A stretch of DNA of 64,000 bases from contig OX637297.1 in the NCBI GenBank assembly GCA_951799445.1, positions 14,942,001 through 15,006,000 of the forward strand. Reading direction: 5' to 3'. The notes below the pieces were generated by a model. The model made no database searches and had not been told where the DNA came from. It was given only the letters and a program-made list of their open reading frames with translations. The position numbers and the translations under genes were made by a program. Positions 1-64,000 of the stretch are shown one piece after another. This DNA is from Pseudisothecium myosuroides (lineage: Eukaryota; Streptophyta; Bryopsida; Hypnales; Lembophyllaceae). The first letter of the stretch is position 1. Each line of letters starts with the position of its first letter.

Positions 1-1847
1 AAGGCCGTGGAATGTCAAGGACCAGGAGATGATCAAGGAGCTCGTTGGAGGGGTCCCAAATCAGTATGAGTTGACTATTAGGGGTCAACCCGTAACTTAG
101 ATAGATGATGTTTGGGCGGAAGTATACGAGTTCAAGAAGTCCGGACCTGGATTAGCCTCCCCAAAAGAAAAGTACTCAATTGGAAAGTTCCAAAATCCAG
201 TCAGTGCATAGGACGGATACGGAATTAGTGAGTGTACGAGTGATAGGCATAGACGGGTACTGGAATTTATGATTCCGCTTTTGTATCCGGAAAAGCCTAC
301 CTGGGTTACGGTCACGGTAAGAAACACCATCTTCGATGCTTTGGAGGATAGGGCAGTGCATTAGGGTAAGGTTTTCGCGGGAGTAGTGGCGAAATTGGTG
401 GATCATGTGTCAAAGAGCAAGTATAGTCCGCTCATCCCGTATTTGTTTTACTTCTACCACCAACACGAGGTTTTGAATAGCCATGAGGTATTAGCATATG
501 AAATCGGAATTCAATTCCTGAAATACTGCCTTACGACGAAAGTTGCGCAGGAGCGCTAGGAGGAAGAAGACGAAGAAGAGTAGGGGGAACAACTGACCGA
601 CAAACGCAACAAGCAAAGAAAGTCGACTAAACCGGCTGCAAGAGGAAAGTTTCAGGGACCGAAAATCGGAGAACCCAGCCAGCCGCCGTCGAAGGAAGCA
701 CCCACGGATTTTTTTGATGCCGGAATCGAGTAGGTACGGTAGGCTAAGAAGCTCCACAACAACTATCAGGATTTCATATTCGAAATCAGTGAAGAGTTGA
801 AGGTGGAGCCAAAACATATTTTGGAAGAAATCTGGCAACGACCAAATCCGGATGTATTGCGCAAGAAGGATGAGCAAATTCCGGAATTTGGAGAAGGAGC
901 GGGATGACTTCCGAGCCCGGGCGATGTTTGCTAAATCGGATGCAGCAGTAGCAAGATAGAAGGAGACAAAATCTATCCAGCTCGTCCGAAACCTGACGAC
1001 GTCGGTGGCAGAGCCGGCGGATCAGGTGGTCAGGGCCAGACTCTTCAACGATCGGATGATCAGTGAGGGACATCTATCCGGATCGAAAGTGGTGACAATT
1101 CTGGTCGACTTTCAATCCAAGATGGAGGGGGTGTTGAAGGAAATGGGTAAGCTTCTGGGACACCTTGATCCAAGCAAGGCACTGAACTTCACGTCATTTC
1201 CGGAAGTCTCTGGATCCGAGTACCTGAATACTCCGACCAAGCAGGGTTTGTGGTCCCTTCTACAGACGCCTGTAGTTCCGTCCTCAAGTCAAGTGCAGCT
1301 ACGACGGACGAGTTTGAAGGAGGTACACGAACTAGGGAGGGAAATGAGTGTGAAGTCGATTCTGGTACCTCGGGAATTTGCCGTCCCACAACTAGTTCCG
1401 TCTACCCAGATTACTGGGACAGCAGAAATGATGCTACCCGGACGGGAAGTCCACAGTGATCTAGTTGAGCGGATGTCGACTTTATCGAATCCGACTCGGA
1501 CCCATCCGGAAAAGTTCACTCATATGCAGCAGCCTTCACCTAAGCAGGATTGCGCGATGATAGACCTTGGAGATGTGTCACCAGATAAGGATTTGGAGGT
1601 GGAGATGTGTCACCAGATAAGGATTCGGAGGTGGAGATGTTGTAGAAATCTGACAAGGGGGAATTCAAAACAAAATCCGAGACGGAATTGGATGAAGAGG
1701 CCTTGCCAACGCTAATCAAGCGCACGATGCAAACCCGGGCTGCATTGAAATTGATTCCACCAAAGTTTGCGAGCAAGTCTGCGAGCAAGCCACCTGCAGG
1801 TCCGAATAGCAGTTTGAAGAAGGCACGTAGGGGGAGGTAGTATGTTA
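1..1847 (+). pseudogene. Old, decayed coiled-coil protein gene of an LTR-type unit (5' truncated by window edge)
   Basis: Reading frame 2 from base 2 gives RPWNVKDQEMIKELVGG, which aligns with PWGFREERMIRELLGK of the younger copy at 4279-6048. Later blocks also align: DRHRRVLEFMIPLLYPEKPTW with DRHRNLLQFLVPIIHPEKLTR, and the intact stretch 1005-1715 with the C-terminal half. The frame is broken by many stops. At two of them the younger copy suggests an original Trp or Trp-like position (after PVT near base 97, and at VH*GKVF versus VDWAKIF near 361). An EEEDEEE-type acidic stretch near 560-585 matches the acidic linker of the younger copy. No zinc knuckle, protease or reverse transcriptase is visible. 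The unit is interrupted at 1847 by element A and resumes at 25767. The function of the parent protein is unknown; a Gag-like or structural role is a guess. Confidence 0.75.
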
Positions 1848-1872
1848 AAGGCCTTATTCGTTAAATTGAGAC
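1848..1872 (+). repeat. Element A left terminal inverted repeat
   Basis: Starts AAGGCCTTATTCGTTAAATT. It is perfect against the right end for 21 bp and extends to 25 bp with one mismatch (GAGAC versus GAAAC). It is preceded by the target duplication GTTA at 1844-1847. The first eight bases, AAGGCCTT, are themselves palindromic. Confidence 0.92.
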
Positions 1873-2397
1873 AAGTTGGGGTCTCATTTTAATTCCTTCT
1901 ATATTTAGAGTTAATTTAGGGTCCATTAAATTGAGACTTAGAAATGTCAAAATACTATTTTGTATATTTTACTCATAGAAATCAACTAACCAAGTAGTAA
2001 GAACCCGCTTTGAACATTTAGAATTTAAAAAAAAATAAAAAACATAAAAATATAATAGACCAACAAGTTTGAAAGTAGGACATTTTATTAAACTGAGACT
2101 TGCTTGTGTAGAAACAATAAATAATGTAAATACTTGTGTTCTCAAATATTTAACATAAAATACATTTGATTTTAAAAAAACCCATTCAATTGGAACAAAG
2201 CGAAAATACATTACATAAAATGCAAACAAAAATAAAATAATATATACTATTAATAGAATTTGAACATTGTGACATGGCAATAATATCGTTAGCTTCAAAA
2301 GCCACAACATGAACCTGAAAGCATCTGAATACATCTAAATGCAGAAGTGCATTCTATTTGAATACCAAGAATATTAATCAAAAAACAAAAACCTAAA
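1873..2397. other. Element A left subterminal region, non-coding
   Basis: This AT-rich stretch lies between the TIR and the transposase stop codon. It holds two further copies of the inner TIR motif: ATTAAATTGAGACTT near 1925 and ATTAAACTGAGACTT near 2088. Together with TTAAATTGAGAC in the TIR these make three subterminal repeats in the same orientation, a layout often used for transposase binding. It also covers the expected 3' UTR of the minus-strand transposase. No credible ORF is seen. Confidence 0.55.
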
Positions 2398-3768
2398 CTA
2401 TTCTTCTTCTTCTGTTGAGGATGCATCGTTGTTAGATTTAGCCAAAATCGCCGCCACTGATGACTTGATAATGTCGAACTGCGCTTTGGGAATTTTGACA
2501 TCTGGAAGAACTTGAGGTTGATCATCAGCACCCCTTTTCCCACGCGCCTTGAAAGCTGTCATGATAATGCCCGTGCTTGACCAGATTGGTGAAATAGGAG
2601 TGTCCTCAACCCACCTATTTCCTGCTTTTGTTTCCCATCCATCATATGTCTGAGGATCGGGACGATGTTCATCGGCCTGCTTCCAATATTGGATCCGTAT
2701 CGAATTAAGATGCCCTAGATCCAGACTCGGATTTGTTAGCGCTCTGGCAAGCCAAAACGACTTTGGATCACTACGATGAGGGTGCACGATGACAAAATAG
2801 CCAGCAAATACATCACGATCGACACGAAAAGAAGGACGTGGACGGTCACGCCTTCGCCCTACAAAGGGTGGATCTTATGCAAACTCTTCTTGTACTACAC
2901 CATCTTGTCCCATTGTGTCTTCTTTTTCACCAGTGATTTGAGAAGCCGGCCAAAATCCATCCTCCAATGTCTTGCGCGCAACTACAGGTGCATCCAGAGC
3001 GGCTCTCACACCTTTCCAATAACTATTTATAGACTCATTCTTCCTTCTGAACTCTCCAGATTGATCACTGTCCGCCATAGTGCTCCAGTGCGCAATGATA
3101 CCGTTTAAACCCTTTTTGACATCATCCTGGTATTTCATTTCACTAGGAGGCAGAGGTCGCAGAACACTGCTCGGCACCTTTGGCTGGCCGTCTCGAGTCT
3201 CAGACCACAAGCGAATTCCTTTGCCGCCCTTTGGTAGCCAATTCCTATCAGTACATAAATGCTTATACTCCATCAATGGCCATCCACTTGAATCCTTGTA
3301 GAACTTAAACTGCTGGGCCATAGAATGACCTTCCAAAAAGTCCCTTCCTTGGCCCAGATACCCTTCTACAAAGCCCTTAAAATCAGGAACTTCTTCAATG
3401 AAGTGAGGAATGACTGGATGGGTTTCACAGTCCATGAAGGATTTCATGAGCTTCGGGACAGTTTGATAGTTATTCATCTTCAACATGGTACTCCATCGAC
3501 CAAAAAGAGCATCAATGTCTTCATGAGTGTGTCCAACGATGAGAAAGTTGATGTATATCTCACGAAAAATGCCTTTGTAAACAAGAAGAGAGCAGAAAGC
3601 AAAAACCCATCGATTCTTGTTGTCGGATGCTGCATTGTCGAGCTGCAGAGTCAATATTGGGGGCAGGGGTTGAGCAGGGATCAGTTCTGCTTGAGGAGGA
3701 AGAAGGGAGTCCAAGCACATCTCCGAGCCTTGCAACACAGCCTTTGTCAATGCAGATTGGTCCTCCTT
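2398..3768 (-). pseudogene. Element A transposase, C-terminal half
   Basis: This is the downstream half of a minus-strand DDE-like transposase split by the insertion at 3769-7248. The visible motifs match element B closely: LTLQLDNAASDNKNRWVF (second acidic residue) and VGHTHEDIDALFGRW (third acidic position), followed by a block ending in a small beta-rich domain, DVFAGYFVIVHP then IQYWKQ, and an acidic tail (STEEEE). I know this HTHEDIDA family from proteins annotated as DUF7869; the transposase role is inferred from the D-D-E/D spacing and the TIR context. An in-frame TAA at 2875-2877 interrupts an otherwise open frame. Removing the nested insertion and one TCCTT restores the coding junction VAK-EDQ, so the gene was intact there when the insertion happened. 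Confidence 0.8.
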
Positions 3769-3998
3769 TGTCGCAATGTGAATTTTTGGTTTTTGTAAGT
3801 TATCTAAACCTTGGAACGGAAACCGTGATCTGGGATCCAGAATTGAGCAAGAGGTAACGGAAAACCGGAAATTAACTACGGAACGGAATAGGTGACAATC
3901 CAGATTTGATCTGAATCTAAACCGGATTAGAATTGGAGCGGATCTGAGTTGGAACGGACTGGGTCAGGAATGGATTTGGTCATGATGACAGATCAGAC

Positions 3999-4006
3999 TA
4001 TAAATA
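3999..4006 (+). promoter_or_regulatory. TATA box of nested unit
   Basis: TATAAATA lies 280 bp upstream of the ATG at 4279. The equivalent position in the related left end is TATAAAAG (60868-60875), in the same local context (gactata, then aggctgacc or gggctgacc). Conservation between the two copies supports promoter function. Confidence 0.65.
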
Positions 4007-4278
4007 GGCTGACCAATGCAGTTGCCACTCTTTTTCAAATTTCTTTTGCGAAAATCGCTCTCCAGCGCATACTTAGCTTCCTTCTCCAGCGATTTGCTCC
4101 CTTGTTCTGTGAGTTTGTGTGTGCGTGTGTGTGTGAGGGCGCGCAGCGCTTTAGTGTTTGTTGCAGGTTTAGAGGTATTCCGGTTGAGATCGGAAGAGCG
4201 AAGGTGAGAAACGAGACGTGCGGCTAGGAGAGGGAAAGGTAGCCTCAGTCAGAATCCGGTTTAGCACAGCTCGTGTCC

Positions 4279-6048
4279 ATGCCTCAGCTCCGCAAGAGTA
4301 GAGCAGGGCCGTCCAGTTCCTCCGCAGTGGAAGTTAAACTCCGGAAGGTGTGTCCGATTATTCCAGCAGATGAGAAGGAAAAGGACAACCTGATAGAGGA
4401 TCTTGCCAAGATGGGTTGCGGAGGACTGATCGATAAACCCTGGGGGTTTAGGGAGGAACGGATGATTCGAGAGTTGTTGGGAAAACTCTCGAATCAGTTC
4501 GACAAGACCATCCGTGGAATTCCGGGCAGTTGGACGGAAGAGATGTGGAAGGCCGTGTACGAATTCCGGTCAGGAGGTCGAGGGATGGCCACCTCGAAGG
4601 AGGGTTACACTCGGGGGAAGTTCCGGTGCACGGTGGACTCGAAAGATGGGCATGCGGTCGCGGATTGTTTGGACAACCGGCATCGAAACCTTCTACAGTT
4701 CCTGGTTCCGATCATCCACCCGGAGAAGCTGACGAGGGTGACCATTGCCATCGGGAACCTGATTTTCGGAGCCCTGAGCGGGGAACGGAAAGTAGACTGG
4801 GCCAAGATCTTTTCCGATCTGGTCAACCGTCTGATTCCGAAGATCGGAGGAAGTAGGCCGACTCCGTTGAGTCCCTACATCATCCATCTTTACAAGCACA
4901 ATCAACTCCTCACGGATACGGAAGAGAAGGAGTGAAAGACTCATGAGTCACTCCTGAAGTATGGGGAATCGGAATCGGAAGAAGAAGAACAGGAGGAAGT
5001 ATCCGGTTCCGAGGAAGAAGAAGAAGAAGAGGAGGAGCAACACCGGCCGCAGCACAAGCGGCAGAAGACGACGCCTCCTCACCGGAGAGGAACCCCAACC
5101 CCTCCGGGTGAGACCTCCAACCTTGGGAAGAAACCGGTTTTTGAAGAACCGGGTCCTTCCGGATCGGATCCGACGGATCCGTTCAACCAGCTGATCAACA
5201 TCCTGAGCGATGTGCGAGCAGACTGGACAGTGAAGAAGCTGATTCTGAACCAGATCAGCGAGCTGGTGGGAGCACCAGTGGATAGCAACCTCGCAGGAGT
5301 GGTTGCAGAATTCATCTCTAGCCCGGATGAGATCCGGAAGCAAGAAGCGGAGATACGACAACTCCAAGAGGAGAACGAGTCATTGAAGACGGAATTGTTG
5401 CTCTTCAAGGAGGACATGGCTACCACACGGGAGATGGCGGAGGCTACCCGGAAAGTAGCCGAGGATGTGAAGGCCACTTTTGGGACAACCGAAGAGGCCG
5501 TCACCAAGTCCAAGCTGTTTGACGAGGGAGTCCTCAAGGAGAAGAAGATATCTGGAACCAGGTTGGTCCGGATCTTGACGGACTACTCCGAGAAAGTGGA
5601 ATTGGTGATGATGGAAGCGCGAGAAGCTGCAAACCGGATGGAGGAGAGCAGCCGGAAGCTGAACGGAGTGACGTTGTCACGGTTGTTCCATCTGTCCGAC
5701 CTTTCAATGCCCGGGTCTTTTTCGAACGTGGGCATTCAGACGGAAGGAAAGGAGGGAACTCCCCAGTCAAAGAAGAGTGGGAGGAAGCTCGCGCACACCA
5801 TCAACTTGGATTCGTCACCGGATCTCCCAGAACGTGAAACCGGGGAGCGGAACCGGAACCTGACTGACGTCTTCGAACAACTTGGAACGGACCCGCCTAG
5901 AAGTCCCACACTGAACCCGGGGCAGGATCAAGGTATGGATCTGACCCCAGATCAGGGTGAGGATCAAGATCAGAGCGTGGACTAAGGCGAAGACCAAGTT
6001 ATGGACGAAGGAACGAATCAAGGAGTAGATCCGATTATGATAGGATAG
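4279..6048 (+). pseudogene. Coiled-coil, acidic-linker protein of the nested unit (two stops)
   Basis: The ATG at 4279 (MPQLRKSRAG) opens a frame of 590 codons ending with TAG at 6046-6048. The first ~220 residues form a predicted globular domain of unknown family (PWGFREERMIREL, then VDWAKIFSDLVNRLIPKIG). An acidic Glu-rich linker with a KR-rich segment follows, then a long heptad-type coiled coil at about residues 350-450 (QEAEIRQLQEENESLKTELL), and a Gln/Asp-rich tail with repeated DQGxDxG units. Two stops break it: TGA at 4933, where the inverted copy at the window end has TGG, and TAA at 5983, where that copy has CAA. Both are transitions. It could be a Gag-like capsid precursor, but no zinc knuckle is seen and I do not assign a function. 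Confidence 0.7.
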
Positions 6049-7248
6049 TTAGGATTTTAGTTGTAAATATTTGTTAGTTAGGACCGGACCGGATTTGATC
6101 CGGTGTGTCTGGTCTGGATCGGATGTTTTCCGGTCTGTCTGGCTTGGCAGGGACCGAAAGTTCCGCGCGGACTTTCCGGGCCCCTTTTTGTTGACTTTTG
6201 AGTTTTAAAGTGTATATTAGTCAGTCTCTGCGAAGGAGACTAGGAGTCTTTTCTCTTGAGTTTTTGTGTGTTTTCTATTGACTTCTTGTTGTACGTCTCT
6301 CCCGCGCGTGGCAGGGTTGTTTTAGTGAGGAGATAGGAAAATGTATGCAGATTCTAGAGAGATTTCTCCCCTTAGTGCGTTTGTTTTGCTCTTATGTGCA
6401 TGTGATTGGGTATTCTAAGTGCTGGGAGCGGATTTCAGTTCCTCAGCGCCTCTACAGTTCACGATTCCGGGTGAGAAAACCGTTGTTAGGCTAGGCGGAT
6501 AGGGAAGGAGTCCTTAGTCGCGCTAGAACTCCTGGATAGGAAATCCGGTTGAGTGCCCGATCTCCCGTGAGGTCTCGCTGCCCTAGTTGGTAAACGGAAA
6601 GACTTTAGTTGATGTTGGAACGGACGAGTTTGCTTGTAACCACCTAACTTTGCGCGGAGGGAACTTGGCATCAAGGTCGTTGTAGTATGAGAGGATCGTA
6701 CGGGGGGTCTTTGTGTGACCTGCAAACCGGATCGCTGTCCGGGTGGCTGTGAGAGATCAAACCGGATCCGCGCTAGTGTAGGAAGTAGTAGAATAGAGAA
6801 GTGGGTCTTCAGCCACTATAAGTCACGGAAGGAGTGGCGGGCCTGCCACTCTCAAAAGCAAGCGGCGAACCCTCTGATGGTGAAACAGAGGCAAAACTAA
6901 ACCGGAGTGGAGTGAGAGTACGTGTGAAAGGACCGGATCGGATCGGTCCAGAGAAGTTCCAGGATCAGAAATTGTAGGATCCTAGGTTGTGATAGGATTA
7001 CAGGACTGAATAGCTTGACAGGCCGGAAGAGATAAAGAGAGGTCTGGTCATTGTTTTCGGTGTGTTGTTGTTTCCGGTTTTAGATCTAGGACCGGAAAGT
7101 AGAAATTGGATACTAGCTGAGCTTAAGTTGGGAATAGAGCTAGACACTTCACAGAATCTCGTGGGTTCGATCTTTAGAGTCATTTTGTTATGCTTTAGAG
7201 TGGTTTTTGGGAGTATAACAGGGAATTCACTTACTCTGTGCTGCGACA
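6049..7248. other. 3' region of nested unit, non-coding
   Basis: There is no credible gene here. The stretch is nearly identical, inverted, to 61137-62336. It is rich in CCGGATC/GATCCGG words, for example GACCGGATTTGATCCGGT near 6083 and GGACCGGATCGGATCGGTCC near 6931, the latter close to a perfect palindrome. It ends in the unit terminus TGCGACA at 7242-7248. Confidence 0.6.
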
Positions 7249-8756
7249 TCCTTCGCGACAAGCAATTGGCGCGATGAATTCTTTGGTGGCCCTTCAAGAT
7301 CACGTAACAACCTTGCAATGGACCCAACGGTGTGATTTGAGTCCGTTGGAAAAGTTTCCAGCCCGTAGTGGGCATACCGAACGTCGCCATGACCATGAGC
7401 AATCATACCCGTCACAGCAACAAGCATTTTAGTGAAAGAATCCGTCATTTTGGTCTTGTGAGAGAAATGTGGAGAAGCAGTCTTCGAGTGATCCATTTTA
7501 TCATGGATAATGGTGAGCATCTTCTCATGGTACTTCTCAGAAATATGCGGATTTGAATAATACAATTCTCTGTGGGCCCTTTGCCCCGACAAGTGAGTTT
7601 CCAAAATTCTCCCCCACTTGTCTTGTGAGGAAGAAAGCGGTGTGCAGGCGCTCCTTAGTTGTCTATACTCATCACACAAATTACACCTCGAAAAATTATC
7701 CCCAGGAGCCTTTGCAGCATACTCTGGGAAAGAAGCGCGCCTGATGTTGCTCAAGCCACTAGAAGAAATGGGGGGCAAATTCAAAGCAACATTGGCCTCA
7801 TTGTTTTTTGGCAATTGATCACTCCAACGAAATGCTGACGGCAACACCATTGCGGGGACTCTCTCCCCGCTACCCAACGTTTTGGATTTGTGTGGCATTC
7901 TATTAGCTTCACATGCAACCAACGTCCGAAGTGTGGCTGCAGCTTATACAGTATGGGTGCGTGGTTTCCTAGATCCCAAATTCCCGTGCGCCTCTGCTTG
8001 CTTCCCAAATTTGGCCATATGCTTGCACCTGTAGAAGGTAGCTTTCAAAATCCCGTGAATCGTCCACCAAGCAGCAGGACAAACCTCGATGCTTTTCAAA
8101 GTTATCCACTCTTTACCAACAGAGTCTTTGTGCATTTGCCTATGCACTTCAAGAAGACACTTCTTACGAGCATACAACCCGTCAATTGCATGAAGTTGAG
8201 AACGTATGGATTGAATTTCTCCACGAGGAAAGGGCTGCAAGCAATTCTTTTCGCAGCAAGTCTTGGTGGACACTTCAATGATCGCTTGAGCACAGAGAAG
8301 GGATTCCTTCTTTGGAAGGAGGCCCGGATCCGACCTCTCACGAGAGCTCTCATACGAACGCACACCAACACGAACGCGACGGCTCATGGCCTTCATAGCT
8401 TCGTTGTATATATGCGTTTGATCATGATCATAGAGACTGACATTGTTCAAGAAAACTCGCTTAATGTGCCAAGAGTGAGCTGACCACATCCAACCTGATG
8501 GGACTTCAGTTTTGCACAAAGACTCCACAATTTGAACGGCGACACGATCATCACCAAGCGGCTTCCCGTCCATGTCGATGACGAGGTCCGAATCGACGCT
8601 CTGGCAGATGCCTTTTGCAACGTCATCTCTAGCTTCGTTTCTTAGGGTGACACATCTTCTGCTCCAAGCGGAACGAGGAATACCATCACAGACCGCGACA
8701 CCAACAGGCAATACCGGCTCCGGGTTGGCAAACTCGTCCGGACCGTGGATATCCAT
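7249..8756 (-). pseudogene. Element A transposase, N-terminal half
   Basis: The start is placed at ATG 8756-8754 (MDIHGPDEFA), directly after a good acceptor on the minus strand (TGCTTTTAG, then GATGG), so a leader exon probably lies upstream. The protein shows a Cys-pair region (TKTCCEKNC near 8270), then PAAWWTIHGI, then the first acidic motif LTIIHDKMDHSKTASPHF near 7500 and the stretch MIAHGHGDVRYAHYGLE. All of these align with the transposase of B. An in-frame TAA lies at 7944-7946; otherwise the frame is open to the insertion. With the C-terminal half the protein would be about 960 residues. Confidence 0.8.
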
Positions 8757-8818
8757 CCTAAAAGCACAACAACAAGCAAACGCCCACATGAGCCGTAAGC
8801 ACAAGAAAGATATCCAAC

Positions 8819-9835
8819 ATATCTTCGCACCGAGGATAATAAAGACGGCCTCTAAAACTCTAATCGCTACAATCTCATCAAAATTTCACACAATTCCCAC
8901 ATGAAGCATCTAAACATCATAAAAGAGGTCACCACATTATCTTCACCCCGAAGATAAATATACAAAAAAGAACAAAGTGAACAAATATACTAAATCTGCG
9001 ATTCTACAACCCTAAATATACAGATTTGAAATGATCCAAACATCTCCGACCAAAATAACAAACTACTCAGATTAATTCGCATTATACATTAAGAACTACG
9101 TTCCCCTCAATTGATAGAAACGATCATGTTTTGGTTCGGCGACAACATCCTCACCGACTGGAAAAAGGATCCAAAAGAAGACGAATACTCTTAAATGTAG
9201 TAAAAATGCAAAAAAAATATCTCACTCACAAATAGTCAAAAACTAGTCACGCACAAGCTTAAACAATGTACAGATATTTTTGGCAATCACGAAGTCCCAA
9301 TGATTAGGAGTGACATAAAACATGACACCATGTGCTTTCAGAATTATCTTCGCCCCGAGGATAACTCCATGAAATAATCAGACAAACAGGACAACGACAT
9401 ATGACGGGTTACATTCCGACACTAGTAAAGTACTGTAAACGCAAAATGGCTATCTTCGAACCGAAGATAATATTGTCATTATTAGATACTAATGTATCTG
9501 AGTTCTTAATAACGGAGAGAAACAAATTAGAGAAGTTCTATCCAACCGTCACGTTTGTCTTCGGCCCGAAGATAAACTAATACATGTTCCAAAACAGTAG
9601 ACCATTCCCATCAGGTGGTCCATTGTCACTCGAGAAAAAAATTGTCTTGTACGTACATGGTCATCCTCGGCTCGAGGATATTCAGTGATGTACCCTTACA
9701 AATAAGTGCACACCTAGGTGAATGGTCAACTTTTCACTGGTAGACAAGTCATTTCAAGGCTACGGTTATCTTCGGGGCGAGGATAATCACTGACATACCA
9801 CATCAAACAAAATATTATCTTCGAGTCGAAGATAA
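8819..9835. repeat. Phased array of element A palindromes upstream of the transposase
   Basis: The 21-bp palindrome TTATCYTCG-NNN-CGARGATAA occurs at starts 8819, 8937, 9344, 9450, 9555, 9661, 9766 and 9815, with degenerate copies at about 9040 and 9145. The DNA between copies is not similar, so this is not an ordinary tandem repeat. Intervals from 9344 are 106, 105, 106 and 105 bp; 8937 to 9040 to 9145 gives 103 and 105. The array sits on the 5' side of the minus-strand transposase, in what is probably its first intron or promoter region. It is likely an operator array for an element-encoded DNA-binding protein. Confidence 0.85.
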
Positions 9836-10688
9836 ATCTGGGTCAATAACAGGGTCTCCAACGTTCAGGGTCCCAATATTTCCGGCATAATTTTAGGAAA
9901 TCCCTGTATTTCAGGAATATACGATACTCCACCACCTATACGTCACATCAATAGGCGACAAAAACGATCGCAGCGAGAATCAGAAGAACCTCTATGTCTC
10001 AGCGAAGTGCTACACAAAATTACACAACAAAAAACCCTTTCTAACACAACCAAGACAAGCAAAGACCTTGCTGCTCACACTGCGTAAGCATGTAATAGCA
10101 CAGTAGCAACTCACGTACATGAACACCCTCGATTCCACGAAACAATGCAAGTATTTACGTCTCCGACAAGTCGCAAAAGAAGATATCAAACAGCTGAGCG
10201 GAAGATCACGGACGAGCGCTGGGTGGGAGAGAGCAAGAGCATTTGCGACAACAGAACAACTGAAGGTGTCCATGGGGCAAGCAAAAACTCCCGACGTCAA
10301 GTTCCTGTTCACGAGAGAGGAATCTCCAGTGGAGGAAGGGCGAGAAAGCAATGGCGCGAAAAAAATTTAAATTTCTTCAGATCAAAGTATCCAGGCCCGG
10401 CATTCCGGATAACTTTTTCTGTCACATTCAAGTTGTCCGTCTGATTTTAGAGGCGCTTTTCATGCAGTGGGTGCTCACAAAGTTCCGCCTCCATTATTTC
10501 TCACCTGAAAACAACATTCCGCTTAGTTTAGTTGCCGCCCACAATCGAACTTTGTTGACTTCCCTGCCAAGTGCACCGGAGTCTACTTTTGAGCCACTTC
10601 TGTACGCCTCTTTTATGGAGATTCTTCCAGGTTCGGCGCAACTAGAGGCGGCCTATAGAAAAATTCAAATTTCGAAGAATTTCAAAGG
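9836..10688 (-). other. Putative promoter/leader of the element A transposase
   Basis: This is a non-repetitive stretch with a minus-strand open frame of 113 codons (10351-10010) that has no recognisable domain. It lies where the leader exon and promoter of the minus-strand transposase should be. I do not call a protein. The plus-strand frame at 10351-10695 also lacks any recognisable feature. Confidence 0.3.
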
Positions 10689-10770
10689 GGTTTAGGAGGG
10701 TTTAGGGTCCAACGTCCAGGGTGTAGGGTTCAGGGTCCAGGGTTTAGGGTCTAGGACTTAGGGTTTAGGA
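10689..10770. repeat. Degenerate TTTAGGG tract (element A)
   Basis: About eighty bases of variants of the plant telomere unit: repeated GGGTTTAGGG, GGGTCCA, GGGTGTAGGG and GGTTCAGGGTCC words. The tract marks the boundary between the transposase promoter side and the satellite domain. Element B has a comparable tract in the equivalent place (43078-43300). Confidence 0.7.
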
Positions 10771-11329
10771 AATTCAAAATCAACATAATTCATAACTTTA
10801 GAAATCTGAAGTGGAAGGTCTGCCAGTCGAAAAATACAAGATGTTTTGCAAAATAAATTTTTGGTGTTTTTAACCGTTGAACAATACGGAGGCCATTTGG
10901 CGTCCAATGAATGACATAGCATCTTCACATGTGAATAGAAGTACAACTACTCATCCTCTGAAGTTTATTTTCAGAAGGGAAGGTCTTCTACAGTAGGTTC
11001 ACTTTCAGCAAGTGCTTTTCTAATTTTTTAAGACTTTTATACTCGCGGTAATGCAAAACAGTGATTTCAAGGGTCACCCCTTTGTCCTTTAAGGGTTAAT
11101 TTCCGGTACATGCAATTAAATCATAAATAATACAGCTTCACAAGAACCTGCATTTAAAGTTGAAGAATCCAAGACAGTTTAAACTTCTGCATGAAATCCT
11201 TTTTTTTGTGATGTGAATGACAAATTTATAAAACAACCATGCGTTTGACTTTTAGAACATTCGACCTCAAGAGTTTAAAAAAATAACAATTTCAATGGCC
11301 AATGTTCTGTTTCTTCTTTTTTGTAGTGT
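10771..11329. other. Non-coding spacer in element A
   Basis: AT-rich and without a credible ORF. Scattered words (acttctgca, ttacaactt) hint at very diverged satellite monomers, but I cannot define units here. Confidence 0.4.
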
Positions 11330-12409
11330 GTGTAAGAAAAGGGGGCAGTACAAATAGGGCACACATGAATCAGTAATCTTTGAAGCATTTACAATTTGTA
11401 CAACTTCTGATGTCTTCAACTTGACTCCAATTTCATGACATTTGCGATTTTAGTTCTTTAAACTACAAAGTCTGGCCTTTTTTTTTTCTTCTTTCCCGTA
11501 GAATACTTAAAAAAATAGGGCACTAAATTTAGTGCACTCGCGAATTAGTAGTCTTGGGAGCATTTACAACTTGTACATTTTTTTCCTCTTTCTTTTGGAT
11601 GCCAATTTCATGACATTTGCGAATTTAGTTCTTTAAACTGCAGGGCCTGACCTTTTTTTTTTCCATTCTCGTAGAATACTTAAGAAAATGGGGCACTAAA
11701 TTTAGTACACTCACAAATTAGAAGTCCTATGAGCATTTACAATTGTCTTCTACATTTTTTTCCTCCTTCTATTGGATACCAATTTGATGACATTTGATAA
11801 TTGGAACCCATAAACTACAGAGCGTGGCATATTTTTTTTTTTTCTTCCTCGTAGTATATTTAAGAAAATGGGGCACCAAATTTAGTACACTCAAAGATCA
11901 TTAGTCCTTGGAGCATTTACAACTTTTACGTTTTTTTTAGTTTTTAGTTATCTGTCGTAAAGTAGGGGCGACAATGTAATTAGCACATGGATTCTCCACG
12001 TGCGGATTATTTACAACTTCCACCAATATTTTGTGGAACTCAATTTGAAAGTAGTATAGGAATCTAAAATACAAGAATAATTACAACTTCCTAAATAAAA
12101 CTTCATACATGCACATATGAAATTCCATGACATTTAAAAATTGAGCCATTAAAGTACAGCGCGCTTTTCGTTCCCGTTTTATTTTAATGTCACATGAAGA
12201 TGAACTTTATAAAGGAGAAGAATTGAAAAAACTGGTGGAGTTCTGAATCCTAAGAATAAATACAACATCCGCAAAACAAAACTTTTTGCATACTAGGATA
12301 TATTCGAATGTCAAGTCGGAATTTCATACCTACATGCAAGGTTGGAATTCCATACCTACATACAGTTTCTGAATTACATGCATAAAAATAAGGGCAATAA
12401 ATTAATCTC
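11330..12409. repeat. Diverged satellite monomers, element A
   Basis: Successive units share a phrase like ggggcactaaatttagtac, then gagcatttacaactt, then tttcatgacattt, with a period near 175 bp (for example at about 11510, 11686 and 11865). Divergence is much higher than in the adjoining 12410-14215 array. The gradient suggests an array that is homogenised in its centre and decays at its edge. Confidence 0.65.
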
Positions 12410-14215
12410 CACATGGACTCTCCAAGTGGATATTATTACAAATTGTACATTTTCTTTAATCCTCCACTCGTCATTTTATTTCATGACATTTGCCTTCGAG
12501 TTCCACTAAATACAGTTCATGATTTTGGATTAATTTTTTTGGTCTCACAAAAACAAGGGCAACAAATTAATCTCCACATAGACTCTCCAAGTGGAGACTA
12601 TTTACAACTTGTACATTTTTTTTTAATCCTCTACTCGCCATTTTATTTCATCACATTTGGCTTGGAGTTCCACAAAATATAGTTCATGGTTTGGGGTTCA
12701 TTTTTCTTTCTCTCACAAAAATAAGGGCAATAAATTAATCTCCACATAGATTCTCCAAGTGGAGATTATTTACAACTTGTACATTTTTTTAATCCTCCAC
12801 TCGCCATTGAATTTCATGACATTTGGCTTCGAATTCCACTAAATACAGTTCATGGTTTGGGGTTTATTTTTCTTTCTCTCACAAAAATAAGGGCAATAAA
12901 TTAATCTCCACATAGATTCTCCAAGTGGAGATTATTTACAACTTGAACATTTTTTTTAATCCTCCACTCGCCATTGAATTTCATGACATTTGGCTTCGAG
13001 TTCCACTAAATACAGTTCATGATTTTGGATTAATTTTTTTGGTCTCACAAAAACAAGGGCAACAAATTAATCTCCACATAGACTCTCCAAGTGGAGATTA
13101 TTTACAACTTGTACATTTTTTTTTAATCCTCAACTCGCCATTTTATTTCATGACATTTGGCTTCGAGTTCCACTAAATACAGTTCATGGTTTTGGGTTAA
13201 TTTTTTCTGTGCTACAAAAATAAGGGCAATAAATTAATCTCCACATAACCTCTCCAAGTGGAGATTATTTACAACTTGTACATTTTTTTTAATCCTCAAC
13301 TCGCCATTTTATTTCATGACATTTGGCTTCGAGTTCCACTAAATACAGTTCATGGTTTTGGATTAATTTTTCTTTCTTTGACAAAAATAAGGGCAATAAA
13401 TTAATCTCCACACGGACTCTCCAAGTGGAGATTATTTACAACTTGTACATTTTTTTTAATCCTCCACTCGCCATTGAATTTCATGACATTTGGCTTCGAG
13501 TTCCACTAAATACAGTTCATGGTTTTGGATTAATTTTTCTTCCTCTCACAAAAATAAGGGCAATAAATTAATCTCCACATGGACTCTCCAAGTGGAGATT
13601 ATTTACAACTTGTACATTTTTTTAATCCTCCACTCGCCATTGAATTTCATGACATTTGGCTTCGAATTCCACTAAATACAGTTCATGGTTTTGGATTAAT
13701 TTTTCTTTCTTTGACAAAAATAAGGGCAATAAATTAATCTCCACACGGGCTCTCCAAGTGGAGATTATTTACAACTTGTACATTTTTTTTAATCCTCCAC
13801 TCGCCATTGAATTTCATGACATTTGGCTTCGAGTTCCACTAAATACAGTTCATGGTTTAGGATTGATTTTTCTTCCTCTCACAAAAATAAGGGCAATAAA
13901 TTAATCTCCACATGGACTCTCCAAGTGGAGATTATTTACAACTTGTACATTTTTTTAATCCTCCACTCGCCATTGAATTTCATGACATTTGGCTTCAAGT
14001 TCCACTAAATACAGTTCATGGTTTGGGATTAATTTTTCTTTCTTTGACAAAAGTAAGGGCAATAAATTAATCTCCACACGGACTCTCCAAGTGGAGATTA
14101 TTTACAACTTGTACATTTTTTTTAATCCTCCACTCGCCATTGAATTTCATGACATTTGGCTTCGAGTTCTACTAAATACAGTTCATGGTTTGGGGTTAAT
14201 TTTTCTTCTCCACAT
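12410..14215 (+). repeat. Homogeneous ~167-bp satellite array, element A
   Basis: About eleven head-to-tail monomers. The phrase ttaatctccaca recurs at intervals of roughly 164-169 bp (near 12567, 12736, 12901, 13068, 13237, 13405, 13569, 13737, 13903 and 14069). Each monomer carries a small hairpin, CTCCAC...GTGGAG, and the phrase tttcatgacatttggcttc. The open frames running through the array repeat the same peptide and are a by-product of the repeat. Monomer length near one nucleosome repeat and a position between the two divergent transcription units suggest an insulating or chromatin-organising role, which is inference. Confidence 0.88.
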
Positions 14216-14279
14216 GAATGAAATTTTTTTTAAAGGGTCAGTCTGGCAAACTCTATAGAAACCTCGAAAATCTACAAGT

Positions 14280-14590
14280 TGGAGATTAATTTATTGCCCT
14301 TATTTTTGTGAGACAAAGAAAAATGAACCCCAAACCATGAACTGTATTTTGTGGAACTCTAAGCCAAATGTCATGAAATTCAATGGCGAGTGGAGGATTA
14401 AAAAAAATATACAAGTTGTAAGTAATCTCCACTTGGAGAGTCCGTGTGGAGATTAATTTCTTGCCCTTATTTTTGTGAGAGAAAGAAAAATATTCCCCAA
14501 ACCATGAACTGTATTTTGTGGAACTCGAAGCCAAATGCCATGATATTCAATGGCGAGTGGAGGAGTAAAAAGAATGTTCAAGTTGTAAAT
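14280..14590 (-). repeat. Inverted satellite monomers closing the array
   Basis: Nearly two monomers of the same satellite lie in opposite orientation (ggagattaatttattgcccttatttttgtgag). The 12410-14590 block therefore ends in a large inverted repeat that could fold or produce double-stranded RNA if transcribed. Confidence 0.85.
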
Positions 14591-16500
14591 AATTAGGAAC
14601 TGTATAAGGCCTTATGTAGGAGGTTTGTATACCGTTGGCAGAACTTTTAAATTTTTTTTCATTTTGATTCTTGTTTAGGAAGAACAGAGCAGAATTTGAA
14701 TGTGCTCAGAAATATTTCTCGTTCTAGAATATTTTGTTTTTTTTGTTTTTTTTCTTACTTTTCACATAAATACATCATGTGGGCTTCTATTGTTCATTAG
14801 AGGAGCCGTATTTAAAGTATAAAACTCTTTGGATTTCATTTGTTTATGCCTCAAATTTATGGATCTAAAATAATACTAAGAGAGTAGGAATTTCATATCT
14901 ATCGAGAATCTTGTTTACGCTTAAATGTTGAAAATTAGTTCTATATCGGATCCTTAATTGTGAAGTTGCTTTGAATGCCAGAAAAAGATTCTTTTGCTGA
15001 GGATAAAAAAATTCCATGTTCATGTGTTAATGAACTAAACAAACAACGTGTTTAGGGTTTAAAGTATAAGAATTTGGGATACTTAGATTTATAGTGCAAA
15101 GATTAAAGATTTCAACTAGAGTATTTTGAAATTAAAAAAATAAAAAAATAAAAAATATGCTTTTACTATTGGTTTGTATTTTACAATGATATAGAGCATA
15201 ATAATAGAATAGACATTTAAGAATGGCGAGGGGGATGCCTGAGTTTTGTTCTGTGGTATTTGGACTTATGGTGGGAAAGTTAATGTTTCCAATTTGAGTA
15301 CTTCAAAATAAAATAAAAAATAAAATTAAGATTTACTTTTGTTGTTGTTTTGATTTGACAACAACATAGAAGACAAATAATAGTAATCATATTTAAGAGT
15401 AGGGAAGAGGGATGCATGCATTTGTTTCTTGATGTTAGGATTTATGGTGACTCAAAAAGTTATAGATTTTAGTTTAAGTAATTTAAGAAATTAAAAAATA
15501 GAAAAATACTTATTTTTTTAAAATTGTTATTGTATGTTGTTGGCAACAACGAATGGTATAGTAGTACTTTATTTCGAAGTACTTGGAGATTATCAGAGAA
15601 AAAAATGGTGCCAACTATAAACAGGTGTTGAGTAGGCCTTTTTGTTTTGGCACTTTTGGCCCACGTTGCACCATTCAAAACAGATGTGTATTTCTTGATA
15701 CGTGTAAGTAATTTTCTTGTGCCAAAATTTTCCTTTTTCTATTAAAAATATAGATGAAGTTGTCAAATTTGGATGAAATAGGTCTTGGGGAGATTCTACT
15801 GTGGTGTTTGCTAAGGTGGGTAGACTCTACGGGGTTTTTTTTGGCTTCATGTTGCTAGATTGTACTAGAAAAAAATAATTTGGCTAATAAATTGCAAGAA
15901 ACTATGAATTTTTTTGCCAAAAAACTTTGAAATAAAAAAAAATTGAATGAAATCGCCAAATTCTAGATGAAAATAGAGTAATAGGCATGTGATATACACT
16001 AAAGAGATATTTTCCATGCAATACGTGGATGAATTGTGAAATTTGGAACACCACTACAACATTCTATATTGCCACTTTGCCACTTCAAAAAAAAAGGGAA
16101 ACAAACCCTGGTAAGGTATCCCCTCCCCTATAACCAATTGAATAAGGAATTTCGACATGATCTGCAGTAGTGAAGGGAAAACAAATATTATTTAGAGGTA
16201 CATAAATAGAAATGTCATGGATTGCAAAAAATCTGATAATTTTATCGCTTGAATTTAAATTATCAGATTATTTCAGGAGGCAAAAACTGCGTCGGCCCCA
16301 TGGCCAATGTGTGAAGTTCTCTAATTTCGATCATTCAATAACTATTTACGTAATCATTATTTCCTACTTTTTTTTCTACAACTTGGGACATGTGTCATGT
16401 ATTTATTAGTTCCAACCTTGAAAATGAAAAAAATAAACATTCTAAGCGTGGTTAGGAATACGTGCACCTATAGGTTGAGAATGAGTTAGTGGTCGCAAAT
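14591..16500. other. AT-rich non-coding region of element A
   Basis: No gene seen. The sequence is AT-rich with long A/T runs and a loosely repeated pattern (gaagagggatgc, ttttgttgttg) near 15130-15540. The ten bases AAGGCCTTAT, also the start of the element A TIR, occur at about 14609, which may be chance. Confidence 0.5.
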
Positions 16501-17560
16501 GGGGGGGCTTACCTTAGACTCGGGTGGGCTTTCCTTCAACTTCGCTTCAGGAGCCTAATGTAGGCTCGGGTGGGTAGGTTCGGGTGGGTAGGTAGGTTCG
16601 GGTGGGTAGTGTCGGCTAGGTTCGGCTTTGCTTCGGTTGCGTTTTGGCGGCTCGGCGTAGGTGTGGGAGGTCATCTCTCTCCCTTCACTCCGCAGTCTGT
16701 CGCTCGGCATTTGTTTTGTCTTCCGTCTTCGCTCGCCGTTTATTTTTTCTTCTCTTCGCACGCCGTTGAGTGTCCACACCTCGCCGCCTCTGGTCTTCTT
16801 CTTCTTCTTCCATGCTTGGTCTGCCCTTCTCTTTCCTTGATTGCGTTAGGTTTTAGGTTTTACAGCTTCAGTTTGACAGAGAGAACTCATCGCGCGGCTT
16901 CAGTTTCAGAGCGAGAACTCATCATCGCATTGGAGAGCAGGGGAGTTCGCCGTGAAGTTCTGCCTTGGAGCTCACCAAAGCTGCGCAGTGGAGGTCGCAG
17001 AAGTTCTGCAGTGGAGAGGTCGGCGTCGGCGTGAAGTGCAGCGTACGTGAGAGCTCAGGTATTTCCTCACCCTAAACCCTAGCTGTTTTTGCCTTTAACT
17101 TTCAATTCAGTATTGCACAGAATTGATTTGAAATTGTGAGGTATTTGTGAGTTACTGGGTTTGAGGTGTCTGCTCGCTGGAGTCTTGTAGGGTACTTCTA
17201 ATGGACGTGAATGCCATCAATTTGCTTTCATGAATCTTATCGTTTCAATAGCACAGACTTGGCACAAGAATATGCATACACAGTTGGTGTGATATGCCAC
17301 GTTCAAGCATTATCAACCATTGCTATTTTAATAGAGGCTGCTTGTAGAGTCGCCCCTGGTTGGCCAAATTTTGCTTTTGGAAATTAACAATGTCAAATTC
17401 CATGTTTTCAGGAAATTGGAAGTTTAGGGTTTAGCCTGCACTTCATCTGCGTTGCTTGACAACCTGCATCGGCTTGAAGTTCTGCTGTACACTGGAGGTC
17501 TGGAGTACGTGTTTTTGAAGTGATTTTTCGTTGTACAGGTGAGTCTCGTGCTCATAATTT
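16501..17560 (+). promoter_or_regulatory. GC-richer leader/promoter region of the element A cargo genes
   Basis: Composition changes sharply from AT-rich to GC-richer. The stretch opens with a short direct repeat, ggttcgggtgggta, at about 16563-16617, followed by a pyrimidine-rich leader (cttcttcttcttc) and candidate splice sites (CAGGTATTTC near 17058; TACAGGTGAG near 17537). The open frame at 16570-17034 has no domain and is in the likely 5' UTR. The equivalent zone of element B is 46531-47785. I infer a promoter plus intron-containing leader for the plus-strand methyltransferase-like gene. No clear TATA box was identified. Confidence 0.45.
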
Positions 17561-17970
17561 CAGTTTTATCCTTGCTTCCTTCAGTTTTGACCCCGGAATC
17601 TTGTCATTTTTTGTTGTAGTTGTTTGTTTTCATTGCGTGTTTGATTTGTTTTGAGTCTAATGCCTCAGTGCTTGCACTTGGGGCTTGCTGCAATGTATGA
17701 GGATTTAGGGGTTTTCGAGGCCAATGCTTCTGTGTTTGCATTCGGGTCTTCTTGCATTGTATGAGGGTTTAGGGTAGAGGAGGCCAGTTTAGAGTCTACT
17801 TGCTTCCTGTGATTGCATGTCTTCTACAAAGTTCGGCAGTCTTTTGTGGTAGACTTAGGGTTTGGGGCCTGAAAGCATGTGCATTTCCAGCAATCTAGAA
17901 AAAGCAGGATCAAATTATACAATGAATTAGGGTTTACGGCCAACAAATCCTTAACAAAGTCCAATTCACG
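17561..17970 (+). other. Probable leader intron of the element A cargo gene, 5' part
   Basis: No credible ORF. It carries several tttagggtt words and reads as intron or leader between the candidate donor near 17540 and the acceptor at 18890-18891. Confidence 0.35.
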
Positions 17971-18854
17971 GTATCCTCGCACCGAAGATAACAGTCATTA
18001 TTGACGAAGTTCGAATACTAGAAGGCAACACAAGGAAAATAGGCCTTCAAATTCGAAGCCAACCACTCATAAAAATATATCCTCGACCCGAAGATAATTA
18101 TGTCCGGCTCTACGATAATTATCCTCGAGCCGAAGATACTCCCGAACCAAAAACTAGTAAAAAATGATAACATTTCTAATTCATAAAATAAAAGATGAAC
18201 ATGGTCCACAGATTATAGAGAACATGAACTACGAATAAGAAGAGACAGAAAGAAAATGTCATGAAACAAAGCGCAATACAGAAATAAGAACTAGTAACAA
18301 ACGAATTAATATATATAACAATTATCTCCGCCCCGAGGATAACTCAAAGAAGCTCAGACATAACAAAAACAAGAAAAAATCACAAACCACTTAAGATGAA
18401 TTACGTATCTTTGCCTGGACGGTAATTATTCGAAACAACACTCCATGAGTAACATCTCGCAACTGATCGGTGATAAACATTAAAATTTATAGAAGAAAAT
18501 TAAAATGAAAAGACCAAAAGAACGAGTTCACTATAAAGAACACTGAAATGTACGTAGGTTACTTCTGCTGTCATAAATGATTCTAGATTGTCTTAATCAT
18601 AATCTCAGGATACCGCTCGCACTAACTAAATTTACTGGACAAGACTCAGTCCATGAAGAATGTAACCGTCTCCAAGTATCCTCGGACCGACGATAAGAGG
18701 TGATAGAACTAAACAAATTCACAACCAGAACTTCACATTGGAAGTCATAAATTAGCTTGGTCAGCGAGGTATGGAGAAGTCCGATATTTCCATTAGAATG
18801 ACTTGTACGTCCTGCCAGAACATATCCTCTTCCTTATCCTCGAGCCGAAGATAA
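17971..18854. repeat. Palindrome cluster in the leader intron of the element A cargo gene
   Basis: Copies of TTATCYTCG-NNN-CGARGATAA start at 17971, 18077, 18098, 18119, 18322, 18676 and 18834, with a degenerate one at 18405. 17971 to 18077 is 106 bp, the same interval as in the transposase array. 18077, 18098 and 18119 are three 21-mers in direct contact. 18119 to 18322 is 203 bp, about two intervals. Intervening DNA is unique. The cluster ends about 40 bp before the acceptor at 18890-18891. Confidence 0.85.
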
Positions 18855-19680
18855 GTCAATTAGAGCCTAACTTCTTGCTTGATCTCAACAGATATCCCGG
18901 AATGGATTCAGGAGACGGCTACGACTACTCCTTAGCTGAGCCATTCCTTGAGCCATTTGTCAAATCCGACGGTGAGAAACTAGTTGGTGACGAACTGGAC
19001 GAGTCGTATGGAATGCTGTGGAAATTCAAGAAGCATGTCGACGCTTGGACATTCAGCATTTCTTGGTTCTAGGAATACGTCTATCTTCGGTACCGAGTAA
19101 AAGACAAGACAAGCTTCTTCGCGTTGAATGTGAAGGAGAAAATATCTGTCATTAAGGCTGTACAGACAAACTACATTGTGATTGTACTTTGGGAGGTTAA
19201 AGACGACGTTTCCCAGGGTAAGCACAGCCACTCCATCATCGTAGACATCAGCGATAATGGACCAAAGTTCGACATGGACGCTCTTGTCGCTTCTCTCAAC
19301 GACTCAAAAACTCAGCACCTTATTAGAGAGTTCGAAGACGCAAAGTACGTCCCCTGGCATGACAGCACCGCCAAAATTACATCGAGAAGACTGAACGCAA
19401 TCTGGGTGTCCTTAGACCGATATGCTCACAAGGATGTGAACAAGATTCCCACCGTCGGTCTAAAGAAGAAGCCAAAGAAAAATCCGGCTGCCGCTCCAGA
19501 TCGTAGCCAGTCTGCAGCACGAGTGTCTGCCAACGGAGGAAGTGGCCAAGGAAATGCTAGATCAGATTCCCGTCGCCGAAGCGTGACGAGGGAGGGAAGT
19601 GATCAGCTGAATGACCGTCCGGATGGAACGGCTCAGTGCACAATGATCGCCAATATTCTGTACGTCCTAGACCCTCACTG

Positions 19681-19798
19681 TTATCCTCGAACCGAAGATA
19701 ATAGATGGATTGCGTAGTCAGATGCTTGTTTTTTCAGAAGGACTGGATAGATAAAGGTTGTGTGGTTTCTTGAATTGTTATCCTCGGTTCGAGAATCA
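19681..19798. repeat. Two element A palindromes in an intron
   Basis: Sites start at 19681 (TTATCCTCG-AAC-CGAAGATAA, perfect arms) and 19778 (right arm degenerate), 97 bp apart. They lie between the coding segment ending near 19650 and the acceptor TGTGCAG at 19827. Confidence 0.8.
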
Positions 19799-21150
19799 TT
19801 GACCCTGACTTTCTTTTGGATGTGCAGCTTTTCACTGACCACGTCGTCAAGCGTTTTAAGAGCATCAATCCGGAAAATGAAGACAAGTCAGTGAAGGAAG
19901 CTAGTGACTTGAAGATCGAGATCAAAATTATCACTTTGCATGATGGTCTTTGGAAGCATTGGAAAGAATTTCTCATGAAGCACAGCGAGGGAGAGCTGAT
20001 CGATCCCAAACCTTCGAGAAGTACAACGAGGGCAAATTTTTCAAATCCAGTAACTTTACCTTGAAGAAGGAGTTCTTCAAGCGTTTGGGGCATTTCACAG
20101 ACCACGACTTCGGGAGGCTTGCGATGCACCTGCTGAACAAGACGCCGGGTCGTGAGTGTGACTACCCAAAGGTTTCTGTACACAAACCGAAATATTTGGT
20201 GCAAGATAACCATAACGTGGAGTCCTGGGTAGAGCAAAGGAAGAAGAAAAAAGTTGTCATAGACGAACTCATGGACATTAAGCCTGCTCTACAGTTCCGA
20301 GACTCTCAAGGGGATGTTGTGGATGACAAGTGGAGATCGTGGAAGAAGCGCCACCTATTTACCTCTTCGACATGGGACTTCGTTATTGCCAATCCAAAGC
20401 CGTCTTTTTTTGTAAAACGGCTGACAAACGAGGCAAAGCTAAGAAAGGGCCAAATCCATGGGGGAGAAGTTTAAAGACGAATTGACGATGTTCCAGAGGT
20501 TTATGAAGTGTAAGTATCGACTTGCAGAGCCTTCAGGACAAGTGTCATTGACTAGCCTAAATGTGGTGGCGAGGGCAATAGTAACGAGTAAACATTATCA
20601 ATACCAGGAGCGAAATCTGAACCTGGCAATACTCGACGTCCGGGAGACGCTAAAGCCTCTTCTCCCGAAACAGGTGCTAGAGCTGGAACCGTTTTTGACA
20701 TTCCTGGCCACGCAGCTGCGCCCGGTAGCGACAGAAGCTCACGTTTGGATCTGGATTCTTCGGGGAGAAGACGACGTGAAAGTAGCTGCAATGTTCGTTG
20801 CTTCTAAGTTGCAGCAGTACGACTGTTTGCAGTCTGTATACGTTCCCTGTAAGGGCAAGCGTCTGTATAACTCCACGACGCGGGGGAACATGGCACCAAT
20901 GCCACTTGTTTTTCTTTTTAAGAGGCGAAGCGCCCACGCTAATTCCGTCCGTGAGAGATTTAAGCCAGAGTATTTGGCTGGTGATAATCTGTACTACAAG
21001 GACCCATACAAGAATAATGAAGTAAAGTGGAGGGTCTACTCGAGCGAACTCAGAATGGAATTCTATTTGGAGCTTCTTTAGTGTTTCGCCAAGCCTGATG
21101 AGAACGTTCTTGGGATCTATACAGGGTCAAAGTGCACTCTTGCAGCGAAG

Positions 21151-21303
21151 GTGTGTTTATCTTCGGGTCGAGGATAATTTTTCCCTCCCTTTATTGTTTA
21201 GGAGCTACCGTTTACTCCTTTCTGTGGACTCTCTTATCTTCGGGTCGAGGATAAAGAATTATGATTTTGTGATCTAAATTTTGTCTTTCCCATCGTCTTA
21301 CAG
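21151..21303 (+). other. Phase-0 intron with two palindromes
   Basis: Donor GTGTGT at 21151, acceptor TTACAG at 21303. Splicing joins TLAAK to MFGAFFYG and restores a continuous methyltransferase motif I, which supports both boundaries. Palindromes start at 21157 and 21234, both of the form TTATCTTCG-GGT-CGAGGATAA, so they make up a quarter of the intron. Confidence 0.8.
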
Positions 21304-22312
21304 ATGTTTGGAGCGTTTTTTTATGGTCTGTGCGACCCAGACTTCACAGCAAAGTTGCGATACGTTGCAACTTTTGCCGAAACAATGGACATGAACGACT
21401 TCATGTTTTCAAATTCGATTTACTCCGCAAATTACCTTCGGCCTCTGTATCTGGAGCCGCCGCTCTTCACATCAGTATCCCCCCCATTAGCTAAGAATCT
21501 TGTCTTGCCTAAGTCACCCGGACGAGAAGGGTCAGATGAAGGTGAAGCGGGCCGCGTGGCAGCCCAACCTAGGAGACAGTCAGCAGAAGGATTGGAGGGG
21601 ATAGATGAGTACGGCAGCAACGCCATGGACATGGAGCGTTGGGAGGCTCTTCCTCGAAGGGCAGAGGATCCTTCGGACGCTCTGGGCGAGGACATGGAGA
21701 CCGATACAGAGTTCGATGAAATCCGCCGTCAAGCACAATTGCGGGAGGGACGTGATGACAGACAGGACTCTGATAATGGTTCTTCTGGATCCGAAGAAGT
21801 CGTGCCTCTGAAGCAGTCGCGTAAGATGAAGTCCGTAATCACTCGAGAAGATATCCCCAGTGATCAAATCAATTGCAGTGAGTACGACACGGATGCCCAT
21901 CCCCGAACCTCTGACGACGACGACAAGGACAGTGATGACGAAACACTTGTTCCAATTGTACCAACCTTTGTAGGTGTCTCTCCCAAAGTCGCTGTGAAAC
22001 TAGAGCAGCAGTTTTGGACAAAAGTTGACGAACGAAAGGAGCGGAGGCAGCCAGGAAGAAGGCGTTGGCGGACGAGATGGCGAGAAAGGACGCGCAGATC
22101 GCTGAAGCCCACGCAAGCAATAAGGCAACGCAGGAGAGGTGCGACAGGTTGGAAGCACAGATGAAGGCATTTTTTGACCGTGCTGATCCCATTTTGAGTT
22201 CAACGCAATCGGCACCTGTTGTTGGAGTCACTGTCTCACAACCTTTGCCATTGCCCTCGGCCTCTGCACTTGGTCTGGTACACAATGTGCAAAATCTGGT
22301 CACCAGTCTGAC

Positions 22313-22513
22313 GGATCCTCGAGGCGAGGATACGGCCGCAAAGGATCCTCTCCCCACCGAGGACTGCGTTGCCTCTACCCCTGCCTCCCAACTACAGATC
22401 TCGGAGCCTGAAGCTCAGACGGCAGTGGATGTTGTTGTCCCGGAGACTCGTGCCGTGCCTCCTGCCAAGGCACCAAGATCAGGGCAAAGGGTTCATCCTC
22501 GGGGCAAAGATAA
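22313..22513. repeat. Two palindromes inside coding sequence of element A
   Basis: Sites at 22313 and 22493 are in frame and encode DPRGED and HPRGKD, both in the disordered C-terminal tail of the methyltransferase-like protein. The same word recurs as DPRLED from the site at 24731 in the next disordered protein. Confidence 0.7.
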
Positions 22514-22820
22514 ATCCCTTCCCTCTGATGCACCTCCAGAAACGTCCCGCAGTGCTCCTTTGGCGGGAGTGGAGGCCAGTCCTGCACATGAAAATCTACC
22601 CCGTTGTCCAGCGTCCGCGCCAGACAGTGACGCCGCGGTTCCTCACAATAATGTGGAGGAGGAGTTATTGGACTACGGAGATGAAGAGATGCACTTAGAA
22701 GACAATGTGCCGGAGGAGGTAGAGGGACACGCTACGCAGTATACTCCAGCGGAAGGTGAAGAACGACAGCAGGAGAAAACAGTAGAGGTACCTTCTACAA
22801 ACCCGTATGACATCGTTTGA

Positions 22821-23289
22821 GTCCGTGAAATCCAATGTGGCCTGTCCTTGCCACTTTCGTCCTAGAAATGCAAAACTTATTTGTGTTCATTCTGCTTGGC
22901 AGGAGGGTGAGATCACCCCTTGATTGTGCAACGCTGACGGACACTGTCTGACTGCGATTCGCGTAGTGTAGTGTAGTGTAGACTTCGCATGTAATTTTAT
23001 TTCACTTGATGTGAGAGCGCCATTTTGCGGATGTATTGTGTCCTCCTTGTAAATATAATACACGTTTTGCGATTTCATACATCTCCGCCTAATTGTATTC
23101 TTTTGTCCATGTTTTGTTTTCTCAACCCACAACTCTTAAAAGTTTGCACAGCCCACTGGCAATGAAAATGATTTCTAACGGGAGCAAGCCATTGATTAGT
23201 GGAATTCAATGCTCGTACCCGTTGTCTGGCTCGCCTGATTCTGCATTCAAACAAGTAACTCCATTTCTATGTTGTTTTGCTTTTAGCAG
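22821..23289 (+). other. Intergenic region: 3' end of one gene, 5' region of the next
   Basis: After the TGA at 22818-22820 the sequence holds a gtgta-repeat (gtagtgtagtgtagtgtag near 22965) and AT-rich stretches such as TAAATATAATACACG that could serve as a poly(A) region. A good acceptor (CTTTTAGCAG) ends at 23289. No separate ORF is credible. Confidence 0.4.
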
Positions 23290-24119
23290 GTAGGGTCGGA
23301 GGAGCGGAGAGAGGTCGTGCTGCGGAGTGTCCCGCTTGTAGTGCGTGATCGCCCGCGAAAGTGGATGAACATTGTCTTCGACTTGAACGGCGTCCTCTGT
23401 CATACCGTTCACAAGGGCAAGAGCTTCAAATCGAAGCACTATCAGATCAAAGACAATGTTCTGTGCCACGAAGTTCCCACAATAATTGGGCCCAAAGCGG
23501 TATTCGCTCGGCCACACGTGCAGGAATTCCTGCAACACGTGTTTCGGATCGCTAGTAGGATCGTGGTATGGACTTTGATGGTCAAATCGAATGCGGAACC
23601 CATCGCAGACCACATATTTAGGGGTTCAAAAATCCCGTACGATATCTTAGGGCAAGAACATTGCAGGAGGATTGAGTTGTCTCGTGGTAAGTTCCTATCC
23701 TCGAGCCACAAGCAAGTCATGTTGAAGGTGTTCTCAGAGCAGTTCTTTGATGGGCGTGGGGAGGGGGCAACTTTCACCAAGGATAACACCCTTCTCATAG
23801 ACGATACACCGGAGAAGAGTGTTTGTAATGAGACCGGGAATGCCATTTTCTGAAGACCTGGAATCACGACCAGCGGGAGGATGACTACCTCATGGCAAAC
23901 CTCCTTCCCTGGCTCCGGCGCTTAGACTCAGAGTGTCAGAAGGGGCAGTTGCGTGCGTACGTGGATTCCCACCGGATAGGCTCAAGGCCGCTTACAGCGT
24001 CGGACCTTAGCGTTAGGCATATATTGGCAGGAATGCAAGAGTCGGCGAAGAACCTGGGCTCGCGATTCAAGCTGCCCGGCATGAATGTAGTCATAGAGAG
24101 AGCCCGGGATAGGACCTAG
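23290..24119 (+). pseudogene. Element A HAD/FCP1-like phosphatase homologue (one frameshift)
   Basis: The exon starts after the acceptor CTTTTAGCAG. MNIVFDLNGVLCHT is the HAD motif I region: FCP1/SCP phosphatases have DLDETL, whereas here the second Asp of DxD is Asn and the next residue Gly. Motif II-like RIVVWTLM and motif III NTLLIDDTPEKS are retained. The frame shifts by one base near 23850 (GNAIF, then LKTWNHDQREDDYLMANLLPWLRRL), after which it aligns with element B (WKDQYLVGVLSPWLGGL). The acidic pair DD of motif III suggests Mg-binding potential, but the missing general acid argues against ordinary phosphatase turnover. A half-palindrome lies at 23695. The substrate is unknown; a CTD-like or phosphoprotein-binding role is a guess. 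Confidence 0.72.
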
Positions 24120-24338
24120 ATTTTGTCGTGGGAGCACGCTTGGACTGGAATTTTATTTTTTTGGTACTCAATGTGTATATTGTTCATTTGTAAATAATAT
24201 ATGAAGCTCGGAGTTGAAATCATAATTCTTGTCGTGTGTTTCTGAAATTCTCACGCCGGTTTTCCCTACTTCTTATCTTGGCGTTTGTACTGCATTTCGT
24301 TGTCCTTAGAATAGAGGACTATTCCTACATGAGTCCTT

Positions 24339-25268
24339 ATGGTTTTCTTCCTGCAAGTTGGAGGGGATCTTGTTGTTGAACCACCAGAAAGGCAAAGATT
24401 GACAAGAAGCTTGCTTTCCGGATCGGCGAAATCTCTTTCTGTGACCTCCAAATCTACGAAGGGGAGTACCAGGCCGTCTGTAGATACGGGACCGTACTTG
24501 ATGCGCACCGCTGACGACGCTGCCTCGATGGCCGTCGACTTCTCAAAAGGCAATGTAGAGGACGGCATCGTGGATAGCCCCCCGAGTCGAGGACCGCCTC
24601 GCACTCCAATTTGCTCGCCGTCCCCGCTGAAACGAGTCTCTTCAGCTCGAGGAGGCTCTTTTTTGCCCACGCCGCAGGTGGAACCGGGAACAAACCGGAA
24701 ACCGGATCTCCCCCTTCGCGCGCATGTTGCTGATCCTCGTCTCGAAGATGATGTCCCGGCTCAGTCCGCACGTCGGGCCGTTTATATGAATGGCAGGGAG
24801 GCAGCGTCTGCCTTAGGGGGGCAGCGCAGGTCGACGCATCTTGGTCCGTTGGCATCGCCTCGGTTTCTTCGCGCCAAGGATAATGAGTCTCGCGCTTCGT
24901 TGTCCGTGGGCGTGAGGCAGTTGCCCTCTGCCGACAGTATTCATAGTCAGAGGTATCTTCGAGACCATCGACGGTCTTTGGACTCAAAGTCAACCGGATC
25001 TGGACGTTCGTACATAAACAATGTGGATAGTACGCTGCCGAGGCCGCCTCCTCGAGGGATTAAATCTGCTTTGACCTCCGAGGTTTCTGGACGCACTGGC
25101 AAGAGGAAGTCTAAGGACAGTGTGTCTCACAGTGCGGACTTCGGAGGTTTGCCGGACTATCGGTATGCGCAATATCCGTCTCGACGCGAGGATATCTTCA
25201 GAGCCCGCGATAAGCAGAAAGAATTGGAGGCAGCCAAAAGCAACTGTAAAGCGAATAGCGAAACTTAG
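24339..25268 (+). CDS. Disordered basic/serine-rich protein of element A
   Basis: An open frame of 309 residues from ATG 24339 (MVFFLQVGGDLVVEPPERQ), rich in Ser, Arg, Pro and Asp with no recognisable domain. It lies 219 bp downstream of the HAD-like gene on the same strand and may be a separate gene or a downstream exon (a GCAAG acceptor lies inside the first codons). It contains recognisable palindromes at 24731, 24863 and 25175 and degenerate ones near 24636, 24953 and 25046, so the coding sequence seems shaped to tolerate them. I found no clear counterpart in element B. Confidence 0.45.
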   Translation: MVFFLQVGGDLVVEPPERQRLTRSLLSGSAKSLSVTSKSTKGSTRPSVDTGPYLMRTADDAASMAVDFSKGNVEDGIVDSPPSRGPPRTPICSPSPLKRVSSARGGSFLPTPQVEPGTNRKPDLPLRAHVADPRLEDDVPAQSARRAVYMNGREAASALGGQRRSTHLGPLASPRFLRAKDNESRASLSVGVRQLPSADSIHSQRYLRDHRRSLDSKSTGSGRSYINNVDSTLPRPPPRGIKSALTSEVSGRTGKRKSKDSVSHSADFGGLPDYRYAQYPSRREDIFRARDKQKELEAAKSNCKANSET

Positions 25269-25741
25269 GCAACAGTGAACAGTTTCTAAAGCCCTTGGCT
25301 TCGGAGTCTCCCTTACTATAAATAGCATGGTAAATAAAAACATACAAAAAATATGACTTAGAAAAGCAGAGTGCTTCATGTACAGTAAGCCTCTTCGTTT
25401 CTACAAGGATCTTAGGAATTCAGCATTTATAATTCATTGAGTTCACATGACTTTGTGAGCAAGAGTTACACACTCTTTTTGTACTCGAACTGTTGAGGTT
25501 ATTGGCTGTAAATTCACTTGCTTTTCTATTTGTAGAGTACGTGGCACGTAGTGTGAAGGATTTCTTATCTTGTTTTTATCTGTTCATGCATTCATGCTCG
25601 CTCTTTCCAAATCTGAAACGGAAATGCACTTGAAAACTTTTGTCCTTGGTTCTGGACGTGCTCTATTTATCTTTGGGTCGAACTCTACTAAGGCAATGGA
25701 GCTTGGCACCCTTCGTTTCAAAGTCTCAAAATGACCATTTT
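25269..25741. other. Element A right subterminal region
   Basis: Non-coding, probably the 3' UTR of the last gene plus subterminal DNA. A degenerate palindrome is at 25667 (TTATCTTTG-GGT-CGA then lost). A TGAGAC-like word on the minus strand (AAGTCTCAAAATG at about 25720) echoes the left subterminal repeats. Confidence 0.45.
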
Positions 25742-25766
25742 GTTTCAATTTAACGAATAAGGCCTT
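25742..25766 (-). repeat. Element A right terminal inverted repeat
   Basis: Reverse complement begins AAGGCCTTATTCGTTAAATT. It is perfect against the left end for 21 bp, 24/25 overall. The direct duplication GTTA follows at 25767-25770. Confidence 0.92.
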
Positions 25767-26960
25767 GTTAGTTGTTTTCAGTTAGTTAGGATTTTGAATT
25801 TCAGTTCCGGAATGGGTTTTCTGTACGTGGGGCCCAGTTCTAGATTTCTAGGGACAGTTGACCTTTGGCTTTCCAGATATCTCGGGAGGTCAATGTGTGG
25901 TCGCCCGGATTTTAGGGGCGGCTTTTCAATTTTTTGGCCTTTTTGTTTTGGATTTTTAAAGGGAATGGCAATCTGTTGCCCTCTCATTCCATCCAAGCCC
26001 ATTTTGTACGTATTTGTTTATGTTCATTCTCTTTCTTTAATCTAAGATACCGAGTGAACTTTCTGACTACCGGCTATGTGTGCGACTTTGTTGGTTTGTT
26101 TATGAGAGTGTTAAAGTGTAAGTGGGGACGGGTAAGGAGGAATCCGGATCTGAGGAGACCGGATCTGATTGGTAGTGCTTGAGTGAGAGGGAGCTTTTTG
26201 ACTTGTGAATGAAGATAAGTGCATAGTGCCTTTAAACTACCAAAACGGTCATCCGATTTAGGAGTGGTGTGGATGCAATTCCGGAATCCAAGGAGGGTTT
26301 TGTACAGAGATAAGCAACTGCCAGTGGAAAATCTCCACTCACCGAAAGGTCAGTCAATTACAAGATCAGTCTAGGAACCTGAAATTATAGCCCTGCTAGA
26401 TCCGGATGTTTTGATCTGTTGTTGTAATAAAAGGAGAGAGGTTGTGATTCTGGGTGACCTACTTTCCGGATAGGCCATTCGGGGAGTTGTGAGAATTACT
26501 GCTTTTTTCCTTTTCTGCAGCAAAACTCTGTTTCAATCGTTTGATGGTGTGTTTGTTTAGTGTGAGAAACGAGAGAGAATCAAGAATGGTGAGTCCCTAC
26601 CCCTTGAAAGATCAATCGTGGACCCCCTGAGGGTAAAACAAGGGTATCTAAAACTAGTAAGTGAAAGTTTCGGAATTGGATTCCGGGTGGAGACGGATTT
26701 GGATCAGATTCCGGGTAGTATTTGTAACCGGAAAGAAAAAAAGTAGTCCAAATGGATTGGCTTGAGTGTTTGGAGAGAGGTCTGGATACCGTAAAACTTG
26801 CAACATCATACTAGAATCTCCTGGAACGATATTCTGTGTTATCTTACCACGTGTTTGTGAGTAAGGATACTTACGCCTAGATTGCGCGTACAACACTAGA
26901 ATACTGGAATATAATTGCATTGACGAGAGTATGCCAATACTCTGCACTCACTTACCACAA
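25767..26960 (+). mobile_element. Continuation of the old LTR-type unit split by element A
   Basis: GTTAGTTAGGATTTTGAATTTC resembles the stretch after the stop codon of the younger copy (TAGTTAGGATTTTAGTTG near 6046). The stretch ends near 26950 with GAGAGTATGCCAATACTCTGCACTCACTTACCAC, comparable to the terminus of the younger copy (GGGAGTATAACAGGGAATTCACTTACTCTGTG). It is non-coding and much diverged. With 1-1847 it forms one old unit that was the target of element A. Confidence 0.68.
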
Positions 26961-28430
26961 AAAGAATAGTCACGTACAAATTTGCACTAAAATACACTTT
27001 CTGACATTTCACAGGTCAATTTCAATTGGATGAAAATGCTTTCTATAGAAGACAATGCATTAGTAATCGGAATGCAATGCTTGTCTTCAATAAGCGTATC
27101 CAATTTGTAATAGACTCCAACGTTCAAGGAAGGATTTAATAGAAACCACAAATACAAAGATGAAGGAAAGCAATCATTCACCTCCACAATAGCTGCAACC
27201 ATCTGACGGTGGCTGCAATTATCTGCCACATCCTCTATGATGCTCAAAGAGTGGTCTCCGCAAGCGTGAAATAGAGTGACAAATTTCACCACCACCCTCA
27301 AAATCCCTAAGCCTCTCTTTCAAACAGCTCCTACGCATTCACAAGCCATGATTACCATGCCATTATCATTCACAATTTTGAGTAACCTAGAATTGTCAAA
27401 CTAACATCTTAGACAATTGGGTACGCTGTGTACTATAAGTGCTAATTCAAATCATTTGCCAAGAATACTTTGAACTTACATAACTTTTGAATAGACAAAA
27501 ACGACATCCAAAATAATGCATTCCACTATTGAAAACCTCTTTCAACATGAACTTTTTATAGAATCCTACACTACGTCAAAACACCAAACTGTACTCACAC
27601 ACCAAACACTCAGGAAAATAAGAAACCTTAAGGACTTTGTATAACTCTATGACACCACAAGAGAGTGCACCTCCCTCCAATAGTCTAATTAAAAGTAATT
27701 ACTATTCACTTGAAGGACCAAGCTGTCTTATTATTATGTAACTTACCTGTGAGTCTCTGTCTCCACATTTTGTTTTCATGTAAGAGACAACTATATAATT
27801 CAATTTTTAAAAACTGGCTTGGATAGTCTTCCATGAAGGTGTGGGGGGTAATAGTCTACTGAAGGTACCCCTCCCTAGACCTAGAACAGGTTTGGACTTC
27901 ACCTTTGATGTGAAGACTTTGAAAACATAGTGTACGTCTAGGGTTCAAAATGTTCGTGAACTGGACTTTTGTTAAAGAACTTGAGAGAAGGGCCATGTTG
28001 GTAGTGGAGTTTGAGTTGAACAAACATTAGCGCTGTGAGCTCCCTGTTTGTCACTTGGGACTCACAATCATCTTTTTTCTGTTTTTAATTATTTTGAGTG
28101 TAGTTTTATATACAAAAAACCCAAAAAAGAGTGTAAAACCAAAATATGTATGTCACATGCTATTATAGGTATTTGGTCTTAAATAGAGTATTTCCCTAAA
28201 TTAAACTAATTATCACATGTAAATAGGATAGAAACCTGTGAATTGTACAAATTGTAGATATTTAGTAGAAAAGGCCAATTTACCTGAGAATAGCATGCAT
28301 GTGACAAAATTTGGCTAAAATTGGTCCAAGAGAACTTGGTGAGAAACCTAGAAGCTAGTTCACGGATAGGTTTCAAGTTCCAATCAATTTTCACTTTCCG
28401 TAGAAATTCCAATTGTTAGCTTGCAGGTTG
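26961..28430. other. AT-rich region without identified genes
   Basis: No ORF with recognisable content, no tandem repeat and no structural RNA signature. A minus-strand open frame of 104 codons at 27301-26987 has no known motif and is not called. Confidence 0.5.
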
Positions 28431-29762
28431 AAGAAACGCAGCACAACCTGATGAAGGAGGTTTTATATTCAAAGACGATATTTTAGGGATAAATTACATT
28501 GGAAGCTTGATGGCAAAGTTGCTTTGCCGAGAGTTCTTTCTATGTAAAAGACTCCCTTAAATTGACAATTAAAGGAGATTGTAAAATTTAATTCTCCCTT
28601 GACCATTGTGTAAGTCAAGAGATGGACTTACACACCTTTTGTAGAATTCAATGAGAGATTCTGCAAGAAGTTTCGGAATTTTCTGATCCTCAGAAGATGC
28701 TTTTCCGAACGGTCAACCGCCAAAATCTAAGATGGGAAATTCTTGGAAATTACCCAGGTTGCGGTAAAATCTCACTAAAAATTAGAATAGCTTCTTTTAT
28801 GTTAATAAGACGCTCCAACAAGTTTCAAGGTATTCCGATTGCCAGAAGTACCCGAATTGACAAGATTCTCCTTGTACCGGCAAAATTGAAGATTACGGTG
28901 GGAGTTGACCGGCATCCCGGGAGCATACGAATTCGGAATAGGGTCAAAATTAGGTCTTTCCTTTTTCCCTCAAACCTACTAAAGAGCCTAGGCTAGTTAC
29001 TTTTCTCAGAAAAGTCAAACTCCAGGAACTGGGTTTTTTAACCCATTTTGGTGTTTAGTTAGCGCTAAGTTTTATTGAGTTTTTGACGTCAAATTAGGGG
29101 TGGGGGATTCTTTGGACTAAAAATGGCCTTCTGAAGCTAATGGCGCAATCCGTTTGTGATTTGGAGTTAATCTCCAAAAGTTTGAAAATGGTCCAGCGTA
29201 GAAAGTCAAAATTGGTAATTTGAGATTAAAATCTCAAAAGATAGGTTTACCGCAAAGAAATGAGAGGAGGTGGGTGCCCTTGGAAGAGTATTTAAGGGGC
29301 ACCTCTTCTCCTCTCAACTCACCCCTTTAGGTTCATTTTGAACCTCTTTTCAAGTTTTGGGTCCATTTAGTTGGATTTTGGCCATTTTAGGCCACGTTGC
29401 CAAACTCTTGTGTTTTTGGAGCATTTTTAGCTCCATTGTCACTCTTTTTCAAGCTCTCTTGAAGGACATTGGGGTCCCTTCAAAAGCTTGCCTTGATTTT
29501 CTTGTGTTCTTGTGTTTTGTTGAGTTGTTTGAAACATTTTGTTGAGGTTTGAGAAGTTGTACTAATCCTAGTGGATTCCTCCTTATGTCCGGCTTGCCGC
29601 TTGAGGAACCTCTAGTGTCTAACCTTGAGTTTTTCTTTGGTGGATTAGAGAGTGACTAACTTGTGTTTGGAATACTATCGTACTAACCGCTACTAACACA
29701 TGTAAGTAGGTGTGTTTTGTGGAAACTAACCCTTGTTGCCTTTGTCCCCGTATTTCCTTTTG
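28431..29762 (+). other. Remnant of a repeat with promoter-like sequence
   Basis: The stretch has mixed composition. A TATA-like GAGTATTTAAGGGGC at about 29287, followed by a pyrimidine-rich stretch (cacctcttctcctctcaactc), resembles the promoter part of an LTR. Paired LTRs, primer site and coding domains were not found, so the identity is uncertain. Confidence 0.3.
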
Positions 29763-30014
29763 CACGGCGAAGCTTTGACTTCACGTGTTGTGAGTCTATA
29801 GAATTTAGATGTGTTTTTCCAAGCACGGCGGAGCTTTGAACCCCCTTTGTTTTAATTTGTGTCAGTTTGGAGAGAACGGCGAAGCTTTGACTTAGATGTT
29901 TAGAAGTCATTAGTATTTTTAGAGAAACCAAAACTACGGCGAAGCTTTGACTTTAGACGGTTAGGAGTTATTAGTATTTTTGAAGAAATCCAAAAACACG
30001 GCGAAGCTTTGGCC
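29763..30014 (+). repeat. Five spaced copies of ACGGCGAAGCTTTGAC
   Basis: The word CACGGCGAAGCTTTGACT or a close variant starts at 29763, 29824, 29875, 29935 and 29997 (intervals 61, 51, 60 and 62 bp). The third to fifth units also share flanking text (gttaggagttattagtatttttgaagaaatccaaaa), so at least these are a tandem array; the first two spacers are different. The core AAGCTT is palindromic. Confidence 0.75.
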
Positions 30015-31617
30015 TTACTACCCCCAAAACAATTAAGAGTTTCTTTGAACAAAGGTCTCCTAGGAATTTGAGAGAAAATTCCCACCAAGGTGTATTTTTA
30101 AATACATCAAGTTTAGTCTCCTAACACGTGTTTGGAGAATTCAAGTTTAGCCTCCAAAGTTAGAATTTAAGCCTCCCTAGTTGAATTTGGAAGAAATTGT
30201 GAAAGGGTGTCAATCTTATAATTTAGAATGTAAGCATTTAGGAGAAGAAAATTGAGTCCAAAAGTCCAGAAACCGCATTTGGAAGTCCCAACATTTCTCC
30301 CAAAGGGCCTGGATCGACCTGGAGACCAGAACCGAGAGCCCCTAGATCGGAAGCCCAACTGAAACGAGGCAAGGGAGCCCTCGAGGTCTGGCCAGTCACG
30401 GCATGCCACGTGTCGACGCCACCCCAGCAAGCCAGGGACGGGAAGGGTCCCAGCGAATGGCGAAGCGCCACGTGGCGACGAGGAAGGAGAGCGCTCCGCC
30501 TTGTGCTACCTGCTCGTGTGGTCTGATCATTCTGGACTGTCGTTCTGGCCTACCGGTCTGGCCTTGTGTTGGTCTCTGTATGCTGGCCTATTGGCTTCCG
30601 AACTAAAAAAATTGAGTATCCAGGCATACTTTGGACTCAGGAAAAAATTGATATTTTCCCTTGAAAGGAAAACAAAACCTCAAAAAAACAAGTAGGATTT
30701 AGGAGAAGAGACAAGTAGAATTAAGGAAGATAGGGGGGTGAAGAGGTAGGATAGAAAAATTAGAATATCTTAGAGGTAGCGTTTCCATTACCAAAAAGAG
30801 CCCAAAAAACATCATAGAAGAAGAAAACCTCTTAGAATTCTCGTAGGACTCTTCAAGCTCTTGAGCACCACAATTGCAAGTGAGTTGAGGATGGAGAAGG
30901 TAGGAGGTTGAAGGAAAATTAGAATTAGGAGGATTTGCTAAGAAATCTTGAAGAGCCACTTTGGACCATTAGTTTTTAGATAAAATAATAATTGACTTAG
31001 AAGGAGATAGGAGTCAATTATTACTTAGAAGTCAAGAGTCAATTATTTATTCCAACTAGTCAACCTTGGGAATAACTAAATAATTGAGTTAGAATAGTGT
31101 GAGAAGAAAAAGAAGGAGTAGAGTTAGAAAGAAAAAGAGAAGTAGGAAAACTTGTATTAGACTACAACCTTTAAGCGGTGAGCAAAATTACCAAGGCACT
31201 TTCAAAGATGGCGGACCAAGAATATTTGGATGAGCTCATCTACAACACGGCGGATGAAGCTCAACTTGAGGTAAATTACTAACTTTTACCTTTCCTTTGC
31301 AATTGTTTAGATTAGCAATTAAAACACTTAGCCGAAACTTCAATGTCGATTCAGAGCGTTTAGATTAGGATCTTTCCCAAGTTTATCCATTGAAATTGGT
31401 AGATTAGGATTAGAGCTCTCCGAAAACATCTTAAACTTGGAATTCCGACTTAAAACAAAGGAGTTAGCCTAGGATGAAGTTTAGAGTAAAACTCGGATGA
31501 AGAATATTTAGAAGTGTCCAAGTAGAGGTTAATTAGAGAATTAGCAAGTAGAAGTAATTTGGGTCATAGGAGCAAAATTAAAAGTGAATTTCATAATTAG
31601 GATTAGTAGTAATTGAC
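30015..31617. other. Non-coding repeat remnant with a GC-rich island
   Basis: 30260-30600 is markedly GC-richer than its surroundings (gccacgtgtcgacgccacc; gcgccacgtggcgacgagg) and resembles the U3/R part of an LTR, without a matching partner. A short ATG-initiated open stretch at 31208-31270 (MADQEYLDELIYNTADEAQL) ends at a GTAAAT donor-like site; it may be a first exon of a lost gene, but nothing downstream supports it. Confidence 0.3.
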
Positions 31618-31658
31618 GGATGAAGTTTGAAGTACCGATTAGCGGTCAAACTTCATCC
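31618..31658. repeat. Hairpin with GGATGAAGTTTGA arms
   Basis: Perfect 13-bp arms GGATGAAGTTTGA / TCAAACTTCATCC around a 15-nt loop. Single arms of the same word (GGATGAAGTT or CGGATGAAG) recur nearby at about 31250, 31466, 31495, 31931 and 31957. Confidence 0.75.
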
Positions 31659-32077
31659 ATCAACAACTTTTGCTAGGAAAGGTTTCAAATCAAGTTAGGG
31701 ACCATTTTGGAAAGCTCAAATTAGCCTCTTCAAGGAACAAACTTCAAAATACTAAAAATAGTAACTGACCGGAACTCGTTTCAAACTTCAAAGAACAAGG
31801 GAAGGTAGAATTAGGGCATCTACACGTGAGTAAGTAAGGAATTTAGCATTAGAATGTTAGAGTAGTAACTTCAAGGGTTCCACTCGTAGTTCAAACTTCG
31901 GGAAATACCCATTTACTTAGAAGGAATGGAAGGATGAAGTTCGGGTTAGGAAACGGATGAAGTCAACTTAGATTAGATTAATCAAGACCAAACTTAGGAT
32001 TTAGATAGTGTCTAACCACTCTACTTTAGTGTTCAAATTTTGTGATTAATTGAAATAGGGAACAAGTCTAATTGAAT

Positions 32078-32118
32078 GGATGAAGTTTAATTAGCCCTAA
32101 GAAGGCTAAACTTCATCC
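32078..32118. repeat. Second hairpin with GGATGAAGTTTAATTAGCC arms
   Basis: Arms GGATGAAGTTTAATTAGCC and GGCTAAACTTCATCC face each other across a short loop, 460 bp after the first hairpin and with the same outer word. Loop and inner stem differ between the two, so this is not a simple duplication. Confidence 0.75.
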
Positions 32119-33436
32119 ACCCATATCTTTTGCTAGGAAAAGGGGATAGAGTCGAGTTTTATGTTTTTAGAAATGGCATGAAATTCTCTACAACTTCGGG
32201 GTGCTAAATTTAGACTGTAGCAAGGTTGTTTAAAAACCACCGTGGCTTGTTTCACTTGAAGTAGCTTAGGTAGAAACTGGAATAGTTGCATTTTGCTTGA
32301 GTTTAATTGCAATTGTGGGTATTTAGGAACTTTAGAAAAGATCCATTGCTTGGAAGGCACAATGGACCGACATTAGACACCCGTAGGACCACAAAATCCC
32401 ACTCTAATACTAGAACCTGGTTGTGCTCGACTATTTACCAAGGGTGGGTAAATAGGCGCTCACAAGCGCTCATTCCACTTTGGCATTTCAAGAAAATGTA
32501 GAGGGCTTAGGATTACCTTTTCTAAGTTCTTTCTGTTATTCTTGCATCTCATGGTCCTTGTTCACTCAACTGTACTACATTTACTTTGCTTGCTTGTGGC
32601 GTCAATGGCGATCAGTAAAGGACTGAAGGTGCATATATTAGTGGATTTTGGTTTATATTGCAATACATATAATTTTTATTTTTTATTTTTAGACTTGTAA
32701 TGGTCAGGTTTAATGTATGTGTGGAATTAGAATTGTAGATGGAGGAGACACCTAGGTTTGCGTGTGAGGGGCTTCCAGAGAAGGATATAATTGTAGGTAG
32801 TATTAAAGAGGAGGTACCAAAGTTGTTAGTTTGCAAATACTTTGGTCCAAAGTCTAGCAAGTCTAGTTGGAACTACAAAACTTACACCACTGCTAAGGAA
32901 CAAGAAGCCATTTAAAACCTATATCAATGTGTCTATGGGGTAGATGATTTGAAAAACAACAAAATCAGCACTTAATATAGAATTTTTTTGTTAAAATTTT
33001 TTTTTTTTTTAAATTTTGATTGATTATTTTAAATTTTTTACATTTAGTCATGAATGCAAATGTTAACTGCTTAAAATATAATAAAACTAAAGATTTTCTA
33101 TTGTAATAAAAGTCATTATAATATTATTATATATTCATTCAATTTTTTATAAACCAATATTTTATTTTTTTTCCACATATTTTTAATTAACTTTTAAACG
33201 AATTACTTTGAATACTGAAGCTTCATTTTTATTCTTTGTTGTCCATTTTCATTTTTGTCATTTGACCTACTGTGGAAAGTATAACATTTATTATTTATTA
33301 TTTATCATTATTTTATTTTAAAAAATAATTTAATAATTATATTAAAATATATTTTGAATTTTATATTTATTGAAGTTTGTTGTATCTATTATTACCAAAA
33401 AATTTAAAAATAAATAAATTACAAAGATATTAAATT
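32119..33436. other. AT-rich region without identified genes
   Basis: No credible coding sequence. From about 32940 the sequence is extremely AT-rich with long T runs. Nothing else structured was seen. Confidence 0.5.
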
Positions 33437-34630
33437 CTTTTAAACCTCTAAAGGACCAGCATATGTTTCTTGGCAACATAGCAATTTAGGGCACGTACAT
33501 GTGATTAGAGATTTGCATACTTTAGGCTAAAACTTAATAGAAGGTGGGGACAAGGAATATCTTTCATATGCACTAAATTTCATGACATTTGGAAATAGGA
33601 GTCAAAAGTTATGGCCTGATATGGTAATTTTTTTTGTAAATAGGCAGTCCGGGCACATCCGAAAAAATTACTTTTTTCAAGAACAAAAATTTGAAATTGA
33701 TTTTCTAGAGTTAAATTTATATGGAAAGCTTTGAATCATTCCATTTCGATCAATGAGTCAAAAGTTATGAGGAGTTTTTGTTTGTAGGCAGTTATGGATG
33801 TTTTATTCTAAAATAAACTTTGAAATCCTTTATTGTACTCAATATTCAATATTTTTTGAAAAAAATACAATCGTAGGATGTAGATTGTTTATTATGACTT
33901 TACAACCATTGAAATTCGCGTTTTTCAATTCTATGACTGAATTCTTAAAATTTTTGTATTTTGAATCATTCTCTACTTCTTTCTACTTACTTTTTTTTCC
34001 TATATGTTGTACAATTTTAAATGATGTAAAAAATTTTAACCCCTAAAGGACTAGCATGCGTTTTTTGGCAACATAGCAATTTTGGGCAAGTACGTGCAAC
34101 TACAGATTTCCATATTTTGGGCTGAAATTTTTATAAAAGGTAGGGATGAGGAATATCTTTTATATGCACTAAATTTCATGACATTTGGAAATCAGAGTCA
34201 AAAGTTATGGCCTAATATGTTATTTTTTTTCATAACTAGGCAGTTCGGACAAATAAAAAAAAATCCCTTTTTTTAAAACAAAAATTTGAAATTGGTTTTT
34301 TGAGTTAAATATACATGGAAAGCTTTGAATCATTCCATTTCAACCAATGAGTCAAAAGTTATGAGGGGTTTTAGTTTGCGGGCAGTTATGGATTCTCTAC
34401 TCTAAAATAAACTTTGAAGTCATTTATTTCACTCTATTTTCAATATCTTTTAAGAAAAATAAAATCATAAGATGTAAATTGTGTATAAAAACATTACAAC
34501 CATTGGGATTGACATTTTTTAATTCTGTAATTAAATTCTTAACAATTTAGTATTTTGTATCATTATCCACTTCTTTCTACTTACTAACTTTTTCCTATAT
34601 GTTGTACAATTCCAAATGACTTGAAAATTT
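33437..34630 (+). repeat. Tandem duplication, ~597-bp unit
   Basis: The phrase taaaggaccagcatatg...ttggcaacatagcaattt at 33450 returns as taaaggactagcatgcg...ttggcaacatagcaatttt at 34045. The next ~550 bp follow the same order (atttcatgacatttgg, gtcaaaagttatggcc, ggaaagctttgaatcattcc). Copies are diverged. The phrase catgacatttgg is shared with the satellite of element A. Confidence 0.75.
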
Positions 34631-35295
34631 TCAAGCATGTAAACAATTTGTTTAGAAAAAAGAATCCAAAGAAGCACCACCATTTTGAACATTTTTTCAT
34701 AGAAAAGTGAGCTTGTAGAGTGCACTTGCTCGGATTTTTGTAGGGCCCAAAAAAGGATTTTTCTCAATTCAAACGCTAATATCTAGCAATCCACATGGTG
34801 GAAATTTCTAAAATTTTTTCTACATCTTTTCAAACCACTGTACTACAAGATCCTACGATTATATGGGTAAAAATAAGTTTTTTTTCAAAAATGTGGTACT
34901 TGTATTAAAAATGGCAGTTTTTTAGCGGTTTTAGGAAAAACATAGTCATAGAACTTTAGGGGTTAAGCATGTAGCCAACTTCTCTAGAAAAAAGAATCCA
35001 AAGAAGCATCACCATTTTAATCATTTTTCATAGAAAAGTGAGCTTGTGAGGTGCAGCTGCCCTATTTTTTGTAGGGCCAAAAAAATGATTTCAGTGAATT
35101 TGAATGCTTATATCTTGCAATCCAAGCAGTGGATATTTTTGAAATTTTTACCACGTATTCTCAAGTGAGCATACTGCAAGATCCTACGGTTATATTTGTC
35201 AAAAAAAAAAGTTGAAAAATTTGGTACTTGTACTAAAAATGGCAGCTTTTGAGCATTCTTGGTGAAAAAAGCCATGGAACTTTAAGGATTAATCC
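34631..35295 (+). repeat. Tandem duplication, ~332-bp unit
   Basis: The block around agaaaaaagaatccaaagaagca, then atagaaaagtgagcttgt, then tttgtagggcc occurs at about 34650 and again at about 34980, with the same order of later words (gatcctacg, aaaatggcag). Non-coding. Confidence 0.75.
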
Positions 35296-35924
35296 ATACT
35301 GCCATATAAGTTAGTTAATTTTATTAAATGATATTTTTAAATTAAATTTGAATTTGAGCACCAAATTTATTAAAAAATTTATAATTTGTAATTTATTTAT
35401 CTTTTTTAACTGTGGATGATTTTATAAAATATGCTTTTTTTATTTTTTTATTTTGTATAATTTTATAATTAAAAAACAATAATAAATGTTATTTTTATTT
35501 TTATTTTTATAAATTAAAAATCAATTTGTTATTTAATTTCTTAAAAATTATACGATAATTTTCTAGTTTATTTTAGTTGACATTTTTTCTAAAGTCTATA
35601 ATAGTATTAAAATTTCATAATATAAGCTCTTTTAAGGGACAAAAATTTTATATAAAAGGTTTAAGATAATTTTTAAAATTTGTATACAAGACTTTAAACA
35701 ATTTTATAAATTTATATAAAAGATTTTATACAATTTTAAAAATTATATAAAAGTTTTTAAGAAATTCTTTAAATTTATGTAAAAGGTTTTAAACAATTTC
35801 ATTACGGGATGCCGTGTTTTTTAACCGTTCATCACCTCAATTATAAATCTTGATTTTAAAATCACAACATTTCAAATATTTTTTGAATTTCTTATAAATG
35901 CATATGAAAGGTTCTTAACAAATT
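35296..35924. other. Extremely AT-rich spacer
   Basis: Almost only A and T, with ataaaaggtttta-type phrases repeated loosely at 35640-35800. No gene seen. Confidence 0.5.
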
Positions 35925-36059
35925 GGGAATAATTAGAGGCCCTCTATTTTAATGTCCATAAATATCAACTGTCATGGATATGTGTACATAAATGATTTAA
36001 GAAGAATTGAGCAAGTTGTAAATATTTTTAGGATTTAAAATCCCAAAAAATATGCAACT
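35925..36059 (+). repeat. Left part of the satellite unit targeted by element B
   Basis: gaggccctctattttaatgtcc ... gtcatggatatgtg ... aggatttaaaatcccaaaaaatatgcAACT matches the two units at 57030-57160 and 57200-57330. The unit breaks at AACT (36056-36059), where element B begins, and continues at 56975 with AACTTATACCCATTAAAAATCC. This gives a reconstructed empty site. Confidence 0.8.
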
Positions 36060-36078
36060 ATGCCATATTTAACTACTT
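36060..36078 (+). repeat. Element B left terminal inverted repeat
   Basis: ATGCCATATTTAACTACTT, perfect inverse of 56956-56974. The next nine bases are 7/9 similar between ends. Preceded by the duplication AACT. Confidence 0.93.
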
Positions 36079-37519
36079 TTGGACTTTCAATAGTCCAGAA
36101 GTAAAGAGGCGGTGAAATCCCCTGATGTTTTTCTATGGATCTGGAGATCTCCTGAAATTGGAACGCTTTGCATGCATCCAATTCAGCACCCACAAGTATG
36201 TCGGGGAGTGCTTCATGTGCTTGGAAATGAAAGAAATCGTGTAGTTGTAACATAGCGGATCCGTGGTAGAGTTCACATGATTGTATTGGGAGATCTGTGG
36301 ACCGGGTTTCCGTAGTTTAGGCATCCAATTTACAGCACAACTGAAGTCTCAGAACCTATCGAGAGATCCCCCAATGACCACCACTCGTTGCAAACATGGC
36401 TCCCATCCCATATTAATCCCTCAGTGAGCGCTGAACTTCACATAATTCTATCGGGAGATCCCCTGACGGGGTGGTAGAATATGAGTCGGCTTCACTGACA
36501 ATCTTGGTGTCGAAGTGGTACAATTTGATTCCTGTGCTAAAGTGCAAGTGATATCCGAGTTCATCAAGAATGATTCACAATAAGGCACAAGGGGGCCGAT
36601 TCTTTCAAAGATATATGGTATCCTGAGAGTTCAAAGGAAGTACACACAAGTAGATTTGAATTCAAACATCAATTGACAATTACCAAATGAGCAATTGCTC
36701 TTGGGAATAAGGAGTTCGGTTCTAGGATTCACCGGGAGATCCCCCGACGGACTGTTAACATAGTGGAGCTAAGGTAGTCAGGATATGATGAAGTGACAGG
36801 GGCATATCATAGTACTCACAGTGACATTTGAAGAACTGTAGACCACTGAGTTACAGGTGCTCAGACGTTCAACATACATCTGAAGATGAATAACGGCTAA
36901 GTAAACATAATATTCCATCCGAAATAATGACATTAGTTTGAGTTTGTGTAAAGAACATCAAGGTTCTTTCACTGCAAAAAATAGATTCGTACTTGGTTGT
37001 CCGCTATATAATTGTGAAGATGCAAAACCTAGAAGACTAGAATTCCAACAGTGTAACTGTGAGAGAAAAGAAATGCATTATTCAGACTCATTTGAGTGTA
37101 TGTATGACTCGAGCAATGTATTCTGTTCCGAACACAAACATAAACCACTTCCATTTCAGGAGACGAGAGGAAGAAAGACATCCCGCGCTTCTGCTATCAA
37201 GTCATTGCCCTCGTGCCGCACGCAAAGAATAGAAATCATAAACATATTAATATATTCATTGAGATTTATTTTACATATACAAGTCATAAAAAGTAGCTCT
37301 GAAAAATTAATCGAAGAACAGTCCTACTAACTCAACGGACTATACTTCGAAACCGTCACTTGCGGCTGCGCTTACTGGATGTAGAATGCGTCGTGCAATA
37401 TCACGATGGCAGTCGCGCCCCGCAGAATGCATCGTGACATCTCACGATTGCCGCGACGACCGACACAATGCGTCGGGAGTTCCCACGATGGCAGTAGCGA
37501 CTCCGGACTAGGCACTCAA
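36079..37519. other. Element B left subterminal region with palindromes
   Basis: No credible gene; the 130-codon frame at 36938-37330 has no domain and no homologous frame in element A. Palindromes start at 36358 (ATCGAGAGATCCCCCAAT), 36450 and 36731, plus weaker ones near 36110 and 36283. Three good copies at 37390, 37431 and 37472 stand exactly 41 bp apart, ending 31 bp from the transposase stop; their spacer sequences differ. Expected to include the 3' UTR of the minus-strand transposase. Confidence 0.65.
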
Positions 37520-40500
37520 TCATGGGTCCACTACGTTTGCCCGATTCAAATTCACTAAGGCAGCCTCCCTACTCTTCTGAGGAATCGTCCGTGATTTTTG
37601 ATCCACTCTCCTGGACCAATTCGCATACACTGCAGCACCCGCGTCCACCCATGTGGGGGGACTCTTTTCAACGACCCATTTACCGTACCAGCAATTCCGA
37701 TAAATCAATTCCAGACTCGTTTCGGAGTTATCGGGTCGCCAGTACTGAAGCAAGAACTTCCCGTTATTCACATCTCCTTCCAATTTGCATACAGTAGACA
37801 ATGCTCTTCCCTGCCAAACAGCACATGATTCCGGGACTTCCGGTCTGACAAGTACCCAACAGCCTGGTCGTATGTCTAGCCATGGATTAAAGCTTTCCCT
37901 TGGCGCTTCATTTGCAGGGCCGCAGTAAGGCTCCGGCTCCTCTTCTTCCTCCGGAATCACGTCCATGGGATTCACCGCCGATCCTGGGCGAGGGACTCCA
38001 TTACGCGCCACCCTCCAATCGTGTTGTGGCCAGAAGCCTTCCACCAACTCCGGAGGACACTCGGGTAATGGTTCCTTCAGCTCATCGAGAACACACTTCC
38101 AGTAATCCACATATGGACCGAACGCAGTTGCAAATCCCTCGCATCTAGAAATACCGTATTGCCAGTACTGAATGTATTTCTCGAGTCCTACCAGCATGAA
38201 ACCCTTGTTCAAGGTAGCTTTCCGCGCCGCTTCCCTTGCCTTCTCTTGATTTCCATGCGGTATCGGAACCTCGCTACCCCACATGGGCTTAAACGGAACA
38301 GGCTTTGGACAGCCGTGAGGGAGCATGGGCCGACCATTGCTGTCTGTCTTCCAAATGCGTTCAGAAGGTTTCTTCGACGGCAACCAGTTCAAATCAACTG
38401 CTGACCTTTTGAAGTTCATGACGGGGACCCTATCAGTGTCCACGTAGAACTTGAACAGGTGCATCTCCCCCAATCCAATTAATTTTTCCCCGCGATCGCA
38501 TTGGTAACCCTCCACGAACGACTTGAAATCCCCCACCTCTTGTATGAACTCCGGCATAAATGACAGTTCTTGGGACTGCATGAAGGCTTTCATGAGGTCA
38601 GCGACGACAAAAGTGTTCTTGGTCTTCAGGGCCTTGGAAAGGTGGCTGAAATATGCATCGATGTCCTCGTGAGTGTGTCCGACTAGTAGAAACCCAACCT
38701 GAATTTCCTTGAAGACACCTTGTGCAGTGAGCAAGGATAAGAACGCCATCAGATATTTGTTCTTGTTATCCTTGGCAGAGTTGTCAAGCTGAAGATATAA
38801 ATTTTCAGGAAGAGGGGTACTTCCGACCCGAGCTCCAGGTTCGGTGAGGGTTAGGCTGTCCATACATCTAGACTTTCCTCTAAGCAGTGCCTCGAACAAT
38901 GAGTTAGCCGGCGGATATGGAAAGAGGTCGCCTGCCTCTCGAATAGGTGGACCCTCCAGCCGGCGCAACAACCTTGCCAAAGACGAAATGGTGAAGTGGA
39001 GTCCGCCGGCCAACAAGATGGAGCATAATGGGCGTAAGCACCGTCACCATGGCCATGAGCTACCACTCCAGTAACGCTCATCGAAAGCTGCCCCAAATCG
39101 GCTGTAGCCTTCGTTGTCACCCGGAGTCTGGGTAGAGCCGTCTTGGATGTATCCATCTTGTCGTGAATTATACATAAAATTCTTCGAGGATCTTGTTTGG
39201 ATTCCTCACGCCAAGACGCATACAAACGATGGCAAGAAGCTTGGTGATTCAGATGATGAGTCCGCTGCTTCACGAACTCCACGTACTCGGGGCTTCCTTT
39301 TGGAGACTTCAGAATAAACTGCTGTAGGTCGTCGCACGTAGTACATTTTGCAAACGAACTTCCGACAGGCTTAATGGAGACATTGTTGAAGTGCTCCCGC
39401 TTGAGTCTACTAATAGTCGACTGGCTCACGGGCGGCAGACCGTAGTCGGCATTCAGTTGCACATCCAGAATTGGTACGCTTAAGCATCGGTACGAGCGAA
39501 GGGGAAGGAATGCAAATGACAAGCAATGCACCAGAACAGTGATCGTGATATCTCACGAACATTGATCTCGTCGGGAGATCTCACGATCAATAAAGCAGTG
39601 ACAAGAGATAAGGGGCACTACCTTGTTGGCGTCTGCTCGGACTCGTTTCCAATTTCTTCCGGGAGGAAGGAATTTTAGAGTGTCCGTTTGCCCGTTCCCG
39701 ATGCCGCGCATTTGGTGGGGCATTTGATCAGCATTCTCGTCAATAATGGCTTTCATAGTCCCAGCGACCTGAACAGTCCGAGCCCGCGGGCGCTTAACCC
39801 CTGTGTTTCCGTGCGTCCCTGATACGACACCGTCGTTGTACATCTCGATGTAACTGTGGTAATTGGACTTCGGGATGCCGTGAATTATGTGCACGCCTTG
39901 CCACAAACATCAACTCCCTCTAGCGTAACGTATTTCCACTTCCGCTCCCCGTACCTTTCGTGTAGTTGTCCTCCCACTCCAATCCCATATTCACGGCGCT
40001 CGTCAAACGACTTCAAGTAGTACTTCTGCCTTACTAACAGCGTGAATTCCTGGTTATAATGCTGACAACACAGACGTCTGCAGCACCTCTCCGAGCTGAC
40101 TTTCCAAATCTCCTCGTCTGCCGTTTTGCGGGAGTACTGCGATTCCTTCAGTTCCAGATTGGGTTTGCGAACTATAAACCGGTATGGTGCTTTCATTCTA
40201 CCTCCGAGGTAAGCGAGAGGGTCGTCCATATCGGGAATGCCGGCAAAATGATCCACTGTCTCCTTCAACAAACGGCCGTTGGGAAACCAGCACTCCAAAA
40301 TTGGCCACCTGTCGTGAGACATTATGGCTTCGATGTCATCCACAAAAACATCGAGGACTGTCACACCTATGAAACCTTCACCAAGTGTCTCCTCCTGGAA
40401 ATGATCCTCCGGACTCCAACAAATGATACGACCCGAGGAAACGAGGAGTCCGTCGGCGTCCTTCCGATGCACATCAAGTCCAAACCAGGCTCCTTGACAA

Positions 40501-40901
40501 ATATACGGACATGGATCCATCGGGGGATCCTCCGACGCTCTAACAACGTCGGCGGCTCTCCACAACACTACATTCTCTTGAACATCCTCTAATGTGTTCA
40601 TACCCCTCTGACAAGGAAAGCATTTCAAATCCTGGAATTTTAATTTGATAGAATGAGGTCGCACCAGAATGTAAATCCAAGGCTCAACAGGTATGGGCAC
40701 ACCCAGCCACTGGCCCTAGGGACGAACCTCTTTAACGATTCCTGATCCAACTTCACCGAATCTAGGCACAAACAGCTTAACCCAATCACCATTCACAAAC
40801 GCTTCACATCCACCGGTGGAATCTTGTGATTCACCCTCTACATGCGTTCCGTCCACATACGGAACTATCGCGTCAGCAGCAGACTCACAGAATGAATCCA
40901 T
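37520..40901 (-). pseudogene. Element B transposase (DDE-like, HTHEDIDA family), few lesions
   Basis: The start is ATG 40901 (MDSFCESAADA). An N-terminal beta-rich segment (GDWVKLFVPRFGEVGSGIV) is followed by a Cys-rich block (RCCRRLCCQHY), then PLPPVSQST-type spacer, IIHDKMDTSKTALPRL, LQLDNSAKDNKNKYL and VGHTHEDIDAYFSHL, which supply the three acidic positions, and a C-terminal domain GCWVLVRPE ... FLLQYWRP that looks SH3/BAH-like. Length is about 1070 codons. An intron at about 39479-39621 (donor AAG|GTAGTG) holds palindromes at 39542 and 39570; the frame across it is off by one base. Lesions: TAG at 40716 and frameshifts near 39890 and 39010. Element A has no intron at the equivalent place. 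The role as transposase is inferred from motifs and TIR context. Confidence 0.8.
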
Positions 40902-41061
40902 TGTCAGAGTGAGCTCTATCGAATCCTGTGGACGAGATTAAAACGATCCGTAAAACTTGTACATCATACATTCAAGGAGTTAGGCATGTCTACAGAAGAG
41001 CGTTGCATTCATGGCATTGTAACCTCACGACATGAAGGACAGAAGCATCAACGTCTGTACA
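40902..41061. other. Immediate upstream region of the element B transposase
   Basis: Non-coding. A degenerate half-palindrome (AACCTCACGACAT at about 41022) lies here. No TATA box is identified for the minus strand. Confidence 0.4.
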
Positions 41062-41821
41062 GTCGTGGGAACTCACGATCACACGGCAACGCAACATGAA
41101 CAAGTGAATCTAGTTACTGTCAACAAGAAGTTCGAAAGCCCAGACGCGATAGTGCGATCTCAAGAAGGCCGTCCCAGAACCACTGGGAAGAAGCCAAGGC
41201 ATCCAGGGAAACGTCGCAGAAGTTTAGAAGACATTAACCAAAGAACGTTCAGTACATCGTGGGATCCTACGACACTCTTGGCGCTTAATCACTTAAACCA
41301 GAGATCGCGGTATTCCAAGATCCTCCTAAGGGATCACATAGACCGCTACAGAAATACAAATGAAGTAGTGGGTCAAACTGAATCACTCTGATGAGTCCCC
41401 GACATATTATCAATCAATTGTGGGATCCCACGAGTTTGGTATCCTGTTAAATCCGGAAGACTGTTTGTGAACACCCCCGAGTAGGAAAACCTGGTGCCAA
41501 CCGAAAATGTGATCGTGAGATCCCACGATGCTTATACAAGATCAACGAGGAGTATGACGGTCATCGATAAGTAAGGCACCTAGACGTACACCAGGAAGGC
41601 CACAGCCAAGGTTCAATCGATCCTGGGATCCCACGACGAAATGATAGAACATCCCTCGACTACCAGACCGCGATATCTCTATACTCGAAGACTGAGAGGT
41701 CTCACCCACGCTCAATAAGCGGAGATCGTGGGATTCCATGATGCTTACGTATGTTGGATATATACACGTATTCTACTGTCGTAGACCGACGTATTTACCG
41801 AAGATCGTGAAATTAGGTTTC
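41062..41821. repeat. Palindrome array upstream of the element B transposase
   Basis: 18-bp sites start at 41062, 41149, 41256, 41304, 41417, 41512, 41620, 41725 and a half-site at 41804. The site at 41512 reads ATCGTGAGATCCCACGAT. Most neighbouring intervals fall between 87 and 113 bp (107, 113, 95, 108, 105). Intervening DNA is unique. The position relative to the transposase is the same as the array at 8819-9835 in element A. Confidence 0.82.
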
Positions 41822-43077
41822 CTGTCACTGGTTTCATGACATTCGACACTCTATAACTATTCTCAGTTACTGTATAAAAATTTTCTACTTTTAAAGTGGA
41901 TTTTGTTGTAATTCAGACTCCTGAACCTCCATGGGTACAATAAGAAACGTTCTTAGAAGTAGTTGAATTTGATGGCTGGGTTTTCCTCATGTAAGTCCGC
42001 CTAATTCCTAACGCAACCTAATTTCAGTACTTTGTGAAGACGTTCTGACCGGTTGTCATCCACGTACAAGGTTCTCATATCAACTTGCCTTCAGGGCAGT
42101 GCCGTCCCGCGATTCAAAAGGAACCTTGATGTCACCACAGCATGGTGATCCCTTAAGCACGTGAGTTTTTCGCAAAATGAGACCAATGCGCGAAGAAAAT
42201 TATTGCAGACTCCGTTTCACTTTCAATCTATGACATCCTCAATTTGTGACAGAGTGCAGTGGCATCAATTCGACTACAAAATCCTCAACATTCGGAATCG
42301 CATAACACTTGCAAGGGATGCATTCTTACCTTGCAGCAACTGGCTCGGTCAGAACTTCGTGCGCCTCCACGCCCACTCTGTCGCCAATGCTAGCAGACAC
42401 CCACTCGCCACTCCGTAGCCTGCTCCGCCTGTTCACATGTGCAATCGAAAAGAGCAAGCTCCAGGTTCTTTTCGGGTTATGAACCAGGTGGCTGGTTGGA
42501 ATTCTTCAGCTCTGAATTCCCGCCGCAAATTTTGAAATCACCAAGCGATCCTTGATTTCGAATGTTGGATGCGTTCTTGAATGCCGTGCCACAATCAACA
42601 ACGGCTGGGGGGTACATGCGGTCCTTCACTTCGGAAGTTGATTGCATTCTCGAATTCCGTGCATCTTCGACTACAAGGAAGGAGGGCGTGGGGCTCTTGA
42701 CTTTCTGACTGGAACTTCGCAAATCCAGGCTTCACTGAAATTCCGATTCTTCACTGACATTTTGAAATTCGCCGCATTCAAGGATGGTATCGTTGCACCG
42801 TTTTCTAGGAGTCAATGATGCTTTGACCAAAGCGGATCAAACTCTGAAGACTTTCACTTGACAGAATGTCACACGCTTCCCCGATCAATACTTGGAGTTC
42901 TTCCCCTACACGACCTGATCATACGTATCCTACAGAAACGAACTGTACCAAATCTCGTGAACCCAAAAGCTTGAGCACCTGAAACATGTGGAACACCTCA
43001 CTTACAAAAAGAATCAACAAAAATTTTGAACTCTCGAATGTTCATATTTGTTATTTTCTATTCCAATGAATGCAATC
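41822..43077. other. Leader/promoter side of the element B transposase, no gene called
   Basis: Mixed-composition non-coding DNA. 42480-42730 has loosely repeated words (ttcgaatgttggatgcgttcttgaatgccgtgc / ttcggaagttgattgcattctcgaattccgtgc), suggesting an old ~90-bp duplication. The minus-strand frame of 81 codons through it is not credible on its own. Confidence 0.4.
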
Positions 43078-43300
43078 TTAGGGTCTAGGGTCCACAGTCA
43101 TAGGGTCTACCATCCACGGTCATAGGGTTTAGGGTACATGTTGTAGTGTAGTGTTTACGGTTTCAAGGTCATGGTTCTTGGTTTCAGGGTTCAGGGTTTC
43201 AGGGTTTAATAGGATTTAGGGTATACAGTGGCAGCGCTTTACATTAACGTTTTCACGGTCTGCAGTTCATGGTTTACGGCTTTTAGGGTTTAGGGTATTA
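43078..43300. repeat. Degenerate TTTAGGG tract (element B)
   Basis: Variants of the telomere-type unit: ttagggtctagggtcc, catagggtttagggta, ggtttcagggttcagggtttcagggtttaa, ttttagggtttagggt. The tract is longer and more interrupted than its counterpart in element A (10689-10770), but lies in the same place between the transposase side and the satellite side. Confidence 0.7.
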
Positions 43301-43554
43301 TGAAAAATGAAAATGATGCTGATTATTTGTTTCCAATTTTTTCCTCAATTAAGTTTACGTCATCTCAGACTGCGAACATATAAACTTAAAATTCAATCTA
43401 ACTCAATATTGCTAATTAAAAATGTCAGTTAACAGATTGATTTCATATATAATTCTTGTTATGTAGTACAACATCCTATGGTTTAATATGGGACTTTACG
43501 GATTAAACAATGATTGACACAATTTTTATTTCATCTACGAATTTTTAAATAAAG
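43301..43554. other. AT-rich spacer
   Basis: No gene or repeat unit recognised between the TTTAGGG-like tract and the MITE. Confidence 0.4.
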
Positions 43555-43715
43555 CACCAGGGGCTTTTTTGCGTTTCCCTCTCTCATTTTTTCCTGCGTA
43601 AACGGCAATCCATGACTTCTCCTTGTGTCACAATCCGTTGACACAATGAAAAGTCATAAGATTGTTGTTTACATAGGGGAAAGTAAGAGAGGGAAACGCA
43701 AAAAAGCCCCTTGTG
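43555..43715. mobile_element. 161-bp CACTA-type MITE
   Basis: Nearly the whole element is one long inverted repeat: it starts CACCAGGGGCTTTTTTGCG and ends CGCAAAAAAGCCCCTTGTG, with arms continuing through cctctctcattttttcc and gtttac into the centre. CAC...GTG termini and a 3-bp direct duplication AAG (43552-43554 and 43716-43718) are the hallmarks of the CACTA superfamily. It has no coding capacity and lies inside element B. Confidence 0.85.
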
Positions 43716-44159
43716 AAGGACTTTGGATGTGCAATCATGATGGAACAAAGAACAAACTGAACCATTTGTTTATTTTGTATTTTAAATCTTAGTCTGAATG
43801 ATTTAATGAGTTAAATGCTTTCAAATTTGTTAATGCACTTTGACGGGTGATGAATGCTTAAACCTGGAATCATGTCATTCATGAGAATATTGTAGGTCAT
43901 GCAATCTTCATTTGGATTTTTGAAATGATCGAACATGGTATACATCTACATCATTATTTGACAACGATGTACGTAATATTGTTATTTGTTATTGTTATTT
44001 GAACAATCTCCACCGATGTGAAACAAAAAATCGGGAATGAAATGCGTGATGGCTTGAAACGGCTTAAATAATATTTAAAAAGTCATGAAATTTCATACAT
44101 GCATGCATAAAATTTGATTTAGAAAAATGTAATTGCTCCAACCTTAAATTCCACCACTA
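43716..44159. other. AT-rich spacer with a first diverged satellite unit
   Basis: 44030-44160 carries words of the adjoining satellite (cgggaatgaaatgcg, catgaaatttcatacatgcatgcataaaatt), so it is probably a diverged monomer. No gene seen. Confidence 0.5.
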
Positions 44160-44999
44160 TTTTCTAGTCTTGCCCGATGAAAAATTCTAATTCACATGAA
44201 ATTAAAAAAATTGGGAATGAAACGGGCCCTGCCATTGAACTATGGCTTCATTTTAAAAATGTCATGGAATTTCACACGTGCATGCATAAAATTCTACTGT
44301 GGAAGTTGGAATTGCTCTCAGGATTTAGATTCCACCATTATATTCACTTCTTGTCCATTGCAAAATTCTAATTCACGTGAAGAAAAAAAAATTGGGAATG
44401 AAACAGTCAGGCCCTGCCATGGAATGGCTTCATTTTAAAAACGTCATGGATGGTTCATACATGCATGCATAAAATTCTATTGTGGAAGTTGGAATTGCTC
44501 TTATGATTTAGATTCCACCACTATAATTATTCACTTCTTGCCCATTGCAAAATTCTAATTCACGTGAAGTAAAAAAAATTGGGAATGAAACGGGCCCTGC
44601 CATGGAATGGCTTCATTTTAAAAATGTCATGGATGGTTCATACATGCATGCATAAAATTCTATCGTGGAAGTTGGAATTGCTCTCAGGATTTAGATTCCA
44701 CCACTATTTTTACTTCTTGCCCGTTGAAAAATCCATCTTAACGTGAATTAAAAAAAATGGGGAATAAAAATATTGGGCCCTGCCATGAAATGGATTCATT
44801 TTAAAAATGTCATGGATGGTTCATGCATGCATGCATAAAATTCTATCGTGGAAGTTGGAATTCCTCTTAGGATTTAGATTCCACCACTATAATTATTCAC
44901 TTCTTGCCCATTGCAAAATTCTAATTCACGTGAAGTAAAAAAAATTGGGAATGAAACGGGCCCTGCCATGGAATGGTTTCGTTTTAAAAATGTCTGGCA
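44160..44999 (+). repeat. ~185-bp satellite array, element B
   Basis: Four to five head-to-tail units marked by cttgcccattgcaaaattctaattcacgtga, then gggaatgaaacgggccctgccatgg, then catgcatgcataaaattct, near 44170, 44350, 44540, 44720 and 44905. Words are shared with the satellite outside element B (gaattaaaaaaaattgggaatga; ggccctgccatg versus ggccctatattt), so element and flank carry related satellites. Confidence 0.8.
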
Positions 45000-45002
45000 A
45001 TT

Positions 45003-45135
45003 TCATGCATAAGACAGTGCATGTCGATATGGAAAAAAAGGTACAAGTTCAAAATACTCCGCTCATGAAGTGAAGAGGCATGAGCGGGAGATGTCCATGC
45101 TACGTTTTTCCGAACTTACCACGTAACCTAAAAAG
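45003..45135 (+). repeat. Left arm of a ~130-bp inverted repeat in element B
   Basis: Reads atggaaaaaaaggtacaagttcaaaatactCCGCTCATGA...ATGAGCGGgagatgtccatgctacgttttt...ccacgtaacct and is matched in reverse by 46075-46195. Its own centre is a hairpin, CCGCTCATGAagtgaagaggcATGAGCGG. Confidence 0.75.
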
Positions 45136-46074
45136 GTCCTCCTCCGCCTGCGGTTCATTCAAAGAACTCTCATTCCATAAATCATACATAAAACAGTACA
45201 TGTCAGTATCAAAAAAAGAATGTATAAGTTCTTAATCTTCCGCTCATGAAGTCATGAGCAAGAAAAGTCCATGGTACGTTTTCCAAAATTGCGATACATA
45301 TTACATGTCGATTTAAAAACAAAAAATTGAAGTTGTAACTTAATATTAATATTTTTTTCATAAATTGAAGATCATTTTTGAACGTCCTTTGTTTGACATT
45401 GTTTTTTTTAATTTCCATTTTTTGCAGGTAATTCCAAGATCATGTCCGGCTGGGCTTGGTGACGTACTTTGGAGAACTGTCTCCAGATATGCTCCAAAAC
45501 ACAAGTAAATTAAGTAGATTAACATCTAGTATGCCCCTAAAACCGTGGGCAATCACGCTCTTGTCCACATCTATTCAATGATCATTGCAAGACAATTAAT
45601 ATAGAAGACAATAAGATAATTTAGATATTATTTCTTCATTACACATTTGCCAATCATGTTGACTGTATACATGAAAATGATTGCCTAGGAGATGAATGAG
45701 AAAGAATTATATAGGACAATCATCAACAATCTTCCCTGTACTTATGTAATCGTTACAGTCATTTCTATTTAATTAAATAATTTGGACTAATCATTTTCTA
45801 GAAAAATGACACAAGTGCAAACTAGAAATCAAAGTTCATTATGTTAAAGGCATATTTAGCGGCTTGTAAAAAAATAATAATCATCGAAACCAAAGGTTAA
45901 ACGTAGAAATCAATGTAGCAATCTATGAAATTAAACCGCTCATGATTCGTAACTAATGTTTGCATGGGCAGAGTATTTAAAATAGTAAAACTCCATTTTT
46001 TTTTGTTAAAATTAACTCATACAACATCATGCATGATTTATGGAATGAAGGGTCTTTGAACCACAAGACCGAGT
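45136..46074. other. AT-rich spacer between inverted-repeat arms
   Basis: A second hairpin of the same type (CCGCTCATGAAGTCATGAGC) is at about 45239. Otherwise AT-rich and non-coding; the 69-codon minus-strand frame at 45418-45209 is not credible. Confidence 0.45.
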
Positions 46075-46195
46075 TTTTTTTTTTAGGTTACGTGGTAAGT
46101 TTGGGAAAACGTAGCATGGACTTTTTCCGCTCATGACTCTTCACTTCATGAGCGGAGTATTTACAACTTGTACATTTTTTTTCCATACCGACATT
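46075..46195 (-). repeat. Right arm of the inverted repeat in element B
   Basis: aggttacgtggtaagtttgggaaaacgtagcatggac ... CCGCTCATGActcttcactTCATGAGCGGagtatttacaacttgtacatttttttt is the reverse complement of 45003-45135 with modest divergence. The word ttacaacttgtacattttttt is shared with the satellite of element A. Confidence 0.75.
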
Positions 46196-46530
46196 TAAAA
46201 TAGTAAAACTAGCTTGCCTTATTTCATCAAAGTTACTTTACAAGCCATCAAAGTAAATAAACGTTTCTACAATTATTTTTATTTGTAGACATGGAGTTTC
46301 GAGAGTTCCAATAGCAACAATGTGCATAAAACGAATAACAAACAAATAACGAATAGTGCATTCTTATAGAGAAACAAAAAAAATGTTTGTAGTAATTATC
46401 GAATGTCATGAAATTAGTGAGGTGCAAGTGTGCAACCTAATTTCAGCATTTTGTGTAATGAGTGATTATTTAGCTTAAGCCTTCTAGTCAAGCCCTCTTC
46501 ATGATGTCAGTAATCATGAGGAGGGTGGGC
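46196..46530. other. Spacer before the leader region
   Basis: AT-rich, non-coding; catgaaattagtgaggtgc near 46415 recalls satellite words. No gene seen. Confidence 0.4.
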
Positions 46531-47785
46531 AGTCATGACCTGCGCTGTCTTGCACCTGACAGCGCTACGTCAGCAGACTCCCCCGCCGGTTTCCTCTCCT
46601 CTTGGTCTCCTTTCCTCCCCACGACGTCTACTTGCCACCCTTTTTTCCCGACGTCGTGTGCTTCTCCGTCTTCCTGATTTCGTGTGCTTCTCCGCTTTCC
46701 TTCCTCGCGCGTTCATTCTGGTTGTTGCAGTCCGTGAGTTTGGTTGTCTGAAGCTTGGCATTTTGAGTGAGTTTGGTTGTCTGGAGGTTCTCTAGCTGAT
46801 TGGTTCCATTTTTGTTGGCGGAGCGTTGAACTTCTGTGCGCGGAGCTGAGTGCGTAGGGGGACAATCGAGGAGCGTGTTCGAAATTCGCTGGCGGTTTAC
46901 CAGGCGTGTAGGTGCGCGGAGACCAACAACGCTTGCTCGTAGTGGAGTGCGGTAGTGGGCGGAGCGTTCCCTGGCGGAGGCGGTGCACGAGAAGAAGGAC
47001 AAGGTGCTGGACTTCACCCGGCTCATCCAACAGGTTAGTTCGTCGTAGCCAAACCAGCATTTTTATTTTCTTCATGTGACTCCATTACTGCAGTGAGGTT
47101 CATTTTATTAGTTCTTCGTTGTCGAACTTTGATCGCATGGAGCTGCGCGTTTGCTGTGGAGTTCAGCTTCTAGGCTTGGAAAGAATTGATGATCCCATTC
47201 AAGCTTGTAGATTGCATCATTCTAGTACATGGGTACAATGGATGTTTAGCACTCGCCTTCCTCGCAGCTGTAGGCTCTCCTCACGCATCGTAGTTCTCGG
47301 TTCATATGAATTGTAGACCCTAAAATGCTAAGTAACCTTGATGTAGTTCACGAACTAGAATTCAATGTGTATGGATTGCTGTGAGTGTTTGAATTGAAGC
47401 AAAGTGAAGTAAAGAATGGAAATGTTGCTCCCAAAGAGGAATGGAGCGAAGAGTTCATTGTATATTATTTAGTTAGATAGTACTTGTTTGTGAATGATAT
47501 TAGGAACATGGTTTGTGCAGGGATTTTATGACTATGATCAGACACGCTTGTTTTCTGTGCGATAGGCTACTTAGTCTGTCACTTTAGATTTAAGTTTACC
47601 TTCTCTTCAATTAAATTCACTTGGCTAGTCATGAAGAAACAAGTTAGGAGTTTGTGATTCTCAGTGAATGATTGAAGCTACAATTTCTTCTGCATTTGAA
47701 TTTCATGCAACAGTCTTTCGAAGAGCAGAAGGGCATTTTTGTAGTAGCTGAAAACAAGGCCGGACCCGTGCAAGCGGAAGCTACG
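46531..47785 (+). promoter_or_regulatory. GC-richer leader/promoter region of the element B cargo genes
   Basis: Composition shifts to GC-rich at about 46535, with pyrimidine-rich stretches (ttcctctcctcttggtctcctttcctcccc). A candidate leader exon ends at CAACAGGTTAG near 47035 and a further leader exon starts after CAACAG near 47713. The first in-frame ATG of the ParB/methyltransferase-like gene follows at 47786. The leader is the counterpart of 16501-17560 in element A. The frames through it are leader, not proteins. No TATA box could be chosen. Confidence 0.5.
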
Positions 47786-47838
47786 ATGGCAGCAGCTCCA
47801 TCCCAGCGTATAGCAGACCTCCCAGTTTGGAAGGACCC

Positions 47839-48861
47839 GTAAGTTACTTTGAACTATATTCTCATTACTTTCCGTTTCTTGCTTGCAATGTCTAGGTTAT
47901 AAACAATAATTAGGGTATGGCTGTTTGCAATTGCATTGGTACGCACTTTGTTGAAAACGAGGGTAGTAGAGCCTCTGTCATAGTCGCTGTTATAAACATG
48001 GCCGAGAAATATGGTAGTACATATGCCGAGAAGAACACACGATAATGAGTACGTGACTCTGTTATCGCGGATAGTGACCCTAAAACCGTGCATTGTGGGA
48101 TCCCACGACAGGGCAGTCCCTGTGTAGATTCGAGCATCGTAGGATCCCTGACTTGAAACCCTAGCCGCCCACCACTACGCGGCCACACGAGTTTTAGGGT
48201 TTGTGGCCCATCGTGGGATCCCCCGATGATAAGATGTGAAGATGCAATCTAAATCCACACCACATATTAGGCACAGACCAGGCAGCGGATTAGTAACCCA
48301 TCGTGGGATCCCCCGATGGAGGATAGTAAAGACCGCGCCTGACCCAGACTTAACAATTAGAAGGCCACCTACATAGAGCATTCAAGTACTAACCCGTCGT
48401 GGGAAATCACGACGAGAAAGTCTAGTGTGGGTAGAGAAATTGAGATGTAGGCAGGTTAACAAATAGCGCTGATTATGTGAACAATCAATCGTGGAATCCC
48501 ACGACAGACAGTAGTTTCACAGATCATCACCGATCACCTTCTAAGATATTCCAATATCCATTCTATGTTATTTGGTGCCGTCGTCATATTCTGGGACACC
48601 TTCAGTTAGTGAGTTGAGATGCAGTAACCTCCTGCCCACTATTGTCCGTGAATGTAACCGATTGTGATATCCCACGACAACGATAATTTGTGAAACCAGG
48701 TCATCAAAATGATCACAAAACCATTCCTTCTCTTTCATAACATCCGTCGTGGGATCCCACGACTAAGGATAAAAATTAAAGTTAGAACGGGAATAATATC
48801 GCACCACCATCTGCTCTATCGGACAATGTGGAAACTAACATCTCTTTCTACCATGCTGCAG
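47839..48861 (+). other. Intron 1 of the element B ParB/methyltransferase-like gene
   Basis: Donor GTAAGT at 47839, acceptor CATGCTGCAG ending 48861; splicing joins KDP to EMQVVEG in frame. The intron is a carrier of palindromes (48092-48763) and otherwise non-coding. Confidence 0.75.
48092..48763. repeat. Eight palindromes in intron 1 of element B
   Basis: Starts: 48092, 48136, 48210, 48300, 48396, 48488, 48661, 48746. Several have perfect arms (for example 48746, GTCGTGGGATCCCACGAC). Intervals 90, 96, 92, 173 and 85 suggest a spacing near 85-96 bp with one missing site. Spacers are unrelated in sequence. Confidence 0.87.
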
Positions 48862-50250
48862 TGAAATGCAAGTCGTTGAAGGTCCTGAAGAACTGACACC
48901 CAGGAAGCTTGGTACCTTCATTGACTGCTACATTACGTCTTTGGAGTACACAGGTCCACATCCACCACAAGCCTTTTTCCGATGCAACGAGCAGATTATG
49001 CATTGGGGAATCGCCTGGAAAGCAGAGAGTGACGGCTCCGCCACTATTCTTCCCACGCTGGTGAATGGGACAATGGGGCACCCAACTGCCGGACTGAAGG
49101 TACTAGAAATGAAGGGACTTAACGACGACACTGCGCTCCTAGTTGTAGAGGAGAAGGTTCCCCTTTCCGGGGAGATCATAACGTTTGGGCTGATCCTTGA
49201 CTACGCGAAGTTCAGCCTCACTCTTTGCAAGTCTGTGACTGCAAGGTCACATCTGATGTGCAAGGACACGTCTAAGCCTCGGTGGAAGCCTAAGGAGCTG
49301 AAGAACCAGTGGGACATAATCCTGGAAGACTTAAGAGATACAAATGCTCCCCCGCAAGCCGTGACAGCGGTTGCTCCCATGCCGTCCCCAAAAAAGAAGA
49401 CCAGGAAGAGGAAGTCTGCAGTTGGTGCTCCCGGGGACGAAGTTGAAGCCGCAGCTGGGACATCCGGAAAGAAGAAAAAATCGGATACCCCGCTTCCGCT
49501 TCACAGGGCTGTGGCTCTAGGGGAGGCAGACGTGAAGAAGATGACACCGGAAGAGATGAATGCGATGAGGACCCTGTACGAGAACTCTTTCGGTGGCCTA
49601 TACAAATGGGGCAGGAAACCAGTCTGTGACAGCAAAGGAGAGCTCATCCGCGTGCACTATGACTATCTGCACCAGGCACCTGTAGCACTACTTGTGTACA
49701 GGGGAATTCAGGCAGAGCGGCTTGATTCGCTGACGAGGAAGGCACGAATCACACCTGATTATGACTCGGAGAACAGAGTCATAACAGTGCTTCCCCTTAA
49801 AGCGGGACCCTACGGCCCGGCGAAGGTAGTGTCGCACTATGAGAAGCAAGCGCCGAAGAAGGAGATCTTTGAAAACCCCAAGACGCACTACTACATTATA
49901 GGGGGCCAACACACTGTCCAGGCATTCAAGGACCTGATTAGGCTTGGTATGATTCCCGAGAAGGACAAGAAGCTCGCCTCCACCTTCAATATTTTACCAG
50001 TGTGGACGGACAAAGATCACCATGGAGACCTAGTGCACTTCTCGCGGGCGCTGAACCAAGATGTCATTGGCAAATAGAAGGAGCAGAACTTCACGAAGCA
50101 GCTGCTGAACGCAAGAATCAAGTCGCGGAGTATGGGAAGTCCACAGCCAGCAATATTGGGCAGATCACACTCAGTAGAGTACAATGTAAGAATGCTGTTG
50201 GAGTTGACATATTTTTTTTTGGGGGTCATTAGAGTGCGTTCTACCTAACC

Positions 50251-50570
50251 ATCGTGGGATTTCCCGATGGTCCTGCACTACATCTCAGACCTTCATTACG
50301 TTAGAACCTCTTCATCGTGGGATCCCACGACTAAGTCCTAAATTTGCGATATGGGGTAGTTCTACGTTAGAATGCGGCAATCGTGATATCCCACGACTTT
50401 AACATATGAAATACCAGATAGCGCTAGTTTAGTTTTTTGTACTCGCGGTTCAGTGCGTGGTGTTTTCAAATTGTGCATGTAGAAGATAGTGGCTCATCGT
50501 GATATCTCACGACTGCCTATTGCCTAAACGACTTCCTCGTGGTAACTGACTGATCGTGGGATCGCACGAC
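50251..50570. repeat. Five palindromes in intron 2 of element B
   Basis: Starts 50251, 50314, 50380, 50496 and 50553, all within the intron 50179-50644 (donor AGA|GTACAA, acceptor GGGCAG, phase 0). The site at 50314 is ATCGTGGGATCCCACGAC. Intervals are 63, 66, 116 and 57. Confidence 0.85.
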
Positions 50571-52361
50571 TGTTTATTGGACTTCTTGTGTTCACGTGGT
50601 CTGTCTACGGATCGCGTACTGACTGTTACTCCTTTGTTGGGCAGGCGTTTCAGCCGTCGGTGGCATCAATATTTGCGGGAGCAAAGGCGAAAGACATCGC
50701 CGAACTGAGAATCCCTCTACTCTTCCTGGAGAACGACGCTGATGTTCAAAGATGGATCAAGATAGAGGAGAGATTCATGGCAAGTCTCCTTCCCGACGCG
50801 GCGGGGTTGGTCGATGTATCGGGGAGTACGGATCGCAAACCGTTGGCGGCAAACAACTTCAAGCCCCTTTATGGACTTAGACCGGAGGACATCAATTTCC
50901 TTGCAGATCAAGTCGAAGCCCAAGTTATTAGCATGAAGACCTCCGTCGCAAAGTCAAAATCACAGAGAGGTGGAAAACGAATTATCTCTCTTGCAGACGC
51001 CGGCGCCAAAATTCGGTTGGTCAGGGTGATGAAGAACGAACTCTTGTCACACTACAAGGGTCATCTGCTGCCGGCGAGGAGGGTGGAGTACGAGCCTTAC
51101 CCGGACTCTTTGTGGGTCGAGTTTGCGACGGAAAGGAACATTGAGCACGAGGATGTGGAGATGTGGGTGAACAAGGCAATGGAAACCCCTGCTGGAAAGA
51201 AGTGGTTGCAGGATCGGACGAAAAATCTCAATAGGACGTTCGACCCAGCTGACCTTCCGTAGTCGGTGATCCAAATGTGGGAGTCGTATTTCAAGCTGAC
51301 GGCGGAGGAGGAATCGGTGCAGGCAAATGCACGTGGTTTTTCAGAGCACTATCTCTGTAAAACCATGGACGAAAGCAGTTGGGACATCAGCGCCACCTTG
51401 GCGGCAGAGGATGTCATAGCGTGGAGGGGAAAGAAGAAGCAGCACCTGTACATCTGGTTCACGTTCGAGTCAACGTCCTGCGGGTGTCGCGCCAAAATTC
51501 TTGAAGAGTGGAAGTTGAAGAGACTTTTTGACGCTCTGGAGTACTATGATCCGCAGGACCAGACAATCGTAGCCCGCTCTGCCGCCGTTCTCCTCACAGA
51601 TGCCGAAGGGTTCCACATGATTGTGGCTCACATAGAGAAATGAAGGATGGAAGTCAAAGCTAGGTTGTGGGACTGGCACGTTGTGAACTACATGGCAGGG
51701 CCCGAAGACTTCTTCCCTCAAGCTCCGGCCGGAGACGGGTACAATGTCTTTGTTGTCTTCATTTTTGGGCACAGCAAAGAGCACGAGCGGCGGACTTGCT
51801 TCAAAAGCTTCTTCCCGGGATTGGACCGCCTGACTCAGGTGTACAAGGCGGAAGATATGCCGGACGACTACCCTTACTGGCGTCGGCAGCAGATGCCGTA
51901 TCTGAAGATCAGCAATGCGTTGATTCTATTCGAAGGACTAGCTTGCAGCGACAATGTCTTTGTGAATGTCAATGGGGGTCCGGAGTTCACATATCTGGGC
52001 TTGGTATGCACTACAACGATTGTCTTTTCTTTTGTTCTTCTGATAATCTCCTTTCGATTTCGGGGATTTGAATGTCACTAATTTCCGGTTGTTGTATTTT
52101 AGTATTTGGAAGGTGGTAAAGTGCTGGAAGTTGTCGATTCAGCGGAAGCGAAGACGTTAAGTCAGGTCTTTACCAAGCAGATTTGGGACGACAAATATGC
52201 GCGGGCGGCACCCCTTCCTCTTCCGGAGGCCGAACACAAGGACAAGGAAGTTGAGAGTGATGATGAAGATGCTGTACTCGAAGACATCACCCAACACAGA
52301 CCGGGTTTAGGAACAAGGTCGGTTGAGCACCCTAAGGTTAGTGTGCATTATTTGCTGAACC

Positions 52362-52379
52362 ATCGTGATATCTCCGGAC
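52362..52379. repeat. Single palindrome in a 125-bp intron
   Basis: ATCGTGATATCTCCGGAC lies in the intron 52337-52461 (donor AAG|GTTAGT, acceptor CTCGCAG). The neighbouring 99-bp intron 52004-52102 has none. Confidence 0.7.
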
Positions 52380-53066
52380 GTTGGGCAGCGTATATCTCTT
52401 GCATGCTAATCTGGGAGGGCAAACTGAGCTCAATTGTGGTGGGATATTGCCTTTCTCGCAGGCGAAATCTCCGACTCCCTCCCCCCGGCGAGAGCAGCTG
52501 ATTGATCCGCCAAGTGCAGCAGAGGATGCAGACGAAGTTCCCGAAGTTCATTCGGCGCAGGCGAAGCTGGCAGATCTGACAGAGGAGCATGAGAGTAGTC
52601 CAGAGCCGTTACCAGCCGAAGAAATTGTAATTCCAATATCGAGCGGGTCGTCAGGCGAAGTGAATTCAGGGATCCAATTAATGGACCCAAGGATATCCAA
52701 GAGGAAGCCGCTTAAGACGCCGGTCAAGGAACCCGACACCGCAAAGGATACTGGGAGCACAAAGGCGGCCAAGCGAGCGCGGAAGACAGCAGGCGAGAAT
52801 CGGAAGGGGGGGACCTCCAAGTGGACTCCAAGTAAGTCGTTGGTGCAGCGCAAACAGTCGCCAGCGAAGCCGACTGGGAGTCCCAATCCCGAAGCATCAG
52901 TCGCGGCAGAAGCGCTTCTGACTTGTGCCTTGGGACCGTTACCATCTAGGCCTGACAAGTCGACTCAGCCGCAACAGGAGGATGCGTAGGCATCTCGTGC
53001 TTCAGGAGCTGACAGACAGCTTCCGGACCTCGACTTATTAACCCTAGAAGACACTCACCGACCAGC

Positions 53067-53408
53067 ATCGGGGGATTCCACAATGACGAACGAGTCACTG
53101 GTCAAGAGCGGGGAGGATGCTGCCGACCTCAGCGAGGGGAGGAAAGAGTCAAAGGGGGATGATGACCACCTCGGATCGGGGGATCCCACGACGATCCATG
53201 CATTACCTGTCGAGACTGAGTTAGTTGTCTCTCGACGTGGTGCATTAAAGGATGACCAAGGCCGGACACCGGGACCTGAAGGATCGGGGGATCCCACGAT
53301 CGTTGAAGAGTCAGTGGTCTCAATTCATCATGGCGATCCGGCAGAGAGCGAGGGGGGTGAACACCAGGAAGGAGTGGTTGCATTGTCTTCGTCGGGGGAT
53401 CCCACGAC
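53067..53408. repeat. Four palindromes exactly 108 bp apart inside an exon
   Basis: Starts 53067, 53175, 53283 and 53391; each interval is 108 bp (36 codons). In the reading frame each site encodes SGDSTM, SGDPTT, SGDPTI or SGDPTT. The 30-residue spacers between them are unrelated, so this is not a peptide repeat that dragged the DNA word along; the DNA word and its distance are what is conserved. Confidence 0.9.
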
Positions 53409-53830
53409 TGTGCCAGAGCGATTGCTCCCGCCGATGGGCATCACGGTTGCTGTACTGAACGACACCCTTGTTGACTTGGTCCCCCTGAGTTCCAAACCTG
53501 TTCCTGGAAGGAAGTGTAAACCTGTCATAGGGCGGGCGAGGATTGTCGACATTGCTTCACTGGCCTCTAGTATTCCACTGGAGGTTGCAGGAGAGGTGGT
53601 TCCTGATGACGGTGAGTGCAATTCTGACGAAGTGCTAGAGGCCATACCTTACGAGGCCGAAGAAATAATGAAGTTTTGTCTTGTTGATCGTATGAGAGCA
53701 TTTGGTCATTTACCGAGTCTAAACCACTATGGGAAGAAGCGTCTCGATACCAACAAGGAAATTCATTTGGAATCCGTAAGGCGAGCGAACCGTTTCCTTT
53801 ACAAGCCCGTCTTTAAATACTTATTTCAGG

Positions 53831-54840
53831 ATGGTCCGCGTGCAGTGTATGATGGAGGGGATCCACCTGATGCGGAGGGTGGTGCCTTCGAGCGACGACG
53901 AGCTTGAGCCGGGATCTTTGAGTGGTGACCAGCGGGAAAGAGGACCAGTGAGCGCCGACGAGAGAGGAAAGGGGCAAATGCTCGTCGAGAGGAGGGGGGA
54001 AGGATCAGTGAGCGGCGGCGAGAGGGAAAGAGGACGATTGAGCGACAAAAGGAGGGCGGAAGGGTCGCCAGCTTGTAGCGTCCGAGCTCCCGCAGGTAAC
54101 ATGCCTACATTATTGTCAATGTACATACGAGATAACAAATCTTGAATTGGCCGATCACTAACTCTGTGCTTCTCTTGTATTCTGCAGTTTTTCGAGTGCC
54201 TGCTGAACCGGTGGCGAAGTCATCGAATCAGGTAGAAAGGCGGCGGTATTATGTGGTCTTTGACCTTAATGGAGTTCTTGTTCACAGGTCATTCAATGAG
54301 TTGAACAGACGCATCGTAACACTTCGACCGAATGTTCGTCAGTTACTTGACTTTGTGCACAGACATGCAAACATTGCATTCTGGAGCAGTATGACACCGG
54401 CAAATGTGACGAAGGTATTGAATCAAATGCTGCCGGGGACGTCTGTTAAGGCAAAGGACGTGCCTGTTCTCACGCAAAAAGACTGCACAAAGTCGTCCTA
54501 CAGAGACCCCAAACACCCGGACAGGCCCTACTTCCTCAAGGATCTAAATCATTTCGCCACTAAGCTGGGTTTGAGGTCAACCAAGAATGTTCTACTCGTT
54601 GATGACGATCCACTTAAAAACCTCCTGAACGATTGTCATAGCGCCATTTTCCCCCGCAAATTTGAAGGGGACTGGAAGGACCAGTACCTTGTGGGGGTGC
54701 TCAGTCCTTGGCTCGGAGGTCTGTTTAAGTCACAGGAAGTTGTGCCGGCGTATGTCAAGAAGCATCCGCTCCACAATGGTCTGCCACCGGCGGTCCCGTT
54801 GACCAGACCGGGGTCTGACATTTTGAGGGCAGTAGTTTAG
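53831..54840 (+). CDS. Element B HAD/FCP1-like protein, intact, one intron
   Basis: Exons 53831-54095 and 54188-54840 (918 nt, 305 residues; junction phase 1, donor GCAG|GTAACA, acceptor TTCTGCAG). The ATG at 53831 directly follows an acceptor-like TTATTTCAG, so an upstream leader exon is possible. The first ~90 residues are charged and disordered (repeated GERERG-type words). YYVVFDLNGVLVHRS is HAD motif I with DxN in place of DxD. NIAFWSSMT (motif II-like), a Lys in the LTQKDC segment and NVLLVDDDPLKN (motif III) follow, then LSPWLGGLF. The fold is FCP1/SCP-like. Loss of the second motif I Asp predicts weak or no phosphatase activity; phosphopeptide binding is possible. The intact frame contrasts with its damaged neighbours. 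An alternative is fusion to the preceding disordered exon. Confidence 0.7.
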
Positions 54841-56011
54841 TTTTGGTTTCTCTTCCTCGACGGACTTCATCATGATATCTCACGATCTCCTTTTGGCGTG
54901 CATATTATTGCTTGTAGCTTAAAACTCTTGAACATACTGTAAATATTGTAAATGCATTTTCGAAATACTGGACATTCTTTGTTTGTAGGAGGCATTGATT
55001 CTGCCTCGTAGTAAATGTGAAAATAAATTTTTTTCCTAAATGCCTTTGATTAAGATAATTATGAGTTCGAAGGGATCACCTCGACCTTGACTATTAATCC
55101 GCGTGCATGCACATCTAGAGATCTAATGGTATACCGTGGAAGTGGATTCTATTGGTAGATCGGACTGTTCTGGGCATTTATCCTTGTCTTTTAAATTTAA
55201 TGTGAATGCATTTCCGGTGCATGACCCTCACTTAGAATTGTTTTCTTATTCTTTGTTTGCAGCTTTAATCTAAATTTGGTTCTGAAATTGTTTATCATAT
55301 TACTCGGAAGAGTGGAATTTTTTGAACACCTCAATAGATTTTAACACTGGGCGTCATCATCTTGCGCGGCAAGCTTCATCAGGAGATCGCACGATACGAC
55401 GTGACGTGTGAACATTGGAATGTAGTTTCCATCCTTGTATTGTCTCGTGATATTGTTTTTGTACTTGTGGATGACAGTGAAGTTGTAGTTGTGCTTCTAC
55501 TGTTTGTTTGGGAGTTCTCCTGCAGTTTCGATTTGCTGAAGTACGGATTTGAAATTGATAATTTTGTCCTATGTCTTCGGCTTGATCGGAAGATCTCATG
55601 ATCATTTTCCCTTGCATTGAATTATTAGTCTTAGGCGGATTATGTAATGTCCATTTTTGTTGCTTCAATCAAATGCAATTAAATTTCTGCTGCGTAACTT
55701 CCTTTGCTCGAGTATTTTCGGTCTTCTAGTATGTCACCCTAAACCTTTTTTTTGTATTTGACGCAAATTCTAAATCTGCATCCCTTGTTAGTGCTGTATT
55801 CTGGGCTGCAGTGACACCGTAGAAGTATTGCTAATTTCCTTGCACTATGCAGCAAATAAGACATTCAGTCGCTGTTCTTCAAATAACTACCCATGCGTAT
55901 TTTCAATTAGCGGTTCTGTTGTATTGCATATTGGTCGGGGGATCTCACGATCAATTGACGTCGTTTTTGTATGTACATATCTGCGTACTGAGGCTTACTT
56001 GGTCTTTGCAG
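54841..56011 (+). other. Non-coding region between the two HAD-like genes of element B
   Basis: Contains palindromes at 54869, 55378, 55585 and 55934 and AT-rich stretches that may include the poly(A) region of the first gene and a leader intron of the second, which ends at acceptor GTCTTTGCAG (56011). The frame at 55362-55601 is not credible. Confidence 0.55.
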
Positions 56012-56494
56012 AAGGCGATGCTCTTAGTACTAACAGGGGATCTCTGCGTGAAGGGCGGTGTGGCGGATCTCCCACAGAATATCGAAATTCGGCCCGGCTT
56101 CCGTGGTCTTCTCCTACATTTCGTTCAAGAAACTCACTGTGGTTTGTGGTCCGCAATGCAACCTTCAACACTAGCCGCTCTTCTTCGACGTATTCTACCG
56201 CCGGAAATTCTGTCAAGGTTTCTATTTTTTGCCGGGTCTGACAATCCACAGAAGAACCAGGTGTATCCCCATCGTCGTGCAATACTGAAGACTGTCTTGA
56301 ACATTCCTCGGACGCGCAGGGTACTCTTGAATAACAGTGTTGTAATGCTTGTCCTAGATCCTCTTGATTGGGAACGTCCGCACTTGCTTCGACCGGCGTT
56401 GCATGTGAGGGATGATGTAGATCCTGTAGAGTTAGATCGTTCGCACATTATAGCACCGCCTTTTGATTGGTCTTGGGCCCCAAAAAACATGTAG
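56012..56494 (+). pseudogene. Second HAD-like protein of element B, active site lost
   Basis: After the acceptor at 56011 the frame reads KAMLLVLTGDLCVKGG, then IRPGFRGLLLHFVQET, CGLWSAMQPSTLAALLRRILP, KTVLNIPRTRRVLLNNSVVMLVL and ends AAPPF-like at a TAG after 56491. This follows the intact HAD protein step by step (VVFDLNGVL, LRPNVRQLLDFVH, IAFWSSMTPANVTKVLNQMLP, LGLRSTKNVLLVDDDP). All acidic catalytic positions are replaced (DLNG by LTGD, DDDP by LNNS). The frame is open for 160 codons, so it may still make a pseudo-enzyme; the first exon is not identified. It lies as last gene before the right TIR. Confidence 0.6.
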
Positions 56495-56955
56495 TTGGAA
56501 GTGGACTAGCTGGGTTATATATCACCTGTTTGTTGCATCCAAATGATTATATAAGTGGCGAATCCACCTTTTCTATTTGACTGTAATTACACTTTACCAA
56601 ATGTCTGTAATTGCATTTTGTTGCTTCATCCATTCTTTTGTGTTATGTGATACTTTGGGAAGTATCTTCTGAGCTCTCCCGATTTGTGATGTCGCATATT
56701 AATGCAACCCCGGATACAAATGTACCGCTTACAGCAAATGTCGGAGTTGACATCATCTCAAATTCATTGATTTGTTCGAACACTCTATCCCGAAGGAGTA
56801 TATTTCCTTGCATCGGGAAATCTCCAGACCACTTAGCATCCCAAAGCGATTTAAATGTCCTTTGAACGGCATTACGGACTCATTGTACATACCATCGGGA
56901 AGATCTCCCGATGGACAGGACCTTCACAAAGTCCAGAATTCCCCGTAAATTCCAG
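56495..56955. other. Element B right subterminal region
   Basis: Non-coding. Palindromes at 56812 (degenerate) and 56894 (ATCGGGAAGATCTCCCGAT, near-perfect, 19 bp) lie close to the right end. The last site is 62 bp from the TIR. An 84-codon frame at 56611-56865 is not credible. Confidence 0.6.
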
Positions 56956-56974
56956 AAGTAGTTAAATATGGCAT
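56956..56974 (-). repeat. Element B right terminal inverted repeat
   Basis: AAGTAGTTAAATATGGCAT, perfect inverse of 36060-36078, followed by the duplication AACT at 56975-56978. Confidence 0.93.
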
Positions 56975-57330
56975 AACTTATACCCATTAAAAATCCATCT
57001 CAACGTGAATTAAACAAAATTGGAAATAAACGGAGGCCCTATATTTTAATGTCCAAGAATATCGAATGTCATGGATATTTGTAGGTAAATGATTTAAAGA
57101 AAGAAAAGAAAAATATAAATATTCTTAGGATTTAAAAATCCAAAATAAATATGCAACTTAACCCATTAAAAATCCATCTCCACATGAATTAAACAAAATT
57201 GGGAATGAACGGAGGCCCTATATTTTAATGTCCATGAATATCAAATGTCATGGATATTTGTAGGTAAATGATTTAAAAAATATATATATAAATATAAATA
57301 TTCTTAGGATTTAAAATCCAAAATAAATCA
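56975..57330 (+). repeat. Satellite units flanking element B
   Basis: Two units of about 170 bp, each running cccattaaaaatccatct, gaattaaacaaaattggaaa/gggaatga, cggaggccctatattttaatgtcc, gtcatggatatttg, aggatttaaaa, aaataaatatgcaactta. The junction atatgcaacttaacccattaaaaatcc at about 57152 is the intact form of the site into which element B inserted. Confidence 0.85.
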
Positions 57331-58645
57331 TTAGAAAAAAAACGTGGCCAGGAAGAGGCTGTCTCCATCAGTCTCCTTGTAATCACTAATTTTTCAAAAT
57401 TTGAACCAAAGTTACTATTTACTAGTTACCCGCCTTTGCGTGCCTTTACCCGCCATTGCCTCTGGCCTTCTTGCTTCATTGCCATTGCCTCTCAGGCCCT
57501 CTCCCTCCATCGCCATAACATTTGCATTGAACTGATAAGATTAATGTGACTTATCAATTGTGACTGGTTGCATTTGGCATTCAACCTATTCATTCTTGCT
57601 TTCTCTAGATGAAGTCGAGGAGTCCTACCTGCAATAGTTTGAGACCTCAAACAGTACAAAATCAGACTTGGAATCTCTCAGTTTAGTTAGGGAGTTAATA
57701 TTGTGGAGTTAACCTTCAATTGAAGGCCTTAGTAGCGCTAGTGTGCTCTCTAACAAATTTGAAGTGCTCTGTACTTTCACCTGTGAAGAATTCAGGGACA
57801 GTAGCTGTATGAGAAAATAATTCAGACATAGGCGAGGTTTAGTGACAGAAAGGGAAAAGACTTGTTAGTTGATGAGCAGCAAGGGCAAAATGCTTGACGA
57901 GATAACAAACTTACCACCTTATAGAGCCCAGGCCACAATTCATAGGCGATATGCACCTCTCATTGTATGAGGACAACCTCTCCATGAACAAACAAGTAAG
58001 GCATCGTATTTGGATAGGAGGCGAGTAGGAGATGGATCATTGCAAGAAGCACACACCATTTTCTGTAGCGTTTTGCATAGTACAACTGAATTTTTTGGAA
58101 GTACTTTAAAATTAGAAAATCAATTTTAAGAAAATATAAAATATATTTCCAATATATACACCTTTATGAAGAAAAAACATAATTTTTTTTTCCTAAGTAG
58201 GAGAACTAGAAAAGTGCAAAATCTCATGAAAATCAATAGTTTGACATTTTAATTTGTAAAAAATAGGAAAAAAAACTTTAAAAAAAACTAAAAATTGGCC
58301 ACTTGGGAAGAATTGATGATGATGAGATTTCACCAAAAAAATGATCTTAGAACTATCTTCATTGTTCAAAAATTGCGTGCCATAGGAGTGTTGTTTGCAC
58401 TCGTGTGGAGGACACAAAATAAAATATTTTTAGATTTCCTTTGGGAGGAATATGCTTTTCTACCATGCAAATAGACCATGAAAATTTCAGCTCCAGATTG
58501 TTAAATTTGGGGACTCCTAACGTAGTAAAACCCCCTAAACCTCAAAGTGTGACAAATTAACATAAATGATTTTTAAATATAAAACGATTTTTGAAAATTT
58601 CTAAAAAATAAGGGATCTGATAAACATCAAGGTAGGTACAATTGT
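57331..58645. other. Region without identified genes
   Basis: A short repeat, gcctttgcgtgcctttacccgccattgcctctggcc, occurs near 57430-57500. 58080-58600 is AT-rich with coupled words (ggaccatgaaaatttcag). No credible ORF, no structural RNA noticed. Confidence 0.45.
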
Positions 58646-58831
58646 TTGAAATTTCATGTTCCTTGGACTTGTAATATAAAATTTAATTCAAAAGATAACA
58701 AGATCACTCCAATTGTGACGGAGAATAGTACATGTGTTTCTTGCAATGACCCAGATACCATCATTGACCTATGGCTTGATGGAACTGCATATCCAATAAA
58801 TCATGTGACAGGAAGATGCCCTCCGTTTTGA
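58646..58831 (+). pseudogene. Gene fragment 1, unknown family
   Basis: A 61-codon frame (MKFHVPWTCNIKFNSKDNK ... CVSCNDPDTIIDLWLDGTAYPI). A Cys pair CVSC and compact composition look more protein-like than the surrounding DNA. With the frames at 59010 and 60103 it may be the remains of one exon-rich gene. No family recognised. Confidence 0.3.
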
Positions 58832-59009
58832 TGCTTAAACACCTTATTGGAATTTGTTGCTGAAGGACAAAATGGTAGGCTACTTAAAGTCTATCATGTC
58901 TGCAAGTGGTTAGAGTGAAGCAATTATCATTGAGCTTTAGGAGCAGCTGATCAATTTACAACACTGAAGCACTGAGGAAATTAGTGAGCTACAGAATCAC
59001 ATTGATTGA

Positions 59010-59363
59010 TTGCAGAGACTCCGTGAAGAAAACCTTTTGTTACAAGCAAAGTTGAGTGCTCTGAAGGAGAACACGACACAAGTAGATGATCAATGTAAAG
59101 GACAATTTCCAGAGCTACTTATTCAAAAGCATCAAGATGGCATGGACACATTACAACTTGATCTGGCCAAAACAAGGGGCAAATTAAAGCGTTCACAAAA
59201 CAAACTAGATAGGTTGGTTAAGACTTCCTTTGGATACAAGTCTCAAGTTAGACAATGTAAGGACCTTGCACAATTAGCTCCAAAAGGAGGTCATGCTAAG
59301 TCTCAAAAACAATTGCTCAGGTACTATACCACACCTTGCTCTCTATATTATTACAGATCATGA
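59010..59363 (+). pseudogene. Gene fragment 2, coiled-coil segment
   Basis: The 117-residue frame starts with a heptad pattern (LREENLLLQAKLSALKENT), then LQLDLAKTRGKLKRSQNKLDRLV, and ends at LLRYYTT. A coiled coil is clear; the protein family is not. An AG acceptor (GATTGCAG) lies just before, so the segment behaves like an exon. Confidence 0.35.
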
Positions 59364-60102
59364 TATTCTCAATATTCGATTTAGACCTGATCTATAAATT
59401 GGACTTGCAGATATTCTCAAATTCTACACCAATTTTTTAATATTAGAGGTTTATGTGATCAATTCAACAATCACAGTAGGTCTTCACTTCCACTCAGTCA
59501 TATTTTGGAGAATATAATGCTCTCTTGCTGTCTTCTTGATCTTCATGGATCGGGTTGATCATTTCGATAACGTGATCATTTTGATAACTTGATCATTCTA
59601 ATAACGTGATCGTTTTGATAACTTGATTGTTTTGAAGACCTAATCTTTTTATTTCGTTTCAATAACCTCATCCTTGTGATCACTTCTAATCACGTTGTGG
59701 ATTCTTTTGCAAGCTGGTCTGGACCCTAATCTTGTCCTCCCAATTAGAAGAAAGATGTTTGATTGTTTTACACAAATAAATGTTAAATTTTAGATTTTCT
59801 TACATTTAAATAGTTTACCAATTCCCAATTATTTGTGTTGGGCCTTCACGATTTAAACTTATTGGCCATCCTACCGATTCAGTTCCTTTACCAAAATAGT
59901 CAGTGATAGGCGTCAAAAGTTACCGTGTACAAACAACTAAATTAAGGCTCAAGTTCTTGGTTTAGGCAATCAATCAAACTTATACTGTAATATAAAGGCA
60001 AGTAGCAAGCCATGCTCTATTCGGAAAGAACCGGGGGCTGGTTCAAAGGGCTGGCCTCGCTCGACCGCTGGGAAAAACGGCTTATCAATATGATCATTTC
60101 TT

Positions 60103-60654
60103 TTGTGCAGACATGTTTTGGCTCCATCAATAGTGTACAATATTCAAATTGAGAATGCTGCAACAGGAAGAAAAAGGAGATTATGTGGAAATTATGATTC
60201 ACAAGTTGATTTGGGGACTATTGTTGCTTCCATCCTCTCAAAAGATGAGGTCAAGTCAATGTTAGGCTCAAAAAAACATGCATCTATTGGGGAACAGATG
60301 GCAAATCATGTATTAGAAAAAATTGGGGAGAAAGTAGGTGCTAACGAGATCTTGGAGACTTGTAATAAATTTGGAATCATGGGAAAGGGCTATGCTGAGA
60401 TTTATAAGACTTTCAAAGGTGGTTTAAAGCAAGCTGGCAAGGGTCTAAGACTGTCGTGCATGCAAAATCCTCACAAGGTATTGTCGTGCATGCCAAATCC
60501 TCATAAGGTATCTGTAGCTTTTTATTCAATCATTGAAGTTACAATGCTCTGTAATCTCTGTTGTAATTGGGACTTTAGTCTAGTGGAGTTCGTTGCTAAG
60601 AATGCAGGTATCTATCCTACGGAGAGATATGAATGCAAAGTTGTCGAAGTGTGA
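60103..60654 (+). pseudogene. Gene fragment 3, unknown family
   Basis: A GTGCAG acceptor at about 60110 precedes HVLAPSIVYNIQIENAATG ... GTIVASILSKDEVKSML ... GANEILETCNKFGIMGKGYAEIYKTFKGG. The middle part is well-formed helical protein sequence. A short duplication (LSCMQNPHKV / LSCMPNPHKV) lies at about 60450-60510. The last codons run into the terminus of the LTR-type unit at 60642, so the fragment is truncated by it. I do not recognise the family. Confidence 0.4.
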
Positions 60655-61136
60655 ATTTTTGGTTTTTTCTTAGTTACTCCAAACTCGGAACGGAAATCAT
60701 TAATAGGGATCCAAATCCAACTAGGGGGTAATGAAAAACTAAAACTAAACAGAGGAACGGAAGTAGTGGACCACCCGGATCTAAACGAAAGCCAACACGG
60801 ATTAGGGTTGGAGCGGATTAGATCTGGACCAGATTAGGTCATGATGACACATCTAGAGCCCTGAGACTATAAAAGGGCTGACCTCCCCAGTTACAACTCT
60901 TTTCAAACTCTGTTTGCTGAAGACGTTCCTCCGCGCGTACTAGGTTTCCTCAACTCCTTGATTTTCTGTGAATGTGTGAGTGCGTGAGTGCGTAAGTGTG
61001 TTTAAGTGTGCTGCAGGGTTAGATTTCCGTACTTGCAAGGTTTGTGGTTTTCTGGTTGAGATTGGAAGAGAGAAAGTAAGGAACGGGACGTGCGGCTAAG
61101 ACAGGGTGAGGTAGTATCGGTAAGGATTTGGCCAGC
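60642..61136 (+). mobile_element. Left end of another LTR-type unit
   Basis: Starts TGTCGAAGTGTGAATTTTTGG, matching the left end of the unit at 3769, and shares the TATA region and leader (gagattggaagagagaaag...gacgtgcggctaagacaggg). It stops at 61136, in the leader just before the expected ATG, where a second unit is inserted in inverse orientation. Confidence 0.75.
60868..60875 (+). promoter_or_regulatory. TATA box of the LTR-type unit
   Basis: TATAAAAG in the same context as 3999-4006; see that entry for the comparison. Confidence 0.6.
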
Positions 61137-64000
61137 TGTTGCACCACAGAGTAAGTGAATTCCCTGTTATACTCCCAAAGACCACTCTAAAGCATAACAA
61201 AATGACTCTAAAGATCAAACCCACGAGATTCTGTGAAGTGTCTAGCTCTATTCCCAACTTAAGCTCAGCCAGTATCCAATTTCTACTTTCCGGTCCTAGA
61301 TCTAAAACCGGAAACAACAACACACCGAAAACAACGACCAGACCTCTCTTTATCTCTTCCGGCTTGTCAAGCTATTCGGTCCTGTAATCCTATCACAACC
61401 CAGGATCCTACAATTTCTGATCCTGGAACTTCTCTGGACCGATCCGATCCGGTCCTTTCACATGTACTCTCACTCCACTCCAGTTTAGTTTTGCCTCTGT
61501 TTCACCATCAGAGGGTTCGCCGCTTGCTTTTGAGAGTGGCAGGCCCGCCACTCCTTCCGTGACTTATAGTGGCTGAAGACCCACTTCTCTATTCTACTAC
61601 TTCCTACACTAGCGCGGATCCGGTTTGATCTCTCACAGCCACCCGGACAATGATCCGGTTTGCAGGTCACACAAAGACCCCCCGTACGATCCTCTCATAC
61701 TACAACGACCTTGATGCCAAGTTCCCTCCGCGCAAAGTTAGGTGGTTACAAGCAAACTCGTCCGTTCCAACATCAACTAAAGTCCTTTCGTTTACCAACT
61801 AGGGCAGCGAGACCTCACGGGAGATCGGACACTCAACCGGATTTCCTATCCAGGAGTTCTAGCGCGACTAAGGACTCCTTCCCTATCCGCCTAGCCTAAC
61901 AACGGTTTTCTCGCCCGGAATCGTGAACTGTAGAGGCGCTGAGGAACTGAAATCCGCTCCCAACACTTAGAATACCCAATCACATGCACATAAGAGCAAA
62001 ACAAACGCACTAAGGGGAGAAATCTCTCTAGAATCTGCATACATTTTCCTATCTCCTCACTAAAACAACCCTGCCACGCGCGGGAGAGACGTACAACAAG
62101 AAGTCACTAGAAAACACACAAAAACTCAAGAGAAAAGACTCCTAGTCTCCTTCGCAGAGACTGACTAATATACACTTTAAAACTCAAAAGTCAACAAAAA
62201 GGGGCCCGGAAAGTCCGCGCGGAACTTTCGGTCCCTGCCGAGCCGGCCAAACCGGAAAACATCCGATCCAGACCAAACACACCGGATCAAATCCGGTCCG
62301 GTCCTAACTAACAAATATTTACAACTAAAATCCTAACTATCCTATCATAACCGGATCTACTCCTTGATCCGTTCCTTCGTCCATAACTTGGTCTTCGCCT
62401 TGGTCCACGCTCTGATCTTGATCCTCACCCTGATCTGGGGTCAGATCCATACCTTGATCCTGCCCCGGGTTCAATGTGGGACTTCTAGGCGGGTCCGTTC
62501 CAAGTTGTTCGAAGACGTCCGTCAGGTTCTGGTTCCGCTCCCCGGTTTCACGTTCTGGGAGATCCGGTGACGAATCCAAGTTGATGGTGTGCGCGAGCTT
62601 CCTTCCACTCTTCTTTGACTGGGGAGTTCCCTCCTTTCCTTCCGTCTGAATGCTCACGTTCGGAAAAGACCCGGGCATTGAAAGGTCGGACAGATGGAAC
62701 GACCGTGACAACGTCACTCTGTTCAGCTTCCGGCTACTCTCCTCCATCCGGTTTGCAGCTTCTCGCGCTTCCATCATCACCAATTCCACTTTCTCGGAGT
62801 AGTCCGTCAAGATCCGGACCAACCTGGTTCCGGATATCTTCTTCTCCTTGAGGACTCCCTCGTCAAACAGCTTGGACTTGGTGACGGCCTCTCCGGTTGT
62901 CCCAAAAGTGGCCTTCACATCCTCGGCTACTTTCCGGGTAGCCTCCGCCATCTCCCGTGTGGTAGCCATGTCCTCCTTGAAGAGCAACAATTCCGTCTTC
63001 AACGACTCGTTCTCCTCTTGGAGTCGTCGTATCTCCGCTTCTTGATTCCGGATCTCATCCGGGCTGGAGATGAATTCTGCAACCACTCCTGCGAGGTTGC
63101 TATCCGCTGGTGCTCCCACCAGCTCGCTGATCTGGTTCAAAATCAGCTTCTTCACTGTCCAGTCTGCTCGCACATCGCTCAAGATGTTGATCAGCTGGTT
63201 GAACGGATCCGTCGGATCCGATCCGGGAGGACCCGGTTCTTCAGAAACCGGTTTCTTTCCAAGGTTGGAGGTCTCACCCGGAGGGGTTGGGGTTCCTCTC
63301 CAGTGAGGAGGCGTCGTCTTCTGCCGCTTGTGCTGCGGCCGATGTTGCTCCTCTTCTTCTTCTTCTTTCTCGGAACCGGATACTTCCTCCTGTTCTTCTT
63401 CTTCCGATTCCGATTCCCCATACTTCAGGAGTGACTCATGAGTCTTCCACTCCTTCTCTTCCATATCCGTGAGGAGTTGATTGTGCTTGTAAAGATGGAA
63501 GATTTAGGGACTCAACGGAGTCGGCCTACTTCCTCCGATCTTCGGAATCAGACGGTTGACCAGATCGGAAAAGATCCTGGCCCAGTCTACTTTCCGTTCC
63601 CCGCTCAGGGCTCCGAAAATCAGGTTCCCGATGGCAATGGTCACCCTCGTCGGCTTCTCCGGGTGGATGATCGGAACCAGGAACTCCAGAAGGTTTCGAT
63701 GCCGGTCGTCCAAAAAATCCGCGACCGCATGCCCATCCTTCGAGTCCACCGTGCACCAGAACTTCCCCCAAGTGTAACCCTCCTTCGAGGTGGCCATCCC
63801 TCGACCTCTTGACCGGAATTCGTACACGGCCTTCCACATCTCTTCCGTCCAACTGCCCGGAATTCCGCGGATGGTTTTGTCGAACTGATTCGAGAGTTTT
63901 CCCAACAGCTCTCGAATCATCCGCTCCTCCCTAAACCCCTAGGGTTTATCGATCAGTCCTCCGCAACCCATCTTGGCAAGATCCTCTATCAGGTTGTCCT
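61137..64000 (-). mobile_element. Inverted LTR-type unit, cut by window end
   Basis: Right terminus on the minus strand ends CTCTGTGGTGCAACA, comparable to CTCTGTGCTGCGACA at 7248. The sequence is very close to 4340-7248 in reverse. It is inserted into the leader of the unit at 60642. Its left end and target duplication lie outside the window; the bases before it are CCAGC. Confidence 0.8.
62337..64000 (-). pseudogene. Coiled-coil protein of the inverted LTR-type unit
   Basis: Same protein as at 4279-6048, incomplete at its N-terminus because of the window end. The frame is open from 63503 to 62337 (EEKEWKTHESLLKYGESE to DPVMIG) and keeps TGG and CAA where the copy at 4279 has stops. It carries its own stops: TAG at 63941-63939, where the other copy has TGG, and TAA at 63506-63504, where the other has TAC. 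The two copies therefore decayed independently from an intact parent. Confidence 0.75.

Follow-up and report, generated by a model that had tools for sequence, protein, structure and literature searches.

The question raised by this locus is why a moss transposon should carry, over almost its whole length, some forty copies of a palindrome that is confined to its own family, next to a sister element that carries an equally private palindrome of unrelated sequence. The window, that is, the whole 64-kb stretch of DNA that was analysed, contains a complete DNA transposon of 20.9 kb, referred to as element B, which is delimited by inverted-repeat ends of the form ATGCCATATTTAACTACTT(C/T)TGGA and flanked by the target duplication AACT (36056–36059 and 56975–56978). 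The extent given in the first-pass annotation, 36358–56912, corresponds to the span of the outer sites, not to the element itself, which runs from 36060 to 56974. Within the 388-Mb genome (222 contigs), three further full copies are 91–96% identical to B in alignment, each with its own 4-bp duplication, read in the flanks as TTGT (k2), AGGT (k17) and AAGG (k43), and the end repeat, allowing up to two mismatches, occurs 516 times in forward and 507 times in reverse orientation, with none for the reversed control. The organization of element B is as follows.

36060–56974, no strand assigned: element B, complete DNA transposon with inverted-repeat ends and a 4-bp duplication
36358–36748, no strand assigned: left-end group of B sites, at 36358, 36450 and 36731; weaker sites at 36139 and 36109
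37390–37489, no strand assigned: trio of B sites in 41-bp steps, directly downstream of the transposase-like gene
37523–40901, minus strand: multi-exon transposase-like gene, DUF7869 in 37523–39043, start codon read from the sequence; B sites within it at 39542, 39570 and 40519
41062–41742, no strand assigned: eight B sites, six strong and two weak, on the upstream side of the transposase-like gene
48092–48763, no strand assigned: group of seven B sites ahead of the plus-strand gene's first large coding exon
48866–50074, plus strand: first large exon of a ParB-like protein (AlphaFold model, VIA-align, homologues), closed by a premature stop in the window copy; another copy has a longer frame
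50251–50570, no strand assigned: five B sites in the intron following that exon
50645–52005, plus strand: continuation of the ParB-like gene, its frame interrupted by stops in the window copy
52990–53904, plus strand: coding frame holding four B sites in steps of exactly 108 bp (53067–53408), which appear in translation as repeated SGDPT-like peptides
54136–54837, plus strand: exon of a NIF-type phosphatase (Pfam PF03031, E 1.6e-15)
54869–56829, no strand assigned: B sites of the right part, at 54869, 55378, 55585, 55934 and 56812

The B palindrome is an 18-bp motif with the consensus RTCGKGRRATCYYMCGAY, present in imperfect copies. The 18-mer quoted in the first-pass annotation has no exact match in the window but is matched 21 times with one to three mismatches, the expectation being 0.02. 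An iterated symmetric weight matrix returned 40 sites at a score of at least 8.5 and 38 at a score of at least 12 (range 36139–56829), where control sequences of equal length gave means of about 2 and 0.65, respectively. A degenerate consensus, scanned over the whole window with up to three mismatches, returned 39 sites, 13 of them without mismatch (range 36109–56829), against a mean of 0.55 and a maximum of 2 in 60 shuffles of element B. The earlier estimate of about 42 sites was therefore close; the GGATCC, GATATC and AGATCT centres named with it are all represented, and sites do fall both in an intron (50251–50570) and in a coding frame (53067–53408). Neither consensus nor matrix found a B site in the rest of the window, and the other full copies carry similar numbers (40 in k17, 39 in k2 and 41 in k43) at largely corresponding positions. 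Genome-wide, 3242 matches to the 16-bp core of the motif were counted when up to two mismatches were allowed, in comparison with 47 for the reversed control. On contig C1, over its first 52.6 Mb, each of the 15 loci with an exact core is a B element, a fragment of one or a MITE: five copies that were read (k2, k17, k18, k24 and k43), three loci matching B (L057, L062 and L063, the last being the first site, and the only one read, of the cluster C1:51823200-51838363, whose other sites were assigned by their known-copy-like spacing) and seven MITEs (L008, C1:44470289, L056, L058, L059, L060 and L061). A common genomic repeat independent of B, the case that had been named as speaking against a private motif, is thus ruled out for these loci, and shuffles and reversed controls rule out chance or low complexity as the source of the motifs.

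The strongest new evidence is provided by MITEs, which are absent from the first reading. Those with B ends are about 200–290 bp long, contain no genes and carry one to three B sites; the 248-bp MITE at L008, for instance, has B ends on both sides, is flanked by a CTTT duplication and contains two B sites. From 559 first-look candidates of a DNA similarity search, 40 were scored and all 40, L008 included, were near-full matches; the 20 of these that were fetched all carry one to three B sites (up to three mismatches), and 19 have an exact 4-bp duplication. Site number varies among MITEs in 24-bp units. As this set traces back to B sites, it is subject to ascertainment bias; 12 loci were then picked by end sequence from 100 exact ends listed, namely two pairs of closely spaced, inward-facing ends on C3 and, on C1, ten ends of the TTTTGGA type that lack an inward-facing partner some 21 kb away. 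All 12 contain one B site or more, against 0.09 expected, the best site showing three mismatches in four of them (L071, L072, L077 and L078). Both ends are present in ten loci, eight of which have an exact duplication, and a single end in L071 and L078; ten of the 12 can be aligned with the MITE of L008 along almost all of their own length, at 70–79%. Because gene-less MITEs carry it, the B site does not serve solely to regulate the genes of the element, and its retention in such elements argues for an action in cis on the DNA. The MITEs also fit a role in transposition itself.

The reading that we tentatively prefer is that the palindromes are family-specific tags for an element-encoded protein, likely one with a ParB fold, which keeps the family's own copies active. 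That the sites are accessory transposition sites, comparable to the subterminal repeats to which TNPA binds in En/Spm, with a protein of the element drawing its ends together in a complex and with internal copies as spares or by-products, is possible but somewhat unlikely. It is in keeping with MITEs that are scarcely more than ends and sites, and with En/Spm and CACTA elements with TNPA-like proteins, whose repeated motifs, according to PMC2613891, are cis-determinants of excision and transposition, differ among families and are retained in short derivatives. The motifs described there are, however, subterminal, whereas B sites are element-wide: most lie far from the ends, across 20.9 kb, in introns and in a coding frame, where the joining of ends would not need them. 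A and B also lack CACTA ends and a 3-bp duplication, their ends being ATGCC and AAGGCC and their duplications 4 bp. The element-wide spread favours a maintenance of active copies similar to that by VANC over an end joining similar to that by TNPA. For VANDAL elements, PMC5735166 and PMC10398659 describe a sequence-specific element protein, with motifs that differ between families, are enriched in the copies of their own family and multiply in tandem; anti-silencing by VANC is demonstrated there, whereas for A and B it is a proposal. VANC motifs are short (YAGTATTAY, AGTTGTCC) and in a single orientation, in contrast to the 21- and 18-bp palindromes of A and B, which are also found within a coding frame and within MITEs.

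It is very unlikely that the sites act as operators of the element's own genes. KorB, which on plasmid RK2 acts via operators, is among the structural matches of the modelled ParB-like domain, and clusters of sites are found on the upstream side of the transposase-like gene as well as within introns of the ParB-like gene; gene-less MITEs nevertheless retain sites, and other sites fall within a coding frame or outside the genes. The promoter-side position attributed to the sites by the first-pass annotation holds in part: six to eight (depending on threshold) are upstream of the transposase start at 41062–41742, but the 6.3 kb upstream of 48092 (41743–48091), in which the 5' part of the plus-strand gene is presumed to lie, contains none.

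Evidence from outside the B family comes from the second element of the window.

1848–25766, no strand assigned: element A, with ends AAGGCCTTATTCGTTAAATTGA, the duplication GTTA and 23 palindromes of its own

As had been claimed, the palindrome of A, the 21-bp TTATCYTCGRNYCGARGATAA, is private and unrelated to that of B: its 23 sites (8819–24883) all lie inside A, and there are no B sites in A and no A sites in B. The A end sequence has 79 and 84 occurrences (control 0); 36 of 66 exact ends form 18 inward pairs at 19.7–31.5 kb. When up to one mismatch is allowed, the A motif is matched 1183 times and its control once. The confinement of each private motif to its own element family is thus upheld in the window, in the genome counts and, for B, at the C1 loci. 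Four A-type loci carry 20 (L032), 11 (L033), 15 (L034) and 13 (L035) A sites, with controls below 0.1; L032 and L033 are alignable to the window copy only in stretches of about 94–306 bp and retain the motif where non-coding DNA stops aligning. The variable half-site places are both C in 10 of 11 sites of L033, and the left one is T in 18 of 20 sites of L032, which hints at a finer variation of the motif. Two B-consensus matches in L032, with three mismatches, are chance-like. Two MITEs of the A type, some 256 bp long and found via their sites, carry two A sites each and duplications read as ATAA and GATG; L066, a further candidate, was rejected as a site array within a larger stretch.

Across six B copies, two of them partial, and with counts back-calculated from rounded rates, non-CpG changes affect 31 of 2934 motif positions versus 305 of 15504 positions in the 1–50-bp flanks (p 0.0004), and 11 of 2934 versus 194 of 15504 once C-to-T and G-to-A changes are set aside; since changes are rarer in motifs than in flanks, the motif is constrained. 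For CpG decay, the lower rate in motifs (27/452) does not differ significantly from that in flanks (67/887; p 0.31). Beyond 600 bp it amounts to 0.096, in comparison with 0.060–0.076 nearer the sites, and A/T positions beyond 600 bp are also more variable than those at 51–600 bp; the comparison of CpG decay in the six copies reveals no clear local methylation-protection footprint. Binding by a host protein, or passive spreading of a repeat via tandem duplication, has little chance of being correct: tandem gain and loss is visible in the 108-bp steps of the coding frame, the 24-bp units of the MITEs and the 21-bp and 94-bp spacings of A sites in L032, but in most pairs of B sites the flanks resemble each other no more than random sequence does (37390/37431/37472 being the clear exception), motifs change less than flanks, the A motif persists where non-coding alignment is lost, and a single host factor would not predict two unrelated private motifs per genome.

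The view of A and B as sister elements is borne out by their proteins. DUF7869 (PF25273) is present in the transposase-like gene of B (E 8.2e-37, 127.1 bits) and in A (134 bits), against a curated cut-off of 26; a NIF phosphatase is found in B and in the A-type locus L032, and the ParB-like proteins of A and B are homologous (E 3e-12). VANDALs are Mutator-type elements (MULEs); A and B differ from them in their DUF7869 gene and 4-bp duplication, and Pfam scans of the transposase-like gene gave no match to MULE transposase models. Regarding the ParB/methyltransferase-like protein proposed in the first-pass annotation, its ParB side is retained at the level of a model, as the AlphaFold model of the B protein, analysed with VIA-align, has a ParB N-domain-like fold; no methyltransferase was detected among 20 proteins scanned, some exons lying outside the scan. 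Pfam scans gave no match to ParB sequence models, PDB sequence searches returned no solved ParB, and Foldseek against the PDB returned no match to the model at E ≤ 0.001. At what appears to be the place of GERR in ParB, the conserved GGQHT or NGQHS is found, and the nucleotide-binding residues of ParB appear to be altered. The next exon gave a model (pLDDT 43.8) too poor for structural search or for resolving a DNA-binding domain such as the helix-turn-helix that follows the N-domain in ParB. The likeness to ParB, Noc and KorB comprises the modelled fold and palindromic cis sites on the DNA encoding the protein, whereas those systems are bacterial and this one belongs to a eukaryotic transposon; no relatives were found in viral or prokaryote contigs.

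A and B combine homologous proteins with different motifs, yet the A motif is kept among three A-type proteins with a mutual identity of 31–40%; a possible covariation of protein and motif is represented by a single contrast, that between A and B, the A clade retaining its motif through considerable protein divergence and the B clade having another. Among A-clade database proteins, the frame extends beyond the end of the exon and spells out the exact A palindrome in 4 of 10, in comparison with 0 of 25 B-clade proteins and a shuffle expectation of 0.01 for all four matches; with one mismatch there are seven matches, including one to a protein of the B clade, against 1.5 in shuffles (maximum 6). 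The exact B motif occurs twice in translations of related proteins, once in the A clade, which is not significant (0.3 in shuffles, maximum 3), and 11 times with one mismatch, against 11.1. No paper on DUF7869 was found, nor any description of such a system in searches on ParB or palindromes with transposons, moss or MITEs, subscription journals and preprints being outside their scope.

According to the preferred reading, then, an element-encoded protein, most likely the ParB-fold one, would recognize the palindromes of its family as address tags, binding the symmetric sites as a dimer and acting in cis on any DNA that bears them, be it a full element or a gene-less MITE. The copy would thereby stay accessible (anti-silencing), with the benefit limited to the protein's own family. 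We infer the identity of the binding protein, its binding and its effect in cis. In bacteria, ParB relatives bind palindromes, where the clamp loads and then slides, as reported in PMC8367383; a similar loading at the palindrome, followed by sliding, could let sparse sites act over 20 kb. A narrower proposal, in which each family of these transposons has its own ParB/KorB-type clamp that is loaded onto private, parS-like palindromes and from there spreads over the DNA, shielding the family's copies and MITEs from silencing or marking them for transposition whilst sister families with a different protein-palindrome pair are ignored, is improbable. The apparently altered nucleotide-binding residues, the lack of a significant Foldseek match and that of a methylation-protection footprint count against the preferred reading.

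If true, the preferred reading would add a further case of transposon self-recognition outside VANDAL, one using a fold familiar from the segregation of chromosomes and plasmids in bacteria. With 200–290 bp and one to three sites, the MITEs are of a size that permits direct tests of the role of a private motif, and A and B would give a single genome two matching pairs of protein and site, offering a handle on how such pairs diverge.

The NIF-type phosphatase frames of the two sister transposons, elements A and B, both read FDLNGV:

54136-54837, plus strand, NIF-type frame of element B
23287-23850, NIF-type frame of element A

The same FDLNGV is found in the corresponding frame of L032, an A-type locus elsewhere in the genome, and in all three it occupies the place of the DxD motif, which is usual at this position in HAD phosphatases.

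Within element B, units of about 180 bp are repeated in tandem at 44025-45000, their number apparently varying among copies of the element. Near-identical inverted-repeat arms flank a short loop at 43555-43716, a structure that, as read from the sequence, is perhaps a small nested element. In element A, two transposase exons are kept apart by a stretch with plus-strand frames (4200-7200), which may likewise represent a nested element. A further palindrome, AGTGGC(A/G)GGCC(T/C)GCCACT, has copies at 6833 and 61535 whose surroundings are mirrored.

In the B-type MITEs, gene-less elements with B ends and B sites, degenerate half-sites (like ACATCAGGAGATC) stand in rows, spaced by approximately 20-25 bp, alongside full sites (L067, L068 and the 248-bp MITE of L008), and the MITE interior looks as if it had been assembled from one-sided or decayed sites.
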